Source: Nitratireductor indicus C115
GTDB taxonomy: Bacteria > Pseudomonadota > Alphaproteobacteria > Rhizobiales > Rhizobiaceae
Length of the DNA stretch: 64,000 nt
NCBI RefSeq assembly: GCF_000300515.1
Contig: NZ_AMSI01000004.1
Location: forward strand, 248,001 to 312,000
Direction: 5' to 3'
Part shown: piece by piece, positions 1 to 64,000 of the stretch
Position numbering within the stretch: position 1 is the stretch's first letter
How the letters are laid out: every line of letters begins with the position of its first letter
Notes under the pieces: generated by a model
Database searches by the model: none
Seen by the model: the letters and a program-made list of their open reading frames with translations, nothing else
What the model was told of the DNA's origin: nothing
Position numbers and translations under genes: made by a program

Positions 1-608
1 ATGTCGTGTTCCGTGGGGGCCGCACGGAAGGCACGGTCGACGAAGGCTTCCCAGAAGGCACGGCGCGGCGTCCCGGGTGCGAGCCTCTGCATCACCGTGG
101 CGCGCACGCCTGCGGCAAGCTCCGCCCAAGCGCTGAGAAAAGGCGGAAGCAGCGTCTCGATGCGCCGCCGTATCGCCTGTCCCAGAACCGGTGCCGCCCC
201 CGCCGTGGAGACGCCGACGACCACGGGCGAGCGGTTGACGATAGCGCCGAACTGGAACTGGCAGAAACGCGGCCGGTCGATCACATTGGCCGGCACTCCC
301 GCGGATTGCGCTGCGTCAAGAAAGCTGGCGGCTTCACCATCATCCTCGGCATCGCAAATCGCAATGGCCGCATCGAGGAGGTCATCCCTCTCCCAGGGCC
401 GACGGTGAAGGATGAAGGACCCGGCGGAAGCACCTTCTCGCAGAAGATGCTCGAACGTATCGCAAAAGGTCTCCGCATGGACATGCACCACCGCGCCACT
501 TGCCGCCAGAAGCTCTGCCTTCCACGCGGCCGCTGCCGTGCCGCCCACTACGACTGCCCGTTTTCCCGAAAGATCGAAGAAGACCGGAAGGACTGCGAGC
601 GGCGCCAT
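1..608 (-). CDS. cysG: Siroheme synthase, N-terminal precorrin-2 dehydrogenase part (3' end cut by window edge)
   Basis: Makes siroheme, the cofactor of the nitrite reductase encoded upstream in the same operon. Reading the minus strand from an ATG at 608 gives an open frame to base 1. It begins MAPLAVLPVFFDLSGKRAVV and continues with a nucleotide-binding loop (VVVGGTAAAAWKAELL) typical of the NAD-dependent precorrin-2 dehydrogenase/ferrochelatase domain. The motif NVIDRPRFCQFQFGAIVNRSP is the conserved family core. About 202 codons are present. The methyltransferase (CobA) half, if there is one, lies to the left of the window. The start is 16 bases after the nitrate reductase stop, so the two are probably co-transcribed. 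A stand-alone CysG-N protein cannot be excluded. Confidence 0.85.
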   Translation of the reverse strand, partial: MAPLAVLPVFFDLSGKRAVVVGGTAAAAWKAELLAASGAVVHVHAETFCDTFEHLLREGASAGSFILHRRPWERDDLLDAAIAICDAEDDGEAASFLDAAQSAGVPANVIDRPRFCQFQFGAIVNRSPVVVGVSTAGAAPVLGQAIRRRIETLLPPFLSAWAELAAGVRATVMQRLAPGTPRRAFWEAFVDRAFRAAPTEHD

Positions 609-624
609 GCGCGTCGGAGACTGC

Positions 625-3291
625 TCACTCGGCTGCCTGGAGGCGATGTGCATCGATAATCTCCTTGATTTCTGCGCGGCAGGAGCCGCAATTCGTTCCG
701 GCCGACAGTGACCTGCCGACAGCCTCAACCGTGGTGCAGCCTGTTCGCACGGCTGCGGCGATCTGATTGATGCCGATCCCGAAGCACGAGCAGACCGTGG
801 CGCCTGCATCCGGGCGGGCTGTCTTGCCCCTCCCCGCGACCACGAGGAAGCGCGAACGCGGGTCCGCATGGCTTTCTGAGAACTGTCCGGTCACCCATTC
901 CCGGGCGACGGCGACGGGGGTCCGGGAAAGATAGAGAGCGCCAAGAAGCCTCGTGTCTTCGAAGGCGGCCATGCGATGGTCGCCCCGCCGGGCGTCGCGA
1001 TAAGCAAGGATCTCGGCGCCATCGTCGTTTCGGCCCAGTTCCAAGAGGCGGCGGAAAAAGGTTTCATGCTCCGGCATCTCTTCCCTGACAGCTAACTCGA
1101 TCCGCCAGCCGCCATCGGCACGCGCCAGCGCCCAATAGTCCAGGCCTTCTGTGTTCGGTCGCCGCGCACAGATGGCGAAACCGTAGCAACCCGCCTCAAA
1201 CCGTTCGAGGCGTATGGGGACATTCTTGGAAGCCGGCTGCCCCGAAAGCGGGTCCGTCACCGGAGCAACCAGCGCACACACGCGAGCGAGCGCTGCGAAC
1301 TCAGCAGTCCAGTGCATCGGCACGAAGACCGAACCAGGCCTTTGCCTTGCCGTGACGAGCGCCCGCACCACCGCGGCGCCATGCCGGCTCTCGACGCGAA
1401 CCAGGTCGGCGTCGTCGATAGACAGCCGGGCGGCATCCTCCGGATGAATCTCGGCGAAGGGCTCGGCCATATGCGCCGAAAGGCGCGGGCTCTTTCCGGT
1501 GCGTGTCATCGTATGCCAGTGATCGCGCACACGACCCGTGTTGAGGGTCAGTGGATACGCCTCGTCGGCCATGGCGGCACCGGACGGACGGAGCGCCACG
1601 AAACGCGCCCTGCCATCAGCAGTGAAGAACCCTCCGTTCGTAAAGAAGCGCTTCTGTGCCGGCTGCGCTCCCCGTCCCTGGGGCCATTGGAAGGGTCGCA
1701 GATCCCGATAGTCCGCGTCGGGCACATCCTGATAGGCTCCGATGTCGAAATCGCGCTTACCATCGTTCTCGAAAGCAGAAAGTGCGGCGTGTTCCCGGAA
1801 AATGTCGGCCGCGGTGCCGTAGGCAAAAGCCTCACCAAATCCCATTCGTCGGGCCACTTCCGCTAGCTGCCACCAGTCCGCACGCGCCTCGTCGGGAGCC
1901 GGCAGGAAGGCGCGCTGTCGCGAGATACGCCGTTCGGAATTGGTAACCGTGCCATCCTTTTCACCCCAGCCCGTGGACGGCAGTTTCACGTCGGCATGGC
2001 GGATCGTGTCGGTCTTGGCGACCACATCCGAAACCACAACGAAGGGACAGTCCCGCAATGCCTGCGCCACCGCATCGGCATCCGGAAGACTGTCTACGGG
2101 ATTGGTCGCCATGATCCAGATGGCCTTGATCCGGCCGTCGGCGACGGCGTTAAACATCTCCACGGCCTTGAGGCCGGGCTTGTCCGCCATACGCGGCGCG
2201 TTCCAGAAACGTTGGACGAGGGCCCGGTGCCCGGGATCTTCGAGCGCCATGTGCGCAGCCAGCATGTTGGCAAGCCCGCCCACTTCCCGCCCACCCATGG
2301 CATTGGGCTGCCCGGTAACCGAGAACGGGCCCATGCCCGGCTGCCCCAGGCGTCCCGTAGCCAAATGGCAATTGATGATCGCGTTGACCTTGTCGGTCCC
2401 GCGCACGGACTGGTTGACGCCCTGGCTATAGACCGTGACGACTTTTTCCGTGGCGGCGAAGAGACGATAGAACGTCTTCATATCTTCTCGGGCAAGCCCC
2501 GTTTCTGCTGCGACCCGCGCTCCGTCGAAACACGCAGCGGCCGCAAGCGCCTCGTCGAAGCCGCTCGTATGCGTGTTGATGTAGTCTCCATCGGTCGCGT
2601 CCGCCTCAAAGAGGTGACGAAGCAGGCCGCTGAAGAGCGCCGTATCGCCATCCGGTGCGATCGCGAGATGCAGATCTGCGATACCGGCGGTCGCCGTGCG
2701 GCGGGGATCGATCAGAACGACCTTCATCGAAGGCCGCTTCTCCCGGGCAGCGGCAAGCCGCTGATACAGGACCGGATGGCACCAGGCGAGGTTGGAGCCC
2801 GCCAACACGACGAGATCGGCAAGCTCCAGGTCTTCATAGGTGCCAGGCACAGTATCGGAGCCGAACGCCCGTTTGTGGCCGGCGACCGACGAGGCCATGC
2901 ACAGGCGCGAATTGGTGTCGATATTGGCGGCGCCGATAAAACCCTTCATCAGCTTGTTGGCGACGTAATAGTCCTCGGTGAGGATCTGCCCGGAAACGTA
3001 GAAGGCGACCGATTCCGGACCGTACCGGTCGATGGTCTCGCGAAAACGGTCGGCCACCGTGCCAAGTGCATCGTCCCATGAGACCCGCCGCCCGCCGATC
3101 TCGGGATGAAGCAGTCTGTCGTCGAGCGCCAGCGTTTCGCCCAGCGCGGATCCCTTGGAGCATAGCCGGCCGAAATTCGCGGGATGATCGGGATCGCCGG
3201 CGATCGCCACCGAGCCATCCGGCTGCGGCGCCGCCAGGACTCCGCAGCCGACACCGCAATAGGCGCAGGTCGTGCGAATGGTCTCAGCCAT
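625..3291 (-). CDS. nasA: Assimilatory nitrate reductase, large catalytic subunit
   Basis: Reduces nitrate to nitrite in the cytoplasm. The 888-residue protein starts at MAETIRTTCAYCGVGCG. The Cys motif CxYCGVGCG binds a [4Fe-4S] cluster and is followed by the molybdopterin oxidoreductase body (for example SRLCMASSVAGHKRAFG and GQPNAMGGREVGG) and the molydopterin-dinucleotide-binding C-terminal domain. The last 60 or so residues carry a BFD-like [2Fe-2S] motif (CSCFGIG and NCGSC), as in NasA/NasC enzymes. I chose the start at 3291 because the upstream 81 codons of open frame overlap nirD in another frame and look like a shadow. It overlaps the nirD stop by 8 bases. The symbol varies between organisms (nasA or nasC). 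Confidence 0.95.
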   Translation of the reverse strand: MAETIRTTCAYCGVGCGVLAAPQPDGSVAIAGDPDHPANFGRLCSKGSALGETLALDDRLLHPEIGGRRVSWDDALGTVADRFRETIDRYGPESVAFYVSGQILTEDYYVANKLMKGFIGAANIDTNSRLCMASSVAGHKRAFGSDTVPGTYEDLELADLVVLAGSNLAWCHPVLYQRLAAAREKRPSMKVVLIDPRRTATAGIADLHLAIAPDGDTALFSGLLRHLFEADATDGDYINTHTSGFDEALAAAACFDGARVAAETGLAREDMKTFYRLFAATEKVVTVYSQGVNQSVRGTDKVNAIINCHLATGRLGQPGMGPFSVTGQPNAMGGREVGGLANMLAAHMALEDPGHRALVQRFWNAPRMADKPGLKAVEMFNAVADGRIKAIWIMATNPVDSLPDADAVAQALRDCPFVVVSDVVAKTDTIRHADVKLPSTGWGEKDGTVTNSERRISRQRAFLPAPDEARADWWQLAEVARRMGFGEAFAYGTAADIFREHAALSAFENDGKRDFDIGAYQDVPDADYRDLRPFQWPQGRGAQPAQKRFFTNGGFFTADGRARFVALRPSGAAMADEAYPLTLNTGRVRDHWHTMTRTGKSPRLSAHMAEPFAEIHPEDAARLSIDDADLVRVESRHGAAVVRALVTARQRPGSVFVPMHWTAEFAALARVCALVAPVTDPLSGQPASKNVPIRLERFEAGCYGFAICARRPNTEGLDYWALARADGGWRIELAVREEMPEHETFFRRLLELGRNDDGAEILAYRDARRGDHRMAAFEDTRLLGALYLSRTPVAVAREWVTGQFSESHADPRSRFLVVAGRGKTARPDAGATVCSCFGIGINQIAAAVRTGCTTVEAVGRSLSAGTNCGSCRAEIKEIIDAHRLQAAE

Positions 3292-3652
3292 GGTCGCAGC
3301 TTTCCGCAATCGCCGATGCGGAGCCACAGGGCAGCGCCAGAAGGATCCGCTGGCCTTCCAACCGCACCGCAAACGTCGCCGTGCCACCCTCGTCCGCGCC
3401 CTGCGCCCTGCCCGTTTCCAGCGAGATGACCCAATTGTGCAAGGGGCAGGTGACACAGCCGTCGTGAACGATGCCCTGGCTGAGCGGCCCTGCCCTGTGG
3501 GGACACTTGTCCTCCAGGGCAAACACCCGGTCATCGGTCGTGCGGAACACCGCGATGGTCATGTCCCCGTTCCTGACGCAGCGTGCGCCGCGCTGCGGAA
3601 TGTCGTGCAGCGTGCCGATCGGCACCCATTCCTGTCCGGTCATCCTCATCAT
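3284..3652 (-). CDS. nirD: Nitrite reductase [NAD(P)H] small subunit
   Basis: Small Rieske-type subunit that partners NirB in assimilatory nitrite reduction to ammonium. The protein has about 120 residues. The Rieske-like motifs CPHRAGPLSQG and CPLHNW are both present, with the Cys and His residues intact. The start overlaps the nirB stop in an ATGA arrangement, and further in-frame ATGs follow at once (3649 and 3643), so the exact start is uncertain by three residues. Length and position directly after nirB are normal for the family. Confidence 0.95.
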   Translation of the reverse strand: MMRMTGQEWVPIGTLHDIPQRGARCVRNGDMTIAVFRTTDDRVFALEDKCPHRAGPLSQGIVHDGCVTCPLHNWVISLETGRAQGADEGGTATFAVRLEGQRILLALPCGSASAIAESCDHG

Positions 3653-6093
3653 TCGGCCGCCTCCAGGGACAGCGTCGCCATCGACCTGAACTCGTGCTTG
3701 TCCTTGCCGGAGGCACGCTCCGACCAGGGATCGACCTGGGCGAATTTCTGGGAGAAGACGAAGCGGTCGAAATAGGCCTTGCGCCTGTCCGCATCATCCA
3801 TGATCTGGCGGCGCACCTCGTCGTAACCGATGCGCTTGGCCCACTTGTAGATGCGCTCCAGATAATGGCCCTGCTCGCGATACATCTGGACAAGCGCAAC
3901 GATATGCTCCAGCGCCTCGTCCTCGCTCCTTACGAGGCCGAGCTTCTCGGTGCCCTTGATGTCCAGGCCGGCCGCCCCGGCAAAGTGGATCTCGAAGCCG
4001 GACTCCACGCAGATGACACCAACATCCTTGCAGGTGGCTTCAGCGCAATTGCGCGGGCATCCCGAGACCGCCATCTTCACCTTGGCCGGTGTCCAGGATC
4101 CCCACATGAATTTCTCGATGCGAATGCCGAGGCCCGTCGAATCCTGCGTGCCGAAGCGGCACCAATCGGAACCGACACAGGTCTTCACGGTGCGCAGACC
4201 CTTTGCATAGGCATGTCCGGAGACGAAGCCCGCCTTGCTTAGCTCGGCCCAGACCGCAGGCAGGTCCTGCTTGCGGATGCCCAGCATGTCGATCCTTTGT
4301 CCTCCGGTGACCTTCACCGCCGGAATGTCGAACTTGTCGACCACATCGGCGATCGCCCGCAACTCGGCGGACGACGTCACCCCGCCCCACATACGCGGTA
4401 CCACCGAATAGGTACCGTCCTTCTGGATGTTGGCGTGCACACGTTCATTGATGAAGCGCGACTGGTAGTCGTCGGCGTATTCATCGGGCCAATCACTGAC
4501 GAGATAGTAATTGAGTGCCGGGCGGCATTTGGCACAGCCGCACGAGGTCTTCCACTCCAGTTCCTGCATGACAGCGGGTATGCTCTTCAGTCTCTTCGCC
4601 CTGATGAGCCGGCGAACGTCGTCATGCCCGAGATCCGTGCAACCGCAAACCGGCGTGACGGCGGCCGGATTGTAGGTGTCACCGAGCGTCAGGGAGAGAA
4701 GCTGTTCCACAAGCCCCGTGCAGGTTCCGCAGGAGGCGGACGCCTTGGTGTGGGCGCGGACATCGTCCAGCGAGGCCAGTCCCTTCCCGGCGATCGCGCC
4801 GATAATCGTGCCCTTGCATACGCCGTTGCAGCCGCAGATTTCCGCATCATCCGGCAAGGCTGCAACGGCCGCCATAGGGTCCAGTTGGGCCCCTCCCTGA
4901 AACGCTTGGCCGAAGATCAGCGTTTCACGCATATCGGAAACGTCCGTGCCCTTCTTGAGCATGTCGAAGAACCAGCCGCCATCCGACGTCTCGCCATAGA
5001 GCACCGCGCCCATGATGCGGTTGTCCTTCAAGACGAGGCGCTTGTAGACACCTGCACTCGCATCGCGCAGGACGATCTCTTCCCGATCATCGGCCTCCGC
5101 GAAGTCGCCCGCGGAATAGAGGCTGACACCGGTCACCTTGAGCTGGGTAGCGGTCTCAACCGGCCGAAAGGCCGCGTCCTCTCTGACAAGCGCCCTGGCC
5201 GCGACCTTCGCCATGTCGTAGAGCGGCGCGACAAGGCCGTAGCAGATGCTCTCATGCTCCACGCATTCGCCAATAGCCAGAATGTCCGGATCCGAGGACG
5301 TCATGTGATCGTTGACGACGATACCCCGTTCCACATGCAGGCCGGCATCGGTGGCGATGCGCGTTTCGGGACGGATGCCGACCGCCATGACCACGATATC
5401 GGCCGGGTAGATCGTGCCATCGTCCAGAAGCACCGCTTCCACCCGCTCATCGCCGAGGATGGCCTTGGTCTGCGCTTCGGTGTGGATCCTGATGCCCCGG
5501 TCTTCAAGCTCTTTCCTGAGCAGATACCCTGCGGCGGGATCGAGCTGCCGCTCCATGAGATGCCCCATGAGATGCAGCACCACCACCTCCATGCCGCGAC
5601 CGCGCAACGCGGCGGCAGCTTCCAGGCCAAGAAGGCCGCCGCCAATGACCACCGCCCTGGCATTCGGCTTTTCCGCCGCTGCTACCATGGTGTTGACGTC
5701 GTCGAGGTCGCGGAACGCCATCACGCCGGGCAGGTCCCTGCCCGCAACGGGAATGATGAAGGGCGCGGAGCCGGTGGCAATCACCAGCTTGTCGTAACGC
5801 GCTTCTCCCCTGGCGGTCAGGATGACCTTGCGCTTGCGGTCGATCTTCGTGACCGTTTCGCCGAAGCGGCAGGTCACGCGGTTCGCCGCATACCAGTCCG
5901 CATCATGGGTGACGATCTGCTCGAATGTCTTTTCCCCGGCCAGCACGGGCGAGAGCATGATGCGATTGTAGTTTCCACGCGGCTCCGCGCCGAAGAGTGT
6001 CACGTCGAAGGCGTTCGGCTCAGCCTCGAACAGATGCTCGAGCATGCGGCCCGAGGCCATTCCAGCGCCAACCACGACAAGTTTCTCAGTCAT
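3649..6093 (-). CDS. nirB: Assimilatory nitrite reductase [NAD(P)H] large subunit
   Basis: Six-electron reduction of nitrite to ammonium using NAD(P)H. The 814-residue protein has an N-terminal FAD-binding pyridine nucleotide oxidoreductase region (VVVGAGMASGR near the start and VVIGGGLLGLEAA around residue 150), a central BFD-like [2Fe-2S] region (CGCNGVCKG, SCGTCTG, CGCTD, CGCAKCRP), and a C-terminal nitrite/sulfite reductase half. The siroheme/[4Fe-4S] cysteines lie in TCVGSDWCRFG and SGCPRNCAEA. Length is usual for NirB. The gene sits 31 bases after the transporter gene. Siroheme would come from cysG at the end of the operon. Confidence 0.97.
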   Translation of the reverse strand: MTEKLVVVGAGMASGRMLEHLFEAEPNAFDVTLFGAEPRGNYNRIMLSPVLAGEKTFEQIVTHDADWYAANRVTCRFGETVTKIDRKRKVILTARGEARYDKLVIATGSAPFIIPVAGRDLPGVMAFRDLDDVNTMVAAAEKPNARAVVIGGGLLGLEAAAALRGRGMEVVVLHLMGHLMERQLDPAAGYLLRKELEDRGIRIHTEAQTKAILGDERVEAVLLDDGTIYPADIVVMAVGIRPETRIATDAGLHVERGIVVNDHMTSSDPDILAIGECVEHESICYGLVAPLYDMAKVAARALVREDAAFRPVETATQLKVTGVSLYSAGDFAEADDREEIVLRDASAGVYKRLVLKDNRIMGAVLYGETSDGGWFFDMLKKGTDVSDMRETLIFGQAFQGGAQLDPMAAVAALPDDAEICGCNGVCKGTIIGAIAGKGLASLDDVRAHTKASASCGTCTGLVEQLLSLTLGDTYNPAAVTPVCGCTDLGHDDVRRLIRAKRLKSIPAVMQELEWKTSCGCAKCRPALNYYLVSDWPDEYADDYQSRFINERVHANIQKDGTYSVVPRMWGGVTSSAELRAIADVVDKFDIPAVKVTGGQRIDMLGIRKQDLPAVWAELSKAGFVSGHAYAKGLRTVKTCVGSDWCRFGTQDSTGLGIRIEKFMWGSWTPAKVKMAVSGCPRNCAEATCKDVGVICVESGFEIHFAGAAGLDIKGTEKLGLVRSEDEALEHIVALVQMYREQGHYLERIYKWAKRIGYDEVRRQIMDDADRRKAYFDRFVFSQKFAQVDPWSERASGKDKHEFRSMATLSLEAAE

Positions 6094-6124
6094 GATGTTC
6101 TTTCCGGTTTGTCAGGATGTGCTT

Positions 6125-7402
6125 TCAGGCCGGCTGCAAGGCAGCCCGACGTTCCATCCTGCGTATGGCAAGGTGCATCCAGCAGATGGAGACGGCGACG
6201 ATGACGAAGAGGGCCATGAAACAGCTCGTCCAGAGGCCGGTGACATCGTTCAGATAGCCGAACAGCAACGGCAGGATGAAGCCGCCGAGACCACCGATCA
6301 TCCCCACCATACCGCCGACCGCACCCACATTGTCGGGGTAGTAGACAGGGATATGCTTGTAGACGGCAGCCTTGCCGAGGCTCATGAAAAAGCCAAGAAC
6401 AAAGACCAGCGCTATGAAAGCCCACGGACCGACAGCGAATTGGAAACTCTTGGGGCCGTCGATGCCCTGCACGACATAATTGGCTGCCGGCATCGACAGG
6501 ATGAGCGTGCATGCTGCGGAGACCGCGAAGGTCCAGTACATCACCGTGCGCGCGCCGGCCCTGTCGGAGAGCGCGCCGCCATAGGCACGGAACACCGAGG
6601 CGGGCAGCGAATAGGCCGCGCCGATGAGACCTGCGGTCTTGATATCGAAGCCATAGACTCCGATCACATAGCGCGGCAGCCAAAGGGCGAGCGCCACGAA
6701 GGCGCCGAAAACGAAGAAATAGTAGAGAGAAAAGCGCCAGACCTGAAGGTTCTTCAGCGGCTCGAATTCGGAGGCGAAGCTGCGGCGCTTGATCTGCCCC
6801 GTGCGTTGAGCCCGGGTCACCGGGTCGTCGCTTGTAGTGAACCAGAAAACCAGCGCCATGATCGCAAGGGCGGCCGCCCACACCTGCGCGACGGTCTCCC
6901 AACCCCAGGCCACCATCACGAATGGCGCGGTGAACTTCGTCAGCGCCGCACCGACATTTCCGACACCGAAGATGCCGAGCGCCGTGCCTTGCTTTTCAGC
7001 GGGGAAGAAACGCGAGACATAGGCCACGCCGACGGCGAAGGAGCCGCCCGCCACACCCACGCCCAGTGCCGCAAGCAGCACCATCGTGTAGCTGTGCGCG
7101 AGCGACAGGAGAACGGTCGCGATCGCCGCCGTCAGCATCGTCGCCGTGTAGACGAGACGACCGCCATAGCGATCGGTCCAGATTCCGAGGATCATGCGCA
7201 CGAGCGACCCTGTCAGGATCGGCGTGCCGACGAGCAGGCCGAACTGGGTTTCGCTCAAACCCAGCTCCTCCTTGAGGCGGATACCAATGATGGAAAAAAT
7301 CGTCCACACGGCAAAGCAGACCGTGAAGGCGATGGTGGACATGGTGAGCGCGCGACGCGGTGTCGTCTCTTGCGTCGGCGTGGCTGGCTGCAATGCGGTC
7401 AT
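6125..7402 (-). CDS. narK: NarK/NasA-type nitrate/nitrite transporter (major facilitator superfamily)
   Basis: Polytopic inner-membrane transporter, about 425 residues and 12 predicted membrane segments. Family motifs include GVAGGSFAVGVAYVSRFFP, which resembles the NarK nitrate signature, and the MFS loop GIWTDRYGGR after the second helix. It is the first gene after the regulated leader (hairpin and terminator at 7468-7589), so it heads the transporter-nirBD-nitrate reductase-cysG operon. I chose ATG at 7402. An upstream in-frame TTG at 7414 is possible, but the GGAAAAG ribosome-binding sequence fits the ATG better. Confidence 0.92.
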   Translation of the reverse strand: MTALQPATPTQETTPRRALTMSTIAFTVCFAVWTIFSIIGIRLKEELGLSETQFGLLVGTPILTGSLVRMILGIWTDRYGGRLVYTATMLTAAIATVLLSLAHSYTMVLLAALGVGVAGGSFAVGVAYVSRFFPAEKQGTALGIFGVGNVGAALTKFTAPFVMVAWGWETVAQVWAAALAIMALVFWFTTSDDPVTRAQRTGQIKRRSFASEFEPLKNLQVWRFSLYYFFVFGAFVALALWLPRYVIGVYGFDIKTAGLIGAAYSLPASVFRAYGGALSDRAGARTVMYWTFAVSAACTLILSMPAANYVVQGIDGPKSFQFAVGPWAFIALVFVLGFFMSLGKAAVYKHIPVYYPDNVGAVGGMVGMIGGLGGFILPLLFGYLNDVTGLWTSCFMALFVIVAVSICWMHLAIRRMERRAALQPA

Positions 7403-7467
7403 TGGCTTTTCCAATCCAACTGCTTGAGCCTCATGAGAGGCATGGCTTTCGATAGAGAAGACACAAA

Positions 7468-7536
7468 AGAAAAAAGGCTGCCCGACGATCCGTCACGCCC
7501 CGCTAAGCGGATGCGAACCGACCGTCTGGCAGCCTT
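7468..7536 (-). terminator. Intrinsic terminator inside the nas leader (attenuator)
   Basis: On the minus strand, AAGGCTGCC (bases 7536-7528) pairs with GGCAGCCTT (7482-7474). The sequence then runs straight into TTTTTTCTTTT. The roughly 45-base insertion holds its own small hairpin, CCGC-TTA-GCGG. The structure lies about 65 bases before the transporter start and after the leader stem-loops, as expected for the attenuator that NasT overrides when nitrate is present. Confidence 0.8.
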
Positions 7537-7543
7537 GCCTTGT

Positions 7544-7589
7544 GCGCCCGTCGTTGGACGCTTTCTTATCTTTGGTGTCCCCTCTGGAC
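7544..7589 (-). promoter_or_regulatory. ANTAR-type antiterminator stem-loops in nas leader RNA
   Basis: The second hairpin (7561-7544) is GCGUCC-AACGAC-GGGCGC. It is a six-pair stem with one G-U pair and a hexaloop with A at position 1 and G at position 4, which is the signature bound by ANTAR proteins. Just upstream, GUCC-AGAGG-GGAC (7589-7577) is a candidate first hairpin with only a five-base loop, so it is imperfect. NasT, which has an ANTAR domain, is encoded 1.5 kb upstream, and a terminator follows. The first hairpin is the weak point. Confidence 0.7.
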
Positions 7590-7602
7590 CCGCTTACTGC
7601 GA

Positions 7603-7618
7603 TGCATCATCCATGCCA
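7603..7618 (-). promoter_or_regulatory. Sigma-54-like promoter for the nas leader
   Basis: Minus strand TGGCATG-GATG-ATGCA keeps the obligatory GG-N10-GC spacing of -24/-12 promoters, with one deviation (ATGC for TTGC). Transcription would start near 7592, immediately before the first leader hairpin. This fits nitrogen control by NtrC with RpoN, which is known for nas operons in proteobacteria. No NtrC site was identified. Confidence 0.45.
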
Positions 7619-7785
7619 GTTTCGCTCCAACCGATCTTTGCTTTTTGATTTTAAAGAGTTAGCAAAAATCAGAAGGAGAAAAGCCCTTCGCATATGCAGC
7701 AGAATTCTGACTAATTCTGCGTCGTAATGCACCTAAAATAGGCAAATACTGAGGATGCCTAAATTATAATCCATCCACCAAAAGC
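7619..7785. other. AT-rich gap between nasS and the nas leader
   Basis: This gap lies between the nasS stop and the nas promoter. It is clearly more AT-rich than its neighbours and may hold activator sites (for example NtrC). I could not identify a convincing one. No gene is visible. Confidence 0.4.
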
Positions 7786-9015
7786 CTAGCGGAAAGCAGA
7801 CCGTTGGCTGGCGATATAGGCGTCGAGATGCACGGGATCGAAGATGGCACCATCGAAAAAGCCGTCCGGGCCGAGGACAAGCTGTCCAGCCGAAACGCCG
7901 ACTGGGGTTGGCACGGCCAGCGCCCCTTCCACCTTCATGCTGGCGGCGGGCAGCGGCACGCCGAGCGGCTCCAGCGCGGCGCGGTAGATGTCGGGCCGGA
8001 ACGACCGCCGTGCCGTCTCCGCGTTTTCAGCGCTGTGCGGCACCTGCCCCCAGCGCACCATCTGGGAATAGAACCAGAGCGCGTGGCTCTGCCAGGGGAA
8101 GATCGCCGCCTTTTGCGCGGGAACGAAAAAATCGGGAAACCGCCACGTCCCGCCGCCAGTCTCCAGCTCTCCATCGAGCGCCCCGCGCAGCAGCGCGGCG
8201 GGCTGGTTGAGATAGGCCGGGGCCGACAGGAGATCGGCCAGTTCCTCGTGGTTGTCGGCTTCGCCGCACCAGACGGAGGCGCGGTGCAGCGCCCGCAGGA
8301 GCCGCGCGAGCACCGCACCGTGCTCCCTCGCCCAGTCCGCGCGCACACCCAGCACCTTTTCCGGGCTCGACCGCCAGATCGCCGCCTTCACCGTGGCGAT
8401 GTGCGCAAGGCCTGCGGCCACCGCCACGCTGTTCCACGGCTCCCCCACACAGAAGCCGTCGATGCGGCCGGCAGCCATCGCATCCGCCGTCAAAGGAGGT
8501 GGAACAATGAGTATCTCCACATCGCGCTCGGGATCGATGCCACAGCCAGCGAGCCAATAGCGCAGTTCGAAATTGTGCCCCGAATGGGGATGGACCACGC
8601 CGAAGCGAAGCGGGTCTTCGCCTTTTCGGCGCCGGGTCTGGATAACCCCGCGCAGAGCGGCACCTATCACGCCCGGATCGTCGGGCCTTGCCGCTCCCTC
8701 TCCGGCCATCGCGGCCCAGAGATTTCTGCTGACGGTGACGGCATTACCGCCAAGGCCGAGCGACATCGGCGCGATCAGATCGAGCCGCATGGGCGTCAAG
8801 CCGAGATTGGCCGCGATGGGCATGGGCGCCAGCATATGCGCCATCTCGAAATGCCCCACGGCTATGCGGTCGCGGATATTCGCCCAAGATGTCTCGCGCG
8901 CCAGAGTCAGAGCGATGCCCTCTTCCTCGGCAAATCCCCTCTCGCGTGCGGCAACGAGAATGGCGCTGTCGAGGAGCGGCAGGAAGCCGGCCGTGATGGA
9001 ATCGCTGACGCTCAT
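7786..9015 (-). CDS. nasS: NasS, nitrate-sensing regulator of NasT
   Basis: Periplasmic-binding-protein fold of the NrtA/CmpA/SsuA type, about 409 residues, without a signal peptide, which fits a cytoplasmic nitrate sensor. Its N-terminus MSVSDSITAGFLPLLDSAIL and the segment HSGHNFELRYWLAGCGIDPE are typical of NrtA-like proteins. In known NasST systems NasS holds NasT inactive until nitrate binds. I chose ATG 9015 because GGAGGAGGAT lies just upstream. An in-frame TTG at 9033 would overlap nasT. The gene follows the nasT stop by four bases, so the pair should be co-translated. Confidence 0.9.
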   Translation of the reverse strand: MSVSDSITAGFLPLLDSAILVAARERGFAEEEGIALTLARETSWANIRDRIAVGHFEMAHMLAPMPIAANLGLTPMRLDLIAPMSLGLGGNAVTVSRNLWAAMAGEGAARPDDPGVIGAALRGVIQTRRRKGEDPLRFGVVHPHSGHNFELRYWLAGCGIDPERDVEILIVPPPLTADAMAAGRIDGFCVGEPWNSVAVAAGLAHIATVKAAIWRSSPEKVLGVRADWAREHGAVLARLLRALHRASVWCGEADNHEELADLLSAPAYLNQPAALLRGALDGELETGGGTWRFPDFFVPAQKAAIFPWQSHALWFYSQMVRWGQVPHSAENAETARRSFRPDIYRAALEPLGVPLPAASMKVEGALAVPTPVGVSAGQLVLGPDGFFDGAIFDPVHLDAYIASQRSAFR

Positions 9016-9019
9016 GTCC

Positions 9020-9613
9020 TTATCCTCCTCCAAGCAGTTCGGATGCAGTGATCAGGCTCTGCGCGATTTCCGAGATCTTGCGGTTCTGGTTCATCGCCGT
9101 GCGCCGCAGAAGCTGGTAAGCCTCGTCCTCCGAAAGCCCCTTGGAGCGCATGAGAATCCCCTTGGCCTTGTCGATGACCTTGCGGGATTCGAGCTCGTTA
9201 CGGGCGTCCTCCAATTCACGCTCCATGCGCGAGAACGCGTTGAAGCGGCTGATCGCCATGTCGAGGATCGGCTTCACTCTTTCCTGTCTCAGCCCATCCA
9301 CCACATAAGCCGATACGCCGGCATCCACCGCCGCCTCGATGGCGGCCTGGTCGGACCGGTCAACGAACATCGCGATCGGCCGCTTCACGGCGCGCGAGAG
9401 GTTGAACATGTTTTCGAGCATGTCGCGATTGGGATTTTCCAGGTCGATGACGATGACGTCCGGCTGCACTTCACTGACCCGGCGGGCGATGGCGTGGACA
9501 TCATGAACCAAGGTCACCTGCCCATGACCGGCCTCACGCAGACCCGCTTCGATGATCGAGGCGCGGATCGTGTTCTCGTCAATGACCAGGATCGATAACT
9601 GCTTGGGCGTCAT
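9020..9613 (-). CDS. nasT: NasT, ANTAR-domain antiterminator
   Basis: RNA-binding antiterminator of 197 residues. Residues 1-120 form a receiver-like domain (LVHDVHAI, VIVIDLENPNRD, AMFVDRSD). A coiled linker follows, then a C-terminal ANTAR domain (KVIDKAKGILMRSKGLSEDE and AYQLLRRTAMNQNRKISEIA). The family binds paired hexaloop hairpins in leader RNA and prevents termination. A matching hairpin and terminator lie before the transporter gene at 7468-7589. It is the first gene of the regulatory pair nasTS. Confidence 0.95.
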   Translation of the reverse strand: MTPKQLSILVIDENTIRASIIEAGLREAGHGQVTLVHDVHAIARRVSEVQPDVIVIDLENPNRDMLENMFNLSRAVKRPIAMFVDRSDQAAIEAAVDAGVSAYVVDGLRQERVKPILDMAISRFNAFSRMERELEDARNELESRKVIDKAKGILMRSKGLSEDEAYQLLRRTAMNQNRKISEIAQSLITASELLGGG

Positions 9614-9697
9614 GCCGCATTTTTCGCGTATGCGTGCGAATTGTGCAATGCAAGATACGAAGGAAATGACTGTCCGCCTTTGGGTTCCTCGACCAGT

Positions 9698-9723
9698 CCT
9701 GCCGCCGGAAGTCCGACGGCAGG
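9698..9723 (-). terminator. Possible hairpin terminator downstream of ampC
   Basis: CCTGCCG and CGGCAGG form a seven-pair stem with a 12-base loop, 17 bases after the ampC stop. No clear run of T follows, so this may be a processing or Rho-related structure rather than a classical terminator. Confidence 0.35.
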
Positions 9724-9739
9724 AGAGACGGAGCGAAAT

Positions 9740-10930
9740 TCAGAACGGCAGCGCGCCGGCCCCGATCAGGATTCGGTGGGCGGCTGTAACACGTGCCGGG
9801 ATCGGATAATTCCTGTTTGCCAGAATGACGACACCGATTTTCTTCGCAGGGATAAAGGCGGCATAGGCGCCGAAGCCATTCGTGGAGCCGGTCTTGTTGA
9901 TCAGACCCGCTTCGCGCGGGTGCCTTGCGGGAGAGAACCACTCGACCTTGTTTGGCTTGTACGCGATCTCGGCGGAGTTGCCTGCAAGCACCTGCTTCAG
10001 GTCGTCCGGATCGTCATAGAGCTCCCACCCCAGCCCTTGGGTCATCGCGCCGACGCGATAATAGCCGGTATGGGTTGCCTTGATCGCGCGCCGCAAGGCC
10101 TCGTCCAGCCCCGCGCTGGTCATGTTCAGTTCCACGAAACGCAGGAGATCGGCGGAGCTCGTCTTGACGCCATAGGCCTCCGAATCCAGAACGCCAGGAC
10201 CGACCCGTATGGGCTTTCCTTCCTTCGAATAGCCGAAGGCATAGTCCTTCATGCGCGCCGTGGGGACCCTGATATAGGTGTCCGGCAGCCCCAGCATGGG
10301 AAACAGCTTGGCTTCCATCAGTTCGTCGAACGGCTTGCCCAGACGCTCGGCCGCCAGGAAACCGAACAGGCCGATGCTGGGGTTGGAGTAGCGGCGATGA
10401 GTAGCCGGGGCGAAATCGGGACGCCAATTTCTGTAATAACTGGTCATGCCCTGCGCGGTCACATTGTCGGGAAACTGCAGAGGCAGACCTCCCGCCGTGT
10501 ATGTGCCAAGTTCGAGAAGGCTGATACCGTCAAAGCGGGAGCCACGCAGACCCGGAAGATAATCGCTTGCGGGATCGGACAGGGACAAGGCGCCGACCTC
10601 CTGTGCGTAAGAGGCAAGCGTGGCCGTGAAAGTTTTGCTGATCGAGCCGATTTCGAAGATCGTTCTCTCCGAAACGCCCCGCCCGTCATCGCGCGAAGCG
10701 ACACCGAAATTAAAAAAATAGGGACTGCCCCCAACAGTCACGGCGACGGCAACCCCAGGGATATCGTGCTCGTCCATGATGGGACGGACCACATCCTCGA
10801 CCACGGCCCTGAGCCTCTCGCGATGTGCCTGGTTCGGCGCGCCGGCATACGCACAGGTGACAAACAAGGCCGCTATCCCCAAAACCGCGGGGATCAATCT
10901 GAGACATTTCACGACGAAGCAACTCCTCAT
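9740..10930 (-). CDS. ampC: Class C beta-lactamase (AmpC)
   Basis: Periplasmic serine beta-lactamase, 396 residues in this frame. It has a hydrophobic signal peptide ending near CAYAGA. The catalytic motifs of class C enzymes are all present: SISK (nucleophile Ser and Lys), YSN (the Tyr-Asn pair) and KTG near the C-terminus. Family blocks FEIGSISKTFTATLA and RRYSNPSIGLFG resemble the chromosomal AmpC of Ochrobactrum-type bacteria. The start at 10930 is not certain. A GTG at 10912 with GAGGAG upstream would give a more standard signal peptide, MKCLRLIPAVLGIAALF. It is divergent from ampR, so it is probably inducible by beta-lactams. Actual resistance is an inference. Confidence 0.93.
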   Translation of the reverse strand: MRSCFVVKCLRLIPAVLGIAALFVTCAYAGAPNQAHRERLRAVVEDVVRPIMDEHDIPGVAVAVTVGGSPYFFNFGVASRDDGRGVSERTIFEIGSISKTFTATLASYAQEVGALSLSDPASDYLPGLRGSRFDGISLLELGTYTAGGLPLQFPDNVTAQGMTSYYRNWRPDFAPATHRRYSNPSIGLFGFLAAERLGKPFDELMEAKLFPMLGLPDTYIRVPTARMKDYAFGYSKEGKPIRVGPGVLDSEAYGVKTSSADLLRFVELNMTSAGLDEALRRAIKATHTGYYRVGAMTQGLGWELYDDPDDLKQVLAGNSAEIAYKPNKVEWFSPARHPREAGLINKTGSTNGFGAYAAFIPAKKIGVVILANRNYPIPARVTAAHRILIGAGALPF

Positions 10931-11060
10931 ACTGGTTTAAAAAAGGCACCCCTACAATTCGCCTGCCCCGCCATCGCGGACATGATCGAAATACGCATCT
11001 TGCGCCCCGGCGACAATTGACCATTATTTGGGACTGACATTAGAAAAATTAGGGCTTTGC

Positions 11061-11963
11061 ATGGTTCGTCCCAATCTGCCGCTGAACGCGCTTCGCGCCT
11101 TCGAGGCTTCCGCGAGACATCTGAACTTCACCAGGGCAGCGATCGAGCTCTGCGTGACGCAAGCGGCGGTCAGCCATCACGTCAAGGGCCTGGAAGCCAG
11201 GCTCAACGTCACGCTTTTCAAGCGGCTGCCGCGCGGGCTTATGCTCACCCATGAGGGGGAGACCCTTCTGCCGGTCCTGCGCCGTGCCTTCGACCACATT
11301 GCCGGCACGCTGGAGAAATTCGAGAGCGGGCACTATCGCGAGGTGCTCACGGTGGGAGCCGTGGGAACTTTTGCCGTGGGTTGGCTGATTCCCCGCCTCG
11401 CAGAGTTCGAGAGCCGGCACCCCTTCATCGATTTGCGGCTCTCCACCAACAACAATCGGGTGGACATCGCAGCCGAGGGGCTGGATTATGCAGTGCGCTT
11501 CGGCTCCGGTGCCTGGCACGGCATAGAGGCGATACCCCTGATTGAGGCGCCGCTTTCTCCCCTGTGCGTCCCGCAGATCGCCGACCGCCTGTCCTCGCCC
11601 GCGGATATGGCGAAGTTCACTCTGCTACAATCCTACCGCGCGGATGAGTGGCCGCAATGGTTCACTGCTACAGGCCTGGGCCAGCCCGTGCCCACGGGGA
11701 GACGCATCGTTTTCGATTCCTCCCTGGCCATGGTGGAGGCTGCTCTTCAGGGCGTCGGCATTGCGCTCGCTCCGCCCTCCATGTTCTCGCATCTTCTGCG
11801 CAGGGAGATCGTCCACCAACCCTTCGACGTCACCGTCTCGTTGGGCAGCTACTGGCTGACCCGCCTTCAGTCACGCGTGGAGACGCCGCCTATGACGGCG
11901 TTCCGCGAATGGCTCGTAAGCGCCATCCACCCTGAACAGAACAAGACTTCGCAACTCCCGTGA
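11061..11963 (+). CDS. ampR: LysR-family regulator AmpR
   Basis: About 300 residues, with an N-terminal winged helix (LNALRAFEASARHLNFTRAA and CVTQAAVSHHVKGLE) and a substrate-binding-type effector domain. The sequence AFEASARHLNFTRAAIEL is characteristic of AmpR/GcvA-like members. Its divergent placement 130 bases from ampC is the classical arrangement in which AmpR senses muropeptides and activates ampC. ATG 11061 gives the usual family length. The upstream TTG at 11028 would add 11 residues unlike the family. Confidence 0.9.
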   Translation: MVRPNLPLNALRAFEASARHLNFTRAAIELCVTQAAVSHHVKGLEARLNVTLFKRLPRGLMLTHEGETLLPVLRRAFDHIAGTLEKFESGHYREVLTVGAVGTFAVGWLIPRLAEFESRHPFIDLRLSTNNNRVDIAAEGLDYAVRFGSGAWHGIEAIPLIEAPLSPLCVPQIADRLSSPADMAKFTLLQSYRADEWPQWFTATGLGQPVPTGRRIVFDSSLAMVEAALQGVGIALAPPSMFSHLLRREIVHQPFDVTVSLGSYWLTRLQSRVETPPMTAFREWLVSAIHPEQNKTSQLP

Positions 11964-12105
11964 TGGAATGACGGCATGTCCGCCAAGGGCTGTGGCACCC
12001 CGCGCGGACCAACAGCACGCCACCCCCGTTAATACTTATTATTATGACAAGGAACGGTCCCGCACGCACGCCGACCCACGGATACCGAATGTCGGCTTGC
12101 AGCTC

Positions 12106-12150
12106 TTGACATATCGATAGCCATCTGGTTATCAATACAATCAATAACCA
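12106..12150 (+). promoter_or_regulatory. Promoter and inverted-repeat operator before the arsR-type gene
   Basis: TTGACA at 12106-12111 is a good -35 element. A repeat with arms TGGTTAT (12126-12132) and ATAACCA (12144-12150), 11 bases apart, covers the expected -10 region. Such a site is typical for autorepression by an ArsR-type protein. The start codon lies about 20 bases downstream. Confidence 0.55.
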
Positions 12151-12168
12151 TCGAGCTATAAATCAACC

Positions 12169-12489
12169 ATGGAAAGCCGAGACCAACTTTTCAAGGCACT
12201 GTCCGATCCGACCCGGCGTACTCTCTTCGAGCGGCTATGCCGCGAGGGGGAGATGACTGTCGGGGCCCTGACCGCTCAAGCCGGCATTTCCCAGCCGGCC
12301 GTCTCCAAGCACCTTGGCGTTCTCAAGCGGGCGGGATTGGTGAGGGATTACCCGGAGGGCCGGCTGACTCGCTATCGCGCTGAACCGCGCAATCTCCTGC
12401 CGCTCATCGACTGGACACGGGAAATGGCGAACTTCTGGGAAGACCGGTTCGACGCGCTCGGCGATCTACTCAACAGGATGGACCAATGA
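12169..12489 (+). CDS. ArsR-family transcriptional repressor
   Basis: Winged-helix repressor of 106 residues. Conserved features are FKALSDPTRRTLFERLCREG, the recognition helix AGISQPAVSKHLGVLKRAGL and a C-terminal segment with RYRAEP. The usual ArsR metal-binding cysteines (CVC) are absent, so it is not a classical metal sensor. Members of this subgroup regularly precede an SRPBCC/AHSA1 gene, as here, where the stop overlaps the next start by four bases. It probably represses its own operon through the inverted repeat at 12126-12150. Confidence 0.88.
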   Translation: MESRDQLFKALSDPTRRTLFERLCREGEMTVGALTAQAGISQPAVSKHLGVLKRAGLVRDYPEGRLTRYRAEPRNLLPLIDWTREMANFWEDRFDALGDLLNRMDQ

Positions 12490-12923
12490 ACAACATGTCG
12501 AATGAGAAGAAAAAAGTTGTCGTGGAGCGGGAGTTTGCCCACGCCCCCGAAAAGATCTGGAGAGCGCTGACCCAGCCACACCTGATCGAGGAATGGCTCA
12601 TGAAGAACGACTTCCACCCTGCCGTTGGCCACAGCTTCAACCTTTACGGCGAATGGGGAGGTATCCTCGACTGCGAGGTGCTTGCCCTCGATCAGAACAA
12701 GTCACTCTCCTACACTTGGAACTTCAAGCATGACGACCCTGTGTTCGATCTGCGCAGCATCGTCGTCTTCACCCTGTCTCCCTCAGGCAAGGGAACACTT
12801 CTGCGCATGGAGCAGACGGGCTTCCGTCCAGACCAGAAGCAGGCTTTCGGCGGCGCGCAAGCAGGCTGGAAGCAGTTTTTCGACAAGCTCGAAGCGACCC
12901 TGGCCCGTCTGGAACAGGTGTGA
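12486..12923 (+). CDS. SRPBCC (AHSA1/START-like) domain protein
   Basis: Single-domain protein of 145 residues with a hydrophobic-pocket fold. The pattern VEREFAHAPEKIWRALTQPHLIEEWL followed by the strand pattern ending GWKQFFDKLEATLARL is typical of the Activator-of-Hsp90-homology SRPBCC family in bacteria. The ligand is unknown. It is translationally coupled to the ArsR-type gene before it, and the small membrane protein gene follows within the same transcript. Confidence 0.85.
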   Translation: MNNMSNEKKKVVVEREFAHAPEKIWRALTQPHLIEEWLMKNDFHPAVGHSFNLYGEWGGILDCEVLALDQNKSLSYTWNFKHDDPVFDLRSIVVFTLSPSGKGTLLRMEQTGFRPDQKQAFGGAQAGWKQFFDKLEATLARLEQV

Positions 12924-12997
12924 CGGGAATATCGCAGATGCAGCACAAGAGGGGTGTCAGCGACACGCCGCCCCTTGATGACCTTATGGAGGAACCA

Positions 12998-13216
12998 TTG
13001 AGCTGGAATGGACGTATCCGCCAGTTTCACCGCTGGACTGGCATTGTTTTCACGGCGACCGTGATTGCCAATTTCGCCACCATGACACAAGGCACGCCTC
13101 CTTCCTGGGTGACATACTCGCCCCTGCCGCCACTGTTTCTCCTGATGTTCTCTGGCCTGTTCATGTTCGGCCAGCACTATGTGAGCGGGAGGCGAACAGC
13201 TGTCAGGGAGGGGTAG
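12998..13216 (+). CDS. Small membrane protein of the arsR-SRPBCC operon
   Basis: About 72 residues with two hydrophobic segments (IVFTATVIANFATM and PPLFLLMFSGLFMFG), so probably an inner-membrane protein. No function is recognised. The conserved-looking start of the family, LSWNGRIRQFHRWTG, suggests initiation at TTG 12998 behind a GGAGGA ribosome-binding sequence. In-frame alternatives are GTG 12920, ATG 12938 and ATG 12986. Small proteins like this often accompany ArsR/SRPBCC pairs. Confidence 0.6.
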   Translation: MSWNGRIRQFHRWTGIVFTATVIANFATMTQGTPPSWVTYSPLPPLFLLMFSGLFMFGQHYVSGRRTAVREG

Positions 13217-13352
13217 AAGCAACCCCGGCCAACAGCCTCCCACGGCTTACGCTGCACATGACCCTAGCAGAGCCGGGCCTAACGCATGTCCTTATCCCTA
13301 AGCCGGGAACCGCCTATCCGACACGCGGGAGCTCCACGGGGCAGCCCCGCGA
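13217..13352. other. Convergent gap, nothing recognised
   Basis: This 136-base gap lies between two convergent operons. It contains no convincing gene, and no strong hairpin with a T-run on either strand. Confidence 0.5.
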
Positions 13353-13805
13353 TCAAGGCTCGCATGTGATCAGGGCCTGGTAGATTATCTCTCGATCAGC
13401 GGCGCGTCTGATTGTCGTAGCGGCATCGACCGAACGAAGCTGACGGGCAATGCTTGAGAGAAGTTTCAGATAGTGGCTCTGTTCACCGGACGGAGTCAGG
13501 ATCAGGCAGACGATATCGACCGGCTCTTCGTCGATGGCGTCGAAATCAATCGGCATTGTCAGGCGGACAAGGAGCACGAACGGCAGGTTTATACCTTCTA
13601 CCGATGCATGCGGGATCGCGATGCCGGCCCCGATACCGGTCGATCCAAGGTCCTCGCGGCTCTGCACCGCATTCAGAACATCACCCTCGACGAGGCCCAA
13701 TCTGTCTGCTGCCGTTTCTGCCACGAATTTGAGGAGCTTGAATTTCGAGGGTACTGACACGTCAATGAGTACACCGTTCGGCTGCATGACCTCAGATATT
13801 TGCAT
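13353..13805 (-). CDS. ptsN: PTS IIA-like nitrogen-regulatory protein (EIIA-Ntr)
   Basis: Cytoplasmic phosphocarrier-type protein of about 150 residues. The phosphorylatable His lies in GIGAGIAIPHASVEG, matching the EIIA-Ntr/fructose family motif GxGIAIPH. I chose MQISEVM at 13805, preceded by GAAGCAGGTAG. A longer frame reaches 13868. It is the last gene of the kdp cluster, 59 bases after kdpE. In enterobacteria dephospho-EIIA-Ntr stimulates KdpD. The placement here suggests a dedicated link between PTS-Ntr and potassium control, which is inference. Confidence 0.88.
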   Translation of the reverse strand: MQISEVMQPNGVLIDVSVPSKFKLLKFVAETAADRLGLVEGDVLNAVQSREDLGSTGIGAGIAIPHASVEGINLPFVLLVRLTMPIDFDAIDEEPVDIVCLILTPSGEQSHYLKLLSSIARQLRSVDAATTIRRAADREIIYQALITCEP

Positions 13806-13864
13806 AGATCTACCTGCTTCCATTCCTTTGCACGTCGCCTTGGGCCACATCCTCCCTTCCGATC

Positions 13865-14557
13865 TCATTCGGCTTCGCGCAGCCGGTATCCGACCCCCGT
13901 CTCTGTTGTGATGTATTGCGGTTCGTCAGGGCTCTGCTCGATCTTCTGGCGGAGCTGGCGCACATAAACACGCAGATACTGGACATCGGTCGAGCCGCCC
14001 CAGACCTGATTGAGCAAATGCTGATGCGTGATGACCTTGCCAGCGTGCTGCACGAGAACCCGCAGGATGTCGTACTCCTTGGGCGAAAGCTTCACCTCCT
14101 TTTCGGCGACCTTGACGATCCGCTTGACGAGATCGACGGAGAGAGCCCCGGTTTGGAAGATCGGCCGCTCACCCTGCTGCTGCAGCTTGTGGCGCAAGGC
14201 CACGCGAATACGGGCAACGAGTTCCTTGGTGCCGAACGGCTTTGTCACATAGTCGTCGGCACCGAGTTCCAGCGCCTTGACGATACCTGCCTCGTCTGTC
14301 CGGCTCGACAGGATGATGATCGGCAGCTCAAGCAGATCGTTGCGCCATTTGGCCAGAAGGTCGTGTCCCTGCATGTCAGGCAGGCCGAGATCAAGGAGGA
14401 TGAGGTCGGGCTGTTCGCCTTCGGCCTTTTGCATGGCTTCCACGGCGTTGGTCGCTTCGACGATCGCGTAGCCCTCGGCTGTCAGGCCGACACGCAGCAA
14501 CTTTCGGATCGGTGGCTCATCGTCGACAACGAGAATCCTGACGGTCGAATTGGTCAT
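13865..14557 (-). CDS. kdpE: Response regulator KdpE
   Basis: OmpR-type response regulator of 230 residues. The receiver domain carries ILVVDDE, the phospho-acceptor Asp in LILLDLGLPDM and the Lys in DDYVTKPFG. The C-terminal winged helix has LSPKEYDILRVLVQHAGKVI and TETGVGYRLRE. It pairs with KdpD, whose TGA overlaps the ATG of this gene by one base. A GTG one codon earlier is also possible. It is expected to activate the kdp operon at low potassium. Confidence 0.96.
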   Translation of the reverse strand: MTNSTVRILVVDDEPPIRKLLRVGLTAEGYAIVEATNAVEAMQKAEGEQPDLILLDLGLPDMQGHDLLAKWRNDLLELPIIILSSRTDEAGIVKALELGADDYVTKPFGTKELVARIRVALRHKLQQQGERPIFQTGALSVDLVKRIVKVAEKEVKLSPKEYDILRVLVQHAGKVITHQHLLNQVWGGSTDVQYLRVYVRQLRQKIEQSPDEPQYITTETGVGYRLREAE

Positions 14558-17259
14558 CACATTTCTTCCAGTTTTGGCATGTCGGCCGGAATTGGCATGC
14601 GCAAGGTAAAAATGGCACCGCTGCGATCCGTCCTGTTACTCGCCGTGATCGTCCCACCCATCGCTTCAACGAAGCCCTTGCAGATCGACAACCCCAATCC
14701 TGTACCGGCAAGGACGAGATCGCGTTTGCGGGCGCGATGGAAGCTGTCAAAGATCTTCTCCAGGTCCGAGGGCGGAATGCCCGGCCCTTCATCGAGCACC
14801 TCGATCATCATCCACTGCCCGTCCTCCCATGCCCGAACACGGATCGTGGTGTCGGGAGATGCATATTTCGCAGCGTTGTCGAACAGGTTGAACAGAACCT
14901 GCTCGAACAAGACAGGGTCCAGCCTCAGCATCGGCAGATTGGCGGGAATATCGGTGAGCACTTTATGCCGCGACATGATTTTGTGGGCCCGACGCAGCGC
15001 GGAACCGACGATATCGCCGAGATATTGCAGCGAGGCGTTGGGTTCCATCGCACCCGTTTCGAGCCGCGACATATCGAGGAGATTGGCGATGAACCGGTTC
15101 AGCCGCTCCGCCTCGTCGACAATCGTGGAGAGCATTTCGGCGCGATCCCCATCCGGCATCGCATTCGAATAATCCCGAAGCGTGCCGGCAGCCCCGAGGA
15201 TGGCAGCGAGTGGCGTCTTCAGGTCGTGCGAGATCGAGGCGAGCAGCGCAGAGCGCAGTTTGTCGGCTTCTGCCGCAAGCCTGGCTTTGTCCACATCGGC
15301 GACGAGCTGAATCCGCTCAATGGCAACGGCCGCCTGATCGACCAATGCATCGAGCAGCCTCTGTTGCTCCGGTGTGAGAAGCGGACCGTCCTTGTCGTTG
15401 TCGAGGCCGATAACGCCGACGGGGGTTCTGCCCGTTATCAAGGGCAGATAGAGGCGTTTTGCACCCGGAAGCGTGTCGGCTCCGCGCCCGGCTGGATGAT
15501 TGTGCTCCCAGGCCCAACGCGCTGCCGCAATATCGGCATCGACGAGTGTGTCATCTGGGGGATAACCAGCCCGGACCGCTACGGTCCCGTTTTCTGGGAG
15601 CAGAATGACAACGCGCAATTTGAGCATCGCCGCTATCTGGTGCGCTGCGGCCCAAAGCACATCGTCGAGCGTACTGGCTCCCGCCAGCTTCTTGGCAAAA
15701 CGATAAAGCTCTTCGGTGGCGCGCGCACGCTGCCGGGCCGCCGCTGCCTGACGGTGCACGCGGGCAGCAAGATTGCTCGTGATAAGGGCTGCGCCGATGA
15801 AAAAAAGAAACGCGATCACGCTTTCGGGATCGCGGATGGTGAAGGTGTAAAGGGGGTCGAGAAAGAAGAAATTGAAGGCCAGCGCACCCAGCAGGGATGC
15901 AAACAGCGCAGGCCAAAGACCCGCCGTCGCCGCCGAGGCAAGCACCGCCATGAGGAAGGCGAGCGCGATGTTGCGCACGTCGAGCGCTCGCGAGAGCAAT
16001 ATGCCGAATGCGAGAGCCACGCCGACATAGCCGACGCTCCACAGATAAGGCCGAATCCGGAACCGGCGCGGTTCTACTCGCACCAGGCCTTTGCGCACCG
16101 TGTCCACGCGTTCCTTGCCAGAAATCACGTGAACGCTGATATCGCCGGAATGCCGGATGAGATCGTGGGAGACCGAGCCTTCCAGAAACTCCCGCCAACG
16201 CGACTTGCGCGACCTGCCCCCGATGATATGGCTGTAGTTGTTGTCGCCGGCGTAGCGCAAAAGTTCCTTGGCAACGTGGTGGCCTGGTACAGTGATGGCG
16301 TCACCACCGAGCTGTTCGGCCAAACGCAAGGCTGCAGCGATGCGATCCTTGGCTTCTTCCGACAGATTGCTCGACCGCGGCTCCTCGATATAGACGGCCG
16401 CCCAGGGGCTGCGCAGGCGGTCGGCTTGCCTTTTGGCGTAGCGGACCAATGAAGGCCCTCGCAGGTCGTCATCGATGCAGACCAGCACACGGTCACCCGC
16501 GCCCCACGGTCCCTCGATAGCATGCGCCTGCATATGACGCAGAAGCTGCTCGTCGACGCGTTGTGCCGTGCGGCGCAGTGCCAGTTCGCGAAGGGCGGTC
16601 AGGTTGCCCGGGGAGAAATAGTTCTCGATCGCTCGCTTGGCGGTCTTGGGGAGATAGACCTTCCCGTCGTGCAGGCGCTTGATGAGATCGTCGGGTGTGA
16701 TGTCGATGATCTCGACTTCATCGGCCTTGTCGATCACCGAATCGGGTACCGTTTCGCGAACCCGGATGCGTGTAATCTGAGCGACAACATCGTTGAGGCT
16801 CTCCACATGCTGGATGTTGAGCGTCGTGTAGACGTCGATGCCCCGGTCGAGAAGCTCGAGAACGTCGAGATAGCGCTTCGGGTGCCGGCTTCCGGGGGCA
16901 TTCGTGTGCGCCAACTCATCGACCAAGACGAGCTGGGGCTTCCTTTCCACCACCGCGTCGAGGTCCATTTCTTCGAGAACCTGGCCCTTGTACTCGACCT
17001 TCGCCCTCGGGATGATCTCGAGTCGGCGGACCAGCGCTTCCGTCTCCATGCGCCCGTGTGTTTCGACGACCCCGATGACGACGTCGTCGCCATCAGACTT
17101 GCGGGCGCGCCCCGAGATCAGCATCTCATAGGTTTTGCCGACGCCTGGCGCTGCACCCAGGAATATCTTGAGACGACCCCGCGTCTCCTGTTCCGCCTTT
17201 TCAAGCAGGGCATCAGGAGAAGGACGCTTCATCTCGTCTGCATGATCCTGAGGACTCAT
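14557..17259 (-). CDS. kdpD: Sensor histidine kinase KdpD
   Basis: Membrane kinase of about 900 residues. The N-terminal KdpD domain has a Walker A loop GAAPGVGKT, followed by a USP-like domain (VLVCIDDDLRGPSLVRYAKR). Four transmembrane segments lie around residues 400-510, then a GAF-like domain and the kinase core with SHDLKTPLAAI (phospho-His), an N box and GTGLGLSIC. Length matches the family. Two in-frame ATGs are adjacent. I chose 17259, six bases after GGGAG. Confidence 0.96.
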   Translation of the reverse strand: MSPQDHADEMKRPSPDALLEKAEQETRGRLKIFLGAAPGVGKTYEMLISGRARKSDGDDVVIGVVETHGRMETEALVRRLEIIPRAKVEYKGQVLEEMDLDAVVERKPQLVLVDELAHTNAPGSRHPKRYLDVLELLDRGIDVYTTLNIQHVESLNDVVAQITRIRVRETVPDSVIDKADEVEIIDITPDDLIKRLHDGKVYLPKTAKRAIENYFSPGNLTALRELALRRTAQRVDEQLLRHMQAHAIEGPWGAGDRVLVCIDDDLRGPSLVRYAKRQADRLRSPWAAVYIEEPRSSNLSEEAKDRIAAALRLAEQLGGDAITVPGHHVAKELLRYAGDNNYSHIIGGRSRKSRWREFLEGSVSHDLIRHSGDISVHVISGKERVDTVRKGLVRVEPRRFRIRPYLWSVGYVGVALAFGILLSRALDVRNIALAFLMAVLASAATAGLWPALFASLLGALAFNFFFLDPLYTFTIRDPESVIAFLFFIGAALITSNLAARVHRQAAAARQRARATEELYRFAKKLAGASTLDDVLWAAAHQIAAMLKLRVVILLPENGTVAVRAGYPPDDTLVDADIAAARWAWEHNHPAGRGADTLPGAKRLYLPLITGRTPVGVIGLDNDKDGPLLTPEQQRLLDALVDQAAVAIERIQLVADVDKARLAAEADKLRSALLASISHDLKTPLAAILGAAGTLRDYSNAMPDGDRAEMLSTIVDEAERLNRFIANLLDMSRLETGAMEPNASLQYLGDIVGSALRRAHKIMSRHKVLTDIPANLPMLRLDPVLFEQVLFNLFDNAAKYASPDTTIRVRAWEDGQWMMIEVLDEGPGIPPSDLEKIFDSFHRARKRDLVLAGTGLGLSICKGFVEAMGGTITASNRTDRSGAIFTLRMPIPADMPKLEEM

Positions 17260-17310
17260 CATCAACTCCCAGCAATGGAGCGGCAGTCACCGGACTGCCG
17301 CTACCCCTTT

Positions 17311-17862
17311 TTATAACCTGTCGAGCACGAGGTTGAGTTCCAGAACGTTGACGATGCGTTCCTTGGTCAGAAATCCGCCCGGTGAGAAAGCCGCGCGGCG
17401 GATCAGGGACTCAAGTCGGGCTTTGTCCATTCCCCGCGCCTCCGCGACCCGAGCAGCCTGATACACCGCCGCCGCTTCCGAGATATGAGGGTCGAGCCCC
17501 GCGCCCGAGGCCGCAGCAAGGTCGGCGGGCAGCGGGTTTGCCGGTGTGGCGCCATAACGCTCCACGATCTCTTTGCCGCGGTCGGTGACCTTGCTGCTCG
17601 TTGGGGACAAGTTGCTGCCGCCAGCACCAGCGCCGTCATAGTCGACAGCCGAAGGCCGGGGCCAGAAGTATTCCGGCCTCGTAAAGGCCTGCGCCACCTG
17701 GCGACTGCCGATGATCGCGCCGTCCTTGCTGGTAATCAGCGAGCCGTTGGCGGTGTCCGGCGAGATCGCCTGAGCCACGGCCCAGACGGCGGTTGCATAG
17801 AAGGCGACACAGATCAGCATGGTCGCCGCTGCGATACGAATGCTTGCGAGGAGTGATTGCAT
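17311..17862 (-). CDS. kdpC: Potassium-transporting ATPase subunit C
   Basis: KdpC, 183 residues, with one N-terminal membrane helix (ATMLICVAFYATAVWAVAQAI) and a periplasmic domain. Family motifs GSRQVAQAFTRPEYFWPRPSA and GAGLDPHISEAAAVYQAARVA are present. It stabilises the KdpA-KdpB complex. It lies 16 bases after kdpA and 51 before kdpD, so it is part of the same operon. Confidence 0.96.
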   Translation of the reverse strand: MQSLLASIRIAAATMLICVAFYATAVWAVAQAISPDTANGSLITSKDGAIIGSRQVAQAFTRPEYFWPRPSAVDYDGAGAGGSNLSPTSSKVTDRGKEIVERYGATPANPLPADLAAASGAGLDPHISEAAAVYQAARVAEARGMDKARLESLIRRAAFSPGGFLTKERIVNVLELNLVLDRL

Positions 17863-17878
17863 GATTCTGGTCTCCGGA

Positions 17879-19561
17879 TCAGTTCATGTAAATGAGATGC
17901 TCGGCGATCGGCCCGAGCGTTGCCGCCGGGAAGAAGGTGAGAGCGCCGATGACGACGATGGTGGCAGCGAGCATGGTGGCGAAAACGCCGCCCTCGACGC
18001 CGAGCGTGCCGCTCGATTCCGCGCTGCGACGCTTGGCCGACAACGAGCCGACGATGGCAAGCGGCAGGATGATCGGAATGAAGCGGGCGAGCAGCATTAC
18101 GATACCCGTGGCGAGATTCCACGGCACGGTATTGTCGCCGAGGCCCTCGAAGCCGGATCCATTGTTCGCGGCAGACGAGGTGAACTCGTAGAGGATTTCA
18201 CTGAAGCCATGCGGCCCGACATTGTTGAGCGTGTCAGCTCCCCAAGGCGTTGCCGCAAAGATCGCCGTGCCGCCGAGGATGAACAACCCGTGGGCGAGCA
18301 GCGCGAAAAGCGCGAACTTCACCTCCCGCGCTTCGACGCGCCAGCCCAGATATTCAGGCGTGCGGCCGATCATCATGCCGGCGATAAAGACGCCGACGAC
18401 GATGTAGAGGAACATGTTGATCATGCCGACGCCGACGCCACCGAAGGTCGAGTTGAGCCACATGCCGATCATCGGCATCAGCCCGCTCATCGGGTTGAGA
18501 CTGTCATGCATCGAGCCGACTGAACCGTTGGACGTCGAGGTGGTCAGGATTGACCAGAGCGGGCCGCCCGTCGGGCCGAAACGCATCTCCTTGCCCTCGA
18601 GATTGCCGACATTCTGTTCGATCGGCAGTTCGGCGAAAGCCTGCGTGGGAGCGCTCTCGAAATAGACGGCTCCCGTAATCTTGACGGCGATGAAGGCCAG
18701 CATGACAGCGAAGATGACGCCGGAATGGCGCATGCGCCCGACGATCCGGCCGAACATCCACACGCAGGCCATCGGGATGATGATGATGGCGAACATTTCG
18801 AGGATATTGGTCCAGAAGCTGGGGTTCTCCAGCGGATGGGTCGAGTTGGGGCCGAAGAAGCCGCCGCCATTGGTGCCGAGCTGCTTGATCGCCACGAACG
18901 CCGCCACCGGGCCCCGCGCGATGGCCTGCTGTACGCCTTCCAGCGTGGTCGCGATGGCCGCGCCATCGAAGGTCATCGGCGTGCCGCCCAGAACCAGCAG
19001 AATGGCGACGACGAAGGCGATCGGAAGCAGCACGAGGAAAGAGGCCCGCTGAACGTCGATGAAGAAATTGCCCAGCGGACGACCCGCCAGCCCGCGGGCC
19101 AGTGCAGCGAGCGCCGCGATGCCGGTGGCCGCCGATACGAACTGGAGCCACATCAGGCCGGCAAGTTGCGACAGGTAGCTCAGCGATACCTCACCCGAAT
19201 AATGCTGGAGATTCGTGTTCGAGGTAAATGAGGCGGCCGTATTGAAGATCAGGCTGCCCTCCAGAACTGCTTTGCCGTCGGGGTTGAGCGGCAGATGCTG
19301 TTGCAGAGCCAGCAAGCCGTAGGTGACCACGAACATGACCCCATTGAAGGCCAGCATGGCGACCATGTAGTGCTTCCAGTTCTGGTCCTGCGCGGCCAGG
19401 GGACCGCCCACGGCCCGCATGGCTCGGGTTTTCCAGCCGGCAATTCCGGACGACGGATCGGCAGGGTCCATCGCCCATTTCATGTAACGGCCGAGCGGCC
19501 AGGAGATGAGCGCCGTGCCTCCAACGACGAGGACGACGAAGAGTATGGATTGTATCAGCAT
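17879..19561 (-). CDS. kdpA: Potassium-transporting ATPase subunit A (channel-like subunit)
   Basis: Polytopic membrane protein of 560 residues that selects and binds potassium. Selectivity-filter-like segments are visible: SFTSNTNLQHYSGE, GTNGGGFFGPNSTHPLENP, GSVGSMHDSLNP and SSAANNGSGFEGLG, the four P-loops of KdpA. Length is normal. In the usual operon kdpA precedes kdpB. Here it follows kdpB, with a 26-codon KdpF-like gene between them. Confidence 0.97.
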   Translation of the reverse strand: MLIQSILFVVLVVGGTALISWPLGRYMKWAMDPADPSSGIAGWKTRAMRAVGGPLAAQDQNWKHYMVAMLAFNGVMFVVTYGLLALQQHLPLNPDGKAVLEGSLIFNTAASFTSNTNLQHYSGEVSLSYLSQLAGLMWLQFVSAATGIAALAALARGLAGRPLGNFFIDVQRASFLVLLPIAFVVAILLVLGGTPMTFDGAAIATTLEGVQQAIARGPVAAFVAIKQLGTNGGGFFGPNSTHPLENPSFWTNILEMFAIIIIPMACVWMFGRIVGRMRHSGVIFAVMLAFIAVKITGAVYFESAPTQAFAELPIEQNVGNLEGKEMRFGPTGGPLWSILTTSTSNGSVGSMHDSLNPMSGLMPMIGMWLNSTFGGVGVGMINMFLYIVVGVFIAGMMIGRTPEYLGWRVEAREVKFALFALLAHGLFILGGTAIFAATPWGADTLNNVGPHGFSEILYEFTSSAANNGSGFEGLGDNTVPWNLATGIVMLLARFIPIILPLAIVGSLSAKRRSAESSGTLGVEGGVFATMLAATIVVIGALTFFPAATLGPIAEHLIYMN

Positions 19562-19588
19562 CGAATTGTCTCCGAGATCGCTGGAAGG

Positions 19589-19669
19589 TCAGGCCCGGTC
19601 GACGGCGTTGGTCATGACGAGCAGAAGCCCGAAGACGGCAAGGCCGAGAAGCAGACAGAAAATGGTCAT
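19589..19669 (-). CDS. Second KdpF-like micro-protein between kdpB and kdpA
   Basis: A 26-codon frame, starting MTIFCLLLGLAVFGLLLVMT, forms one hydrophobic helix followed by a short charged tail. AAAGGAACCC lies upstream at good spacing. It is followed 27 bases later by kdpA. Size, topology and position directly before kdpA match KdpF, the lipid-like stabilising subunit. However, a better KdpF match lies at 22010-22099, so this may be a duplicate KdpF or an unrelated small membrane peptide. Confidence 0.6.
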   Translation of the reverse strand: MTIFCLLLGLAVFGLLLVMTNAVDRA

Positions 19670-19686
19670 GGGATGGGTTCCTTTGA

Positions 19687-21756
19687 TCAGGCGAGACCGA
19701 TGGCGGTGATGACGAGGTCGATCGCCTTGATGCCGATGAAGGGCACGATCAGGCCGCCAAGCCCGTAGATGAACAGATTGCGCTTCAGGAGCCCGTCCGC
19801 GCCGATCGCCTTGTAGGCGACGCCTTTGAGCGATAGCGGGATAAGCGCGATGATGATGAGCGCGTTGAAGATGATCGCCGACAGGATCGCGCTTTGCGGC
19901 GTGGCCAGTCCCATGATGTTGAGCCCGCTCAGTTGCGGATAAAGGGCGACGAACATCGCCGGCACAATCGCGAAATACTTCGCAACGTCGTTGGCGATGG
20001 AGAATGTGGTCAGCGCGCCGCGCGTCATCAGGAGCTGCTTGCCGATCCCGACGATCTCGATGAGCTTGGTCGGATCGGAGTCCAGATCCACCATGTTGCC
20101 GGCCTCGCGCGCGGCGACCGTGCCGGTGTTCATCGCGACACCGACATCGGCCTGGGCGAGCGCGGGAGCGTCGTTCGTGCCGTCGCCGCACATGGCGACC
20201 AACTTGCCCTTCGCCTGCTCTTCTCGGATCAGGGTGAGCTTGTTCTCCGGCGTGGCTTCGGCGAGGAAATCATCGACGCCCGCCTCGGCCGCGATGGCGG
20301 CGGCAGTCATCGGGTTGTCGCCGGTGATCATTACCGTGCGGATGCCCATACGCCGCAGTTCGGCAAAGCGCTCGCGAATGCCGCCCTTGACGATATCCTT
20401 GAGGTGAACGACGCCCAGAAGCCGCCCGTCCTTCACGACCGCAAGCGGCGTGCCGCCAATTTTGGCGATGTGGTTGGCAACCGCCTCCAGTTCCCGTTTG
20501 GCCTGCTCGCCAGCGCGCGGTGTTCCTGTGGTCGTTGAGGAGAGTTCGATGTGTTTGAGTACCGCGTCGACCGCACCCTTGCGGATCGACGATCCGTCGA
20601 AGTCGACGCCACTCATGCGGCTCTGCGCCGTGAATGGCACGAAGGTCGCGTGCAAGCTTTGCATGTCACGGCCACGGATGCCGTACTTCTCCTTGGCAAG
20701 GACGACGATGGAACGCCCCTCCGGCGTCTCGTCGGCCAGCGAGGCGAGCTGTGCGGCGTCCGCCAATTCCTGTTCACTCACGCCTTTGACCGGCCGGAAC
20801 TCAGTCGCCTGCCGGTTGCCCAACGTGATGGTGCCGGTCTTGTCCAGCAGCAACGTGTCGACATCGCCGGCAGCCTCGACCGCGCGGCCGGACATGGCAA
20901 GCACATTGAACCGCACCAACCGGTCCATGCCGGCGATGCCGATGGCTGAAACCAGCGCACCGATCGTCGTTGGGATCAGCGTTACGAACAGCGCCACCAG
21001 CACGATCACCGGAATGGAGCCACCGGCATAGGCGGCGAAGGCCGGGATGGTTGCGGTCGCGAGGACGAAGATCAGGGTCAGCCCGGCGAGCAGGACATTC
21101 AGCGCGACCTCGTTGGGCGTCTTCTGACGCTCGGCCCCCTCGACCAGCGAAATCATGCGGTCGATGAAGGTCGATCCGGCGGCGGCCGTGATCTTTACCT
21201 TGATCCAGTCGGAGAGAACCTGCGTTCCGCCGGTCACGGCCGAACGATCGCCGCCGGATTCCCGGATCACCGGCGCGGATTCCCCCGTGATCGCCGCCTC
21301 GTTCACCGAAGCAATGCCTTCGATGACCTCGCCGTCCGACGGAATGATGTCGCCGGCTTCCACCAGCACGACATCGCCGACCTTCAGGATCGTGCCGGGC
21401 ACGAGCTTGAGGCTGTCGCCGCCATCGGCCAGCAACTTGGCCTGGGTCTCGGTGCGCGAGCGGCGCAGAGAATCCGCCTGCGCCTTGCCCCGCCCCTCTG
21501 CGACGGCCTCGGCAAAATTGGCGAAAAGGATCGTGAACCAGAGCCAGAGGATGATCTGGAACGAAAAACCGAGATCGCCCGCGCCGGTGGCGATATCCTT
21601 CAGGAACAGGATGGTTGTCAGCACCGAAACGACGGCGACGACGAACATCACCGGATTTCTGGCGAGCGTGCGTGGATCGAGTTTTTTGAGTGCATCCCCG
21701 AGTGCGGGGATCAGGATGCGGGCATCGAAAATGCTCGCGGATTTCGACTGGCTCAT
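19687..21756 (-). CDS. kdpB: Potassium-transporting P-type ATPase subunit B
   Basis: Catalytic ATPase subunit of 689 residues. The P-type phosphorylation motif [11 protein letters not shown] and the actuator motif TGESAPVI are present, as are [20 protein letters not shown] and the hinge [20 protein letters not shown]. Start ATG 21756 ([10 protein letters not shown]) gives the family length. The open frame continues 68 codons upstream across another small gene and is not used. It precedes rather than follows kdpA, which is unusual. Confidence 0.97.
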
Positions 21757-21800
21757 GACTGACTCCAGCTTGATGTTTCTGATGACGGGCCTGGTCAAAG

Positions 21801-21989
21801 TCAGTCCCGCCCGAAAAGGCGGAAGAGGAGCCAGGCAAGCAGCACGACCACCGACATCGCCAGCGTCATGCCGAGGATGATGTCCGACACGCGGGGAGGT
21901 TTCCCCGCCTTCAGGAGGCCAAGCCTTGAATTGAGAGATCCGCGAACCTGTCCAAGCCACCTCCCGATGGTTCGCGCGGAGTGCTTCAT
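21801..21989 (-). CDS. Small single-pass membrane protein of the kdp operon
   Basis: A 62-residue frame ([20 protein letters not shown]) with a basic N-terminal half and one C-terminal helix, [19 protein letters not shown]. No family recognised. It lies between kdpF and kdpB on the same strand, 20 bases after the kdpF stop. The ribosome-binding site is weak. It could be a kdp accessory peptide or a chance frame. Confidence 0.45.
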
Positions 21990-22009
21990 CGGACTGGACT
22001 TTCGGTTGC

Positions 22010-22099
22010 TCAGAAGCGTTCCGGTCGCAAGAGTGCGCAGATCAGGTAGGCGGCGATGAACATCGTCACTCCCCCACCCAGAATATATTCGAGTGCCAT
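22010..22099 (-). CDS. kdpF: Potassium-transporting ATPase subunit F
   Basis: A 29-residue membrane peptide: [20 protein letters not shown] followed by CALLRPERF. The C-terminal [12 protein letters not shown] pattern is the KdpF signature. It is the first gene of the kdp operon, as is normal, but the next large gene is kdpB rather than kdpA. The open frame extends upstream, but the ATG at 22099 gives exactly the family size. Confidence 0.85.
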
Positions 22100-22724
22100 T
22101 CCACACCTCGTCTTTCCGGAAGCTGCTGGTCTGCAAGACTTCCTGTTGCCTATATTCGCGCTCTGCTGCCTGCCTTGGCGGCAGAGAAGCGAAGTCGGCG
22201 GGAATATGGCGCAAGACCGCATAAAGGTTCGAGAGAGGCGAAGGCCCGAAAGAATAAAAATCTTATATGTATTTCAGGGTATATCGGTCGTGGAAGCGCC
22301 GGAAATGGCCTGTCATCTGCCTGGCACCGGTCGAGAACGCCGCGCGAATGATCCAGGCCAGGACAGGAATCCTGCACCTGCTATGCCGCCCATCGAAGGA
22401 TCCTCGGCAATATGACAGGCAGCGTGAAGATCGCCTTCATGTCCAATCTCTGCGCGTCAGGAACGCAGAAAGCCTGCTCAGGCTTTCAGTCGCTCTCATC
22501 CATGGCAAACTTGAACACGCCGACCATTCCTAGCATGTCGGACACCATCCAACAGCCCTGCAATTGCAATGGGATCACGATCTGCACCCGCGGCCTGCCG
22601 CGATCGTTGGTCAGGCGGTGCTCCATACAACGAACAGTACGTGCCCAGGCGTCCAATAACACCGACTCGGCACGATGCCTGGTCGAGGTGATAAATCTTG
22701 ATGACTGATCACCTTCAGACGTTG
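22100..22724. other. Intergenic region with presumed kdp promoter
   Basis: This region lies between the divergent kdp operon and the HutC-type gene. The kdp promoter is probably in or near the AT-rich stretch about 22250-22290. No clear KdpE site was identified. Short frames, for example 22412-22708 on the plus strand, look non-coding. Nothing else is recognised. Confidence 0.4.
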
Positions 22725-22740
22725 ATTTGTACTTTCAATA
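22725..22740. promoter_or_regulatory. Imperfect HutC-type operator upstream of its regulator gene
   Basis: ATTTGTA-CT-TTCAATA has an exact left half of the perfect palindrome at 30404-30419 and a degenerate right half. It lies 29 bases before the regulator start, which suggests autoregulation. Confidence 0.35.
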
Positions 22741-22768
22741 GTGCGCTCAGACAATTTATCATCGCTCA

Positions 22769-23533
22769 ATGAGCCAATCTCCAACCGATACCGCGACGAT
22801 CAATCTGACCTTGGATGGTGACGGTCCGCCCTATCAACAGATCGAGCGCGCGATCCGCAATAAGATCCAGAGTGGCGCTTGGCCACCGGGACACCGCCTC
22901 CCGACGGAAGAAGAGCTGGCAGCGCATCTGGGTGTCTCCCGGTCACCTCTGGTGAAGGTGTTCAAGAACCTTGTGAACGCCAAGGTCATAACCCGCCGTC
23001 GGCGCCATGGCACCTTTGTCAGCGAGCGCAGCGACAACCATGCAGTCATCGGGATCATCGACATCCGCGAGACTATCGAGAGCGCGGAAAAAGATTACAG
23101 CTTCGAAGTACTGGAGCGCCGGATCGTGAAGGGCCGGGAATTCGACGTCTGGCCCGATGTCGATCCCGGCGAACGCCTTTTGTGGCTCTCTCTCGTTCAC
23201 AAGGCCAATGGTGCCGGCGAGGTGTTTGAAGAACGCCTGATCCAGATATCCGTCATTCCCGAGGTGGAGAATACGTCCTTCCGAAATGACCTGCCCAATG
23301 AATGGCTCCTGGCACGGCTGCCGTGTACCCGGCTGATCAATACCGTCCGCGCTGCCCTGCCAGAGCGGCGTGTGGCCCATGCCTTGGGCCTGTCCGTCGG
23401 TGAACCTGTGCTGGTCTCCGAGCGTCGCAGCTTCGCCAACGATGATGCCGTCACCTGGGTTCGGTTGTCATTTCCCGGCTACCGGCATGAATTCACAGGA
23501 GAATTCAACCCTCTGCTTCCAATGGAAAACTGA
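22769..23533 (+). CDS. GntR-family regulator, HutC subfamily (UTRA domain)
   Basis: 254 residues. The N-terminal GntR winged helix has PYQQIERAIRNKIQSGAWPP, GHRLPTEEELAAHLGVSRSP and RRRHGTFVS. The C-terminal UTRA ligand domain ends with VRLSFPGYRHEFTGEF. UTRA regulators usually sense the substrate of a neighbouring catabolic locus. Here the convergent locus at 23556-31806 is the obvious target. A palindrome fitting HutC-type sites (GTA-N2-TAC core) lies before that locus's binding-protein gene at 30404-30419. Confidence 0.88.
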   Translation: MSQSPTDTATINLTLDGDGPPYQQIERAIRNKIQSGAWPPGHRLPTEEELAAHLGVSRSPLVKVFKNLVNAKVITRRRRHGTFVSERSDNHAVIGIIDIRETIESAEKDYSFEVLERRIVKGREFDVWPDVDPGERLLWLSLVHKANGAGEVFEERLIQISVIPEVENTSFRNDLPNEWLLARLPCTRLINTVRAALPERRVAHALGLSVGEPVLVSERRSFANDDAVTWVRLSFPGYRHEFTGEFNPLLPMEN

Positions 23534-23555
23534 GACCGGTGTTGCAACTATCCCA

Positions 23556-24560
23556 TCAATCGGTCACTTCCTGGGCCAGGCCGACCAATGCATCGCCCGC
23601 CGAAGTCAACACAGGGAATCGGCGAAAGATAACAATCCCACCAGCCTCGAAACGGAGCGTGGATGGTGGAGACGTGACATCGTCAAACCCGTGCAGGTAT
23701 CCTGCGATCTCTCCGGCGCGAACCTCTTGTCCGACCTGCACGCACGGCTCGAAAAGACCGTCCGCCTTGGCATAGATCGTGGTGGCTGGCGGCAGCATTC
23801 GCAGGTGTCGCACAATATCCGGCTTCGGCGCATCGAGGTCGGGCGCAATACCAAGGTTACGCAGCACACGACGCAGACCAGCCTCTGCGATAGCGACACC
23901 TCCCGGCGAAAGCCCAGGACCGCCGCCCAGTTCGGTCGTCATCGCCGCAATCCCATGCGCAGCCGCACAGGCATAGAGTGTCGTTTCACCACCCCCGCCC
24001 CGCCCATCGGTCAGCACGGTGTTGGGAGCCGCAAAACCAGCCAGAAAACTGTCGAGGCGCGCCGACTGCTCCGCCGTTCGGCCTCGATGCGCAAAGGCGA
24101 CCGGAAGATAGTCGAGGGAACTGCCCCCCGAATGCAGATCGATGGCATAGTCGGCGAGCGGAAAAAGCACCTCTGTGACATATTGGGCAATCATCGCCGT
24201 CGGTCCGGAATCTTCCCTGCCGGGAAACAACCGGTTCAAGTTGCCGCCATCCAAAGGTGAGGTCCGGCGTCCAGCCAGAACTGCAGGACGGTTGAGCGCC
24301 GGCATCACAATGACGCGTCCCCGAATCTCCGTTTCGGCAAGGATCCGGACCAGGCGCCGCAGCACGATCTGCCCCTCATACTCATCGCCATGTGTCCCGG
24401 CGGTCAGCAAAAGTGTCGGGCCATCCCCGCCGTTGAAGCACAGCAACGGCACAGGAATCCAACCATAGGCGGAGCTATCCGACGACCACGGCACGCGGGC
24501 GAAATCAGACTGAAAGCCCGGCTTGTCGAAATCAATAGTTGTCCAAACCTGATTGCCCAT
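23556..24560 (-). CDS. Succinylglutamate desuccinylase/aspartoacylase-family deacylase
   Basis: Zinc-dependent deacylase of 334 residues. Zinc ligands are visible in GTHGDEYEG (His, Glu) and DLHSGGSS (His). DGGNLNRLFPGR is the substrate-binding block of the family. It resembles the DoeB/EutE branch, which removes acetyl from N-acetyl-diaminobutyrate during ectoine breakdown, more than AstE. The gene is last in the seven-gene operon running from 30381. The actual acyl substrate is unknown. An M24 hydrolase upstream (30634-31806) would complete a DoeA/DoeB-like pair. Confidence 0.85.
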   Translation of the reverse strand: MGNQVWTTIDFDKPGFQSDFARVPWSSDSSAYGWIPVPLLCFNGGDGPTLLLTAGTHGDEYEGQIVLRRLVRILAETEIRGRVIVMPALNRPAVLAGRRTSPLDGGNLNRLFPGREDSGPTAMIAQYVTEVLFPLADYAIDLHSGGSSLDYLPVAFAHRGRTAEQSARLDSFLAGFAAPNTVLTDGRGGGGETTLYACAAAHGIAAMTTELGGGPGLSPGGVAIAEAGLRRVLRNLGIAPDLDAPKPDIVRHLRMLPPATTIYAKADGLFEPCVQVGQEVRAGEIAGYLHGFDDVTSPPSTLRFEAGGIVIFRRFPVLTSAGDALVGLAQEVTD

Positions 24561-24599
24561 TTCTCTCCCTTGATGTCTTTCGCCCGTTCCGCGGGCTGC

Positions 24600-26015
24600 T
24601 CAGCCACGCAGGGTTCGCACTTCGTCGAGAATACGCACCCAGCTGCGTATCCCCTTGTGGAGACGCAAGGTATCGTAATGTTCGTCCGGTGCGTGGATGG
24701 CATCGCTTGACAGGATGAAACCAAGAACGATGCAATCGATACCAAGCACGTCACTGAACATCTCGGCGAGAGGAATAGAACCACCGCTCCCTTTGAGGAT
24801 AGTCGGAGTGGACCATTCACGCTCCATTCCCCTTGCAACCGCCTGAACAAAGGGGTTATCCGGTGACATGGCCACCGCACGGCTACCCTCGCTTCCCTCG
24901 AACTCGACGCGGCATCCTTCGGGCACCCGCGCTCGGATGAAGTGACGGAACTTTTCCCGGACATCCGCCGGATCCTGCCCGTCAACCAAGCGGAAAGATA
25001 GCCTTACGCTTGCCGAAGCCGGCAGAACAGAGCGCTCCCCAGGCCCCTGATTGCCACCGGTGATCCCGTTGAAATCCAAGGTCGGACGGCCCCAGATCGC
25101 CTCGAGCGGCGTATAGCCATGCTCAACCAGCCCACCGCGCAAATCCGCCGAATCCAGCTGATGCGCCTCCTTCGACAAGGCCTGCCATTGTGTGCGCAAA
25201 TCCGCAGGAATTTCTTTCACATTGTCGTAGAAGCCGTCTATAGCCACACATCCTTCGCTATCGTGCAGCGCGGCAAGGAGACCCGACAGGATGCGGATCG
25301 GATTGACTGCAACGGCCCCGAAATATCCGGAATGCAAGTCAGGGTTCGGGCCAAACAGCGTCACCTTTTCGTGCAGAAGCCCCTTCAGCTGCGTGGTTAC
25401 AGCCGGCTGTGTCGGCGACCACATATCGGAATCGCAAATGAAGGCGACATCGCAAGCCAGCTCTGACCGATAGGCCTCGATGAAAGCCGGAAGGCTGGCA
25501 GAACCGGATTCTTCCTCTCCTTCCAGGAGAATGGTGACCTGGCCGGGAAACCGTCCCTGTACCTCGCGCCAGCAACGCAACGCCTCGATGAAACTCCAGA
25601 GCTGGCTCTTGCTGTCAGAAGCGCCCCGCGCATAGATGCGGGTCACACCAGCCTCCTCCACCAGCTTCGGCTTGAAGGGGGAGTGAGACCATTGATCTTC
25701 ATCCCCTACCGGCTGCACGTCGTAATGACCGTAGAACAACAGTCTCGGACCGGGATCGCTTTCCTCCGCCCGGGAATGGGCGAGAACCAGCGGGTGACCT
25801 TCGGTCGCAACCACGCGGGCCTCGAAACCCATGCTTGAAAGCTTCCGCTTCAGCCAGCCGGCAGCTTCCCCGATCCCGGCGGCGCCCGACGGATCGCTCG
25901 ATATCGAGGGTATCTCCAGCAGTCTGAGGAATTCGGTGAGTGTCTGATCCCTATCCTGGTCGATGCGGGCAAGAACGTCTTCAATGTCAGTCACGGGCGT
26001 GCAGGTAGTGTTCAC
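24600..26015 (-). CDS. M20-family metallopeptidase (dipeptidase-like)
   Basis: 471 residues. Zinc-binding motifs are FYGHYDVQPVG (His, Asp), YARGASDSKSQ (bridging Asp) and LLEGEEESGS (catalytic Glu and ligand). The dimerisation domain follows, and a C-terminal His is seen near IHAPDEHY. The second Asp and Gly of the usual RGxxDDKG motif are replaced by Ser here. Members hydrolyse dipeptides such as carnosine-like or beta-Ala/N-acyl amino acids. It sits between the PLP enzyme (four-base overlap) and the deacylase, so it likely acts on the imported compound. Confidence 0.87.
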   Translation of the reverse strand: MNTTCTPVTDIEDVLARIDQDRDQTLTEFLRLLEIPSISSDPSGAAGIGEAAGWLKRKLSSMGFEARVVATEGHPLVLAHSRAEESDPGPRLLFYGHYDVQPVGDEDQWSHSPFKPKLVEEAGVTRIYARGASDSKSQLWSFIEALRCWREVQGRFPGQVTILLEGEEESGSASLPAFIEAYRSELACDVAFICDSDMWSPTQPAVTTQLKGLLHEKVTLFGPNPDLHSGYFGAVAVNPIRILSGLLAALHDSEGCVAIDGFYDNVKEIPADLRTQWQALSKEAHQLDSADLRGGLVEHGYTPLEAIWGRPTLDFNGITGGNQGPGERSVLPASASVRLSFRLVDGQDPADVREKFRHFIRARVPEGCRVEFEGSEGSRAVAMSPDNPFVQAVARGMEREWSTPTILKGSGGSIPLAEMFSDVLGIDCIVLGFILSSDAIHAPDEHYDTLRLHKGIRSWVRILDEVRTLRG

Positions 26016-27259
26016 AGCTCAAACCCATAGTCACGCATCAGCGTTGCCCGCAAGGTTTCAAGATCGGCCCCGGTCGCCCTGTTCTCCTTTGGCGTACTGG
26101 GCTCTTTCAGACCCGTGGAGCAGCCCATCAGAACGACCGGTCCGTCGTTTTCAAACTCCTCGATCTGATCGAGCGCAGCCAGAGTGGCCCCGGAGGAGAT
26201 TTCCAGCCACAGTCCGCACCTCCCCAATTTTTTGTGCGCTCGAAGAGCGGCTTCATCGTCTACCAGCAAGGAGAGCCCCCTATTTTGCCGGATGGCTGCA
26301 ACGGGGCGATAGCCGTTCACCGTAGTGGCAGTTCCTAGCTGAACCGTCGGTCCGGCTTCGACGGTCACCGTGGACCGACCTTGCTGGAGCGCATGATGGA
26401 CCGGGCCGCGTGCCGAAGGCTCGACCGCCACGAGGCGAGGCATGCGGTCGATATGCCCCAGAAGAAATGCCTCGCGAAAGCCTTTGTAGATGCCGTAGAT
26501 CATCTCTCCGTAGCCGGTAGGCACAACGACAGCCGCGGGTGAGGCTCCATCGAGATCGGCCAGAATTTCATAAGCGATGGTCTTGTACCCCTCCGGTCCC
26601 CAGGGATGACCAGTATGGGCCGGCGTCAGGTTGCTGACCGGATAAATGCCGGGCAGCTCCGCCAGTGCACGCATTGCCGGCCAACGGTCATCGGCCGCCA
26701 GAAACAAAGGAAACGCGCCATAGCCGAGGATCATGTCACGAATGGCCCCGCTCACCTCGGGCATGGTCAGCACGATGCAGTTCAGCCCGGCCCGCGCCGC
26801 CATGGCTGCCGCCGAGACCCCATGATTACCCGACGACGCCACGATGATCGTCTTCGCCTCTTCGCAAAGCGCTGCGCTGATCGTGAACACATTGAGCCTG
26901 TCCTTATGGCTCCAGGTCGGATTGCGGCTATCGTCCTTGACCAAGATCCTGCGCCCCGACAAGTGCGCGGGGGCAAGGGCTGAAACATCCACCAGAGGCG
27001 TCCCCCCAACCGGCATATCGGCCTTCGGATGACGGGGTGGAAGCAACTCTTCCCAATCTGCCCAAGTGCTTTCGCGCCGGAAGGTGACATCCTTGACCCG
27101 TCCGTAATCGTAGTCCAGCTCGAGAGGGTATTGCATCTCCTCCGTAGCGCTTTCGGGGCATCCGCGCAGAAGAGCAGGAAGGAGTGGATACTCCGTTGCA
27201 GGCTCCGCCAGAGAGCGTTGGACGGTCGCGAGTGAGCGGGTTTCGAAAGGCAGGTTCAT
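26012..27259 (-). CDS. Fold-type II PLP enzyme, threonine-synthase-like
   Basis: 415 residues. The PLP Lys lies in RNPTWSHKDRLN, matching the S-x-KDR motif of threonine synthase and relatives. SSGNHGVSAAAMAARAGL is the Asn-containing cofactor loop, and EISSGATLAALDQI is near the C-terminus. It is not next to hom or thrB, so classical threonine biosynthesis is unlikely. An elimination or replacement on an amino acid released by the neighbouring hydrolases, as in diaminopropionate ammonia-lyase or EutB-like enzymes, is a better guess. Confidence 0.75.
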   Translation of the reverse strand: MNLPFETRSLATVQRSLAEPATEYPLLPALLRGCPESATEEMQYPLELDYDYGRVKDVTFRRESTWADWEELLPPRHPKADMPVGGTPLVDVSALAPAHLSGRRILVKDDSRNPTWSHKDRLNVFTISAALCEEAKTIIVASSGNHGVSAAAMAARAGLNCIVLTMPEVSGAIRDMILGYGAFPLFLAADDRWPAMRALAELPGIYPVSNLTPAHTGHPWGPEGYKTIAYEILADLDGASPAAVVVPTGYGEMIYGIYKGFREAFLLGHIDRMPRLVAVEPSARGPVHHALQQGRSTVTVEAGPTVQLGTATTVNGYRPVAAIRQNRGLSLLVDDEAALRAHKKLGRCGLWLEISSGATLAALDQIEEFENDGPVVLMGCSTGLKEPSTPKENRATGADLETLRATLMRDYGFEL

Positions 27260-27348
27260 TGCAATCTTTCCACTGATAGAATTGACGGGGTTGGCCCGCG
27301 CTTGCAGGCGCGGTCACAGACGCTGTCTGGAATAGCCTCTTCCGGCCG

Positions 27349-28098
27349 CTATCTGACGACCTGCTCGAGGAACCTTTGCGTCCGTTCCTCCCGAGGCGCA
27401 TCAAAGAATTCTGCGGGCGGCGCCTGCTCGACGATCCGGCCCTGGTCCATGAAGACGATCCTGTCGGCAATACCGCGGGCGAAGCCCATCTCATGTGTGA
27501 CGCAGATGATCGTCATGCCGTCGCGGGCCAGATCGGCCATCGTATCCAACACCTCCCGCACCATTTCCGGATCCAGGGACGACGTAGGCTCATCGAAAAG
27601 CATGATACTGGGCCGCAGGCAGAGCGACCGGGCGATCGCGACGCGCTGCTGCTGACCGCCGGACAGTTGTCCGGGGTATTTCTGTGCCTGCTCGGGGATA
27701 CGCACCTTTTCGAGTTGCTGCATGGCAATGTCGATGGCGACAGACCCGGGAACCTTGTGCACCCAACGCTGTGCCAAGGTGCAGTTCTCGAGAACCGTAA
27801 GATGCGGAAACAAGTTGAACTGCTGGAACACCATGCCGACTTTTTTGCGCACATCGTCCAGTGCGCGAGCCCTTTGCCTTAGCTCTTGCCCGTGCACAAC
27901 GATCCGTCCCCGCTGAAAGTCCTCCAGCCCGTTGATGCAACGTATCATCGTCGACTTGCCCGATCCGGAGGGGCCGCAGACGACGATCCTCTCCCCCTGC
28001 TTCACCTTGAGGTCGATGTCTTCGAGAACGTGAAAGGACCCAAACCATTTGCTCATGCCGACGATCTCGATGGCAGGCGTGTGCGATGTATCGTTCAT
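27349..28098 (-). CDS. Polar amino-acid ABC transporter, ATP-binding protein
   Basis: About 249 residues, HisP/GlnQ type. Walker A is GPSGSGKST, the signature is LSGGQQQRVAIARSL and Walker B is IMLFDEPTSSLDPEM. The switch His is in CVTHEMGFA. ATG 28098 or 28122 may be used, and the longer open frame overlaps the permease gene. It energises the two permeases encoded just upstream (28143-29530). Confidence 0.93.
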   Translation of the reverse strand: MNDTSHTPAIEIVGMSKWFGSFHVLEDIDLKVKQGERIVVCGPSGSGKSTMIRCINGLEDFQRGRIVVHGQELRQRARALDDVRKKVGMVFQQFNLFPHLTVLENCTLAQRWVHKVPGSVAIDIAMQQLEKVRIPEQAQKYPGQLSGGQQQRVAIARSLCLRPSIMLFDEPTSSLDPEMVREVLDTMADLARDGMTIICVTHEMGFARGIADRIVFMDQGRIVEQAPPAEFFDAPREERTQRFLEQVVR

Positions 28099-28142
28099 GG
28101 CAATGGGACCCTTGTCTGGCATGGGGATGGAAGCAGCCGCGC

Positions 28143-28835
28143 TCACGCCCTGTCCTCCGGCGCTGTGCCGCCGACGGCGACCAGATTGAAAAGCGTTGAT
28201 AAGATCAGCCGGGTGATGACGACGATGCAGATGTAGATGCAACCGGCGATCAGAAGAGGATGATAGATGTCGAGCGTGCGCGCCCGGATCTCATTGGCGT
28301 AGCCCATCAGATCCATGACCGTGATGGTGAAGGCCAGCGCGGTGGACTTGCACAGCAGTATGACTTCGGTCGTATATGGTGCGAATCCGTTGCGCAGCAT
28401 CGCTGGCAGGATCGCGACCCGAAATGTCTGGAACCCCGACAGACCCAGCGATCTCGCGGCCTCTACCTGCTCCCTCGGCGTCTGGTAGTAGGCCCCGCGG
28501 ATGATTTCGGAGGTGAACGCCATTTCCACGAAGGCAAGGCAGATGATCGCGCACCAATAGGGGCTCGCAAACACCGTCCATAGCACCGTTTCCCGGATGA
28601 AGGGCAGCAGGGGAAATCCGTAGTAGACAACATAGAGGATCAGCAGCAGCGGCACCCCACGGATGCAGAACATCAAGCTCCAGATCGAGCGGGCCACGAT
28701 CCCGGGAAAGCGGATTTGAAAGGCGGCGACAGCGCTCGCCAGAACGAAACCGATGACGAGGGCGATGACGAAGAGGCTGAGCGTCGTTCCGAGCCCCTGC
28801 AGAATCTCGAGGAGATAGTCGAGAAGCACACTCAT
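28143..28835 (-). CDS. Polar amino-acid ABC transporter permease 1
   Basis: 230 residues, HisM/GlnP type. Several membrane helices and the coupling loop EAARSLGLSGFQTFRVAILP are present. A typical N-terminus of this family (LLEILQGLGTTLSLFVIALVIG) is visible. It overlaps the preceding permease gene by four bases, which supports translational coupling. With the second permease, ATPase and binding protein it makes a complete importer. Confidence 0.93.
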   Translation of the reverse strand: MSVLLDYLLEILQGLGTTLSLFVIALVIGFVLASAVAAFQIRFPGIVARSIWSLMFCIRGVPLLLILYVVYYGFPLLPFIRETVLWTVFASPYWCAIICLAFVEMAFTSEIIRGAYYQTPREQVEAARSLGLSGFQTFRVAILPAMLRNGFAPYTTEVILLCKSTALAFTITVMDLMGYANEIRARTLDIYHPLLIAGCIYICIVVITRLILSTLFNLVAVGGTAPEDRA

Positions 28836-29530
28836 CGCGCACCTGCCCTATCCTGCCGCACACGCTGCTCGAGATGTGCGAAGATTCTTGAGCAGAGAAT
28901 GGCAAAGATCACGAAGATGGCGATGGCGATACCATAGAAGACAAAGGGCGCCCCGGTGGAGCGCGCTCCGATGGAAGCTGTTCGAACAATGTCTGGAATG
29001 CCGATGATGCTCAGTAGCGCGGTCTCTTTCAGGCTGATGAGGCAGAGCGACCCGAGATGCGGGATGATTTTGCGATAAACCTGCGGAAGAATGATAAGCA
29101 CCAGCGACTGAAGGGTCGTGAACCCGAGCGAGCGACCGGCCTCGTGCTGCCCCTGCGGAATGTCTGCCCATCCGGCCCTGAACAACTCGGTTGCATAGGC
29201 GCCTAGCACGATCGAGGTGGAGATGACGGCGGGAACATACGCGCTGAGCCGGACACCCGACATGCCGGGCACCAGGTGCAACAGAGCCTGAATCGCACCG
29301 TCGAGCGTGTAGAAAATGAGGATCAGCAACAATATATCCGGCAGACTGCGGAAGACATAGGTGTAGAGGCTCACAAGCCCCGCACTGCCGCGAAATCCAC
29401 TTCTGGCAAACAGCGTACAGAGTATGCCTATCAATATGCAGAAGAAGAAACCAAGTGCCGCAACAGTCAGACTTGTGCCGATTGCGCTGAGGAATTGTAG
29501 CCCCCAGCCGGATGCTAGGTAGTCAATCAA
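28832..29530 (-). CDS. Polar amino-acid ABC transporter permease 2
   Basis: 232 residues, HisQ type. The coupling loop EAGRSLGFTTLQSLVLIILP is clear, with the typical helix VYRKIIPHLGSLCLISLKET. It follows the binding-protein gene after about 104 bases that hold two strong inverted repeats. Confidence 0.93.
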   Translation of the reverse strand: MIDYLASGWGLQFLSAIGTSLTVAALGFFFCILIGILCTLFARSGFRGSAGLVSLYTYVFRSLPDILLLILIFYTLDGAIQALLHLVPGMSGVRLSAYVPAVISTSIVLGAYATELFRAGWADIPQGQHEAGRSLGFTTLQSLVLIILPQVYRKIIPHLGSLCLISLKETALLSIIGIPDIVRTASIGARSTGAPFVFYGIAIAIFVIFAILCSRIFAHLEQRVRQDRAGAR

Positions 29531-29565
29531 GAAAGTTCGCCCTTCCCGGAACGAAGGCAGGATAT

Positions 29566-29614
29566 GGTCACGGTCGAACTTGCCGACTGTGACCGGGCTT
29601 CCTGCAATTGCAGG
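29566..29614. repeat. Two inverted repeats between binding-protein and permease genes
   Basis: Bases 29566-29594 hold GGTCAC and GTGACC arms with a further inner GTCG/CGAC pairing. CCTGCAATTGCAGG at 29601-29614 is a perfect 14-base palindrome. Such hairpins downstream of binding-protein genes commonly stabilise the upstream mRNA or weaken read-through into the permeases. Confidence 0.6.
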
Positions 29615-29634
29615 TGATGCCGCTCGGGATCAGG

Positions 29635-30381
29635 TTATTCGTAGACTGGAATGCCCCATTTTTCGGACAGCGTCTTCCAGGTCCCGTCTGACTTCATTTG
29701 GCCAAGCGCCTTGTTGAATTCGTCGCGCAAAGAAATGTCGTCAGGCCGGAACGCCATGCCGATCCCCTCGGAAACAGCGACTGGCTCCCCGATCTCTACA
29801 AGTTTTGGACCGTCGCCCTTATCGCCGGTAAATGGCTCAACATCGCCAAAGACAGCGTCCACGCGGCCGATCTTCAGGTCGGCAGTCAACGTGTCCATTG
29901 AAGGGTAAAGCTGCAGCTTGGTGTCCGGATAATTCGCTTCGATGAATTTGGCGTTCGTCGTGCCTTGCTGAACACCTACAATCTTGCCCGCGAGCCCTTT
30001 GGGCGTCACATCGAGCTCTTTCCCTTCCACAACGCCGAAGAACGAATAAGTGCGCGCATATGGTTCACTGAATACCACTGTTTTACGGCGCTCGTCCGTA
30101 ATGCCCATACCGCCGATGATCACGTCGAACTTCCGAGCCATCAGCGCAGGTATGATGCCGCTCCACTCGTTCGTGACCCAGGTGCAGTTGGCTCCGATGA
30201 TTTTGCAGATCGACATGCCGATATCGATGTCGAAGCCCTCCAGCGTGCCATCCGCTTTGGTCATATTGTAGGGCGGAAAACCACCTTCATTTGCCAGGAC
30301 AAGATCACGCGCCGCAGCAACGGTCGCGCCAGACGATGCCATCAGGGCTGCAATCAGTGCGACATGAAACTTGGTTTTCAT
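29635..30381 (-). CDS. Polar amino-acid ABC transporter, periplasmic binding protein
   Basis: About 248 residues with a signal peptide (MKTKFHVALIAALMASSGAT, cleavage near AAARD). The SBP family 3 signature GFDIDIGMSICKIIGANC is present. The binding motif around DVIIGGMGITDERRKTVVFS resembles the lysine/arginine/ornithine or histidine type. It is first in the operon that continues through the permeases, ATPase, PLP enzyme, M20 peptidase and deacylase. The substrate is unknown. A HutC-type palindrome lies 23-38 bases upstream of the start. Confidence 0.93.
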   Translation of the reverse strand: MKTKFHVALIAALMASSGATVAAARDLVLANEGGFPPYNMTKADGTLEGFDIDIGMSICKIIGANCTWVTNEWSGIIPALMARKFDVIIGGMGITDERRKTVVFSEPYARTYSFFGVVEGKELDVTPKGLAGKIVGVQQGTTNAKFIEANYPDTKLQLYPSMDTLTADLKIGRVDAVFGDVEPFTGDKGDGPKLVEIGEPVAVSEGIGMAFRPDDISLRDEFNKALGQMKSDGTWKTLSEKWGIPVYE

Positions 30382-30403
30382 CAGCATTTCTCTCTGTGTT
30401 CCC

Positions 30404-30419
30404 ATTTGTAGTTACAAAT
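30404..30419. promoter_or_regulatory. Perfect palindrome, likely HutC-type operator
   Basis: ATTTGTAGTTACAAAT is a 16-base inverted repeat with seven-base arms. Its GTA-N2-TAC core fits the known HutC-subfamily operators. It lies directly before the binding-protein gene and shares its left half with a site before the UTRA regulator gene at 22725. Confidence 0.6.
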
Positions 30420-30633
30420 AGGATGTGATGAGAGAAGCTTTTTGTCAACGACGAATTTGCAGGAGCCTGAAGGTCGGGAAAATTCCAATTACCTATAATA
30501 ATTCATGACCTTAAATGGACTTTGGGTGTACGGTAAGATCGCCGCTCAGACAGAATGATCACTGCGCCAGGGAACTTGGTGGCGACAAGGACCGCCGTCC
30601 CCAAGGGACAATTGCCACCCGAATCCGCGCGCA
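30420..30633. other. AT-rich gap, presumed promoter of the transporter operon
   Basis: The gap lies between the M24 hydrolase stop and the palindrome at 30404. It is AT-rich in the part next to the palindrome. No gene or clear promoter hexamers were identified. Confidence 0.35.
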
Positions 30634-31806
30634 CTAGATGGTGAGGAAGCCACGCGACAGGGTCGTGATCGGCTCGAAGCCGGTCTCCGTGACCAGCACC
30701 GTATCCTCGACCATCATCCCTCCCTCGCCTAGCCTGTAATAGGGCGTTTCGAGGCATAGGCACATCCCGGCCTTCAGCGTGGTGTCGTCACGGCCGTTTA
30801 TCAGTGGGGTGTCGTATGACCGCAGCCCGATACCGTGCCCGCAATGCTGTCGCTGGTAGGTCGGAATCCCGTTGGCACGTACCGTATCGACCCCAATCTC
30901 GAACAGGTCCCGCGCTTTCACGCCCTCCCGGAGATGATGAAGCATCGCTTCCAGCCCCCTGAGCAGGGCGGCATAGATTTCCTGCTGCCTTGGGTCCGGT
31001 TTGCCAAATACCAGCGTACGACCAATATCCGACCAGTACCCGTCGACGGTGCAGCCCGCATCGATCCGGATCGTTTCTCCCTGAGCGATCGCCCGCCCGG
31101 TGGGATAAGCATCGGCCAGCGCTGACCGGGGACCCGAGGTAACGGAAACAAAGCGGGGGACGCCGCCCCCCAGCACCATGCTCTCGGTCATCATCGCCGC
31201 GAGGTCCCGCTCCGTCATCCCTGCATGAGTCGTCCCCAGAATTTTCGCGAACCCGGCCTCCACACATTCCGCCGCGCGTCGCAGGCGGACAACCTCCCCC
31301 GGCAGCTTCACCGCCCGACATGATTCAAGCAGCAGCGACACATCGAGCAATCGGCTTTCTCCATAAACCTCAGCGCAGAGGCGCCACAGCAGATCGTCAT
31401 GCGAGCGGTCGACTCCGACCCGCCCCTCTCCCGGTTGAGCAGCGAGAGCCTCGACAAAAGCTGCGTCGAAACTCGCATGCGGCATCTGCGTCATAATGCT
31501 AGGGACACTGTCGTCGCGGTCGAAATAAAACTCGCCATATCTATGGATCAGTTCACCCCGACCCAGCGCCTCAAAGGCAGGTGCGGCGTCGGCTGCGCTG
31601 GTAACCAGCTCTGCGACATCACACCGGGCGAGAACAGCGGAACGATAAGTCGGTGCCAGGTCGTGAGCGATGCTGACATAGCCAGACAGGTAGGCCTTGT
31701 TCAGCGGATTGTCGGAGACGAGAAGCCGCACATCTGAAGGTAGCGCCGCATACACTTTGTCCCGCACCGCCTTCGCAAGCAATGCCATGCTCTTCAGTTC
31801 GCTCAT
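30634..31806 (-). CDS. M24-family metallohydrolase (Xaa-Pro dipeptidase/DoeA-like)
   Basis: About 390 residues. The five M24 metal ligands are in place: two Asp in RIDAGCTVDGYWSDIGRT, His in GHGIGL, Glu in LETPYY and Glu in VEDTVLVTE. An N-terminal creatinase-like domain precedes them. Size and pattern match both aminopeptidase P-like enzymes and DoeA/EutD, the ectoine hydrolase. Together with the aspartoacylase-like gene at 23556 it forms a DoeA/DoeB-like pair. ATG 31806 is preferred over TTG 31815. It has its own upstream region but the same direction as the transporter operon. Confidence 0.82.
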   Translation of the reverse strand: MSELKSMALLAKAVRDKVYAALPSDVRLLVSDNPLNKAYLSGYVSIAHDLAPTYRSAVLARCDVAELVTSAADAAPAFEALGRGELIHRYGEFYFDRDDSVPSIMTQMPHASFDAAFVEALAAQPGEGRVGVDRSHDDLLWRLCAEVYGESRLLDVSLLLESCRAVKLPGEVVRLRRAAECVEAGFAKILGTTHAGMTERDLAAMMTESMVLGGGVPRFVSVTSGPRSALADAYPTGRAIAQGETIRIDAGCTVDGYWSDIGRTLVFGKPDPRQQEIYAALLRGLEAMLHHLREGVKARDLFEIGVDTVRANGIPTYQRQHCGHGIGLRSYDTPLINGRDDTTLKAGMCLCLETPYYRLGEGGMMVEDTVLVTETGFEPITTLSRGFLTI

Positions 31807-31967
31807 TTTATCCAATCCGAATTGTCGCTGTTAAACCTCAAGGGTTCATCGCAGCGAAACAACGACAATTGAGCCCAATCACAAGGCTTATGACCGCTGC
31901 CTATTCGCATCCTCCGCCAATATGCCACCCTGTGACAAGTCGATTTACCCATCGATATTGCAAGGTT

Positions 31968-32222
31968 ATGGTTACGTACGGCGACGAGCACGATATTTGG
32001 AGTCTTGTTCGGCGCCGTTGCGATCAATATCCCGACTTATCGGCCGAATTGGCAACCACGAGCAAAGCAAGATGCCTGATCGTAGCGAACACTGATGAAA
32101 TAGCTCGCCGCATCCTACCGCATGGCATGTTGGAGTTCATCTATTGTGGTTCCGAGGAAGAGCCCGGTCTTGCTGGAGCGCGCAGTGAACTTGTGACAAA
32201 GTCCGCCCGCGGTTCTTATTAG
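31968..32222 (+). CDS. Hypothetical short protein, uncertain
   Basis: An 84-codon frame (MVTYGDEHDIWSLVRRRCDQ at the start) in the gap between two minus-strand genes. It overlaps the biotin carboxylase stop by four bases. No family recognised. AAGG lies four bases before the ATG. The surrounding sequence is more AT-rich than the genes. It may be a gene remnant or non-coding. Confidence 0.25.
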   Translation: MVTYGDEHDIWSLVRRRCDQYPDLSAELATTSKARCLIVANTDEIARRILPHGMLEFIYCGSEEEPGLAGARSELVTKSARGSY

Positions 32223-33613
32223 TGCGATTGGATGAATACAGATTTCTGGCGCTCGAGGGTTCGCGGCGAAAACCTTCCGATCAAATCTGTACTCAAATCC
32301 GCGTTCTGAAACTCGATTGAATCGAGCAGTTTTCCTAGGAAATCCAGATTTGTGGGAACGCCCTCCACCCGCACCTGCGCCAAGGCCCGAGCCATAAGTT
32401 TCAGGGCCGAGATCCGGTCGGCCCCTCGCACGATCAATTTGGCGATCATAGGGTCATAGAACGGGGTGATGCTGTCGCCGCTGCGCACAGCATGGTCTAC
32501 ACGAAGATCCTCCGACGGCTCGGGCCAGGTGATCCTCGTGACTGTGCCCGGGGCTGGCAGGAAATTCTTTTCTGGGCGTTCGGCATAAATGCGGACTTCA
32601 ATGGCGTGGCCGTCCGGAGCCGGATCGATCGTGGGCATCGCGAACGCGCCTTCGGTCTGCCGGAGCTGCCATTCGACGATATCGACCCCCGTGATCATCT
32701 CGGTTGCTGGGTGTTCGACCTGAATCCGGGTGTTCATCTCCAGGAAATGGAAAACCTGCTTTTCCACGTCGTAGATGAACTCCACCGTGCCAGCGCCTTC
32801 GTAATTCACCGATGCCGCGAGGTTCACCGCGGCCTTCTGCATGGCCGTGCGAACGGCGTCCGGAAGATCCGGTGCCGGAGCCTCCTCGACTACCTTCTGG
32901 TAGCGGCGCTGTACGGAACAGTCCCGCTCGAAAAGGTGTACTGCCGTGCCATCGCCAAAACCGAACACCTGCACCTCGACATGACGCGCCTTGGGGACAT
33001 AGCGTTCCAAGTAAACCGTACCTTCCCCAAAAGACCTCTCGGCCATGGACTGAGTCGCTGCGACGACGCCCTCAAGATCGTCGGGGCGCTTGACGAGGCG
33101 CATCCCGATGCCGCCACCGCCAGAGGCTGCCTTCACCAGCAACGGAAAACCTACGGTGGCGCCTGCTTCATGCAATCCATTCAGATTTCCGACGGGGAAG
33201 CGCTGGCTTCCGTGCAAGATCGGAACGCCCGCCTTGTTCGCGATGGCCCGCGCACGATCCTTGTCGCCCATACTTGAGATGACCTCGGGCGCGGGACCGA
33301 CCCAGAGCAGACCGGCATCCAGTACGGCTCTCGCGAACTCAGGGGACTCCGCAAGGAACCCATACCCGGGATGGATCGCCTGCGCGCCTGCTTTCAAGGC
33401 GGCTTCGATGATCCTGTCGGACCTGAGATAACTTTCGCGCGCAGGGGCGGGACCGAGGAGGGTCGCTTCATCAGCGGCCGCGACATGCGCGGCATCTGCA
33501 TCCACCTCCGAATAAACGGCGACGGTTGCAATTCCCAGTCTGCGGCAGGTCGCCATGACGCGGCAGGCTATTTCACCGCGATTGGCCACCAGGAGTTTTT
33601 CGATCCGAGGCAT
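32219..33613 (-). CDS. Biotin carboxylase subunit of an acyl-CoA carboxylase
   Basis: Carboxylates the biotin carrier using ATP and bicarbonate. 464 residues, AccC-like, without a fused biotin domain. Motifs: KLLVANRGEIACRV at the N-terminus, the ATP loop KAASGGGGIGMRLV, the metal/catalytic region FLEMNTRIQVEHPATEMITG and RIYAERPEKNF. It is the last gene of the minus-strand operon that also encodes a CoA-transferase, two carboxyltransferases, a biotin carrier and a TRAP transporter. Its separation from the carrier gene by three transport genes is unusual. Confidence 0.95.
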   Translation of the reverse strand: MPRIEKLLVANRGEIACRVMATCRRLGIATVAVYSEVDADAAHVAAADEATLLGPAPARESYLRSDRIIEAALKAGAQAIHPGYGFLAESPEFARAVLDAGLLWVGPAPEVISSMGDKDRARAIANKAGVPILHGSQRFPVGNLNGLHEAGATVGFPLLVKAASGGGGIGMRLVKRPDDLEGVVAATQSMAERSFGEGTVYLERYVPKARHVEVQVFGFGDGTAVHLFERDCSVQRRYQKVVEEAPAPDLPDAVRTAMQKAAVNLAASVNYEGAGTVEFIYDVEKQVFHFLEMNTRIQVEHPATEMITGVDIVEWQLRQTEGAFAMPTIDPAPDGHAIEVRIYAERPEKNFLPAPGTVTRITWPEPSEDLRVDHAVRSGDSITPFYDPMIAKLIVRGADRISALKLMARALAQVRVEGVPTNLDFLGKLLDSIEFQNADLSTDLIGRFSPRTLERQKSVFIQSH

Positions 33614-33634
33614 ATCGGTCCTTTCTTCAGGTCG

Positions 33635-34948
33635 TCAGCTTATGGTTCGGTTGAGCGCTGCCAGAAGCAGCGCCGAAGTCACGGCAAAGACGGGCGCAAC
33701 AAGCAGGTTTCTGCTGACGATCAGTTCGCCCCGGGGAACCGCGCTGACCGAGGCAGTCACCATCAAAAGCAGACCCGAGTAGGAGATCATTGCCGCGGAA
33801 CTCCAGCCCACCAGCGTGGCTCCGGCGAGCGCCAGGTCCGTAACGGCTCCATGCTTGTCCGCCAGCAGCGACATCAGAAGCGACGCAGAGACGATCGGAT
33901 GCACGCTCAGTATGCCGAGGGTCATCATGGACAGGGGAACCAAGGCCAGAAGCAAGGGGGCGGGAAGCGTGTCCAAACCCAGATTTGCAACCGCCATGTC
34001 GATGGTCACGCTATCGCGCAGGACTAGTCCGAACATGAACGCAAGCGCGACCACGGCAACCTCCGGCCCGATTACGAGGATGCGGTCAAGCGTTACGCGC
34101 CCCACGTCGCGGAGGTGGGAAAGGGCATTGCCGGCACCCCGGCCAGTCAGGATAAGGATCACGCAGAGTGGCGGCAGTGCGAGACAGCTTGCCTGCAACG
34201 TCGAGAAATCTCCGGCGTTGCGGAGCACCGTGACCGAGACTCCCGCCACGAGTATGATCGGGACAAATCCACCAAGTGCCCGAAACGCGCGCCCCGCGGT
34301 CGAGACCGGACCTGCCGCGTGCAAAGTCGCAAGCGCAATCGCCATCCCGACCCCCGACAGGACAAAGCCGACGGCCATCAGAGACCACAGCGGAAGATGC
34401 GGGAAAAACGCACTGACCACGGCAATCGATACGAAGAACGGCGACCAGTTTACGGCCAGCGCGGTTCCGGAGAGCGCCGCGACGGCATCCTCACGCCGTT
34501 GTCCCGCATTTTCGACCCCTGCGAAGAGGGGAGAGAGAATGGCAACCGCACCCACGGTCATCACGGTGCCAAGGACGCCTGATCCGACCGTCATCCAGAC
34601 AGGGCGTGCAGAACCTGACTGAAGGCTCAGGGCAGAGCGGTAGCGGTCGACACGAGGGTCTCGTTCGGAAACGCTTCGCAGCATCTGCGCCGAGGCAACA
34701 AAAGCCCCGAAGACGATCGTCTGAGCAAAGACGGTTGGAAAAGCCCAGAGATTGTCGTCCAAGATCAGCAAGAAAGCGGACGCGGCGACCATACCGACAC
34801 CAAAGAGCCGGTCGCTGTTTCGGGCGTTCAGGAGGCTGCCTGCCGCATAGATCGCGAAAACCGATGCAATCGCGAGGGAGAGCCACTCTGCATCCAGAAC
34901 GAAGGAAATCAGAGAAAGCGGCCACAGGAAAAGAATCAGGCGGCCCAT
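33635..34948 (-). CDS. Polytopic membrane protein of unknown family
   Basis: About 437 residues and mostly hydrophobic, with around 12 predicted helices. Landmarks are an N-terminal MGRLILFLWPLSLISFVLDA, a central ALSGTALAVNWSPFFVSIAV and a C-terminal GWSSAAMISYSGLLLMVTAS. The repeated Gly/Ser-rich re-entrant-looking segments resemble secondary transporters. I do not recognise the family. The start overlaps no other gene and lies six bases before the stop of the TRAP permease, so the two are tightly coupled. It could be an exporter, a second permease for the same substrate, or a coupling subunit. Confidence 0.7.
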   Translation of the reverse strand: MGRLILFLWPLSLISFVLDAEWLSLAIASVFAIYAAGSLLNARNSDRLFGVGMVAASAFLLILDDNLWAFPTVFAQTIVFGAFVASAQMLRSVSERDPRVDRYRSALSLQSGSARPVWMTVGSGVLGTVMTVGAVAILSPLFAGVENAGQRREDAVAALSGTALAVNWSPFFVSIAVVSAFFPHLPLWSLMAVGFVLSGVGMAIALATLHAAGPVSTAGRAFRALGGFVPIILVAGVSVTVLRNAGDFSTLQASCLALPPLCVILILTGRGAGNALSHLRDVGRVTLDRILVIGPEVAVVALAFMFGLVLRDSVTIDMAVANLGLDTLPAPLLLALVPLSMMTLGILSVHPIVSASLLMSLLADKHGAVTDLALAGATLVGWSSAAMISYSGLLLMVTASVSAVPRGELIVSRNLLVAPVFAVTSALLLAALNRTIS

Positions 34949-34953
34949 CGACT

Positions 34954-36903
34954 CTACCGGCGTTCGGCGACTGCCTGACCTGCCGCGCCGCTGGACACCG
35001 CCAGCCATTGCCTGACGACGACAGTCGCGAGCGCCAGAAGCGCGATCAGATCAGTCACAACGTGATTCGCGACAACCGAAACTCCGGCCAACGCCAGGAT
35101 CGCCGACACGTACCAGTGCACGGGCTGCCGGTAGAAGCGGCCGGTGGCGATGGCGAGTAGCATCGCAGCGACCAGGCCCATGACCGCAGAGGAGGCGATC
35201 TCGTACCATGTCCCTTTCAGCAATACCCCCTCACGGTAGATGAAGAAGAACGGTAGGAGGTACTTCATGGTCGCAAGCCGCATTGCATCGATGCAGATCG
35301 GCCACCAGTGTTCCCGCGCGATCACGGCGGCAGTGAACACTGCCGTGCAAACCGGAGGCGTTAAGGCGGAGAGCAGCGCTGAATAGAAAACGAAGAAATG
35401 CGCCGAGATCGGATCGATGCCGAGCCGGATCAGGGCTGGTGCGGCGACCGCCGCCGACAACAGGTACGCAGCAGTGGTAGGCATCCCCATGCCGAGTACC
35501 AATGCGACGATCATGGCGAAAACGACGGCAAGAAGCTGAAAGTTATTCTCGTTGATCATCATGATCGTCTCGGTGAGCTTCACGCCCACCCCCGTCAGCC
35601 CGATAAGAGACAGGGTGATCTGCGCGCAAACTAGAAGCGCAAGGATACTGACGATCCCGGAAGCAGCCGAGTTCACACCCTCAAGCAGGCTGCAGAAGCG
35701 ACTCTTGAACGAGGACCAGCTATATTCTCCGAGGAGAAGGAAAAGCGTGACATTCGTCACAATGCCGTAGAAGGCAGCCAGGCTTGGAGTGCGTCCCGTG
35801 AACATCGCCCCGAGCGTGACCACCAACGTCAGTGCCAACGGCAGGAAACGGCGCAGCGCGAAGACCTCCTTCCAATGCGGCATTTCTTCGACCGGGAAAG
35901 GCTTCATCCCCTCGCGCCGCGCCTCGATATCGATCGAAAACCAGACACAAGCGAAGAACAACACCGCGGGGATGATCGCTGCATAGGCGATCATCGTGTA
36001 GGGAACCCCCAGCAGCTCAGCCATGATGAAGGCTCCCGCACCCATTATGGGAGGTGTGATCTGCCCGCCGGACGAGGCTGTGGCCTCGACCGCTGCGGCA
36101 AAGCGGGGCCGGTAGCCAAGCCGCTTCATGGCCGGAATCGAGAAATTCCCGGTGGTCGCGACATTCGCCACCGCCGACCCATTCAGCATACCCATGAATG
36201 CGCTTGACGCCGTAGCGACCTTTGCGGCACCGCCTGGGCGCCGCCCTGCGACAAGCAGAGCGATGTCCATGAAACTCTGGGCTGCACCGGTGGAGAGGAG
36301 AACCGCGCCAAAAATGATGAAAATCGCGATCAATCCGGCGGACAAGCCGGTGACCTGCCCCCAGATTCCTTCGGTTCCGAGATAAAGATACTCTACAGTA
36401 TACTGCAGATCGAAGCCGGAATGCCCCCAGCGTCCAGCGATGTGATTTCCGAAAAGCGTGTAGAGAAGCGTCGCCACGGCGAGAAGGGGTAACGCCACCC
36501 CGGTGCTGGAATAGGCAACAAATGCAACGAGGATCATGAGAACGAGAGCGCATGCGATCTCGAATGGAGTTGCGAAAACCGCAAAGGATTCAACGAGACG
36601 CGTGTCCTGGGTGACGATGTAGAAACAGGTTCCTCCAACCACAACGGCAAGAACAAGCCGCACCATCGCACCGGTGCGCGTCGACAGGAAATCCGAGAAG
36701 GGACCGCCGAGCTTGTCGAGCGTCAGGTAAACCATGATCAGGGCAAGCCCGGTGTGACCCGAACGCTGAACCAGTGGCGGGAATGGACCAAAGCCAGCAG
36801 TGTATATCTGGAACGCGACCAGCAGCAATCCAACGACCATCGCAAGCTTCGACAGATCGAACGGCTTGCTCTCGCGCATCGTATCCAACTTGGAAGTGAC
36901 CAT
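34954..36903 (-). CDS. TRAP transporter fused permease (4TM/12TM, TAXI type)
   Basis: 649 residues with an N-terminal DctQ-like four-helix part fused to a DctM-like domain. Typical DctM blocks are GLIAIFIIFGAVLLSTGAAQ, GMLNGSAVANVATTGNFSIP and EATASSGGQITPPIMGAGAF. Fused permeases of this type work with TAXI binding proteins, and one is encoded 67 bases upstream. Substrates of the class include dicarboxylates and other organic acids. The neighbours suggest an acid that becomes a CoA thioester. Confidence 0.95.
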   Translation of the reverse strand: MVTSKLDTMRESKPFDLSKLAMVVGLLLVAFQIYTAGFGPFPPLVQRSGHTGLALIMVYLTLDKLGGPFSDFLSTRTGAMVRLVLAVVVGGTCFYIVTQDTRLVESFAVFATPFEIACALVLMILVAFVAYSSTGVALPLLAVATLLYTLFGNHIAGRWGHSGFDLQYTVEYLYLGTEGIWGQVTGLSAGLIAIFIIFGAVLLSTGAAQSFMDIALLVAGRRPGGAAKVATASSAFMGMLNGSAVANVATTGNFSIPAMKRLGYRPRFAAAVEATASSGGQITPPIMGAGAFIMAELLGVPYTMIAYAAIIPAVLFFACVWFSIDIEARREGMKPFPVEEMPHWKEVFALRRFLPLALTLVVTLGAMFTGRTPSLAAFYGIVTNVTLFLLLGEYSWSSFKSRFCSLLEGVNSAASGIVSILALLVCAQITLSLIGLTGVGVKLTETIMMINENNFQLLAVVFAMIVALVLGMGMPTTAAYLLSAAVAAPALIRLGIDPISAHFFVFYSALLSALTPPVCTAVFTAAVIAREHWWPICIDAMRLATMKYLLPFFFIYREGVLLKGTWYEIASSAVMGLVAAMLLAIATGRFYRQPVHWYVSAILALAGVSVVANHVVTDLIALLALATVVVRQWLAVSSGAAGQAVAERR

Positions 36904-36970
36904 TTCACGGACTTTCAGGATCGAGGGAGAGAGGGACGGCGCCCCGACCGCGCGAGGCGCCGCTGCGCCA

Positions 36971-37954
36971 TCATTCCATTTCGGGCGGAATCAGGTTCTC
37001 GGGCACCTCGACACCCCGCGACCGATAAAACTTCACCGCCCCGGCATGGAGAGGGATGTTCACCAGCGCCACGCTGTCAGCCACCGGATCGAGCTTGCCG
37101 AAGCTTGGGAACGCGGCGATCTGCACATCCGTGTGATCCATGATCAGGCTCAGCATCTCGAACACCTGCTCGTTGGTCATCGCCTCGGCCGTGGTGAATT
37201 CGCCGATGACCTGAACAGGTGCGGTGAAGCCGGGATAACCGCTGACTTCGCCAGCCTCGTAAGTCTCGAAGCTCACGAAGGGTAATTTTTCCTGGATCGA
37301 TGCGACCTCATCCCTGGTGAAGCTCAAAAGCCGAAGCGGTATCGACGCTGCAATCTCCATTGTGGTGCCGTCCAGCGTGCCGCGACCGCCCGCCTTGACG
37401 TAGCCAATGGTCCGGTTGTCCCGGACCGCATCCGTCGCATCCGACAGAGCGAGAAGCTGGTAATCCGGCTTGATGCCCAAGGTGTCGAGCATCTGCATGA
37501 CGAGCTGCTCGGTCGCGGAACCGCGTTGTCCAGGCGTAAATGGCCGCCCGGCGAGTTCAGAGAGCTTGGTGACGCCACTATCCTCGCGCACCACCCAGGC
37601 TTGCGTCGAAGGCGAATGCACCCAGAGGGCGCGAAGGTTTGGCATCGCGTTTCCTTCGAAATCGCCCAGCCCGGCATAGGCCTGATAGATCGTGGCGTAG
37701 GTGCCAAGACCGAAGTCGATCTGATCGCGCGCCAGACGTTGCAGATTCTCGACAGCACCGCCGGTTGCGACCACCGTGACATCGAGCGCATCGGTGTTGT
37801 CGTTTATCGCCTGGGCCGCCGACACGGCATAGGTGTAGTGAACAGAACTCAGTGCCGTGCTTCCGTAAGTCAGGCGCTCCTGCGCATAACTTGTCGATGC
37901 CGTCAGCAGCAAACCGACAACAGTTGCTGTCGCAGCTTTCCCAAATGCGTTCAT
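36971..37954 (-). CDS. TRAP transporter solute receptor, TAXI family
   Basis: About 327 residues with a signal peptide (MNAFGKAATATVVGLLLTAS, cleavage near SYAQE). TAXI features are RLTYGSTALSSVHYTYAVSAAQ, VVATGGAVENLQRLARDQID and GLGTYATIYQAYAG. Start ATG 37954 follows GGAGGAGAAGAC, an excellent ribosome-binding site. It binds the substrate for the fused permease downstream. Confidence 0.95.
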   Translation of the reverse strand: MNAFGKAATATVVGLLLTASTSYAQERLTYGSTALSSVHYTYAVSAAQAINDNTDALDVTVVATGGAVENLQRLARDQIDFGLGTYATIYQAYAGLGDFEGNAMPNLRALWVHSPSTQAWVVREDSGVTKLSELAGRPFTPGQRGSATEQLVMQMLDTLGIKPDYQLLALSDATDAVRDNRTIGYVKAGGRGTLDGTTMEIAASIPLRLLSFTRDEVASIQEKLPFVSFETYEAGEVSGYPGFTAPVQVIGEFTTAEAMTNEQVFEMLSLIMDHTDVQIAAFPSFGKLDPVADSVALVNIPLHAGAVKFYRSRGVEVPENLIPPEME

Positions 37955-38033
37955 GTCTTCTCCTCCCATGAAGTGTTAGTTGGACTGCAATCCCGGCAAA
38001 CCGACGACTCCACCTCCCTCCCCGGAGACTTCG

Positions 38034-39632
38034 TCAGGGTGTGAAATTGAATGTTCCTTTCGGTCCGAGGTCGTGCCCGAGACTAGTACCCGCCAATTCA
38101 ACCAGCCGGCAAAGGATCGGGCGAGTTTCCCTGGGATCGATGATCTCCTCGATTGCGAAGGCTTCCGCGCTCCTGAAGGGCGAGGCGAGTGGGCGCAACC
38201 GCGCCTCGATCTCCTGTTCTTTCGCACCAGGGTCTTCGGCAGCAGCAATTTCCCGCCGGAATGCGGCAGCCACACCGCCTTCGATCGGCAGGGAGCCCCA
38301 TTCGGCAGATGGCCAGGCCATCTTATAGTCGACACCATTCTTGTTGCAGGTCGCCATGCCCGCCATGCCGTAGCACTTCCGGATCACGAGAGTCGTCGTC
38401 GGCACCGTGAGCTGCGCGGCCGCGTGAACCACACGCATTCCTTCCAGCAACGTGGCATGTTCCTCCGCATGGCGGCCGACCATGAAACCTGGAACGTCCA
38501 CCAGGAAGATCAAAGGTATGCGGAAGGTATCGCAGAGCTGCATGAAACGAATCTGCTTCCGCGCCGCCTTGTGATCGATGGCACCGCCATAGAACATCGG
38601 ATTGTTCGCGACGATGCCTGTGGGACGTCCGCCAAACCGGGCAAGGATCGTATGCACCGCCTTTCCATGGGTGGGCTGGATCTCGAAACCCGAGTCTCGA
38701 TCGGCGATCATCCGAACCAGCCGACGCATGTCGAAGGCTTGCCGGCGGTTCTTCGGAACCAGGCTCGCCAATGCGTCCTCGCAACGATCGACAGGATCAT
38801 CGCAGCCCGTGACCGGGGGCAGTTCCCAGACGTTCTGTGGCATGAAGGACAGAAAGCGTCGTATCTGCTCGAAGGCCCCTTCCTCGCTGTCGGCTGCATT
38901 GTGGATGGTTCCAGCCATGTCAACTGCGACATGGGCACCGCCGAGTTCTTCCTTGTCGATGTCCTGCCCAAGTGAGCGTCTTACCACCGGGGGACCTGCC
39001 GCGAATATCTGGCTCTTGCCGCGAACCATGATGGAGAAATGCGACAGGATCGCGCGACCCGCGGGTCCGCCTGCCGCCGTACCGAGCACTGCGGAAACGA
39101 CCGGCGAGCGTCCAAGGAGGGACACCGAACGCTCGAACCCGTGTACGCCGGGAAGCACCGCATGGCGGCGCTTCTCGATCGATGCGACCGACCCGCCAGC
39201 ACCGTCGATGAGGTTGACCAGCGGCACGCGGTAATGAAAGGCGAAATCCTCGACCAGCCCCCCCTGCCCGCCCTTCCGGCGCGGCGCACTGAAGGTCGTA
39301 CCACCACGTACGGTAAAATCCTCACCACCGACGGCGATGGTACGCCCGTCTATCGCGACGGTTCCGCAGACGTAGGGCGCGGGTGTCACGCCGGTCAGGG
39401 TTTCGTTGTCGTCGTAGTGACCGGCTCCGGTCAACTGCGCCAGTTCGTGGAAACTGCCCATGTCGGCGAGGCGGTCGATGCGTTCCCTGACGGTCAATCG
39501 TCCTGCTGTGTGCTGACGATCGACCGCAGCCTCGCCACCCTGCTTCAATGCCTCTGACCGACGGAATTCCAGTTCCTCAAGGTCAGAGCGCTCCAGGCAA
39601 TGTCCTGCCGGATTTGTGTCCATGACACTCAT
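38034..39632 (-). CDS. Acyl-CoA carboxylase carboxyltransferase subunit 1
   Basis: 532 residues, PccB/MmdA type with N- and C-terminal crotonase-like halves. Blocks: [78 protein letters not shown] and [15 protein letters not shown]. It transfers carboxyl from carboxybiotin to an acyl-CoA, or removes it. The start overlaps the biotin carrier stop in an ATGA arrangement. The second carboxyltransferase at 39900 is clearly different in sequence, so the pair may form a hetero-oligomer or act on different acyl-CoAs. Confidence 0.93.
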
Positions 39633-39850
39633 GACCGGATAACGCAGAGGACCGCGTCCTCGTCGACGGCCGTGCCCTCGGCAATCGTCAAGCCCTCGAC
39701 CGTTCCGCTAGCGGCGGCGGTCACCGGGATTTCCATCTTCATCGACTCGAGGATCATCAGCACGTCGTCTTCAGAGACCTGCTGGCCTTCCTTGCACTCA
39801 AGCTTCCAAACGGAGCCTGTGACAGGAGAGGTTACATCGGTGGTTGCCAT
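39629..39850 (-). CDS. Biotin carboxyl carrier protein, short stand-alone form
   Basis: 73 residues with the biotinylation motif ESMKMEIP (the Lys is the biotin site), inside a single biotinyl-lipoyl domain from [11 protein letters not shown] to AVLCVI. There is no N-terminal extension, unlike AccB. It is comparable to the small carriers of transcarboxylase and methylmalonyl-CoA decarboxylase. It is translationally coupled to carboxyltransferase 1. Confidence 0.95.
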
Positions 39851-39899
39851 TGTCTTGGCCTTTCGTTCTCAAGTCTGGTTCTTCGGCGTATGCCACGGC

Positions 39900-41471
39900 T
39901 CAATATGTCGTCGGCCAGCAAGCCATCTGGTGTCGCCCGACCCCAGCGGTTGGCCGCATCGTATGAATCTCGAGCATTTCCAGCAGGTAGGTGCGGGTTT
40001 CGGTTGGCCGGATGACCGCCTGGACCGCGTTCATTTCCGCGAGGCCGAAGACTGTGGAATCCTGCTCCATTGCCGTCCGGATGCGGTTGCGTTCCTCGCC
40101 ACTGGCATCCCGCCCCCAGGTCACGACATCGACTGCGTAATTCGGGTCCATGAAACTGACCTCGGCGCTCGGCCATGCCGCGACCGCGTCGGAGTTCATC
40201 CCGCCTCCCATGTTCAGATAGGCCTGACCGTAACTCTTGCGCATGATGACCGAGAGCTTTGGCACGGTGCAGAGTTGGAGGGCCGACATGAAGTTCATGA
40301 TCTTACCCGGCGCCTTTCGCCGCTCGCCTTCGATGCCGATCACAAAGCCAGGGGTATCGACCAGCATCACGATCGGAATATTGAAGGAATCGCACATCAC
40401 CAGGAAGCGGGTGATCTTCTCGCAGGCATCGACGTCCAGCGCACCCGCCTTGAACATCGGGTTGTTGGCCACGAAACCCACGCTTTGACCACCGAGCCGC
40501 GCAAGCGCGGTGGTCGCGACCTTCCCGAGCCGTGGCTTCAGTTCGAAAACACTGCCGGGATCGGCGATCGCCTCGACGACCTTTCGCACGTCATATCCCT
40601 GGCGGCGCCCCTTCGGGACAAGCAGATTCATACGCGCCGCGGCCGCGCGGATATCGTCGCTGCCCTCGTCTGGCGCTTCCAATCGCGGCGGCGCCTCGTT
40701 GGCATGGGACGGCATATAGGACAGGAACCGCCTGATCTCCTCCAGCGCCTCTTCATCCGTGTCGACCACTCGGTCGATCAGACCCGTCCGGTCGCTGTGT
40801 AACTGCCATCCGCCGAGGTCTTCCGGCTCCACCGTCTGACCGATGGCGAGGGATGCAAGGCCGTGACTTGCGACCGCGAGAACCGCCCCTTTTCTCATGA
40901 CCGCAAAGTCAGACAGACACGTATACCAGGCAGACGACCCAAAGCATTGTCCCAAAACCGCCGCAGCCCAGGGTGTCTTGCGATCACGAATATATTGAGT
41001 GGGATCATTGCCGAGCATTGTTCCCATTCCCCGCGCGCCCATGTTGTCGGGCATCCGGGCGCCGGAGGATTCGCCGAGAAACACAATCGGCATCCCACGC
41101 TCCGTAGCTGCACGCTTGACATGGCCGATCTTGCGCATGTTGGTCATGCTCGAGGATGCACCCTTGACGGTGAAGTCGTTCGACACGACCGCCACCGGAC
41201 GCCCTCCAACGCGTGCGAAGCCAGTCACCTTGCCGTCCGCCGGAGTGGTCGAGCGATCCTCGGCGCGTGTCGAAACCCCAAGTTGGCCGATCTCGCGAAA
41301 ACTGCCTTTGTCGATAAGGTGCTCGATGCGCTCCCGCGCGTTCAGGATGCCTTTGTCCCGGCGTTTCGCAAGTTTCGCCTCGCCTCCCATGGAGAGTGCG
41401 GCCCTTTCGCGCCGGGTGAGTTCCTCCTCGATCGGATCCGTCTCCACGCCATGTAGAGCGATCTCGTTCAT
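39900..41471 (-). CDS. Acyl-CoA carboxylase carboxyltransferase subunit 2
   Basis: 523 residues, PccB/MmdA type. Blocks: GGEAKLAKRRDKGILNARER, GRPVAVVSNDFTVKGASSS, PIVFLGESSGARMPDNMGAR, GQSVGFVANNPMFKAGALD and MLVDTPGFVIGIEGERRKAP. The serine/glycine-rich binding segment differs from subunit 1 (ESSGARMPD against DGAGGSVAS), so the two are distinct paralogues rather than a recent duplication. The start overlaps the CoA-transferase stop by four bases. Confidence 0.93.
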   Translation of the reverse strand: MNEIALHGVETDPIEEELTRRERAALSMGGEAKLAKRRDKGILNARERIEHLIDKGSFREIGQLGVSTRAEDRSTTPADGKVTGFARVGGRPVAVVSNDFTVKGASSSMTNMRKIGHVKRAATERGMPIVFLGESSGARMPDNMGARGMGTMLGNDPTQYIRDRKTPWAAAVLGQCFGSSAWYTCLSDFAVMRKGAVLAVASHGLASLAIGQTVEPEDLGGWQLHSDRTGLIDRVVDTDEEALEEIRRFLSYMPSHANEAPPRLEAPDEGSDDIRAAAARMNLLVPKGRRQGYDVRKVVEAIADPGSVFELKPRLGKVATTALARLGGQSVGFVANNPMFKAGALDVDACEKITRFLVMCDSFNIPIVMLVDTPGFVIGIEGERRKAPGKIMNFMSALQLCTVPKLSVIMRKSYGQAYLNMGGGMNSDAVAAWPSAEVSFMDPNYAVDVVTWGRDASGEERNRIRTAMEQDSTVFGLAEMNAVQAVIRPTETRTYLLEMLEIHTMRPTAGVGRHQMACWPTTY

Positions 41472-42748
41472 TTGCTGCCTCCCGCATTTGCATGAGCAAG
41501 GACTTCGGTCGGCTCGACACCGGCGATCTCCTCACCTGTATAAAGAATTTCGTCATCGATCAGTCGAGCGATCTCGGTGAGCGAAAGGCCCAGGTCCTTT
41601 TCCAAAACCGACAACGTGTCCGCACCGATGGGTCTGCCGGGCCAATCGATGCGGCCGGGCGTTTCAGACAGCCGGGGCACAACATTCGGCATGGCGACAG
41701 GCCCGAGTTCATCATCCTCAGCCATCGCGATGGCGCCACGCGCCGCATAATGCGGATCTCCGAAAATGTCGCGCATGTCGAAGATGCGGGACACCGGCAC
41801 GTTGACGCCCTGCAACACGGCCTCGACCTCGGACACCGACAAACGCGACGTCCACTCACCAATCAGCTTGTCGAGATCGTCCTCATGTTCGGAACGTGCG
41901 ACTGGGTCGGAGAAGCGCGGATTCTCCATCAGTTCCGGCTGTCCCATCGCACCGGCCAGTCGACCGAACAGAGAGTTCGTGATCGCCGCGATGTGAACAT
42001 ATCTCCCATCGCCGGTGGGATAGAGCGAATTAGGTGTGTTGTCCGGCAGACGCGGGCCGGCCCTTCGTGCGACCACGCCGAGCTGCTGGAAGGCCGGCAC
42101 ATGCGGCTCCATGAAGCTGAACGCAGACTCGTACAACGCTGCATCGACAATTTGTCCGCGCCCGGTCATGTTTCGCGACAACAGGGCCATGGCCGCGCCG
42201 AATGCGCCGTATAGCCCGGTAATGTAATCCGTGAGCGACACCGCAACCCGAGCCGGCGGCCTGTCGGGATCTCCAGTGATCTCACGCATCCCGCTCACCG
42301 CCTCGCAGACCACGCCATATCCGGGGCGTGCCGAATAGGGTCCGGTCTGCCCATAACCGGAAATCCGAACCATGATGAGGCCGGGATTGGCCTTTGAGAG
42401 CGTCTCATAGCCCAGGCCCCAACGTTCAAGGGTGCCGGGTTTGAAATTCTCGACGACGATGTCCGCCTTCTCGCACATCGAAGCGACAAGCGCGCGCCCT
42501 TCCGGTCGCCGAAGATCGATCGAGACGTTGCGCTTGTTCCTGAAAATCGACGCCGCATAGAGTGATCGACTGCCATGGCGCTTGCCCATGGAGCGCACCG
42601 CGTCGCCGTCCTTCTGCTCGACCTTGATCACGTCGGCACCGAAATCCGCAAGCAACCGGCCGCAGAAGGGGCCGGCAACCGTAGAGCCTAGTTCGATAAC
42701 CTTGCAGCCCTGCAACGGGCGGTCGGATGCGATCGGCGCCTCGGTCAT
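41468..42748 (-). CDS. CaiB/BaiF-type family III CoA-transferase
   Basis: 426 residues. N-terminal LQGCKVIELGSTVAGPFCGR, then LADFGADVIKVEQKDGDAVR, RNKRNVSIDLRRPEGRAL, and the catalytic Asp region SLTDYITGLYGAFGAAMAL. It moves CoA from a donor thioester to a carboxylic acid, so it would activate the acid imported by the TRAP system. It is the first gene of the operon. I chose ATG 42748 (MTEAPIA). The frame extends to 42844 but the extra residues do not look like the family. Confidence 0.93.
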   Translation of the reverse strand: MTEAPIASDRPLQGCKVIELGSTVAGPFCGRLLADFGADVIKVEQKDGDAVRSMGKRHGSRSLYAASIFRNKRNVSIDLRRPEGRALVASMCEKADIVVENFKPGTLERWGLGYETLSKANPGLIMVRISGYGQTGPYSARPGYGVVCEAVSGMREITGDPDRPPARVAVSLTDYITGLYGAFGAAMALLSRNMTGRGQIVDAALYESAFSFMEPHVPAFQQLGVVARRAGPRLPDNTPNSLYPTGDGRYVHIAAITNSLFGRLAGAMGQPELMENPRFSDPVARSEHEDDLDKLIGEWTSRLSVSEVEAVLQGVNVPVSRIFDMRDIFGDPHYAARGAIAMAEDDELGPVAMPNVVPRLSETPGRIDWPGRPIGADTLSVLEKDLGLSLTEIARLIDDEILYTGEEIAGVEPTEVLAHANAGGSK

Positions 42749-42873
42749 TTCGGAATGCGCTCCCCTGTTTCCTCCCTGGCGCAGCCGAATATCGAAAGCG
42801 CCTTCGAGGCAAAACTTGACGAATGTCGTCACAACTGTCAACAATTTAAATTACAAAAATGTCGCCTTAAAAA
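42749..42873. promoter_or_regulatory. Divergent promoter region between carboxylase operon and bioMNY
   Basis: A 125-base region that must hold promoters for both operons. At 42837-42845 it carries GTCAACAAT, nearly repeated as GTCGACAAT (44853-44861) before the FCD-type GntR gene. The part nearest bioM is AT-rich. Confidence 0.5.
42837..42845. promoter_or_regulatory. Candidate GntR/FCD operator, site 1
   Basis: GTCAACAAT, reverse ATTGTTGAC, resembles the TTGT-N2-AC pattern of FadR-type operators. The same word with one change lies 42 bases before the GntR gene at 44903. The match is short, so chance is possible. Confidence 0.35.
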
Positions 42874-43668
42874 TTGAACGGAAATGGCGTGGTGATCGGA
42901 ATTCCTTCATTCGGCGCTGCAGACGTCCTGCACCCAGCGCGCAAGAGGCCCGCATTTCTGGACGTCGAAGATCTTGTCTACGAGGTCGATGGAAACCGTG
43001 TTCTCGACCGGATGAATATCCACTCATCGGCCGCGCGAATTGGACTGATCGGCCGCAACGGCTCCGGCAAAAGCACGCTTGCCCGGCTTCTCGGCGGTTT
43101 ACTGGAGCCATCCTCAGGACGGGTGACCATCGCGGGATTGAACCCATGGCACGACCGCAAGGGGGCTCTCGCCACCATCGGCATCCTGTTTCAGAATCCC
43201 GACCGCCAGATCATCTTCCCGATCGTCGAGGAAGAAATTGCCTTCGGCCTTCGCCAGCAAGGGCACAGCCGCGAGGAAGCAGAACGCCGGACAGGGGAAA
43301 TCCTCGCCATCTTCGGCAAGACGCACTGGAAGGATGCCCCCATCTCCTGCCTTTCGCAGGGACAAAAGCATCTGCTTTGCATGATGTCGGTTTTGGCCAT
43401 GCGTCCGAAACTGGTGATCGCCGATGAGCCTTTCGCCGGCCTCGATATCCCGACGCGTCGTCAGATCAAGCGCTATCTGGAGATGTCTGAATGCGGGATC
43501 ATCCTTGTGACCCACGATCTTCAAGACATTGCGGACTACGACGAAGTGTATTGGCTCGATCGGGGAAAGCTTCTGGCCCAAGGACACCCGGATGACGTGC
43601 TGCGTTGTTATTCCAAAGAAATGAACCGGCAGGGAGAATCTGATGATATCGCCATTCTCGCCGGTTGA
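42874..43668 (+). CDS. bioM: Biotin ECF transporter ATPase BioM
   Basis: 264 residues in this frame. Walker A is IGLIGRNGSGKST, Q-loop ILFQNPDRQIIFPIVEEEIA (typical of ECF/CbiO-type ATPases), signature LSQGQKHLLCMMSVLA and Walker B LVIADEPFAGLD. It begins at TTG 42874. A GTG or a later start is possible because the first 25 residues are unlike the family. Together with bioN and bioY it makes the biotin importer, which would serve the biotin-dependent carboxylase encoded divergently. Confidence 0.9.
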   Translation: MNGNGVVIGIPSFGAADVLHPARKRPAFLDVEDLVYEVDGNRVLDRMNIHSSAARIGLIGRNGSGKSTLARLLGGLLEPSSGRVTIAGLNPWHDRKGALATIGILFQNPDRQIIFPIVEEEIAFGLRQQGHSREEAERRTGEILAIFGKTHWKDAPISCLSQGQKHLLCMMSVLAMRPKLVIADEPFAGLDIPTRRQIKRYLEMSECGIILVTHDLQDIADYDEVYWLDRGKLLAQGHPDDVLRCYSKEMNRQGESDDIAILAG

Positions 43669-44245
43669 GTCCCGGGCCCACGAATGGCCTGCATTCTCCA
43701 AGCTTCTGGCACTCTGTGCCCTGTCCACTGGTCTGTTCTTCACCGACAACGTTACGGTGCTTTTCGCCGCATTCGCCTGTACCGCGCTCGTCTATGGGAT
43801 CGCAGGCCCGGCCTTTCTGCGCACAGCCCTGGTAACCCTTCGGACTCTTCTACCGGTCGTAGCTCTGGTTACAATCTGGCATGGAGCCACCGGAGATCCG
43901 CGGGGCGGCGCAGTCATCATCCTGCGAATGATCACGCTGGTCGTCTGGGCCAGCGCCTTTACGATGACCACGCGACTCGGCGAGATGGTCGAACTGGTTC
44001 GAAGCTGCGCAAAGCCTTTTGAGCGGATCGGCTTCCCTGTTGGAAGCCTCGGGCTGGCGATACCCCTGACGATCCGCTTCATACCCGTCTTCATCGCACG
44101 AACGAGATCCATGGACGAAGCCTGGCGCGCACGATCGGAAAGCCGCCGGAAATGGCGCCTCTTCCTGCCGCTTCTGCTGGCGGCGATGGACGATGCCGAC
44201 GACGTGGCCGAGGCAATCCGCGCCCGCGGCGGAACAAACCCCTGA
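43643..44245 (+). CDS. bioN: Biotin ECF transporter transmembrane subunit BioN
   Basis: 200 residues, EcfT family. Membrane helices flank the two coupling motifs with Ala-Arg-Ser and Ala-Arg-Gly (EAWRARSESRRKW and EAIRARGG), diagnostic of T components. It overlaps bioM by 26 bases, which suggests translational coupling. It joins the ATPase to the biotin-binding BioY. Confidence 0.92.
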   Translation: MISPFSPVESRAHEWPAFSKLLALCALSTGLFFTDNVTVLFAAFACTALVYGIAGPAFLRTALVTLRTLLPVVALVTIWHGATGDPRGGAVIILRMITLVVWASAFTMTTRLGEMVELVRSCAKPFERIGFPVGSLGLAIPLTIRFIPVFIARTRSMDEAWRARSESRRKWRLFLPLLLAAMDDADDVAEAIRARGGTNP

Positions 44246-44261
44246 GAGAGAAAGAACGAAC

Positions 44262-44831
44262 ATGGAACGAAACATCGCCCAGATTTCGCTGTTCGCCGCA
44301 CTGATCGCCGCGCTCGGCCTCATGCCACCGCTAATGATGGGATTCGGAGTTCCCATCTCCGCCCAGTCGATGGGCGTCATGATCGCAGGCACGATCCTCG
44401 GCGCCCGAAAAGGCGCCGCCGCAGCGGCCCTGCTTCTTCTTCTCGTCGCCATAGGTCTGCCGATGATGTCGGGCGGACGCGGTGGCCTAGGGGTTTTCGT
44501 TTCGCCAACCGGCGGCTTCGCGCTCGGATTTCCCTTCGCAGCCTGGGTAACGGGAAAGGTGGTCGAAACCTTGCCGCTCAAGCCGGTGGGTCTGGCGGCC
44601 GCGATAGGATCGGTCCTTGGCGGGGTCGTTACCCTCTATGCCTTCGGCATCGTCGGCATGTCGATAGTCCTCGACAAGACGCTGGCTGAGGCCCTTGCGC
44701 TCTCCATCGTGTTCCTGCCTGGAGATTTTGTGAAAGCTGGCGTGGTCGGGGTCATCGCCCAATCCCTCGCCCGTGTGTACCCGCAGGCCTTGCCTTGGTG
44801 CGATTCGAATACAAGGATATCCCGCCTTTGA
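44262..44831 (+). CDS. bioY: Biotin-binding S component BioY
   Basis: 189 residues, hydrophobic, with the BioY signature GVPISAQSMGVMIAGTILGA and the conserved segment SPTGGFALGFPFAAWVTG. ATG 44262 is preceded by GAGAGAAAGAA. The longer frame from 44193 overlaps bioN and is not used. Confidence 0.94.
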   Translation: MERNIAQISLFAALIAALGLMPPLMMGFGVPISAQSMGVMIAGTILGARKGAAAAALLLLLVAIGLPMMSGGRGGLGVFVSPTGGFALGFPFAAWVTGKVVETLPLKPVGLAAAIGSVLGGVVTLYAFGIVGMSIVLDKTLAEALALSIVFLPGDFVKAGVVGVIAQSLARVYPQALPWCDSNTRISRL

Positions 44832-44852
44832 CCGCCTCAACCCGTTGAGAAC

Positions 44853-44861
44853 GTCGACAAT
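44853..44861. promoter_or_regulatory. Candidate GntR/FCD operator, site 2
   Basis: GTCGACAAT on the same strand as site 1 (GTCAACAAT at 42837). It is placed just before the GntR gene, as expected for autoregulation. Weak evidence on its own. Confidence 0.35.
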
Positions 44862-44902
44862 GTTGGCTACAATACTGACTCATTAGCTAGAGGAAATTGG
44901 TC

Positions 44903-45568
44903 ATGTCGAGACAGGCGGAAGCCAGAACGATGTCTGTCGACGAGGTGGTCGATGCGCTGCGCCAGCAGATAGTCGACCATGACCTGCCGCCAGGCTCGAA
45001 GCTTCGCGAAACGGCTCTTGCGGAGTCGTTCGGGATTTCCCGCCCCAGGCTTCGAGAAGCCTTTGGCATACTTGAAGACCGCGGACTGATCGAACGCATC
45101 CGCAATCAAGGCGCGGTCGTCTCGCGTCTCACTGCCGACCAGGTAGAGGCCCTCTTCGACGTGCGCGAAGTGCTTGAAGCTCTTGCGGTGCGCCTTGCAA
45201 CCCAGAACGCTCCCAAGGATACGTGGGATGATCTAAGCTATCGGTTCGGCGAACCGGCGCGGGCGGCCTTGGCCCGGAACGATATCAACTACTACGTAGA
45301 AGCAATCAACGCCTTCAGGAGCCAAACTGTCCTGGAAGCCCGTAACGAGTTCCTCACGCAAAGTCTCGACAAGCTTTATGACCGGACGCGGGTGCTTGTG
45401 CGCCGCCTCGTGCTTGTACCGGGGCGCATTGCCGCCGCACTGGACGAACACGAACGGATTCTCGATGCCATGATGGCCGGCGAAGCTGAGCGCGCCGAGG
45501 AACTGAAACGCGCCAACATCCGAAGCGCGCGGCAATGGTTTTCCGACTACAAGAAGTTTCTTCTTTAG
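44903..45568 (+). CDS. GntR-family regulator, FadR/FCD subfamily
   Basis: 221 residues. The winged helix has VDEVVDALRQQIVDHDLPPG, SKLRETALAESFGISRPRLR and LEDRGLIERIRNQGAVV. The C-terminal FCD domain is all-helical, with DVREVLEALAVRLA and HERILDAMMAGEAERA. FCD regulators bind organic acids or acyl-CoAs. It is the likely controller of the carboxylase operon and the biotin importer. ATG 44903 follows GAGGA. Confidence 0.92.
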   Translation: MSRQAEARTMSVDEVVDALRQQIVDHDLPPGSKLRETALAESFGISRPRLREAFGILEDRGLIERIRNQGAVVSRLTADQVEALFDVREVLEALAVRLATQNAPKDTWDDLSYRFGEPARAALARNDINYYVEAINAFRSQTVLEARNEFLTQSLDKLYDRTRVLVRRLVLVPGRIAAALDEHERILDAMMAGEAERAEELKRANIRSARQWFSDYKKFLL

Positions 45569-45760
45569 CGAGCCCATACACGACTTCGCGCGACTGGGGG
45601 CGGGCCACCTTCCCACCCCTGCCAGAGAATGAGCCGCTCAAGCAGAGAGGTCGTCCTCGGCTCCATTCGGCACTTCGGCAAGGACATCAGAAAATACCTC
45701 AGGTTCCGAGCAGCGGGACAAGGCGGCAGGCAGCCGGAGCCGCCCGCCACCTATGCGTGA
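45569..45760. other. Convergent gap with a GC-rich hairpin
   Basis: No gene is seen. A hairpin with GGCGGC and GCCGCC arms at 45722-45744 lies just after the lsrB stop on the minus strand. It has no clear T-run, so a terminator role is uncertain. Confidence 0.4.
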
Positions 45761-46792
45761 TCAGAAGTCGAAATTGCCGATGTTTTCCTTGGTGAAGACG
45801 GTGCGCTCCGGTAGCAGAATGATGCCATTGCCTTCGGCTTCGTAGTCATAGCCCTGAACTTTGTTTGCCGAGACTTCCACGGTGCCGATCCCCGGAATCT
45901 CGAGCTTGTCGCCGACGTTCATCGGGCCGTTCTTCAGGACATGGTCGGCGACGTAGATCGAGATCTTGCCCTGCTGCGTGACGTCCCACAGGCCAAAGCG
46001 CTGGATCGTGCCGCGTTCTATATAGGGACGCATGACATTCGGCGTGGAGAAGCCGACGATGGTCACGCCCTCGGCCCGCTTCAGATTTTCGGCTGCCTGT
46101 GCAGCGGCCGGCAGGGCGTTAGCATCGGGCGCGATGATCGCGTCGAGGTCCGGGTAGGTCTGAAGGATACTTTCCGCCGTCTGCAAGGACTTCTGTGCAT
46201 CATTATAGCCGTACTGGGTGGTAACGATTTCCCAACCAGGGTGCTCCTTCGCAATCTTCGCCTTCGCGGCTTCGGCCCAAGCGTTCTGATCGGTCACGGT
46301 CGGGCTGGAATAGAAGAAGGCAACCTTGGCCTTTTCCTTCGTCACGCCTTCGGCCGCCATATCGACCAGAAGTCCGCCGAGCTGCTCGGGCGTACCCTGG
46401 TTGATGTAATAGCTGCGGCACTCGGGGTTGACGTCACTGTCCCAGGTCATGACGAGTACACCGCGCTCCATGGCCCGTTTCAAGGCAGGGCAAAGGCCGT
46501 CCGGCGAGACAGAGGAAACGACAAGAGCGTTGTAGCCCTGATTAACGAAGTTGTTGATGAACTGAACCTGGCCGGAAACGCTAGGCTCGGTTGGGCCATC
46601 ATAGGTGACCTTCGCACCCAGCTCTTCACCAGCCTTCGTCGCACCGGCACCACCGGACGTGAAGAAGCCGACACCCACGAGCTTGGGAATGAAAGCAATC
46701 TGGCTTTCGGCATGGGCCACACCAGAGGCGAGTATGGTGCCGGCTAAAAGCACCGCGCCCGCAAGGCCGGATTTCGTGATAGATTTGATCAT
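45761..46792 (-). CDS. lsrB: Autoinducer-2 binding protein LsrB
   Basis: Periplasmic AI-2 receptor of 343 residues with signal peptide (cleavage near AHAES). The six positions known to contact AI-2 in LsrB are all matched: Lys in [11 protein letters not shown], Asp in WDSDV, Asp-Gln in [10 protein letters not shown], and Pro and Ala in [10 protein letters not shown]. This supports AI-2 rather than ribose binding. Start ATG 46792 is preferred because AGGAGG lies at good spacing. Another ATG is two codons earlier. It is last in the lsrACDB operon. Confidence 0.93.
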
Positions 46793-46794
46793 TC

Positions 46795-47808
46795 TCATTC
46801 TCCTCCTGAAGTGACAGCCGCCCGGTTTTGCTTTTGTTGCCGGGCGACGGCGATGAAATCGGCCAGCATTGCGCTTCCATGACGCAATGCGACCGCGACA
46901 ACCAGCAACCCTCCCGAAAGTGCGCTGGAAACCTGGCTGGGGACGCCGGCCGCCTGCAATCCCTGTTGCAGATAGCCAATGACGAAGGTGGCGATGAGGG
47001 TGCCGAGGATGGAACCCTGTCCGCCATAGATGGACGCGCCGCCCAGTACGGCGGCGGTGACGGCCGGCAACAGCGTCGCCGACCCCAGGTCGACGCGCGC
47101 GGAACCGAAATAGGCCGACATGACGAGGCCGGCGATAGCGGCGGAGACACCCGTGACGACATAGGTGATCGTCTGTACGCGGCCGACCGGGATGCCCGCG
47201 AAGCGCGCGGCGCTTTCCGATTGACCGGAAAGGAAGACAGCGCGACCGAAACGGGTGAAGTGCAGCAGAACGATCAGTAGGAGGGCAAGCACGAGGAAAA
47301 GCGCGAGCGGGGCCGGCAAGCCAAGGAATTCCGCGTAGCCGAACGCGTTGAAACTTTCCGGGAAATTGCCGATGCCTTCATAACCGCCAGCGCCGACGAG
47401 GCCGGAAGCAACCGTTGCGGTGCCCTTGAACAGATAGAGGCTGCCGAGCGTGACAACGAGTGGCTGGATCTTCGACAGATGAATGACCGTAGCATTGACG
47501 AGACCGCATAGCGCGCCGGAAACGAGAGCAAATGCGATCGAAAGCGGCAGCGGCAGGCCGTAAAATGTGGCGACGCCGAAGACGATGGCGGCAAGACCGA
47601 TCACCGAGGCGAAAGACACGTCGATGCCACCGGAAATAATCACAAGGGTCAGAGGCAGGGCGACGATGCCGATCTGCACGAAATCCGAAGTGCCGTAGAT
47701 CAGGTTCGTGAGGTTCAGGAACCGGGGATTGATGAAGCCGAAGACGGCGAGCTCCACGACAAGCATGGCAAGGAGTGCGGTCTCCCAACGGAAGATCAGC
47801 TTTTTCAT
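46795..47808 (-). CDS. lsrD: AI-2 ABC transporter permease LsrD
   Basis: 337 residues, ribose-transporter permease family with about ten helices. Characteristic blocks: [18 protein letters not shown] and [20 protein letters not shown]. Position between the first permease and lsrB matches the lsr order. It overlaps lsrC by four bases. The lsrC/lsrD assignment is by order only. Confidence 0.9.
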
Positions 47809-48836
47809 CGGCCAGCCTCCACTGCCTGCGTTTTGGTTGTTTCAGCGGATGGGGCGGGGCTGCGTTCGTGCACGGCATAACGGCGCGCGCGGATTCGGCG
47901 GTCGACGATCTGACGAATGCGTCCGTCGAGCAGCAGCACCGACAGGAGGATCGCGCCTGCAATGAAATCGTTCCAGTAGGCCGGGATTTTCAGGAAGACG
48001 AGCGCGCTGTCGATCGAGGTGATGAAGATGACGGCGGCGGCGACACCCGCAACCGAACCAGTGCCGCCGAGCAGGCTTACCCCGCCGAGCACGTTCACGG
48101 CGATGGCTTTCAACTCGATGCCGTTGCCGGCCTGATTGGGAATGAAGCCGATCTGCGCAGCGAAGACGAGCCCGGCCAGCGCCGCGCAGATGCCCGTCAC
48201 GATGAAAGCAGTGAACTGGACGCGTTTGACCGGCACGCCGAGATGGTGCGCGGCCTCACGGTTGTCGCCGACGGCATAGAAGTAACGTCCGAAGTGCGTC
48301 TTGCGCAGGCCAAGCCAGACAAGCACCATAAGAACGAGTACGACAACGGTGAGCGCCGAGAAGCCAAAGCCGAGATTGCCAGCCAGCGCCTTGAGATTTT
48401 GAGGCAGATCCTCGATCCAGCGTCCACCCGTCAGGACAAGCATGATACCGCGATAGAGACCTAGCGTGCCGAGCGTTGCCACGATGGAGGGAATGCCGAG
48501 ATAAGCGACCATCAGGCCGTTGAAGGCGCCGGCGGCGGCTCCCGTCAGCAGGCAGAAGGCAATGGCAAGCGGCAAGCTGACGCCGGCATCGAGCGAGAGG
48601 CCCAGAACGGCCGCGCTGAGGCCTAGAACCGAGCCGCTGGAGACGTCGATATTCCGCGTCAGGATGACGATCATCGTACCGAGCGAGATGAGCATCAGTA
48701 CAAGACTGTTGGAGACGACGACCGATGCGGTCGCGCCGGAGAGATAGCCGGGTGCAGCCGCGCCAATGGCGACATAGGTGAGCACAAGGACGACGAGGAG
48801 CGTTGCGACACGGTTGCGCGCAAGAAAGTCAAGCAT
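47805..48836 (-). CDS. lsrC: AI-2 ABC transporter permease LsrC
   Basis: 343 residues, same permease family as LsrD. Blocks: [39 protein letters not shown] and [19 protein letters not shown]. It overlaps the lsrA stop by eight bases, so it follows in one transcript. Confidence 0.9.
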
Positions 48837-50331
48837 GACGAGCCTCCGAGGCGCCGAAGGCGAGGCGGGCGATGGAGTCCACCGAGATATTGTCCGTCAG
48901 CTCGCCACCGGATTGCCCGAAGGCCATCACCTCAACGCGGTCTGCAAGCTGTTCGATCTCGTCAAAATCGGATGAAATCAAAACGATGGCGACGCCATCG
49001 GCTGCAAGCTTGCGGATAAGGTCGTAGATATCATTGCGCGCGGCAACATCGACACCTCGCGTCGGCTCGTCGAGGATCAGCACTTTCGGACGGACCGAAA
49101 GGCATTTTGCGAGCAATACCTTTTGCTGATTGCCGCCTGAAAGGCTGCGCGCCTCCTGGCCGGGATCGGCGCACTTGATTCCCATGCTGGACCGGAACTG
49201 GTTGAAACTCTTCCGTTCCGCGCCAGGCCGCAGGAAGAAGGGCAATCGGTGTACGAGATAGGACGAGACGTTCCAGAAAAGCGGCGCTTCCAGGAAAAGA
49301 CCGTGCTGTTGACGATCTTCCGGCAGATAGACGAGGCCATGATCGATGCAGACGCGCGGCGACCGCCTCTTGAGATCCGCACCGTCGAAAACGACGCTGC
49401 CCGTCATCTGGGGGCGCAAGCCAAAGAGGGTCTCGGCAAACTCCGTGCGCCCCGCGCCGACCACGCCGGCAAGGCCGAGAATCTCGCCTGCCCTGACGTC
49501 GAGGCTGATATTGCGGAATCCCTCGCCGCTGAGGCCGCGCACGCTGAGACGTGGTTTGCCGATCTGCGAGATTTTACGGGCGGTACGGTCCTTGCCGGGC
49601 ATTTCCGTGATCTGTACACGGCTCATCGCATCGATGATCTGGGCGTCACTATAGCCGTCGAGCGCCCCCGAAAGCACGATCACGCCATCGCGCAGCACAC
49701 TGATCCTACTACAGATTTCACGAATCTCGCGCAACTTGTGCGAAATGAAGAAGATGCCCACGCCTTGGGCCTGGAGTTTGCGCACGCGTTGGAAAAGTGC
49801 ACTGGTCTCGAAGGGAGTAAGGGCGGAGGTCGGCTCGTCCAGAATTAGCACGCGCGCATCGCGCACAAGACCGCGCAGGACTTCCACGATCTGGCGTTCG
49901 GCGATTTCAAGTGTGGCCGCCTGTGCGTCGAGATCAAGGGAAACGGAAAGCTCGGAGACGAGCTGCTCGATCCGCGACCTCAGCGCGCGGGGGGAAGCGG
50001 TAAGGCCAAGGCTGATATTTTCCAGAACGCTCTGGTTGGGCAGGATATGAGCTTCCTGCGGCACCAGGTAGAGACCGAGTTCCTGCGCCGCTGCCGGCGA
50101 GGCGTGAGCCAGCGCTTCCCCGTTGATTTCGATAGCGCCTGAATTCGCCGGGATAACGCCCGACATGATCTTCATGAGGCTCGACTTGCCGGCGCCGTTG
50201 CCGCCGAGAAGCGCGTGCACTTCTCCTGCCTGCAATGTGAGTGAAACGCCCTTCAGCACCGGAACGGCGCCGTAGGATTTCCAGATGTCCGTCAGCTTCG
50301 CGACCCTCCTGACCGCTGGGCCATCACTCAT
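48829..50331 (-). CDS. lsrA: AI-2 ABC transporter ATP-binding protein LsrA
   Basis: 500 residues with two ABC domains. The first has Walker A LLGGNGAGKSS, signature LEIAERQIVEVLRGL and Walker B VLILDEPTSAL. The second has a degenerate Walker A (VVGAGRTEFAETL), signature LSGGNQQKVLLAKCL and Walker B VLILDEPTRGVD. This is usual for double sugar ATPases such as RbsA/LsrA. ATG 50331 is used. It is divergent from lsrR and shares its operator region. Confidence 0.92.
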   Translation of the reverse strand: MSDGPAVRRVAKLTDIWKSYGAVPVLKGVSLTLQAGEVHALLGGNGAGKSSLMKIMSGVIPANSGAIEINGEALAHASPAAAQELGLYLVPQEAHILPNQSVLENISLGLTASPRALRSRIEQLVSELSVSLDLDAQAATLEIAERQIVEVLRGLVRDARVLILDEPTSALTPFETSALFQRVRKLQAQGVGIFFISHKLREIREICSRISVLRDGVIVLSGALDGYSDAQIIDAMSRVQITEMPGKDRTARKISQIGKPRLSVRGLSGEGFRNISLDVRAGEILGLAGVVGAGRTEFAETLFGLRPQMTGSVVFDGADLKRRSPRVCIDHGLVYLPEDRQQHGLFLEAPLFWNVSSYLVHRLPFFLRPGAERKSFNQFRSSMGIKCADPGQEARSLSGGNQQKVLLAKCLSVRPKVLILDEPTRGVDVAARNDIYDLIRKLAADGVAIVLISSDFDEIEQLADRVEVMAFGQSGGELTDNISVDSIARLAFGASEARHA

Positions 50332-50368
50332 TCTGCACCTGTTCACATGTAATATCTGACACTCATGT

Positions 50369-50388
50369 GATCATAGTGATTGATGATC
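50369..50388. promoter_or_regulatory. Inverted repeat, candidate LsrR operator near lsrA
   Basis: Arms GATCAT and ATGATC separated by eight bases, 38 bases upstream of lsrA. A second GATCA repeat lies at 50540-50553. Such paired sites suit a SorC-type repressor looping or controlling both directions. Confidence 0.5.
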
Positions 50389-50539
50389 GTCAATACGCTC
50401 AGATCACCCGGTGCGGCACCAGGTCGAAATTACCATGTATTATGAGAGGCTTTTTGCTGAAAACCGAGGAATTGACGCGAGAAAGGATTTTTACCCCAAC
50501 AACGCGTTGACGTATCAAAAGTTTTCTTGATATTCAAAT

Positions 50540-50553
50540 GATCACAATTGATC
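50540..50553. promoter_or_regulatory. Inverted repeat, candidate LsrR operator near lsrR
   Basis: GATCACAATTGATC is a repeat with five-base arms, 16 bases before the chosen lsrR start. It shares the GATCA half-site with the repeat at 50369-50388. Confidence 0.5.
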
Positions 50554-50568
50554 GAAGGAAGCCTTTGG

Positions 50569-51516
50569 ATGGCCTTGGACAACGGGGAATGGAGTTACGC
50601 CGACGCGGACGAGGAGATTCTCACACGCATCGCCTGGTATTATTATAATGACGGGCTGACGCAGAACGAGATCGGCGAAAAGCTCAACTTGTCGCGTATC
50701 AAGGTTTCGCGCTTGCTCGAAAGCGGTCGGCGTTCCGGCATCATCCAGGTACGGATCAATTCACGCTATCAGGGCTGTCTCTCATTGGAGCGGCAAATCA
50801 AGGAGCGCTACGGGCTGCTCGAAGCCTACGTGGTGCCGGAGCTTCCCGGTCAGGATCCGAGCGACCGGCTCGGTCAGGCAGCGGCGCAATTCCTCATGCA
50901 GCGCTTGCATCCGAACGATCTTCTGGCGGTTGGCTGGGGCGCAACGGTCTCGAATACGATCCAGCGGCTCGGCCACCTCGCCAACGAGCGCAATATCGGC
51001 CTCGTAAGTCTCACGGGCGGCGTTGGTACGTATGTCGATGGTATGCGTACGGCCAATTGGGGCAGCGGTGTGCATCTCGTGCCCGCGCCGCTCGTCGTCC
51101 GTGATCCGAATGTGGCGCGCAATCTCTCATCTGAACCTGCTGTCGCCAATTTGCTCGATATGGCGCTGAATGCCACTTACCAACTCGTCGGCATCGGTGA
51201 GATTTCCGCCACCTCCACAGTTGTCCGCTCCGGTTATGTCAGCCCGGACGAGGTTGAACCGCTGCGCCGCAAGGGCGCGGTTGGCGACATTCTCTGCCAG
51301 TTCTACAACGAGCGCGGCGAAACGCTCGACCTGCCGCTGCACGACCGGGTGATCGGCGTAAAGCTGGCGGCGCTGTCGCGTGCCGAAAAAGTCGTGGCGG
51401 CAGCCGGCGGCATCCAGAAGGTGCAGGCCATCCATGCGGCGCTTCGTGGAAAATTCGTCGGCATCCTCATAACCGATGAGACGACGGCTGCCGGCCTCAT
51501 CGAGTTCAGGGACTGA
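50569..51516 (+). CDS. lsrR: Transcriptional regulator LsrR (SorC family)
   Basis: 315 residues. The N-terminal helix-turn-helix is RIAWYYYNDGLTQNEIGEKL followed by NLSRIKVSRLLESGRRSGII. The C-terminal sugar-phosphate-binding domain has LLAVGWGATVSNTIQRL and GISATSTVVRSG-like segments. In enterobacteria LsrR is released by phospho-AI-2 made by LsrK, and both are adjacent here. The frame could begin at 50548 with TTG, but ATG 50569 behind GAAGGAAG is better. Confidence 0.92.
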   Translation: MALDNGEWSYADADEEILTRIAWYYYNDGLTQNEIGEKLNLSRIKVSRLLESGRRSGIIQVRINSRYQGCLSLERQIKERYGLLEAYVVPELPGQDPSDRLGQAAAQFLMQRLHPNDLLAVGWGATVSNTIQRLGHLANERNIGLVSLTGGVGTYVDGMRTANWGSGVHLVPAPLVVRDPNVARNLSSEPAVANLLDMALNATYQLVGIGEISATSTVVRSGYVSPDEVEPLRRKGAVGDILCQFYNERGETLDLPLHDRVIGVKLAALSRAEKVVAAAGGIQKVQAIHAALRGKFVGILITDETTAAGLIEFRD

Positions 51517-51519
51517 ACC

Positions 51520-53082
51520 ATGACGACTTCCTATCTACTCGCCGTCGACGCCGGTACCGGCAGCGGCCGCGCCGTGATCTTCAACGAAAACGGGAACCAG
51601 ATTGCGAGCGCGCAGCATGAATGGTGGCACAAGACCGATCCGCGCTTTCCGGGATCGATGGATTTCGACGTGGACGGCAATTGGTCACTGCTTTCGCGTG
51701 CAATCCGGCAGGCAATCGCCGAAGCTGGTATCACCGCCGCGGAGATTCGCGCCGTCAGCGCCACCAGCATGCGCGAGGCCTTTGTTGTCTATGATCGCAG
51801 CGGCCGCGAAATCTGGGCCTGCGCCAATGTCGATAGCCGGGCCGTCGCCGAAGTGCGCGACCTGAAACGCGACTTACCCGGCCTTGAGCGCGATCTTTAT
51901 GCCGAGACCGGGCAGACCTTTGCGCTCGGCGCGCTGCCGCGCCTTCTCTGGTTGAAGCGGAATCTGCCAGACGTGTATGACCGCATCGATCGGATCAGTA
52001 TGCTCTCCGACTGGGTCTTGATGCGCCTTTCCGGCGTGATCGCCAGCGACCCTTCGAATGCGGGGACGACGGGCCTCTACGGCTTAGCGAAACGCGACTG
52101 GTTGCCGGAGGCAATGACCAAGGCCGGCATGCGCGATGACATTTTCCCCGAAAGCGTCGAGCCCGGAACGATCATCGGACACGTCACTGATAAAGCAGCG
52201 GAAGAGACAGGCCTTACCGCCGGAACACCCGTCGTCATGGGCGGCGGAGACTGTCAGACCGGCGCTGCAGCGATCGGCGTCGTCAACGAAGGCGATTGCG
52301 CCGTGCTTGGCGGCACCTTCTGGCAGCAGGTTGTCAATGTCGGACCCTCGGTTTCCGATCCCTCTATGGATCTGCGTATCAATCCGCACGTCGTGGCGGG
52401 TCTCAATCAGGCGGAGGCAATCAGTTTTTTCGTCGGTATGGTGATGCGCTGGTTCCGCGACAGCTTTGGCGCGGAGGAAGTGGTCGCCGCAGGGCGAGGC
52501 GGAGATGCCTATCGTCTCCTTGAAGAAAAAGCAGCACGTGTGCCGGTCGGTGCCCATGGCATCATCCCGGTCTTTTCCGACGTCATGCACTACGGCAACT
52601 GGTATCACGCCGCACCCTCGCTTCTGAATCTTTCCATCGATCCGGAAAAATCCGGCAAGGCTGCAATTTTCCGTGCCCTGCAGGAGAACGCAGCCATCGT
52701 CGCGGCCCGCAATCTCTCGGCCATCTTCAAGCTCTCCGGCAAGACGCCGGAAAAGATCGTCTTCGCAGCCGGCGCATCCAAATCCGCCCATTGGTCGCAG
52801 ATCCTTTCGAGCGCCACCGGCCTTCCGGTCGTCACCCCGGTCGTCAAGGAAGCAACCGCGCTCGGGTGTGCGGTTGCTGCAGCCACCGGTATCGGCCTCT
52901 ACCGCGATTTCGTCGAGGCAGCAGAAGGCTGGGTACGCTGGGACGGTCGCTTCGAGCCGAATCTCAAGCACAAAGCGATTTATGACGAGGCGGGTAAGCG
53001 CTGGGCGCGGGCCTATGCGCTGCAGCGCCAGCTTGTCGACGAGGGTGTCACCACAGCCATGTGGAAAGCACCAGGCCTTTGA
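51520..53082 (+). CDS. lsrK: Autoinducer-2 kinase LsrK
   Basis: FGGY kinase of 520 residues that phosphorylates AI-2 inside the cell. It is strikingly similar to the enterobacterial protein along its whole length: LAVDAGTGSGRAVIFNENGN, IWACANVDSRAVAEV, VDPSNAGTTGL-like SDPSNAGTTGLYGL, LGGTFWQQVVNVGPSVSDP and a C-terminus MWKAPGL. It starts four bases after lsrR, so they are co-transcribed. Confidence 0.96.
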   Translation: MTTSYLLAVDAGTGSGRAVIFNENGNQIASAQHEWWHKTDPRFPGSMDFDVDGNWSLLSRAIRQAIAEAGITAAEIRAVSATSMREAFVVYDRSGREIWACANVDSRAVAEVRDLKRDLPGLERDLYAETGQTFALGALPRLLWLKRNLPDVYDRIDRISMLSDWVLMRLSGVIASDPSNAGTTGLYGLAKRDWLPEAMTKAGMRDDIFPESVEPGTIIGHVTDKAAEETGLTAGTPVVMGGGDCQTGAAAIGVVNEGDCAVLGGTFWQQVVNVGPSVSDPSMDLRINPHVVAGLNQAEAISFFVGMVMRWFRDSFGAEEVVAAGRGGDAYRLLEEKAARVPVGAHGIIPVFSDVMHYGNWYHAAPSLLNLSIDPEKSGKAAIFRALQENAAIVAARNLSAIFKLSGKTPEKIVFAAGASKSAHWSQILSSATGLPVVTPVVKEATALGCAVAAATGIGLYRDFVEAAEGWVRWDGRFEPNLKHKAIYDEAGKRWARAYALQRQLVDEGVTTAMWKAPGL

Positions 53083-53120
53083 CCTTTCAACCGAGACTTC
53101 AACACAACGGGAATTGAGAC

Positions 53121-53426
53121 ATGCTCATCCAAATGGTCAGCATCAACGTCAAGCAGGGCTATGCCGAAGAATTTCTGGAGGCGTTCCGCATCAATTATGA
53201 AGGTACCCGCCAAGAGCCAGGCAACCTTCGCTTTGACGTACTTCGTAACCCCGATGACGACCACCGTTTTGTCATTTACGAGGTTTTCAAGTCGTCGGAC
53301 GCGCTCGATGAGCATCGCAAAACTCCGCACTATCAAGAATGCGTCCGCAGGATCGATCCGATCCTCAACGGCCCGCGCACCAAGACTTTCTACAATGTGG
53401 AGATGGCAGATTTTCTTGGTGCCTGA
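53121..53426 (+). CDS. lsrG: LsrG, phospho-AI-2 isomerase
   Basis: Small ABM-domain protein of 101 residues. It acts on phosphorylated AI-2. Sequence blocks resemble LsrG: VSINVKQGYAEEFLEAFR, EPGNLRFDVLRNPDDDHRF, and TPHYQECVRRIDPILNGPR. It is the third gene of lsrRKG. No lsrF (the thiolase that finishes the pathway) is found in the window. Confidence 0.92.
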   Translation: MLIQMVSINVKQGYAEEFLEAFRINYEGTRQEPGNLRFDVLRNPDDDHRFVIYEVFKSSDALDEHRKTPHYQECVRRIDPILNGPRTKTFYNVEMADFLGA

Positions 53427-53591
53427 GTTCGCTGCGACAATCCCTGCTACCAGAACCGCAATTCGTATGGCACTAGGCGTTCGCTGCAACTCATCCGCCC
53501 CCGGCAATCAAGACTGATAGTCAAGGATTGCCAGCGGCATGCGATCAACGCGGCGTTGATAATAAACTATGAAGAAGTGCCCATAGCCAGC
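53427..53591. other. Junction region after lsrG
   Basis: No gene is seen. The last 13 bases (from 53579) belong to the MaoC-tail repeat shared with 62892 onward. Confidence 0.4.
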
Positions 53592-53690
53592 TCAGGAAGG
53601 TTGCGGTCGCCCCATCATCAGTCGCAGCGATTCGTATATCATAACGGTCTTGCCGTTCTGGTTTCGCACGCTGTTGCGTATGCGCACTAA
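53592..53690 (-). pseudogene. MaoC-family dehydratase, 3' tail only
   Basis: The minus strand reads SVRNQNGKTVMIYESLRLMM and GRPQPS before a stop, the typical end of MaoC-like hydratases. The rest of the gene is missing; it is directly joined to an IS6-type transposase fragment. An almost identical tail is found at 62905 onward. About nine differences were counted by eye in 100 bases starting at 53579 and 62892. Confidence 0.65.
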
Positions 53691-53996
53691 GGTATCGCCG
53701 ACGCTGTCGATGGCTCGACAAAGACACATCCACTGCCCGTGAACCTTGATGTAGGTCTCGTTCACATGCCACGGGCAGTCGGCGGACCGCTTGCAGCGGT
53801 TATCGTTACAGCAACACCTGCGAGGAGTGGACAACCAGCAATGGTTCGTCGAATGGTCAACGCTGACGCCGCGTTCAGCCATCATCTCCTTCAGATCCCG
53901 CAGACTCAGGACATAGGCCAGATACCATCGCACGCATAGCCGGATCACCGAGTGATCGAAGTGGCCACCTTTGAATATCATGAAACGCGCTTCCAA
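53691..53996 (-). mobile_element. IS6-family transposase remnant
   Basis: The frame reads FKGGHFDHSVIRLCVRWYLA, LRDLKEMMAERGVSVDHST and WHVNETYIKVHGQWM, matching IS6/IS26-type transposases. It is not functional. The first catalytic Asp of DETY is Asn (VNETY), a stretch in the middle is scrambled (NHCWLSTPRRCCCNDN) and the C-terminal half is replaced by a MaoC tail. Terminal repeats were not identified. Confidence 0.75.
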
Positions 53997-54257
53997 ATGG
54001 GGTTGACCTCATGCCATCAGCGGGTTTCCGAAAAGTCTGCAACAGAACTTTCCCTGTCCGCCACCCAGAAGCAGTCGGACAGGAACCCAGCCCGATCCAA
54101 CCGAGACGGTCAGTTGCGTCTCATTCAAATCGCAATGGTCGATAGCGACGGGCATCATTATATTGCAATATTTTGCAAATATATTAATTTGTTGCAATTG
54201 AATGCATAAATGAGATACGCCCACAAGCACTTGATTGACTGCCAGGGAGCTTAAGCA
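53997..54257. other. Upstream region of the pentose cassette
   Basis: The stretch holds the promoter of the transketolase gene and an AT-rich operator candidate (54171-54198). No gene is recognised. Confidence 0.45.
54171..54198. promoter_or_regulatory. TGCAAAT-type operator candidate before tkt
   Basis: TTTTGCAAATATATTAATTT followed by GTTGCAAT. The TGCAAAT half faces ATTTGTTGCA, giving an imperfect inverted repeat. The same TGCAAAT word begins the operator at 58890 before the FrcB-like gene. Confidence 0.45.
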
Positions 54258-56288
54258 ATGGGTGCGGATGCGGCGAATGGTAATGGGATTGGGGAAGCCA
54301 CCTGCTTGAGAGAAATGGCGAATGCCCTGCGTATGCTAGCGGTGGATGCAGTGGAGAATGCTCAGTCGGGACACCCTGGTATGCCATTGGGCATGGCCGA
54401 CCTAGCCAGTGTACTGTTTACCCGGGTTCTTAAATTCGATGCCGCTGATCCCGACTGGCACGATCGCGATCGATTTGTCCTGTCGAACGGCCATGGATCC
54501 ATGCTTCAATACGGACTCCTCTACCTTTCCGGTTACCCGGACATCTCCCTTGAAGACATAAAACGTTTTCGCCAGCGTGGCTCCATGGCTGCCGGGCATC
54601 CCGAGTTCCGTCATCCACGCGGAGTGGAAACGACAACCGGTCCCTTGGGTCAAGGTGTTGCGAACGCCGTTGGAATGGCGCTGGCCGAGCGCATATTGAA
54701 CGGGCGCTTCGGCGACAAACTGGTTGATCACCGCACCTATGCATTCTGTGGTGACGGTTGTCTGATGGAAGGGGTGGCGCAGGAAGCCATCTCGCTTGCC
54801 GGGCATTTGGGACTTTCGAAGCTGACCCTTGTATTCGATGATAATGCGACGACAATCGACGGGACAACGAGCGTCGCGACATCGGAAGATCACATCAAGC
54901 GTTTCGAGGCGGCGAACTGGGCCACGATCCGCATCGATGGCCATGATATGAAGGAGATCGAGAACGCCTTTGCATTCGCCGCGATAAGTGACAGGCCCAC
55001 GCTCATCGCCGCCCGCACCCGCATTGGGTATGGAGCGCCGACGAAGGAAGGGAAGTCGGTGGCGCATGGGGCACCTCTGGGCACCGAAGAGGTTGCCGGA
55101 TTGAAAGCCAGCCTGGGTTGGGAGACACCAGCTTTCGAGATTCCCGCCCCCATCCTGAATGCATGGCGTCTGGCCGGGCAGCGCAGCAGGAACTTGCGCC
55201 AAGACTGGTCGGAGCGCCTGTCAGCGTCGGGTCGTGGTGGCGAGTTCTCTGCGGCAGTGGAAGGCCAGCGGTCCGGTGATCTGGAAGCACACTTCACCGG
55301 GGCGATCGCGGCTCTGGTGGCCAACCCGGTCAAGGAGCCGGTGCGCAAATCAAGTCAGCGCGCATGCGGCCTCTTGCTGCGAGATCTGGAAGAACTCATC
55401 GGCGGTTCCGCCGATCTCACGGGGAGCGTTCTGTCCGCAGCCGAAACCATGCGACCGATCGTTCCGAACGACTACTCAGGCAATCATGTAAGCTATGGGG
55501 TGCGCGAGCACGCCATGGCCGCCGTGATGAACGGCATGGCGGCTCATGGAGGCGTTTTCCCTTATGGCGGAACATATCTGACGTTCAGTGACTATTGTCG
55601 GCCCTCATTGCGCCTTGCTGCCTTGATGCAGCTGTCTGTGGTGTTCCTCTTCAGCCACGATTCGATCGGCGTGGGTGAGGATGGGCCGACCCATCAGCCG
55701 ATCGAGCAACTGGCTTCTCTGCGTGCTATCCCCGGTTTGAACGTGTATCGGCCTGCGGATGCCATTGAGGCTCTGGAGTGCTGGTATGATGCAGCAAATC
55801 GGAATGGTCCGGCAGCGATGGTTGTGTCCAGACAAGCCACGCCACAGGTGCGCACCAGAGCCGAGAACCATATGCCCGCCAGGCGCGGCGGATACGTGCT
55901 TTCGCCATCCGATGGGCCGCGTGACGCAACGCTGCTTGCCACGGGCACCGAAGTCGCGCTTGCACTCGCCGTAAAAGATGTCCTGCAGGTGGAGGGCTAC
56001 AAGATTGCCGTGGTTTCCATGCCCTGCTGGGAACGTTTCGATGAGCAGGACAGCATCTATCAACGGGATGTTCTTGGAAACGCCGCACGCTTTTCGATTG
56101 AAGCCGGTTCACGATTTGGATGGACCCAGTATGTAGGTCATCGGGATCATGCATTCGGGATCGATGATTTCGGTCTCTCGGCACCCGGGCCGCAAGTGTT
56201 CGAAGAGAAAGGTCTGACGGTCGAGCCTATCGCGCGCCGGATAATGGAACGACTTACCCGGTCAGAGGCTGAGCAGACGCTGGCTTGA
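54258..56288 (+). CDS. tkt: Transketolase
   Basis: 676 residues, full length, one polypeptide. The thiamine diphosphate motif GDGCLMEGVAQEAISLAGHL ends with an Asn-containing loop (LVFDDNATTIDG). Other blocks: SGHPGMPLGMADLASVLF, RFVLSNGHGSMLQYGLLYL, GPLGQGVANAVGMALAER and, in the pyrimidine domain, NHVSYGVREHAMAAVMNGMA. It converts xylulose 5-phosphate and ribose 5-phosphate. The gene is followed by xylulokinase, so it probably serves pentose breakdown rather than housekeeping. It lies 60 bases after the operator candidate. Confidence 0.96.
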   Translation: MGADAANGNGIGEATCLREMANALRMLAVDAVENAQSGHPGMPLGMADLASVLFTRVLKFDAADPDWHDRDRFVLSNGHGSMLQYGLLYLSGYPDISLEDIKRFRQRGSMAAGHPEFRHPRGVETTTGPLGQGVANAVGMALAERILNGRFGDKLVDHRTYAFCGDGCLMEGVAQEAISLAGHLGLSKLTLVFDDNATTIDGTTSVATSEDHIKRFEAANWATIRIDGHDMKEIENAFAFAAISDRPTLIAARTRIGYGAPTKEGKSVAHGAPLGTEEVAGLKASLGWETPAFEIPAPILNAWRLAGQRSRNLRQDWSERLSASGRGGEFSAAVEGQRSGDLEAHFTGAIAALVANPVKEPVRKSSQRACGLLLRDLEELIGGSADLTGSVLSAAETMRPIVPNDYSGNHVSYGVREHAMAAVMNGMAAHGGVFPYGGTYLTFSDYCRPSLRLAALMQLSVVFLFSHDSIGVGEDGPTHQPIEQLASLRAIPGLNVYRPADAIEALECWYDAANRNGPAAMVVSRQATPQVRTRAENHMPARRGGYVLSPSDGPRDATLLATGTEVALALAVKDVLQVEGYKIAVVSMPCWERFDEQDSIYQRDVLGNAARFSIEAGSRFGWTQYVGHRDHAFGIDDFGLSAPGPQVFEEKGLTVEPIARRIMERLTRSEAEQTLA

Positions 56289-56370
56289 CAAGCTGGCGCG
56301 ATGTGCCGCGATAATCGCGCGGTAGGGGCGTTCCCTCACCGAATGACGTTAATCTTTGAATGCGGGCGCT

Positions 56371-57855
56371 ATGTATCTGGGTATCGATCTGGGAACCTCG
56401 TCGGCAAAATTGCTGATCGTCGATGAGGCTGAACGCGTTCAACTCTCTGCGACGCGACCGCTCCAGACACATTACCCACGCCCGGACTGGTCGGAGCAGA
56501 ATCCCTCCGACTGGGTGGATGCCGTGTTCGATACGCTCGCCGAGCTTGCCGCCGAAAAACCCCATATTCTAGCTGACGTCAGATCGATTGGCTTTTCTGG
56601 TCATATGCATGCCTGTTTGCTGCTGGACGAGGCAAACGAACCGGTCCGTCCGGCTATCCTTTGGAACGATTCACGCGCGGCAGCGATCGCTGAGCGCCTG
56701 AACGCGGATTATCCATATCTGGCGGATCAGCTTGGCGTTCTTCCCATGGCTGGCTTCACGGGACCGAAACTGGCCTGGCTCGCGGAAAACGAGCCGGAAA
56801 CATTTCAACGCGCAAGGCGGCTTTCGTTTCCAAAGGACTATCTTCGCTTCAAGCTTGTGGGTGAGCATGCGACCGATCCCTCCGAAGCCGCCGGCTCCTG
56901 GTTGTTCGACGAACAGAATCGAAAATGGTCTCAACCGGCCATCGAGGCTTGTGGTGCACGCCAGCTTACATTCCCGAAAGTTTGCGAATCCGCCTCCGTT
57001 GCGGGCGTTCTGCACCTGGAATTGGCCTCCCGCTGGAATATGCGTGACGATGTGCAGGTGGTTGTCGGCGCCGGCGACGTTGCAGCGGGGGCCGCCGGTG
57101 TGGGTGCTGTCTCTCCCCGGAAGGGATTGATCTCGATTGGAACGTCAGCGCAGCTGTTGACCAGCCATACAGCCTATGCTCCCAACACGCTTCAAACGGT
57201 TCACGCCTTTTGCCATGTGCTGGAAGGCGTCTGGTTCAATATGGCCGCGGTGCTGAACGGAGCAAGCGCATTGGGAGCGGTTGCCCGTTGGACAGGCCAT
57301 GCCGAGCGCATGGGCGCGATGCTTGAAACCGTCGAAGCGCATTACACGGGCCCGTGTGATGTACTTGCCCTGCCATATCTCGCAGGTGAACGCACCCCTC
57401 ACAACGACGCGACAGCGCGAGCGGCCTTTATTGGCATGTCTGCCGAAACCCGAGCGCATCACCTGGCTCAAGCCATGATGGAGGCTATCGCATTCTCTCT
57501 GGCAGACGGGTTGGAGGTGCTGGGCGGCGGCGGGAAGTCACCGACATCGTTCATACTCATCGGGGGCGGTGCTCGCTCACCATTCTGGGCGCAGATGATA
57601 GCCAACATTCTTGGCGTAGTGCTCGAAACCAGCGATGTTTCAGAGATGGGGCCTTCATTTGGCGCCGCACGTCTGGCGCGGTGCGCTTTCCAGACGTCGA
57701 TCACCCTGGAACACTTCAAGCCGCCAGTCGCGCGACACAGGTTCGTCCCCGATGCCCAGTTGCACGCCGCCTATCAGCCACGGCTGGAAATTTTCAGGTC
57801 CCTCTACCGTTCTCTGAAGCCTGAGTTTGCCAAACTTGCATCTTCAGGCCCCTAA
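56371..57855 (+). CDS. xylB: Xylulokinase
   Basis: FGGY kinase of 494 residues. N-terminal MYLGIDLGTSSAKLLIVDE, ILWNDSRAAAIAERL, and C-terminal SFILIGGGARSPFWAQMIAN. LDP-type substrate positions were not checked. It phosphorylates D-xylulose to xylulose 5-phosphate, which the transketolase gene just upstream would use. I chose ATG 56371. A TTG five codons earlier is possible. Confidence 0.9.
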   Translation: MYLGIDLGTSSAKLLIVDEAERVQLSATRPLQTHYPRPDWSEQNPSDWVDAVFDTLAELAAEKPHILADVRSIGFSGHMHACLLLDEANEPVRPAILWNDSRAAAIAERLNADYPYLADQLGVLPMAGFTGPKLAWLAENEPETFQRARRLSFPKDYLRFKLVGEHATDPSEAAGSWLFDEQNRKWSQPAIEACGARQLTFPKVCESASVAGVLHLELASRWNMRDDVQVVVGAGDVAAGAAGVGAVSPRKGLISIGTSAQLLTSHTAYAPNTLQTVHAFCHVLEGVWFNMAAVLNGASALGAVARWTGHAERMGAMLETVEAHYTGPCDVLALPYLAGERTPHNDATARAAFIGMSAETRAHHLAQAMMEAIAFSLADGLEVLGGGGKSPTSFILIGGGARSPFWAQMIANILGVVLETSDVSEMGPSFGAARLARCAFQTSITLEHFKPPVARHRFVPDAQLHAAYQPRLEIFRSLYRSLKPEFAKLASSGP

Positions 57856-57937
57856 ATTTAAGTCCGATGGTGAACCGCCGGAGGATCGGGTTTGAAACGG
57901 TCAGGCTGGCACCATCATCAGTGATCCGGAGTCTGTG

Positions 57938-58888
57938 ATGCCGCGCCCGCCCAGGAATGAAGCAACCGTCATCAAGATAGCCCAGATGCGTTATGACCAG
58001 GGCCTCTCTCAAAGCGAGATTGCCGAGAAACTAGGCGTGTCCGTCGCCACTGTAAGCCGGCATCTCCAGATCGCCATGGATCATGGCATCGTCGAGATTC
58101 GGGTGGCTGAGAACCTCCATCGCGATACCAGTCTTGAGAAAGAGCTGTCCCAGGCCTTCCAGCTGCGTGACGCTGTTGTGGTGATCAACCAGTACGGAGC
58201 TTCCGAGACCAGCCGTGTACTGGGCAGCGCCTGCGCGCGGTTTCTTTCGCAGAACATGCACCGAGGCGACATAATCGGCGTTTCCAACGGCGAGACCGTG
58301 GCCTCCGTTGCAGCCGAGATGCGAAGGGCCAAATCGAGGGATCATCAGGTCGTGACGTTGATAGGCGGCGTTGGAAAAGCGGAGGAGCCCACTCACACGG
58401 CACAGATTTGCCGCGCATTCGCAGATGCCATCGATGCCAAGGCGCGCATTCTGCCGTTACCGGCCGTAGTGGAGAGCAGCGACATTGCTCTGACGCTTAG
58501 AAGCACGGACGCTTTCCAGGACATCAATGGACTATATAGTTCGATGAGCATGGCACTGGTCGGCATCGGCTCGCTGCACGCGGCATCGTCAAGTGTACGC
58601 GACGGCTTGTTTACCCAGCAACAATTCGCCGACATCGAGAAGCAGGGTGGGGTCGGTACCATCTGCGCGCGCTTCTATGATGGCGAGGGGCGCGTTCTGA
58701 AATCAGGCCTCGAAGAGCGAACCCTGTCGATCTTCCTGGACCAGTTTGCCCAGATACCGATGCGCGTGGGTGTGGCCTACGGTGAAAGCAAGGTGGTTGC
58801 CATTCATGCCGCCGTCAGGGGAAAGTTGGTGAACGTATTGGCAACCGACGAAACGACAGCCCGAGCTCTGCTTCAGAATCCTAAATAA
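57938..58888 (+). CDS. SorC/DeoR-type sugar-responsive regulator
   Basis: 316 residues. The helix-turn-helix is MRYDQGLSQSEIAEKLGVSV followed by ATVSRHLQIAMDHGIVEIRV. The C-terminal SorC effector domain has DIIGVSNGETVASVAAEMRR and KVVAIHAAVRGKLVNVLATD. It lies between xylB and the binding-protein gene. Its operators are probably the TGCAAAT repeats at 54171 and 58890. ATG 57938 follows CGGAG. The preceding codon is a possible GTG start. Confidence 0.9.
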   Translation: MPRPPRNEATVIKIAQMRYDQGLSQSEIAEKLGVSVATVSRHLQIAMDHGIVEIRVAENLHRDTSLEKELSQAFQLRDAVVVINQYGASETSRVLGSACARFLSQNMHRGDIIGVSNGETVASVAAEMRRAKSRDHQVVTLIGGVGKAEEPTHTAQICRAFADAIDAKARILPLPAVVESSDIALTLRSTDAFQDINGLYSSMSMALVGIGSLHAASSSVRDGLFTQQQFADIEKQGGVGTICARFYDGEGRVLKSGLEERTLSIFLDQFAQIPMRVGVAYGESKVVAIHAAVRGKLVNVLATDETTARALLQNPK

Positions 58889-58889
58889 A

Positions 58890-58921
58890 TGCAAATAATT
58901 ACATTTATGTAATTCATTGCA
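58890..58921. promoter_or_regulatory. Palindromic operator before the FrcB-like gene
   Basis: The core ATTACATTTATGTAAT is a perfect repeat with seven-base arms, flanked by TGCAA on the left and TTGCA on the right. It directly follows the regulator stop and precedes the binding-protein gene by about 200 bases. Confidence 0.55.
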
Positions 58922-59121
58922 AATATTGCCGTTTAATCTAGGGTGTTGGGACCAGAGAATGCTCGACATTTCTCGAGCGGGTTTGTTTCCGGGCGGGTGG
59001 AGCGTGAAGCCTGGCAGACAAGAGGACAACCCGCTGTCCCGACAAATGTTCGGGTGCATGAAGCTGGTGCACGCGGTGTGATTACTGCGGACATTGCATT
59101 TATGAACCGGGAGGATCTGTG
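58922..59121. other. Leader between operator and FrcB-like gene
   Basis: About 200 bases without a gene. It presumably holds the promoter and a leader. GGGAGG lies just before the start of the next gene. No riboswitch is recognised. Confidence 0.4.
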
Positions 59122-60144
59122 ATGAATAAGACGAAGCTTGGAATTGCAGTGCTGTTTTCAGCAGTTGCGTTTGCGCCTTTGAATGCGCAGGCAGCTGACA
59201 TATCTGCCTGCCTGATCACGAAGACCGATACCAACCCGTTTTATGTCGCCATGAAAAACGGTGCGATGCAGAAAGCGGAAGAACTCGGTGTGGAACTGAA
59301 GACCTATGCCGGACGCATCGACGGTGACAGCGAAAGTCAGGTCTCGGCCATCGAGGCGTGCATTGCCGATGGGGTGAACGGCATCATGCTTACCCCGTCT
59401 GACACGCGTGGCATCGTACCGACCGTGAAGAAGGCGCAGGATGCCGGCATTCTGGTGCTTGCGCTGGACACGCCGCTGGATCCGATCGATGCCGCCGATG
59501 GTACGTTCGCGACTGACAATTTTGCTGCCGGAGAGGCCATCGGCACGTGGGCCAAGGCATCGCTTGGCGATGATGCCGCGAATGCGAAGATCGGCCTGCT
59601 GAACGGGCTGGTCAGCCAGTCGAGCGTCGGGGTCCTGCGCAATCAGGGGTTCCTTACGGGTTTTGGTATCGATCTTGAAGACCCGAACAAATGGGGTGAT
59701 GAAACCGATTCCCGCATCGTCGGCAACGATGTCTCGCAGGGAAGCGAACAGGGTGGCCGCACGGGCATGGAGAATCTGCTGCAGATCGATCCCATGATCA
59801 ACCTGGTCTACGCGATCAACGAACCCGCCGCAGCCGGTGCCTATGAGGCACTGAAGGCACTCGGCCGGGAGGGTGATGTCATGGTGGTGGCGGTTGATGG
59901 TGGCTGCCCGGGTGTCAAGAATGTGAAGGAGGGGGTCATCAACGCGACCGCGCAACAATATCCGTTGCGCATGGCATCTCACGGTGTCGAGGCCATCGTC
60001 GAATGGGCGAAAAACGGCACGAAGCCCCAAAAGACCGAGGGCAAGGATTTCTTCGATACAGGCGTTAATCTGGTGACGGAAGAACCCGTTGACGGGCTGG
60101 AATCGATCAACTCCGAAGAGGCTGCCAAAATCTGCTGGGGCTAA
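59122..60144 (+). CDS. Sugar ABC transporter periplasmic binding protein, FrcB-like
   Basis: 340 residues with signal peptide (cleavage near AQAAD). Sequence blocks [60 protein letters not shown] and [20 protein letters not shown] match the FrcB fructose-binding family of rhizobia. With xylulokinase and transketolase next door a ketopentose or pentitol may be the true ligand. It is expressed from its own promoter after the palindromic operator. Confidence 0.9.
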
Positions 60145-60167
60145 GGACTGCTCTGTCACTCAAAATG

Positions 60168-60197
60168 GTCACGCGGTTCGATATCGAACCGCGTGAC
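60168..60197. repeat. Perfect 30-base palindrome between FrcB- and FrcC-like genes
   Basis: Arms GTCACGCGGTTCGAT and its exact complement meet without a spacer. As RNA it would form a very stable hairpin with a small loop. It lies 24 bases after the binding-protein stop, where such hairpins typically raise the amount of the upstream message relative to the permease. No T-run follows, so it is not an ordinary terminator. Confidence 0.8.
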
Positions 60198-60227
60198 GGC
60201 TCGACTCCCCAGGCGGCAGATAGCTTG

Positions 60228-61319
60228 ATGACATCGCACGATTCTACGCCGGCAGGCACAGCAATTTCGACGAAAACGGCGGATCGCGAAAATGCCCCAC
60301 TTGCCGATCTCACGACATTCGGCCGAGGCAGACAGACTCTGCTCGACCGGTTTCAGAACCTCGTTCACGCGCAGCCGGCAGCGATACCGCTGCTTGTTCT
60401 AATCCTGGCCATTGCAGCCTTCGGCCTGTTGCTGGGAGGAAAATTCTTCTCCGCCTTCGCCCTGACCCTCATCCTGCAGCAGGTGATGATTGTAGGAATT
60501 GTCGCCGTGGCTCAAACGTTGGTCATTCTAACCGCCGGCATCGATCTATCGGTTGGTGCGATTATGGTGTTTTCATCCGTAGTGATGGGGCATTGCACGT
60601 TTCGCTACGGTATACCGGCAGAGGTTGCAGTGGTGATCGGCCTGGCAACCGGCGCACTTTGCGGTGCGGTGAGCGGTATGCTGGTTTCACTGGTGCGGTT
60701 GCCACCATTCATCGTCACGCTTGGAATGTGGCAGGTCGTCCTTGCGAGCAATTATCTCTATTCATCCAATGAAACAATCCGCTCGCAGGATCTTGCTGAA
60801 CACGCACCGCTTCTCCAGTTCTTTGGCGAAAGCTTCAGGATTGGCGGCGCCGTTTTTACCAATGGCGTGATTGCGATGGTACTTCTGGCAGCGTTCATAC
60901 ATTTCGTGCTGAACAACACAGCCTGGGGGCGTCACCTCTATGCCGTGGGCGATGACCCCGTGGCCGCTCAACTGGCAGGCATAAACACCCGCGGTGTGTT
61001 GATATCGGTCTACACGGTTGCAGGCCTGATTTGTGCTTTTGCCGGATGGGCGTTGATCGGACGGTTAGGTTCCGTCTCTCCGACCGCGGGGCAATTCACC
61101 AATATCGAATCAATCACCGCAGTAGTGATCGGCGGCACCTCCTTGTTTGGTGGGCGCGGAAGCGTGCTAGGCAGTGTCTTCGGGGCATTGATCGTGGGTG
61201 TGTTCTCGCTTGGATTGCGCATGCTTGGCACCGACCCGCAATGGACATATCTGATGATCGGAGCTTTGATCATTATCGCAGTCGGTATTGACCAGTGGGC
61301 CCGGAGGATGGTCGGATGA
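60228..61319 (+). CDS. Sugar ABC transporter permease, FrcC-like
   Basis: About 363 residues, ribose-type permease with some ten helices. Blocks: LVILTAGIDLSVGAIMVFSS, VRLPPFIVTLGMWQVV and AVVIGGTSLFGGRGSVLGSV. ATG 60228 is preferred. The longer frame from 60165 would translate through the palindrome at 60168-60197. It overlaps the ATPase gene start by four bases. Confidence 0.92.
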   Translation: MTSHDSTPAGTAISTKTADRENAPLADLTTFGRGRQTLLDRFQNLVHAQPAAIPLLVLILAIAAFGLLLGGKFFSAFALTLILQQVMIVGIVAVAQTLVILTAGIDLSVGAIMVFSSVVMGHCTFRYGIPAEVAVVIGLATGALCGAVSGMLVSLVRLPPFIVTLGMWQVVLASNYLYSSNETIRSQDLAEHAPLLQFFGESFRIGGAVFTNGVIAMVLLAAFIHFVLNNTAWGRHLYAVGDDPVAAQLAGINTRGVLISVYTVAGLICAFAGWALIGRLGSVSPTAGQFTNIESITAVVIGGTSLFGGRGSVLGSVFGALIVGVFSLGLRMLGTDPQWTYLMIGALIIIAVGIDQWARRMVG

Positions 61320-62095
61320 GTTCCGCAGACACCATTCTCTCCGCGCGAAATCTCTTCAAACGCTATGGTCGGGTCGTGGCAATGAACGGTGCCGACTTTG
61401 ATCTACTTCGTGGAGAGGTTCTGGCCGTCATCGGCGACAACGGCGCCGGCAAATCTACTCTCATTAAGACGTTGTCGGGTGCGACCGTCCCGGACAGCGG
61501 TGAAATCCTTCTCGACGGCCAACCTGTCCATTTCACAAATCCTCAATCTGCCCGTTCCGCAGGCATCGAGACCGTTTATCAGGATTTGGCTCTGTCCCCT
61601 TCGCTTTCGATCGCCGAGAATATCTTCATGGGACGGGAACTGCGCAGGCCCGGGCTCCTGGGGTCTGTCTTTCGAATACTCGATCAAGCGAAGATGAACG
61701 AACGTGCCCGGAAGGAACTCAGCGATCTCGGCCTCCTAACGATCCAGAATATCATGCAGCCTGTGGAGACGCTTTCAGGCGGCCAGCGACAAGGTGTTGC
61801 CGTTGCGCGTGCAGTAACGTTCGGTTCGAAAGTGGTCATTCTTGATGAGCCAACCGCAGCCTTGGGGGTAAAGGAATCCCAAAAGGTGATCGACCTCATC
61901 AAGGACGTTCGGGCAAGGGGTATCTCAATCATCCTGATCAGCCACAACATGCCCCACGTTTTCGAGGTGGCCGACAGGATTCATATCCATCGGCTAGGAC
62001 AACGCTTATGTGTAATCGATCCTACACAGGTGGGGATGTCTGATGCGGTCGCTCTCATGACAGGCGCAAAACAGCCTCCAAATGAGAAGACGTAA
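61316..62095 (+). CDS. Sugar ABC transporter ATP-binding protein, FrcA-like
   Basis: 259 residues, one ABC domain. Walker A is IGDNGAGKSTLIKTLSG, signature LSGGQRQGVAVARAV, Walker B KVVILDEPTAALG and switch His ILISHNMPHVFE. Single-domain ATPases of this kind are typical of the Frc system. The gene is the last of the cassette. The 3' flank is mobile-element debris. Confidence 0.93.
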   Translation: MSSADTILSARNLFKRYGRVVAMNGADFDLLRGEVLAVIGDNGAGKSTLIKTLSGATVPDSGEILLDGQPVHFTNPQSARSAGIETVYQDLALSPSLSIAENIFMGRELRRPGLLGSVFRILDQAKMNERARKELSDLGLLTIQNIMQPVETLSGGQRQGVAVARAVTFGSKVVILDEPTAALGVKESQKVIDLIKDVRARGISIILISHNMPHVFEVADRIHIHRLGQRLCVIDPTQVGMSDAVALMTGAKQPPNEKT

Positions 62096-62264
62096 GTGGC
62101 CCAAACGAGAATGAAAACCCAGCAAATTGCCTCTGCTTTCTGACGCTTTTAGGGGTCCGACATCAGCGTCAATGAGACAATTTTGGCTTAAGGACTTCTG
62201 GCTCATCATAGCCCTTCAAAGAGCGAAGATGAGACGGAGAACCGGGACTCGGAAGGAGCCGGCA
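62096..62264. other. Region after frcA-like gene
   Basis: No intact gene. An open frame from 62127 leads into the IS3-type remnant but its first part is not recognisable. Confidence 0.4.
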
Positions 62265-62396
62265 GAAGAGAATATCCCCATCGTGCTGGAAGGCTTGCGC
62301 GGTGAGGAGTCGATCACCCCATTGTGCCGGCGTGAAGGCACAGCTGAGTGTCTATATTACAATTGGTCGAAAGAGTTCCTCGAAGCCGGCAAGAAA
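62265..62396 (+). mobile_element. IS3-family OrfA remnant
   Basis: The frame reads VLEGLRGEESITPLCRREGT and CLYYNWSKEFLEAGKK, the helix-turn-helix core of IS3-type OrfA. It is only about 44 codons long, both sides are lost, and no OrfB or terminal repeats are visible. Confidence 0.7.
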
Positions 62397-62904
62397 GATC
62401 AGCCCCTGATAAATATGACGACGAGAACGGCGCAGAACACGATATCGCAAACCCTACGAATCCTGGTGACATCCGGTCGGTTTTCGGGTTTCATCCAGCG
62501 AGAGCCTTCTTCTATCATCGGCACACCTCGTAGCGCTCCGGTACGCATTCTTCGATCGTAACCAGCAAGTTCGGCCAACGGCTCCGTTCAGGTGAAATTG
62601 ATCACTCTGCGCAGCCGTACGGTAATTTCGGTCACATTGACTGTGCCTTCGTGGTCTCCTGCCTTGGTGCGATCAACCCAGCGAATGGATCAAATGGGTG
62701 AAGCCTGCAATGTGGTTTCCACTCCGAATGTTTGTTTATTGCGCTGACGGCGCCCTACCCACGAAATCCCGGATGCCAAGTACCTCATAGCGTGTTTTCC
62801 CAGCTTTGGTCCTAAGTGGAGTATAGTCTGTTACGGACAATCATCAGCGCCAGCAAGTTTAGGCCTTCAGGCCCAGTCGATACGAAGCTCCGCCCATAGC
62901 CACC
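62397..62904. other. Degenerate region, nothing recognised
   Basis: About 500 bases without a convincing gene on either strand. The end nearest 62892 begins the MaoC-tail repeat shared with 53579. Confidence 0.4.
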
Positions 62905-63190
62905 TCAGGAGGGCTGTGGGCGCCCCATCATCAGCCGCAGCGGTTCGTATATCATAACGGTCTTGCCGTTCTGGTTTCGCACGATGTTGTGCGCGCGCGA
63001 GACCACAGTGTCCCTTGCTGTCGCGGTGCACGTCTGTCACCTCAATCTCAGCCTCGAGCATGGTACCGGCCACCACTGGTCCCTTAATGTCCATCGGTGT
63101 GCCAAGAAAGGTGAGCCCAGTCTCTTGCGCCGTCGCATTCAGGGCCAATCCTTCGGCCACCGCGAAATCGAGCGCGCCAGAGTTGACCAT
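62905..63190 (-). pseudogene. MaoC-family dehydratase, 5' truncated and frameshifted
   Basis: The minus strand reads ALDFAVAEGLALNATAQETG, LTFLGTPMDIKGP and MLEAEIEVTDVHRDSKG, the hot-dog fold of MaoC-like enoyl-CoA hydratases. Near 63008 a one-base shift breaks the frame, and in the next frame it continues RAHNIVRNQNGKTVMIYEPL to a stop. The N-terminal part is missing and is replaced by unrelated sequence. Its tail is the second copy of the sequence at 53592-53690. Confidence 0.7.
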
Positions 63191-63347
63191 CGTCGATATC
63201 GAACAGATAGGCAGCCACCGCGCCCGAAGGTATATCTCCTAGCGGCGCAGCGTCTGGGGGCCGGCTCAGCCCCGGATCCTGCCAGTCTCGCAGGTGCAAA
63301 GTCTCGGCGGTCTGCGCAAACCGAGCGACGCGGTTCCGGAAAGCGGT
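63191..63347 (-). other. Fragment of an unidentified reading frame after scpB
   Basis: Read in one frame the sequence gives RVARFAQTAETLHLRDWQDP and DIPSGAVAAYLFDID, which looks like true coding sequence. It stops making sense near the MaoC fragment. The family is not recognised. It is probably the start of the gene once following scpB, cut by the rearrangement. Confidence 0.35.
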
Positions 63348-64000
63348 TCAATCGCTCTCCGTTTCGATCGATAAAGCTTCGGCCCGCATGGCCTGCCGGC
63401 TGAGCAGTCCCGCATCCTCGAGCGCTTCGATGTCGGGCAGGTCGCGCAGCGACTGCAGGCCGAAGGCGGACAGGAAGTGTTTTGTTGTCACATAGGTGTA
63501 GGGCGCGCCGGGTGTCGGGCTGCGTGGGCCGGAGGCGAGGAGACCGGCTCCGCGGAGCGCGGCGATCGTATCGCGACTGACCTCCCTGCTAAAAATCTTC
63601 GACAGCTCGCCGCGCGTGATGGGCTGGAAATATCCCACCGCCATCAGCACCGTCGCCTCGAACTCCGAAAGTGCCGGAGCGGCGCCGCGCGTGGGCGCGG
63701 CGGAGGCACGGATGGTGTCGGCGAAACGCGTGCGCGTGCGATGCTGCCAACCGCCAGCGACCGCGACGAGTTCATAGGGCCGCCCGCGCAGCTCTTCCTG
63801 CAGATCGTCGATCAGAAGGTCGAGGCTGCAACCGCGACCGACCACCCGCGCAAGCGTCTCGCGCGACACCGGTTCGGCCGAGGCGAAGATCACCGCCTCG
63901 ACGCGCAGAATCCATTCCCGCCAACGCAGTTCCGGCGGCAGGTCCGCAAGCTCCCGATCATAAAGACGTTCGTCACCCGCATCAGGTCCCGTTCCTGACC
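63348..64000 (-). CDS. scpB: ScpB-like chromosome segregation protein, plasmid type (5' end beyond window)
   Basis: The open frame continues unbroken to base 64000, so the start lies to the right. Visible residues: DRELADLPPELRWREWILRV, VIFASAEPVSRETLARVVGR, GRPYELVAVAGGWQHRTRTR, SEFEATVLMAVGYFQPITRG, ISRDTI-like VSRDTIAALRGAGLLASGPR and GAPYTYVTTKHFLSAFG. This is the two winged-helix layout of ScpB. The sequence variant is of the kind found next to DUF1403 genes on rhizobial plasmids, not the one beside scpA. It hints that the right end of the window lies on a plasmid or in an integrated plasmid segment. Confidence 0.85.
   Translation of the reverse strand, partial: SGTGPDAGDERLYDRELADLPPELRWREWILRVEAVIFASAEPVSRETLARVVGRGCSLDLLIDDLQEELRGRPYELVAVAGGWQHRTRTRFADTIRASAAPTRGAAPALSEFEATVLMAVGYFQPITRGELSKIFSREVSRDTIAALRGAGLLASGPRSPTPGAPYTYVTTKHFLSAFGLQSLRDLPDIEALEDAGLLSRQAMRAEALSIETESD

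Follow-up and report, generated by a model that had tools for sequence, protein, structure and literature searches.

3-Methylcrotonyl-CoA carboxylase (MCC) acts together with 3-methylglutaconyl-CoA hydratase in one route, and the glutaconyl-CoA and methylmalonyl-CoA decarboxylases follow a logic of carboxyltransferase, small carrier, and CoA-transferase. The known transcarboxylase pairs its 12S subunit with a pyruvate-type 5S subunit. In mycobacteria, biotin carboxylase (BC) and carrier reside on a single chain, AccA3. The mycobacterial acyl-CoA carboxylase is composed of AccA3, AccD4, AccD5, and AccE, includes an epsilon subunit, and contains two different full-length carboxyltransferases reported to interact (PMC4347857). 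The locus described here likewise encodes two full-length carboxyltransferases. An earlier note on this DNA knew of no described pathway with its gene set, and we found none in the open-licence literature searched, which included few subscription papers.

The locus lies within a window of 64 kb, the whole stretch of DNA analysed. The genes of a minus-strand operon (42748 to 32219) are, in order, those for a class III CoA-transferase of the CaiB type (41468..42748), the carboxyltransferase CTA (39900..41471), a biotin carboxyl carrier of 73 residues (39629..39850), a second carboxyltransferase, CTB (38034..39632), a TAXI-family TRAP solute receptor (36971..37969), a fused TRAP permease (34954..36903), a membrane protein (33635..34948), and a free-standing BC (32219..33613). 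The divergent plus-strand arm carries an ECF ATPase of the BioM type (42874..43668; TTG start, with an in-frame GTG at 42889 as an alternative), an ECF T component of the CbiQ/BioN type (43643..44245), a BioY biotin S component (44262..44831, in a frame open from 44193), and then an FCD-GntR transcription regulator (44903..45568, with an in-frame ATG at 44903). This is the gene set that the earlier note had read from the DNA; every gene it named is an open reading frame in its place, as judged by the ORF list and by Pfam and NCBIfam profiles. Since neighbouring genes of the minus-strand operon are separated by anything from a 4-nt overlap to a 67-nt gap (ORF coordinates), a single transcript is plausible. 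The CoA-transferase likely starts at ATG 42748 rather than at TTG 42844; for the membrane protein, 34948 is the probable start, which leaves no overlap with the permease. Scanning found 8 promoter-like sites where 4.0 were expected; terminators gave no signal (11 found, 13.0 expected).

The module is beyond chance, its core returning across many loci. Among 86 loci chosen by the presence of CTA, which therefore occurs in all of them, CTB is found in 75–77 and most of the remaining core in the majority. Codon-usage gene calling was used instead of a first gene clustering, in which families c16 and c19 proved to be shadow ORFs antisense to CTA, CTB, and the CoA-transferase. Because such gene calls miss genes (the CTBs of L127 and L128, recovered by tblastn, and the carrier of L064), core counts are given by two methods. 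Where CTA is flanked by 9 kb or more on either side (40 loci), codon-usage gene calls place CTB in 37 loci, the carrier in 34, the CoA-transferase in 33, a GntR regulator in 35, BC in 31, and a carboxylate-type transporter, at any position in the stretch, in 31. By six-frame HMM matches, 37 loci of this width contain CTB (34), the carrier (32), the CoA-transferase (30), a GntR regulator (32), BC (29), and a carboxylate-type transporter (26), with BC not in reach in eight. The importer type varies among the 40 wide loci: TAXI in 11, NMT1-type in 7, DctM in 9, and TctC in 13, the last counted anywhere in the stretch and possibly unrelated to the module. The scheme put forward in the earlier note, carboxylate import followed by CoA transfer and biotin-dependent chemistry, thus corresponds to a recurring module.

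In the window, receptor and permease both score above the NCBIfam cut-offs that define a TAXI-TRAP system (TIGR02122, 148.2 bits against 84.35; TIGR02123, 502.8 bits against 320.65); the literature searched yielded nothing on TRAP-TAXI. The membrane protein, present in 12 of 86 loci, has no Pfam match up to an E value of 1 and no NCBIfam match, and its three sequence matches in the PDB are apparently irrelevant. Its AlphaFold model (pLDDT 90.3, pTM 0.90) shares the ArsB/DASS/TRAP-M fold of the IT superfamily in Foldseek and VIA comparisons, in which the absence of other families from the matches is no evidence against them. On the strength of this model, a secondary anion or carboxylate transporter is probable.

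The CoA-transferase belongs to class III by its domain (PF02515, 389.6 bits against a cut-off of 23.3), and an aspartate within the sequence SLTDYITG, spotted by eye, may be the catalytic residue of this class. Its nearest solved relatives are 4ed9, of the CaiB/BaiF family, and 9br7, a succinate-hydroxymethylglutarate CoA-transferase. Although the succinate-glutarate and succinyl-CoA:mesaconate enzymes are its top NCBIfam models, its scores of 239.9 and 225.3 bits come nowhere near the 750 and 700 that these models demand, and therefore no substrate is assigned to it. The enzymes encoded next to the module include MaoC (7 of 86 loci), ECH (18 loci), and an ADP-forming CoA ligase (11 loci), together with SucCD-like ligases in L090, L093, and L094, an aconitase X cluster in L041, L042, and L104 (Pfam was run on the L042 copy), and a CitE/RipC-like lyase near L024 that scores under both cut-offs. 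These neighbours, each of them a minority that may belong to adjoining pathways, hint at dicarboxylate-CoA chemistry.

The divergent arm encodes the A, T (PF02361), and S (PF02632, 110.5 bits) components of a BioMNY-type importer together. Between the starts of the CoA-transferase and the ECF ATPase, and hence between carboxylase operon and biotin importer, lies the operator-like palindrome ATTGTTGACAGT (42834..42845, minus strand), which differs at one position from ATTGT-N2-ACAAT; no other site in the window comes within one mismatch of that sequence. Of 83 loci, 45 carry the palindrome in front of module operons, 32 of them without a mismatch, as compared with at most five loci for each of 19 control palindromes made from other arm permutations; 38 of the 83 have no copy at one mismatch or fewer. 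BioY, found in 11 of 86 loci, stands directly behind the palindrome in five of these (L027, L028, L048, L049, and L050), just as the ECF arm does in the window, which upholds the view that the biotin importer is part of the module. The earlier note named a response of the genes to different signals as evidence against its scheme; the operator-like site shared between the two arms points the opposite way. The FCD protein is the candidate that we infer to bind this palindrome. Two abutting degenerate copies (44850..44873, plus strand, two mismatches each) lie within a promoter-like TTGAGA-17-TACAAT (44845–44873) in front of the regulator gene; they are weak and could have arisen by chance. The BioR box has the consensus TTATMKATAA. 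Control of the importer by BioR was rejected because no such box is present at the biotin genes, the window's only matches at one mismatch or fewer being two, at 30489 and 41308, against 0.94 expected by chance in the window.

The reading that we prefer, and to which we give an even chance, is that the module serves the regulated assimilation of an organic acid, combining import, CoA transfer, a joint CTA-CTB carboxylase, and FCD control that extends to biotin import. The TAXI-TRAP system, aided or replaced by the IT-fold permease, would bring in a carboxylic acid, which the class III CoA-transferase would convert to its CoA ester. The free BC, the 73-residue carrier, and a joint CTA/CTB carboxyltransferase would then carry out an ATP-driven addition of CO2, giving a carboxylated product usable by housekeeping enzymes. 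The FCD regulator, acting at ATTGT-N2-ACAAT sites, would govern the carboxylase operon together with the ECF importer divergent from it, and this joint control would let biotin supply keep pace with enzyme demand. The CTA-CTB complex and the direction of carboxylation are inferred here, as is the identity of the acid, perhaps a dicarboxylate.

PF01039 spans CTA and CTB over nearly their full length, and both align over almost the whole length of the fold of propionyl-CoA carboxylase (PCC) beta and the methylmalonyl transcarboxylase 12S subunit (1vrg, 1on3, 3ib9, and 7w5u). Despite this relatedness, they form separate clades, and their motifs at both oxyanion holes differ. In trees with 14 and 4 PCC-like references, labelled by similarity rather than by assay, CTA and CTB make up two clades, both outside the PCC-like sequences; they also stand apart from the single MCC-like reference that the trees contain. 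In the window, CTA carries GSSAW in the N domain and YGQAY in the C domain, CTB has AAGGP and YGMAG, and the residues at both oxyanion holes are unlike those of 14 PCC-like sequences. Given these altered residues, catalysis by CTA and CTB is not to be presumed.

The case for joint action comes from correlated divergence. Pairwise identities correlate best, among 15 module pairs, between CTA and CTB (rho 0.81, 65 loci), and both follow the CoA-transferase (0.75 over 58 loci for CTA; 0.71 over 53 for CTB), the regulator, CoA-transferase, CTA, and CTB all diverging in a correlated manner. Correlation is poor with BC (CTA 0.32, 45 loci; CTB 0.41, 41 loci) and stands at 0.33 between CTA and the carrier (64 loci); these rows are the sole control for shared descent, and not every BC or carrier gene within a locus need be an orthologue. 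With CTA and CTB present at a ratio of 1:1 in 66–68 of 86 loci, they possibly form a hetero-oligomeric carboxyltransferase. The main alternative, which we consider somewhat unlikely, is that CTA and CTB form no complex and work independently on different acyl-CoA substrates with one common BC and carrier. It draws on the distance between the two clades and on loci of uneven stoichiometry, three with one CTA and two CTB-type proteins (L090, L093, and L094) and five with two CTA and one CTB. It also draws on 12 of 15 further, more distant CTA loci (L129–L140; CTA 47–53% identical) in which tblastn with CTB found no second carboxyltransferase in the stretch covered, and CTA-type proteins may therefore act alone. 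Against independent action, CTA and CTB are the best-correlated of the 15 pairs and both track the CoA-transferase, and the window operon has no further enzyme between the two steps. Possible substrates for such independent enzymes are the transferase-made CoA ester and a downstream intermediate.

By six-frame HMM, CTB is missing from 10 of the 86 core loci with one CTA and from one with two; contig ends may account for some of these 11, but L024, L085, and L087 have 9 kb on either side. BLAST with CTB at an E value of 1e-100 gave matches in 74 of 385 genomes; the copies inspected were mostly of other carboxyltransferase clades, often in tandem pairs, so that this figure is no measure of module prevalence. 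A Variovorax stretch, L022, contains two sets of CoA-transferase, CTA, and CTB with one BC and one carrier. It was dropped as proof of two sets sharing one BC since another full BC match lies about 80 kb off on the same plasmid, which also carries a partial one. This, and the CTA loci in which tblastn found no CTB, make the preferred reading slightly less likely.

The earlier note had also entertained transcarboxylation between two acyl-CoAs by the two transferase subunits. In such a variant, a malonyl-type CoA ester would give up its carboxyl group to one carboxyltransferase, the other would pass it to a second acyl-CoA, and BC would serve just to prime the carrier. Two carboxyltransferases and one small carrier in a single operon would suit this mechanism, and opposed half-reactions by two full-length enzymes are possible in principle. 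However, BC is present in 31 of 40 or 29 of 37 wide loci, depending on the method, and that of the window has its N, ATP-grasp, and C domains (PF00289, PF02786, and PF02785) with the conserved ATP-grasp blocks intact in an alignment to an MCC alpha chain; nor does the operon contain a gene for a pyruvate-type 5S subunit. Transcarboxylation is thus improbable: because the BC blocks are kept and CTA, CTB, and the CoA-transferase diverge in step, a joint carboxylase fits rather better than two opposed half-reactions. The carrier has the biotinyl-lysine motif ESMKME (PF00364).

Less probable still is that the module decarboxylates its substrate in the manner of methylmalonyl-CoA or glutaconyl-CoA decarboxylase, the membrane protein serving as the sodium pump. 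CoA-transferase, carboxyltransferase, carrier, and membrane protein together resemble malonate and glutaconate decarboxylase operons, and mmdA (TIGR01117) is the top NCBIfam model for both CTA and CTB; yet their scores of 317.8 and 330.7 bits do not reach its cut-off of 998.8, and a free BC would be superfluous. The membrane protein also speaks against such a role by its scarcity and its transporter-like fold, and the Pfam and NCBIfam searches recognised no beta subunit of the OadB/MmdB/GcdB family in it. A redundant PCC, MCC, or ACC isozyme is hardly credible: every part does come from the acyl-CoA carboxylase superfamily, but the placement of both carboxyltransferases in the trees and the further carboxyltransferase matches in the host (those on C5 and C16, which we took to be PCC-like and MCC-like, plus short ones resembling AccA/AccD on C8 and C9) argue against it, and it leaves a dedicated importer, CoA-transferase, and regulator hard to account for.

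A bolder version of the joint-carboxylase reading, which we regard as rather unlikely, is an undescribed CO2-fixing assimilation route in which an obligate CTA-CTB enzyme carboxylates a CoA ester outside the range of known acyl-CoA carboxylases straight to a central metabolite, with biotin import in the same substrate-sensing FCD regulon. A hypothetical, chemically consistent example is the gamma-carboxylation of a mesaconyl- or itaconyl-type CoA to aconityl-CoA. Were the joint-carboxylase reading true, Proteobacteria would hold a dispersed, substrate-inducible class of carboxylases, distinct from PCC-like enzymes, in which two carboxyltransferases diverge in step and cofactor supply is apparently placed under the same DNA site as the catabolic genes. 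Such enzymes would offer a tractable model for the division of substrate and biotin sites in two-carboxyltransferase carboxylases, new acyl-CoA carboxylases from nature for the design of CO2-fixing pathways, and a means of finding what is bound by the orphan TAXI, TctC, and DctM importers that occur with the module.

Several likenesses and differences exist between this locus and the described systems. Two different full-length carboxyltransferases are common to it and to the mycobacterial AccA3/AccD4/AccD5/AccE enzyme, in which they are reported to interact; for the window, a possible complex is suggested by correlated divergence. In contrast to the fused AccA3, BC and carrier are separate genes in the window, with importer and CoA-transferase alongside. 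The nearest solved relatives of the window BC are MCC alpha chains, and an enoyl-CoA hydratase gene accompanies the module in 18 of 86 loci; the window operon, however, has no hydratase, and its carboxyltransferases do not group with the single MCC-like reference. Unlike the glutaconyl-CoA and methylmalonyl-CoA decarboxylases, the module has a free BC and no sodium-pump subunit recognised by Pfam. While the importer has the same A, T, and S components as the BioMNY biotin transporter, it differs from that system in being preceded by the carboxylase module's palindrome, with no BioR box at that place.

Every gene that the earlier note had assigned to a carboxylase module with its own biotin importer is an open reading frame where it was placed. 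The minus-strand operon reads, in gene order, CoA-transferase (revised likely start 42748), the carboxyltransferase CTA (39900-41471), a 73-residue biotin carboxyl carrier, a second carboxyltransferase, CTB (38034-39632), a TAXI receptor, a fused TRAP permease, a membrane protein (revised likely start 34948) and a free-standing biotin carboxylase (32219-33613); the plus-strand arm encodes the ECF ATPase, the ECF T component, BioY and an FCD-GntR regulator (revised likely start 44903). Adjoining the regulator, at 45761-53082, is an uptake cluster of an ordinary kind for polyols or sugars: an ABC transporter of the sugar type, made up of two permeases, a periplasmic-binding protein and an ATPase with two matched stretches, is encoded divergently from an FGGY kinase and a regulator with a sugar-binding domain. 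The region 28832-31815, on the same strand as the biotin carboxylase and downstream of it, contains genes for an M24 metallopeptidase and for ABC transporter components (a permease and a type-3 solute-binding protein).

A reading that uses all parts, to which we give an even chance, is that an acid would first be imported and would then receive CoA by transfer; CTA and CTB would act as a joint carboxyltransferase in an ATP-dependent biotin carboxylation, and the FCD protein would control the carboxylase module together with biotin import. The carboxylation direction is suggested by the intact biotin carboxylase and by its frequency across loci. Dicarboxylates are weakly favored as the substrate class because of the nearest models of the CoA-transferase, the importer types, and SucCD-like ligase genes in three loci.

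The module recurs. A contig scan with CTA yielded 169 relatives, the best 80 of which were taken further and combined with four plasmid loci, one relative genome (L007) and the window into a set of 86 loci; L007 and L042 apparently represent a single genome, which leaves one duplicate in the set. CTA is present throughout by selection, and contig ends cut many loci. Gene calls based on codon usage placed CTB in 77, the carrier in 70, the CoA-transferase in 68, GntR in 69, the biotin carboxylase in 51 and BioY in 11 of the 86 loci; in the 40 wide loci, with at least 9 kb on each side of CTA, the corresponding counts were 37, 34, 33, 35, 31, and 9. Six-frame HMM matches gave 75, 72, 66, 67, 52, and 11 for all 86 loci and 34, 32, 30, 32, 29, and 8 for the 37 loci that were wide by this method. 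Importer types differ among the 86 stretches (TAXI 19, TctC 26, NMT1-type 16, DctM 11 by codon-usage calls). Within four stretches (L024, L090, L093, L094), six-frame HMM searches found no CoA-transferase, and a CoA-ligase gene occurs instead. A betaproteobacterial variant of the module features a conserved protein of about 225 residues without a Pfam match (cluster c13), encoded at 7396-8076 of L104 and in six further loci. L041, L042, and L104 share an aconitase X cluster of two genes, with families run on L042 only (14753-16437); two of these copies come directly after the module's biotin carboxylase, and the third neighbors a TctC gene.

Named carriers of the module include Roseovarius, Halomonas, Sneathiella, Xanthobacter, Ottowia, Cupriavidus, and Variovorax, and the distribution of CTA is patchy. 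The stretches from two cultured carriers, Roseovarius pacificus DSM 29589 and Halomonas korlensis, yielded no BioY. Among 60 relatives, ten of them of the same genus, a close relative of CTA was found in one genome only (G042, same order, 68%). At E 1e-120, and with its own genome counted in both samples, CTA is matched in 15 of the 385 genomes sampled from the class and in 2 of the 398 sampled from the phylum; the other phylum match comes from a member of the window's own family (G742, 53%). The host genome itself (4.99 Mb, 73 contigs) harbors, besides CTA and CTB, two long carboxyltransferase matches on contigs C5 (34% identity) and C16 (30%), which we take to be PCC-like and MCC-like, respectively, and short AccA/AccD-like matches on C8 and C9. 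It also encodes BioB, above the curated cut-off, and four BioY proteins, including that of the importer in the window.

Evidence for a regulatory connection comes from a palindrome, ATTGT-N2-ACAAT. Motif discovery was carried out on the region upstream of GntR in 39 loci, the window not among them, in which GntR precedes the CoA-transferase gene; the exact dyad occurs in 12 of these, while in 20 shuffles no dyad of this kind is found in more than 2. With up to one mismatch, it is present upstream of GntR in 21 of the 39 loci, between GntR and the CoA-transferase in 2 of 39, and upstream of a CoA-transferase without preceding GntR in 4 of 18. When the regions upstream of every first gene were taken together for 83 loci, the dyad was present with up to one mismatch in 45 and in exact form in 32 (the 19 other arm permutations reach at most 5); the window is counted with the 38 loci lacking it because the caller had set its CoA-transferase start too far upstream. 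The sole copy with up to one mismatch in the 64 kb of the window lies at 42834-42845, between the divergent arms, and two abutting weak copies precede the window's regulator. In five loci (L027, L028, L048, L049, L050), the dyad either immediately precedes BioY or sits between it and the divergent module; it is not directly before BioY in the other BioY loci examined (L024, L044, L090, L092, L094). Of the 40 wide loci, each about 20 kb long, 9 contain BioY, against a chance rate of about 2 per 100 such stretches, estimated from one genome with four BioY genes per 5 Mb. Judged by sequence, the placement of this operator-like dyad links biotin import to the carboxylase, and the FCD protein, being frequently present, is its putative binder.

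The membrane protein has no Pfam match. A confident structure model, built on an alignment of 12 homologues, matches ArsB, VcINDY/DASS, and TRAP M subunits across most of its length, and the protein is best read as a predicted secondary anion or carboxylate transporter. It was found in 12 of the 86 loci by codon-usage calls and in 10 by six-frame HMM; in L031 it resides within the module, with no TAXI-TRAP importer in the stretch.

Pairwise identities across single-copy loci correlate highly for CTA-CTB (0.81), CTA-CoA-transferase (0.75), CTB-GntR (0.74), CTB-CoA-transferase (0.71), and CTA-GntR (0.70). Correlations are low for CTA-BC (0.32), CTB-BC (0.41), CTA-carrier (0.33), and CTB-carrier (0.43), where BC denotes the biotin carboxylase; the BC genes compared between loci may include some that are not orthologous. 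Length does not account for the low BC values, since BC falls only slightly short of the carboxyltransferases in size. The plain reading is that specificity would be carried by regulator, CoA-transferase, CTA, and CTB, with BC and carrier exchanged more freely. A strict CTA-CTB pair is argued against by copy numbers of 2:1 in five loci and 1:2 in three, and by 12 of 15 further CTA loci (L129-L140), in whose stretches tblastn found no second carboxyltransferase; in L129-L139, neither BC nor CoA-transferase was found above 60 bits. Relatives of CTB are also seen as tandem carboxyltransferase pairs of their own, as in L154 (8098-11786) and L155 (7791-11469), where pairs of other clades enclose a gene for 163 residues, YbjN-like in L154, and have a TAXI-TRAP importer close by; these stretches gave no match to the carrier or BC models of the module, and the pairs possibly represent another two-carboxyltransferase system. 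The solo CTA relative in three genomes of one genus (L136, L138, L139) adjoins a gene row, which in L139 comprises glcD, glcE, and glcF (glycolate oxidase). Close to the solo CTA relative of L137, a fusion of an ammonium transporter with a histidine kinase is encoded at 13257-15401. In L140, from a genome of the window's own family, a CTA relative is accompanied by genes for hydantoinase A/B, BC, carrier, CoA-ligase, and a class III aminotransferase (3697-14550).

No description of the module's gene set was found in the literature searched, largely openly licensed papers; those consulted include PMC4347857 on AccD4-AccD5 and PMC4554459 on BioR. In trees, CTA and CTB form two clades separate from PCC-like sequences, with the only MCC-like reference further out. 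The N-domain oxyanion hole reads A-G-G in 14 PCC-like sequences; A-G-G is kept in CTB (78 sequences, at least 90% per position), and CTA (93 sequences) has G-S-S in at least 91%, followed two positions later by an invariant W. The C-domain oxyanion hole is Y/F-G-G-A-Y in PCC-like sequences, mostly Y-G-Q-A-Y in CTA and mostly Y-G-M-A-G in CTB. The compared residues presumably play the oxyanion-hole roles that we assigned from PCC and 12S structures. CTA and CTB thus appear to differ from PCC at different places, a pattern that is expected with, and suggestive of, a division of labor.
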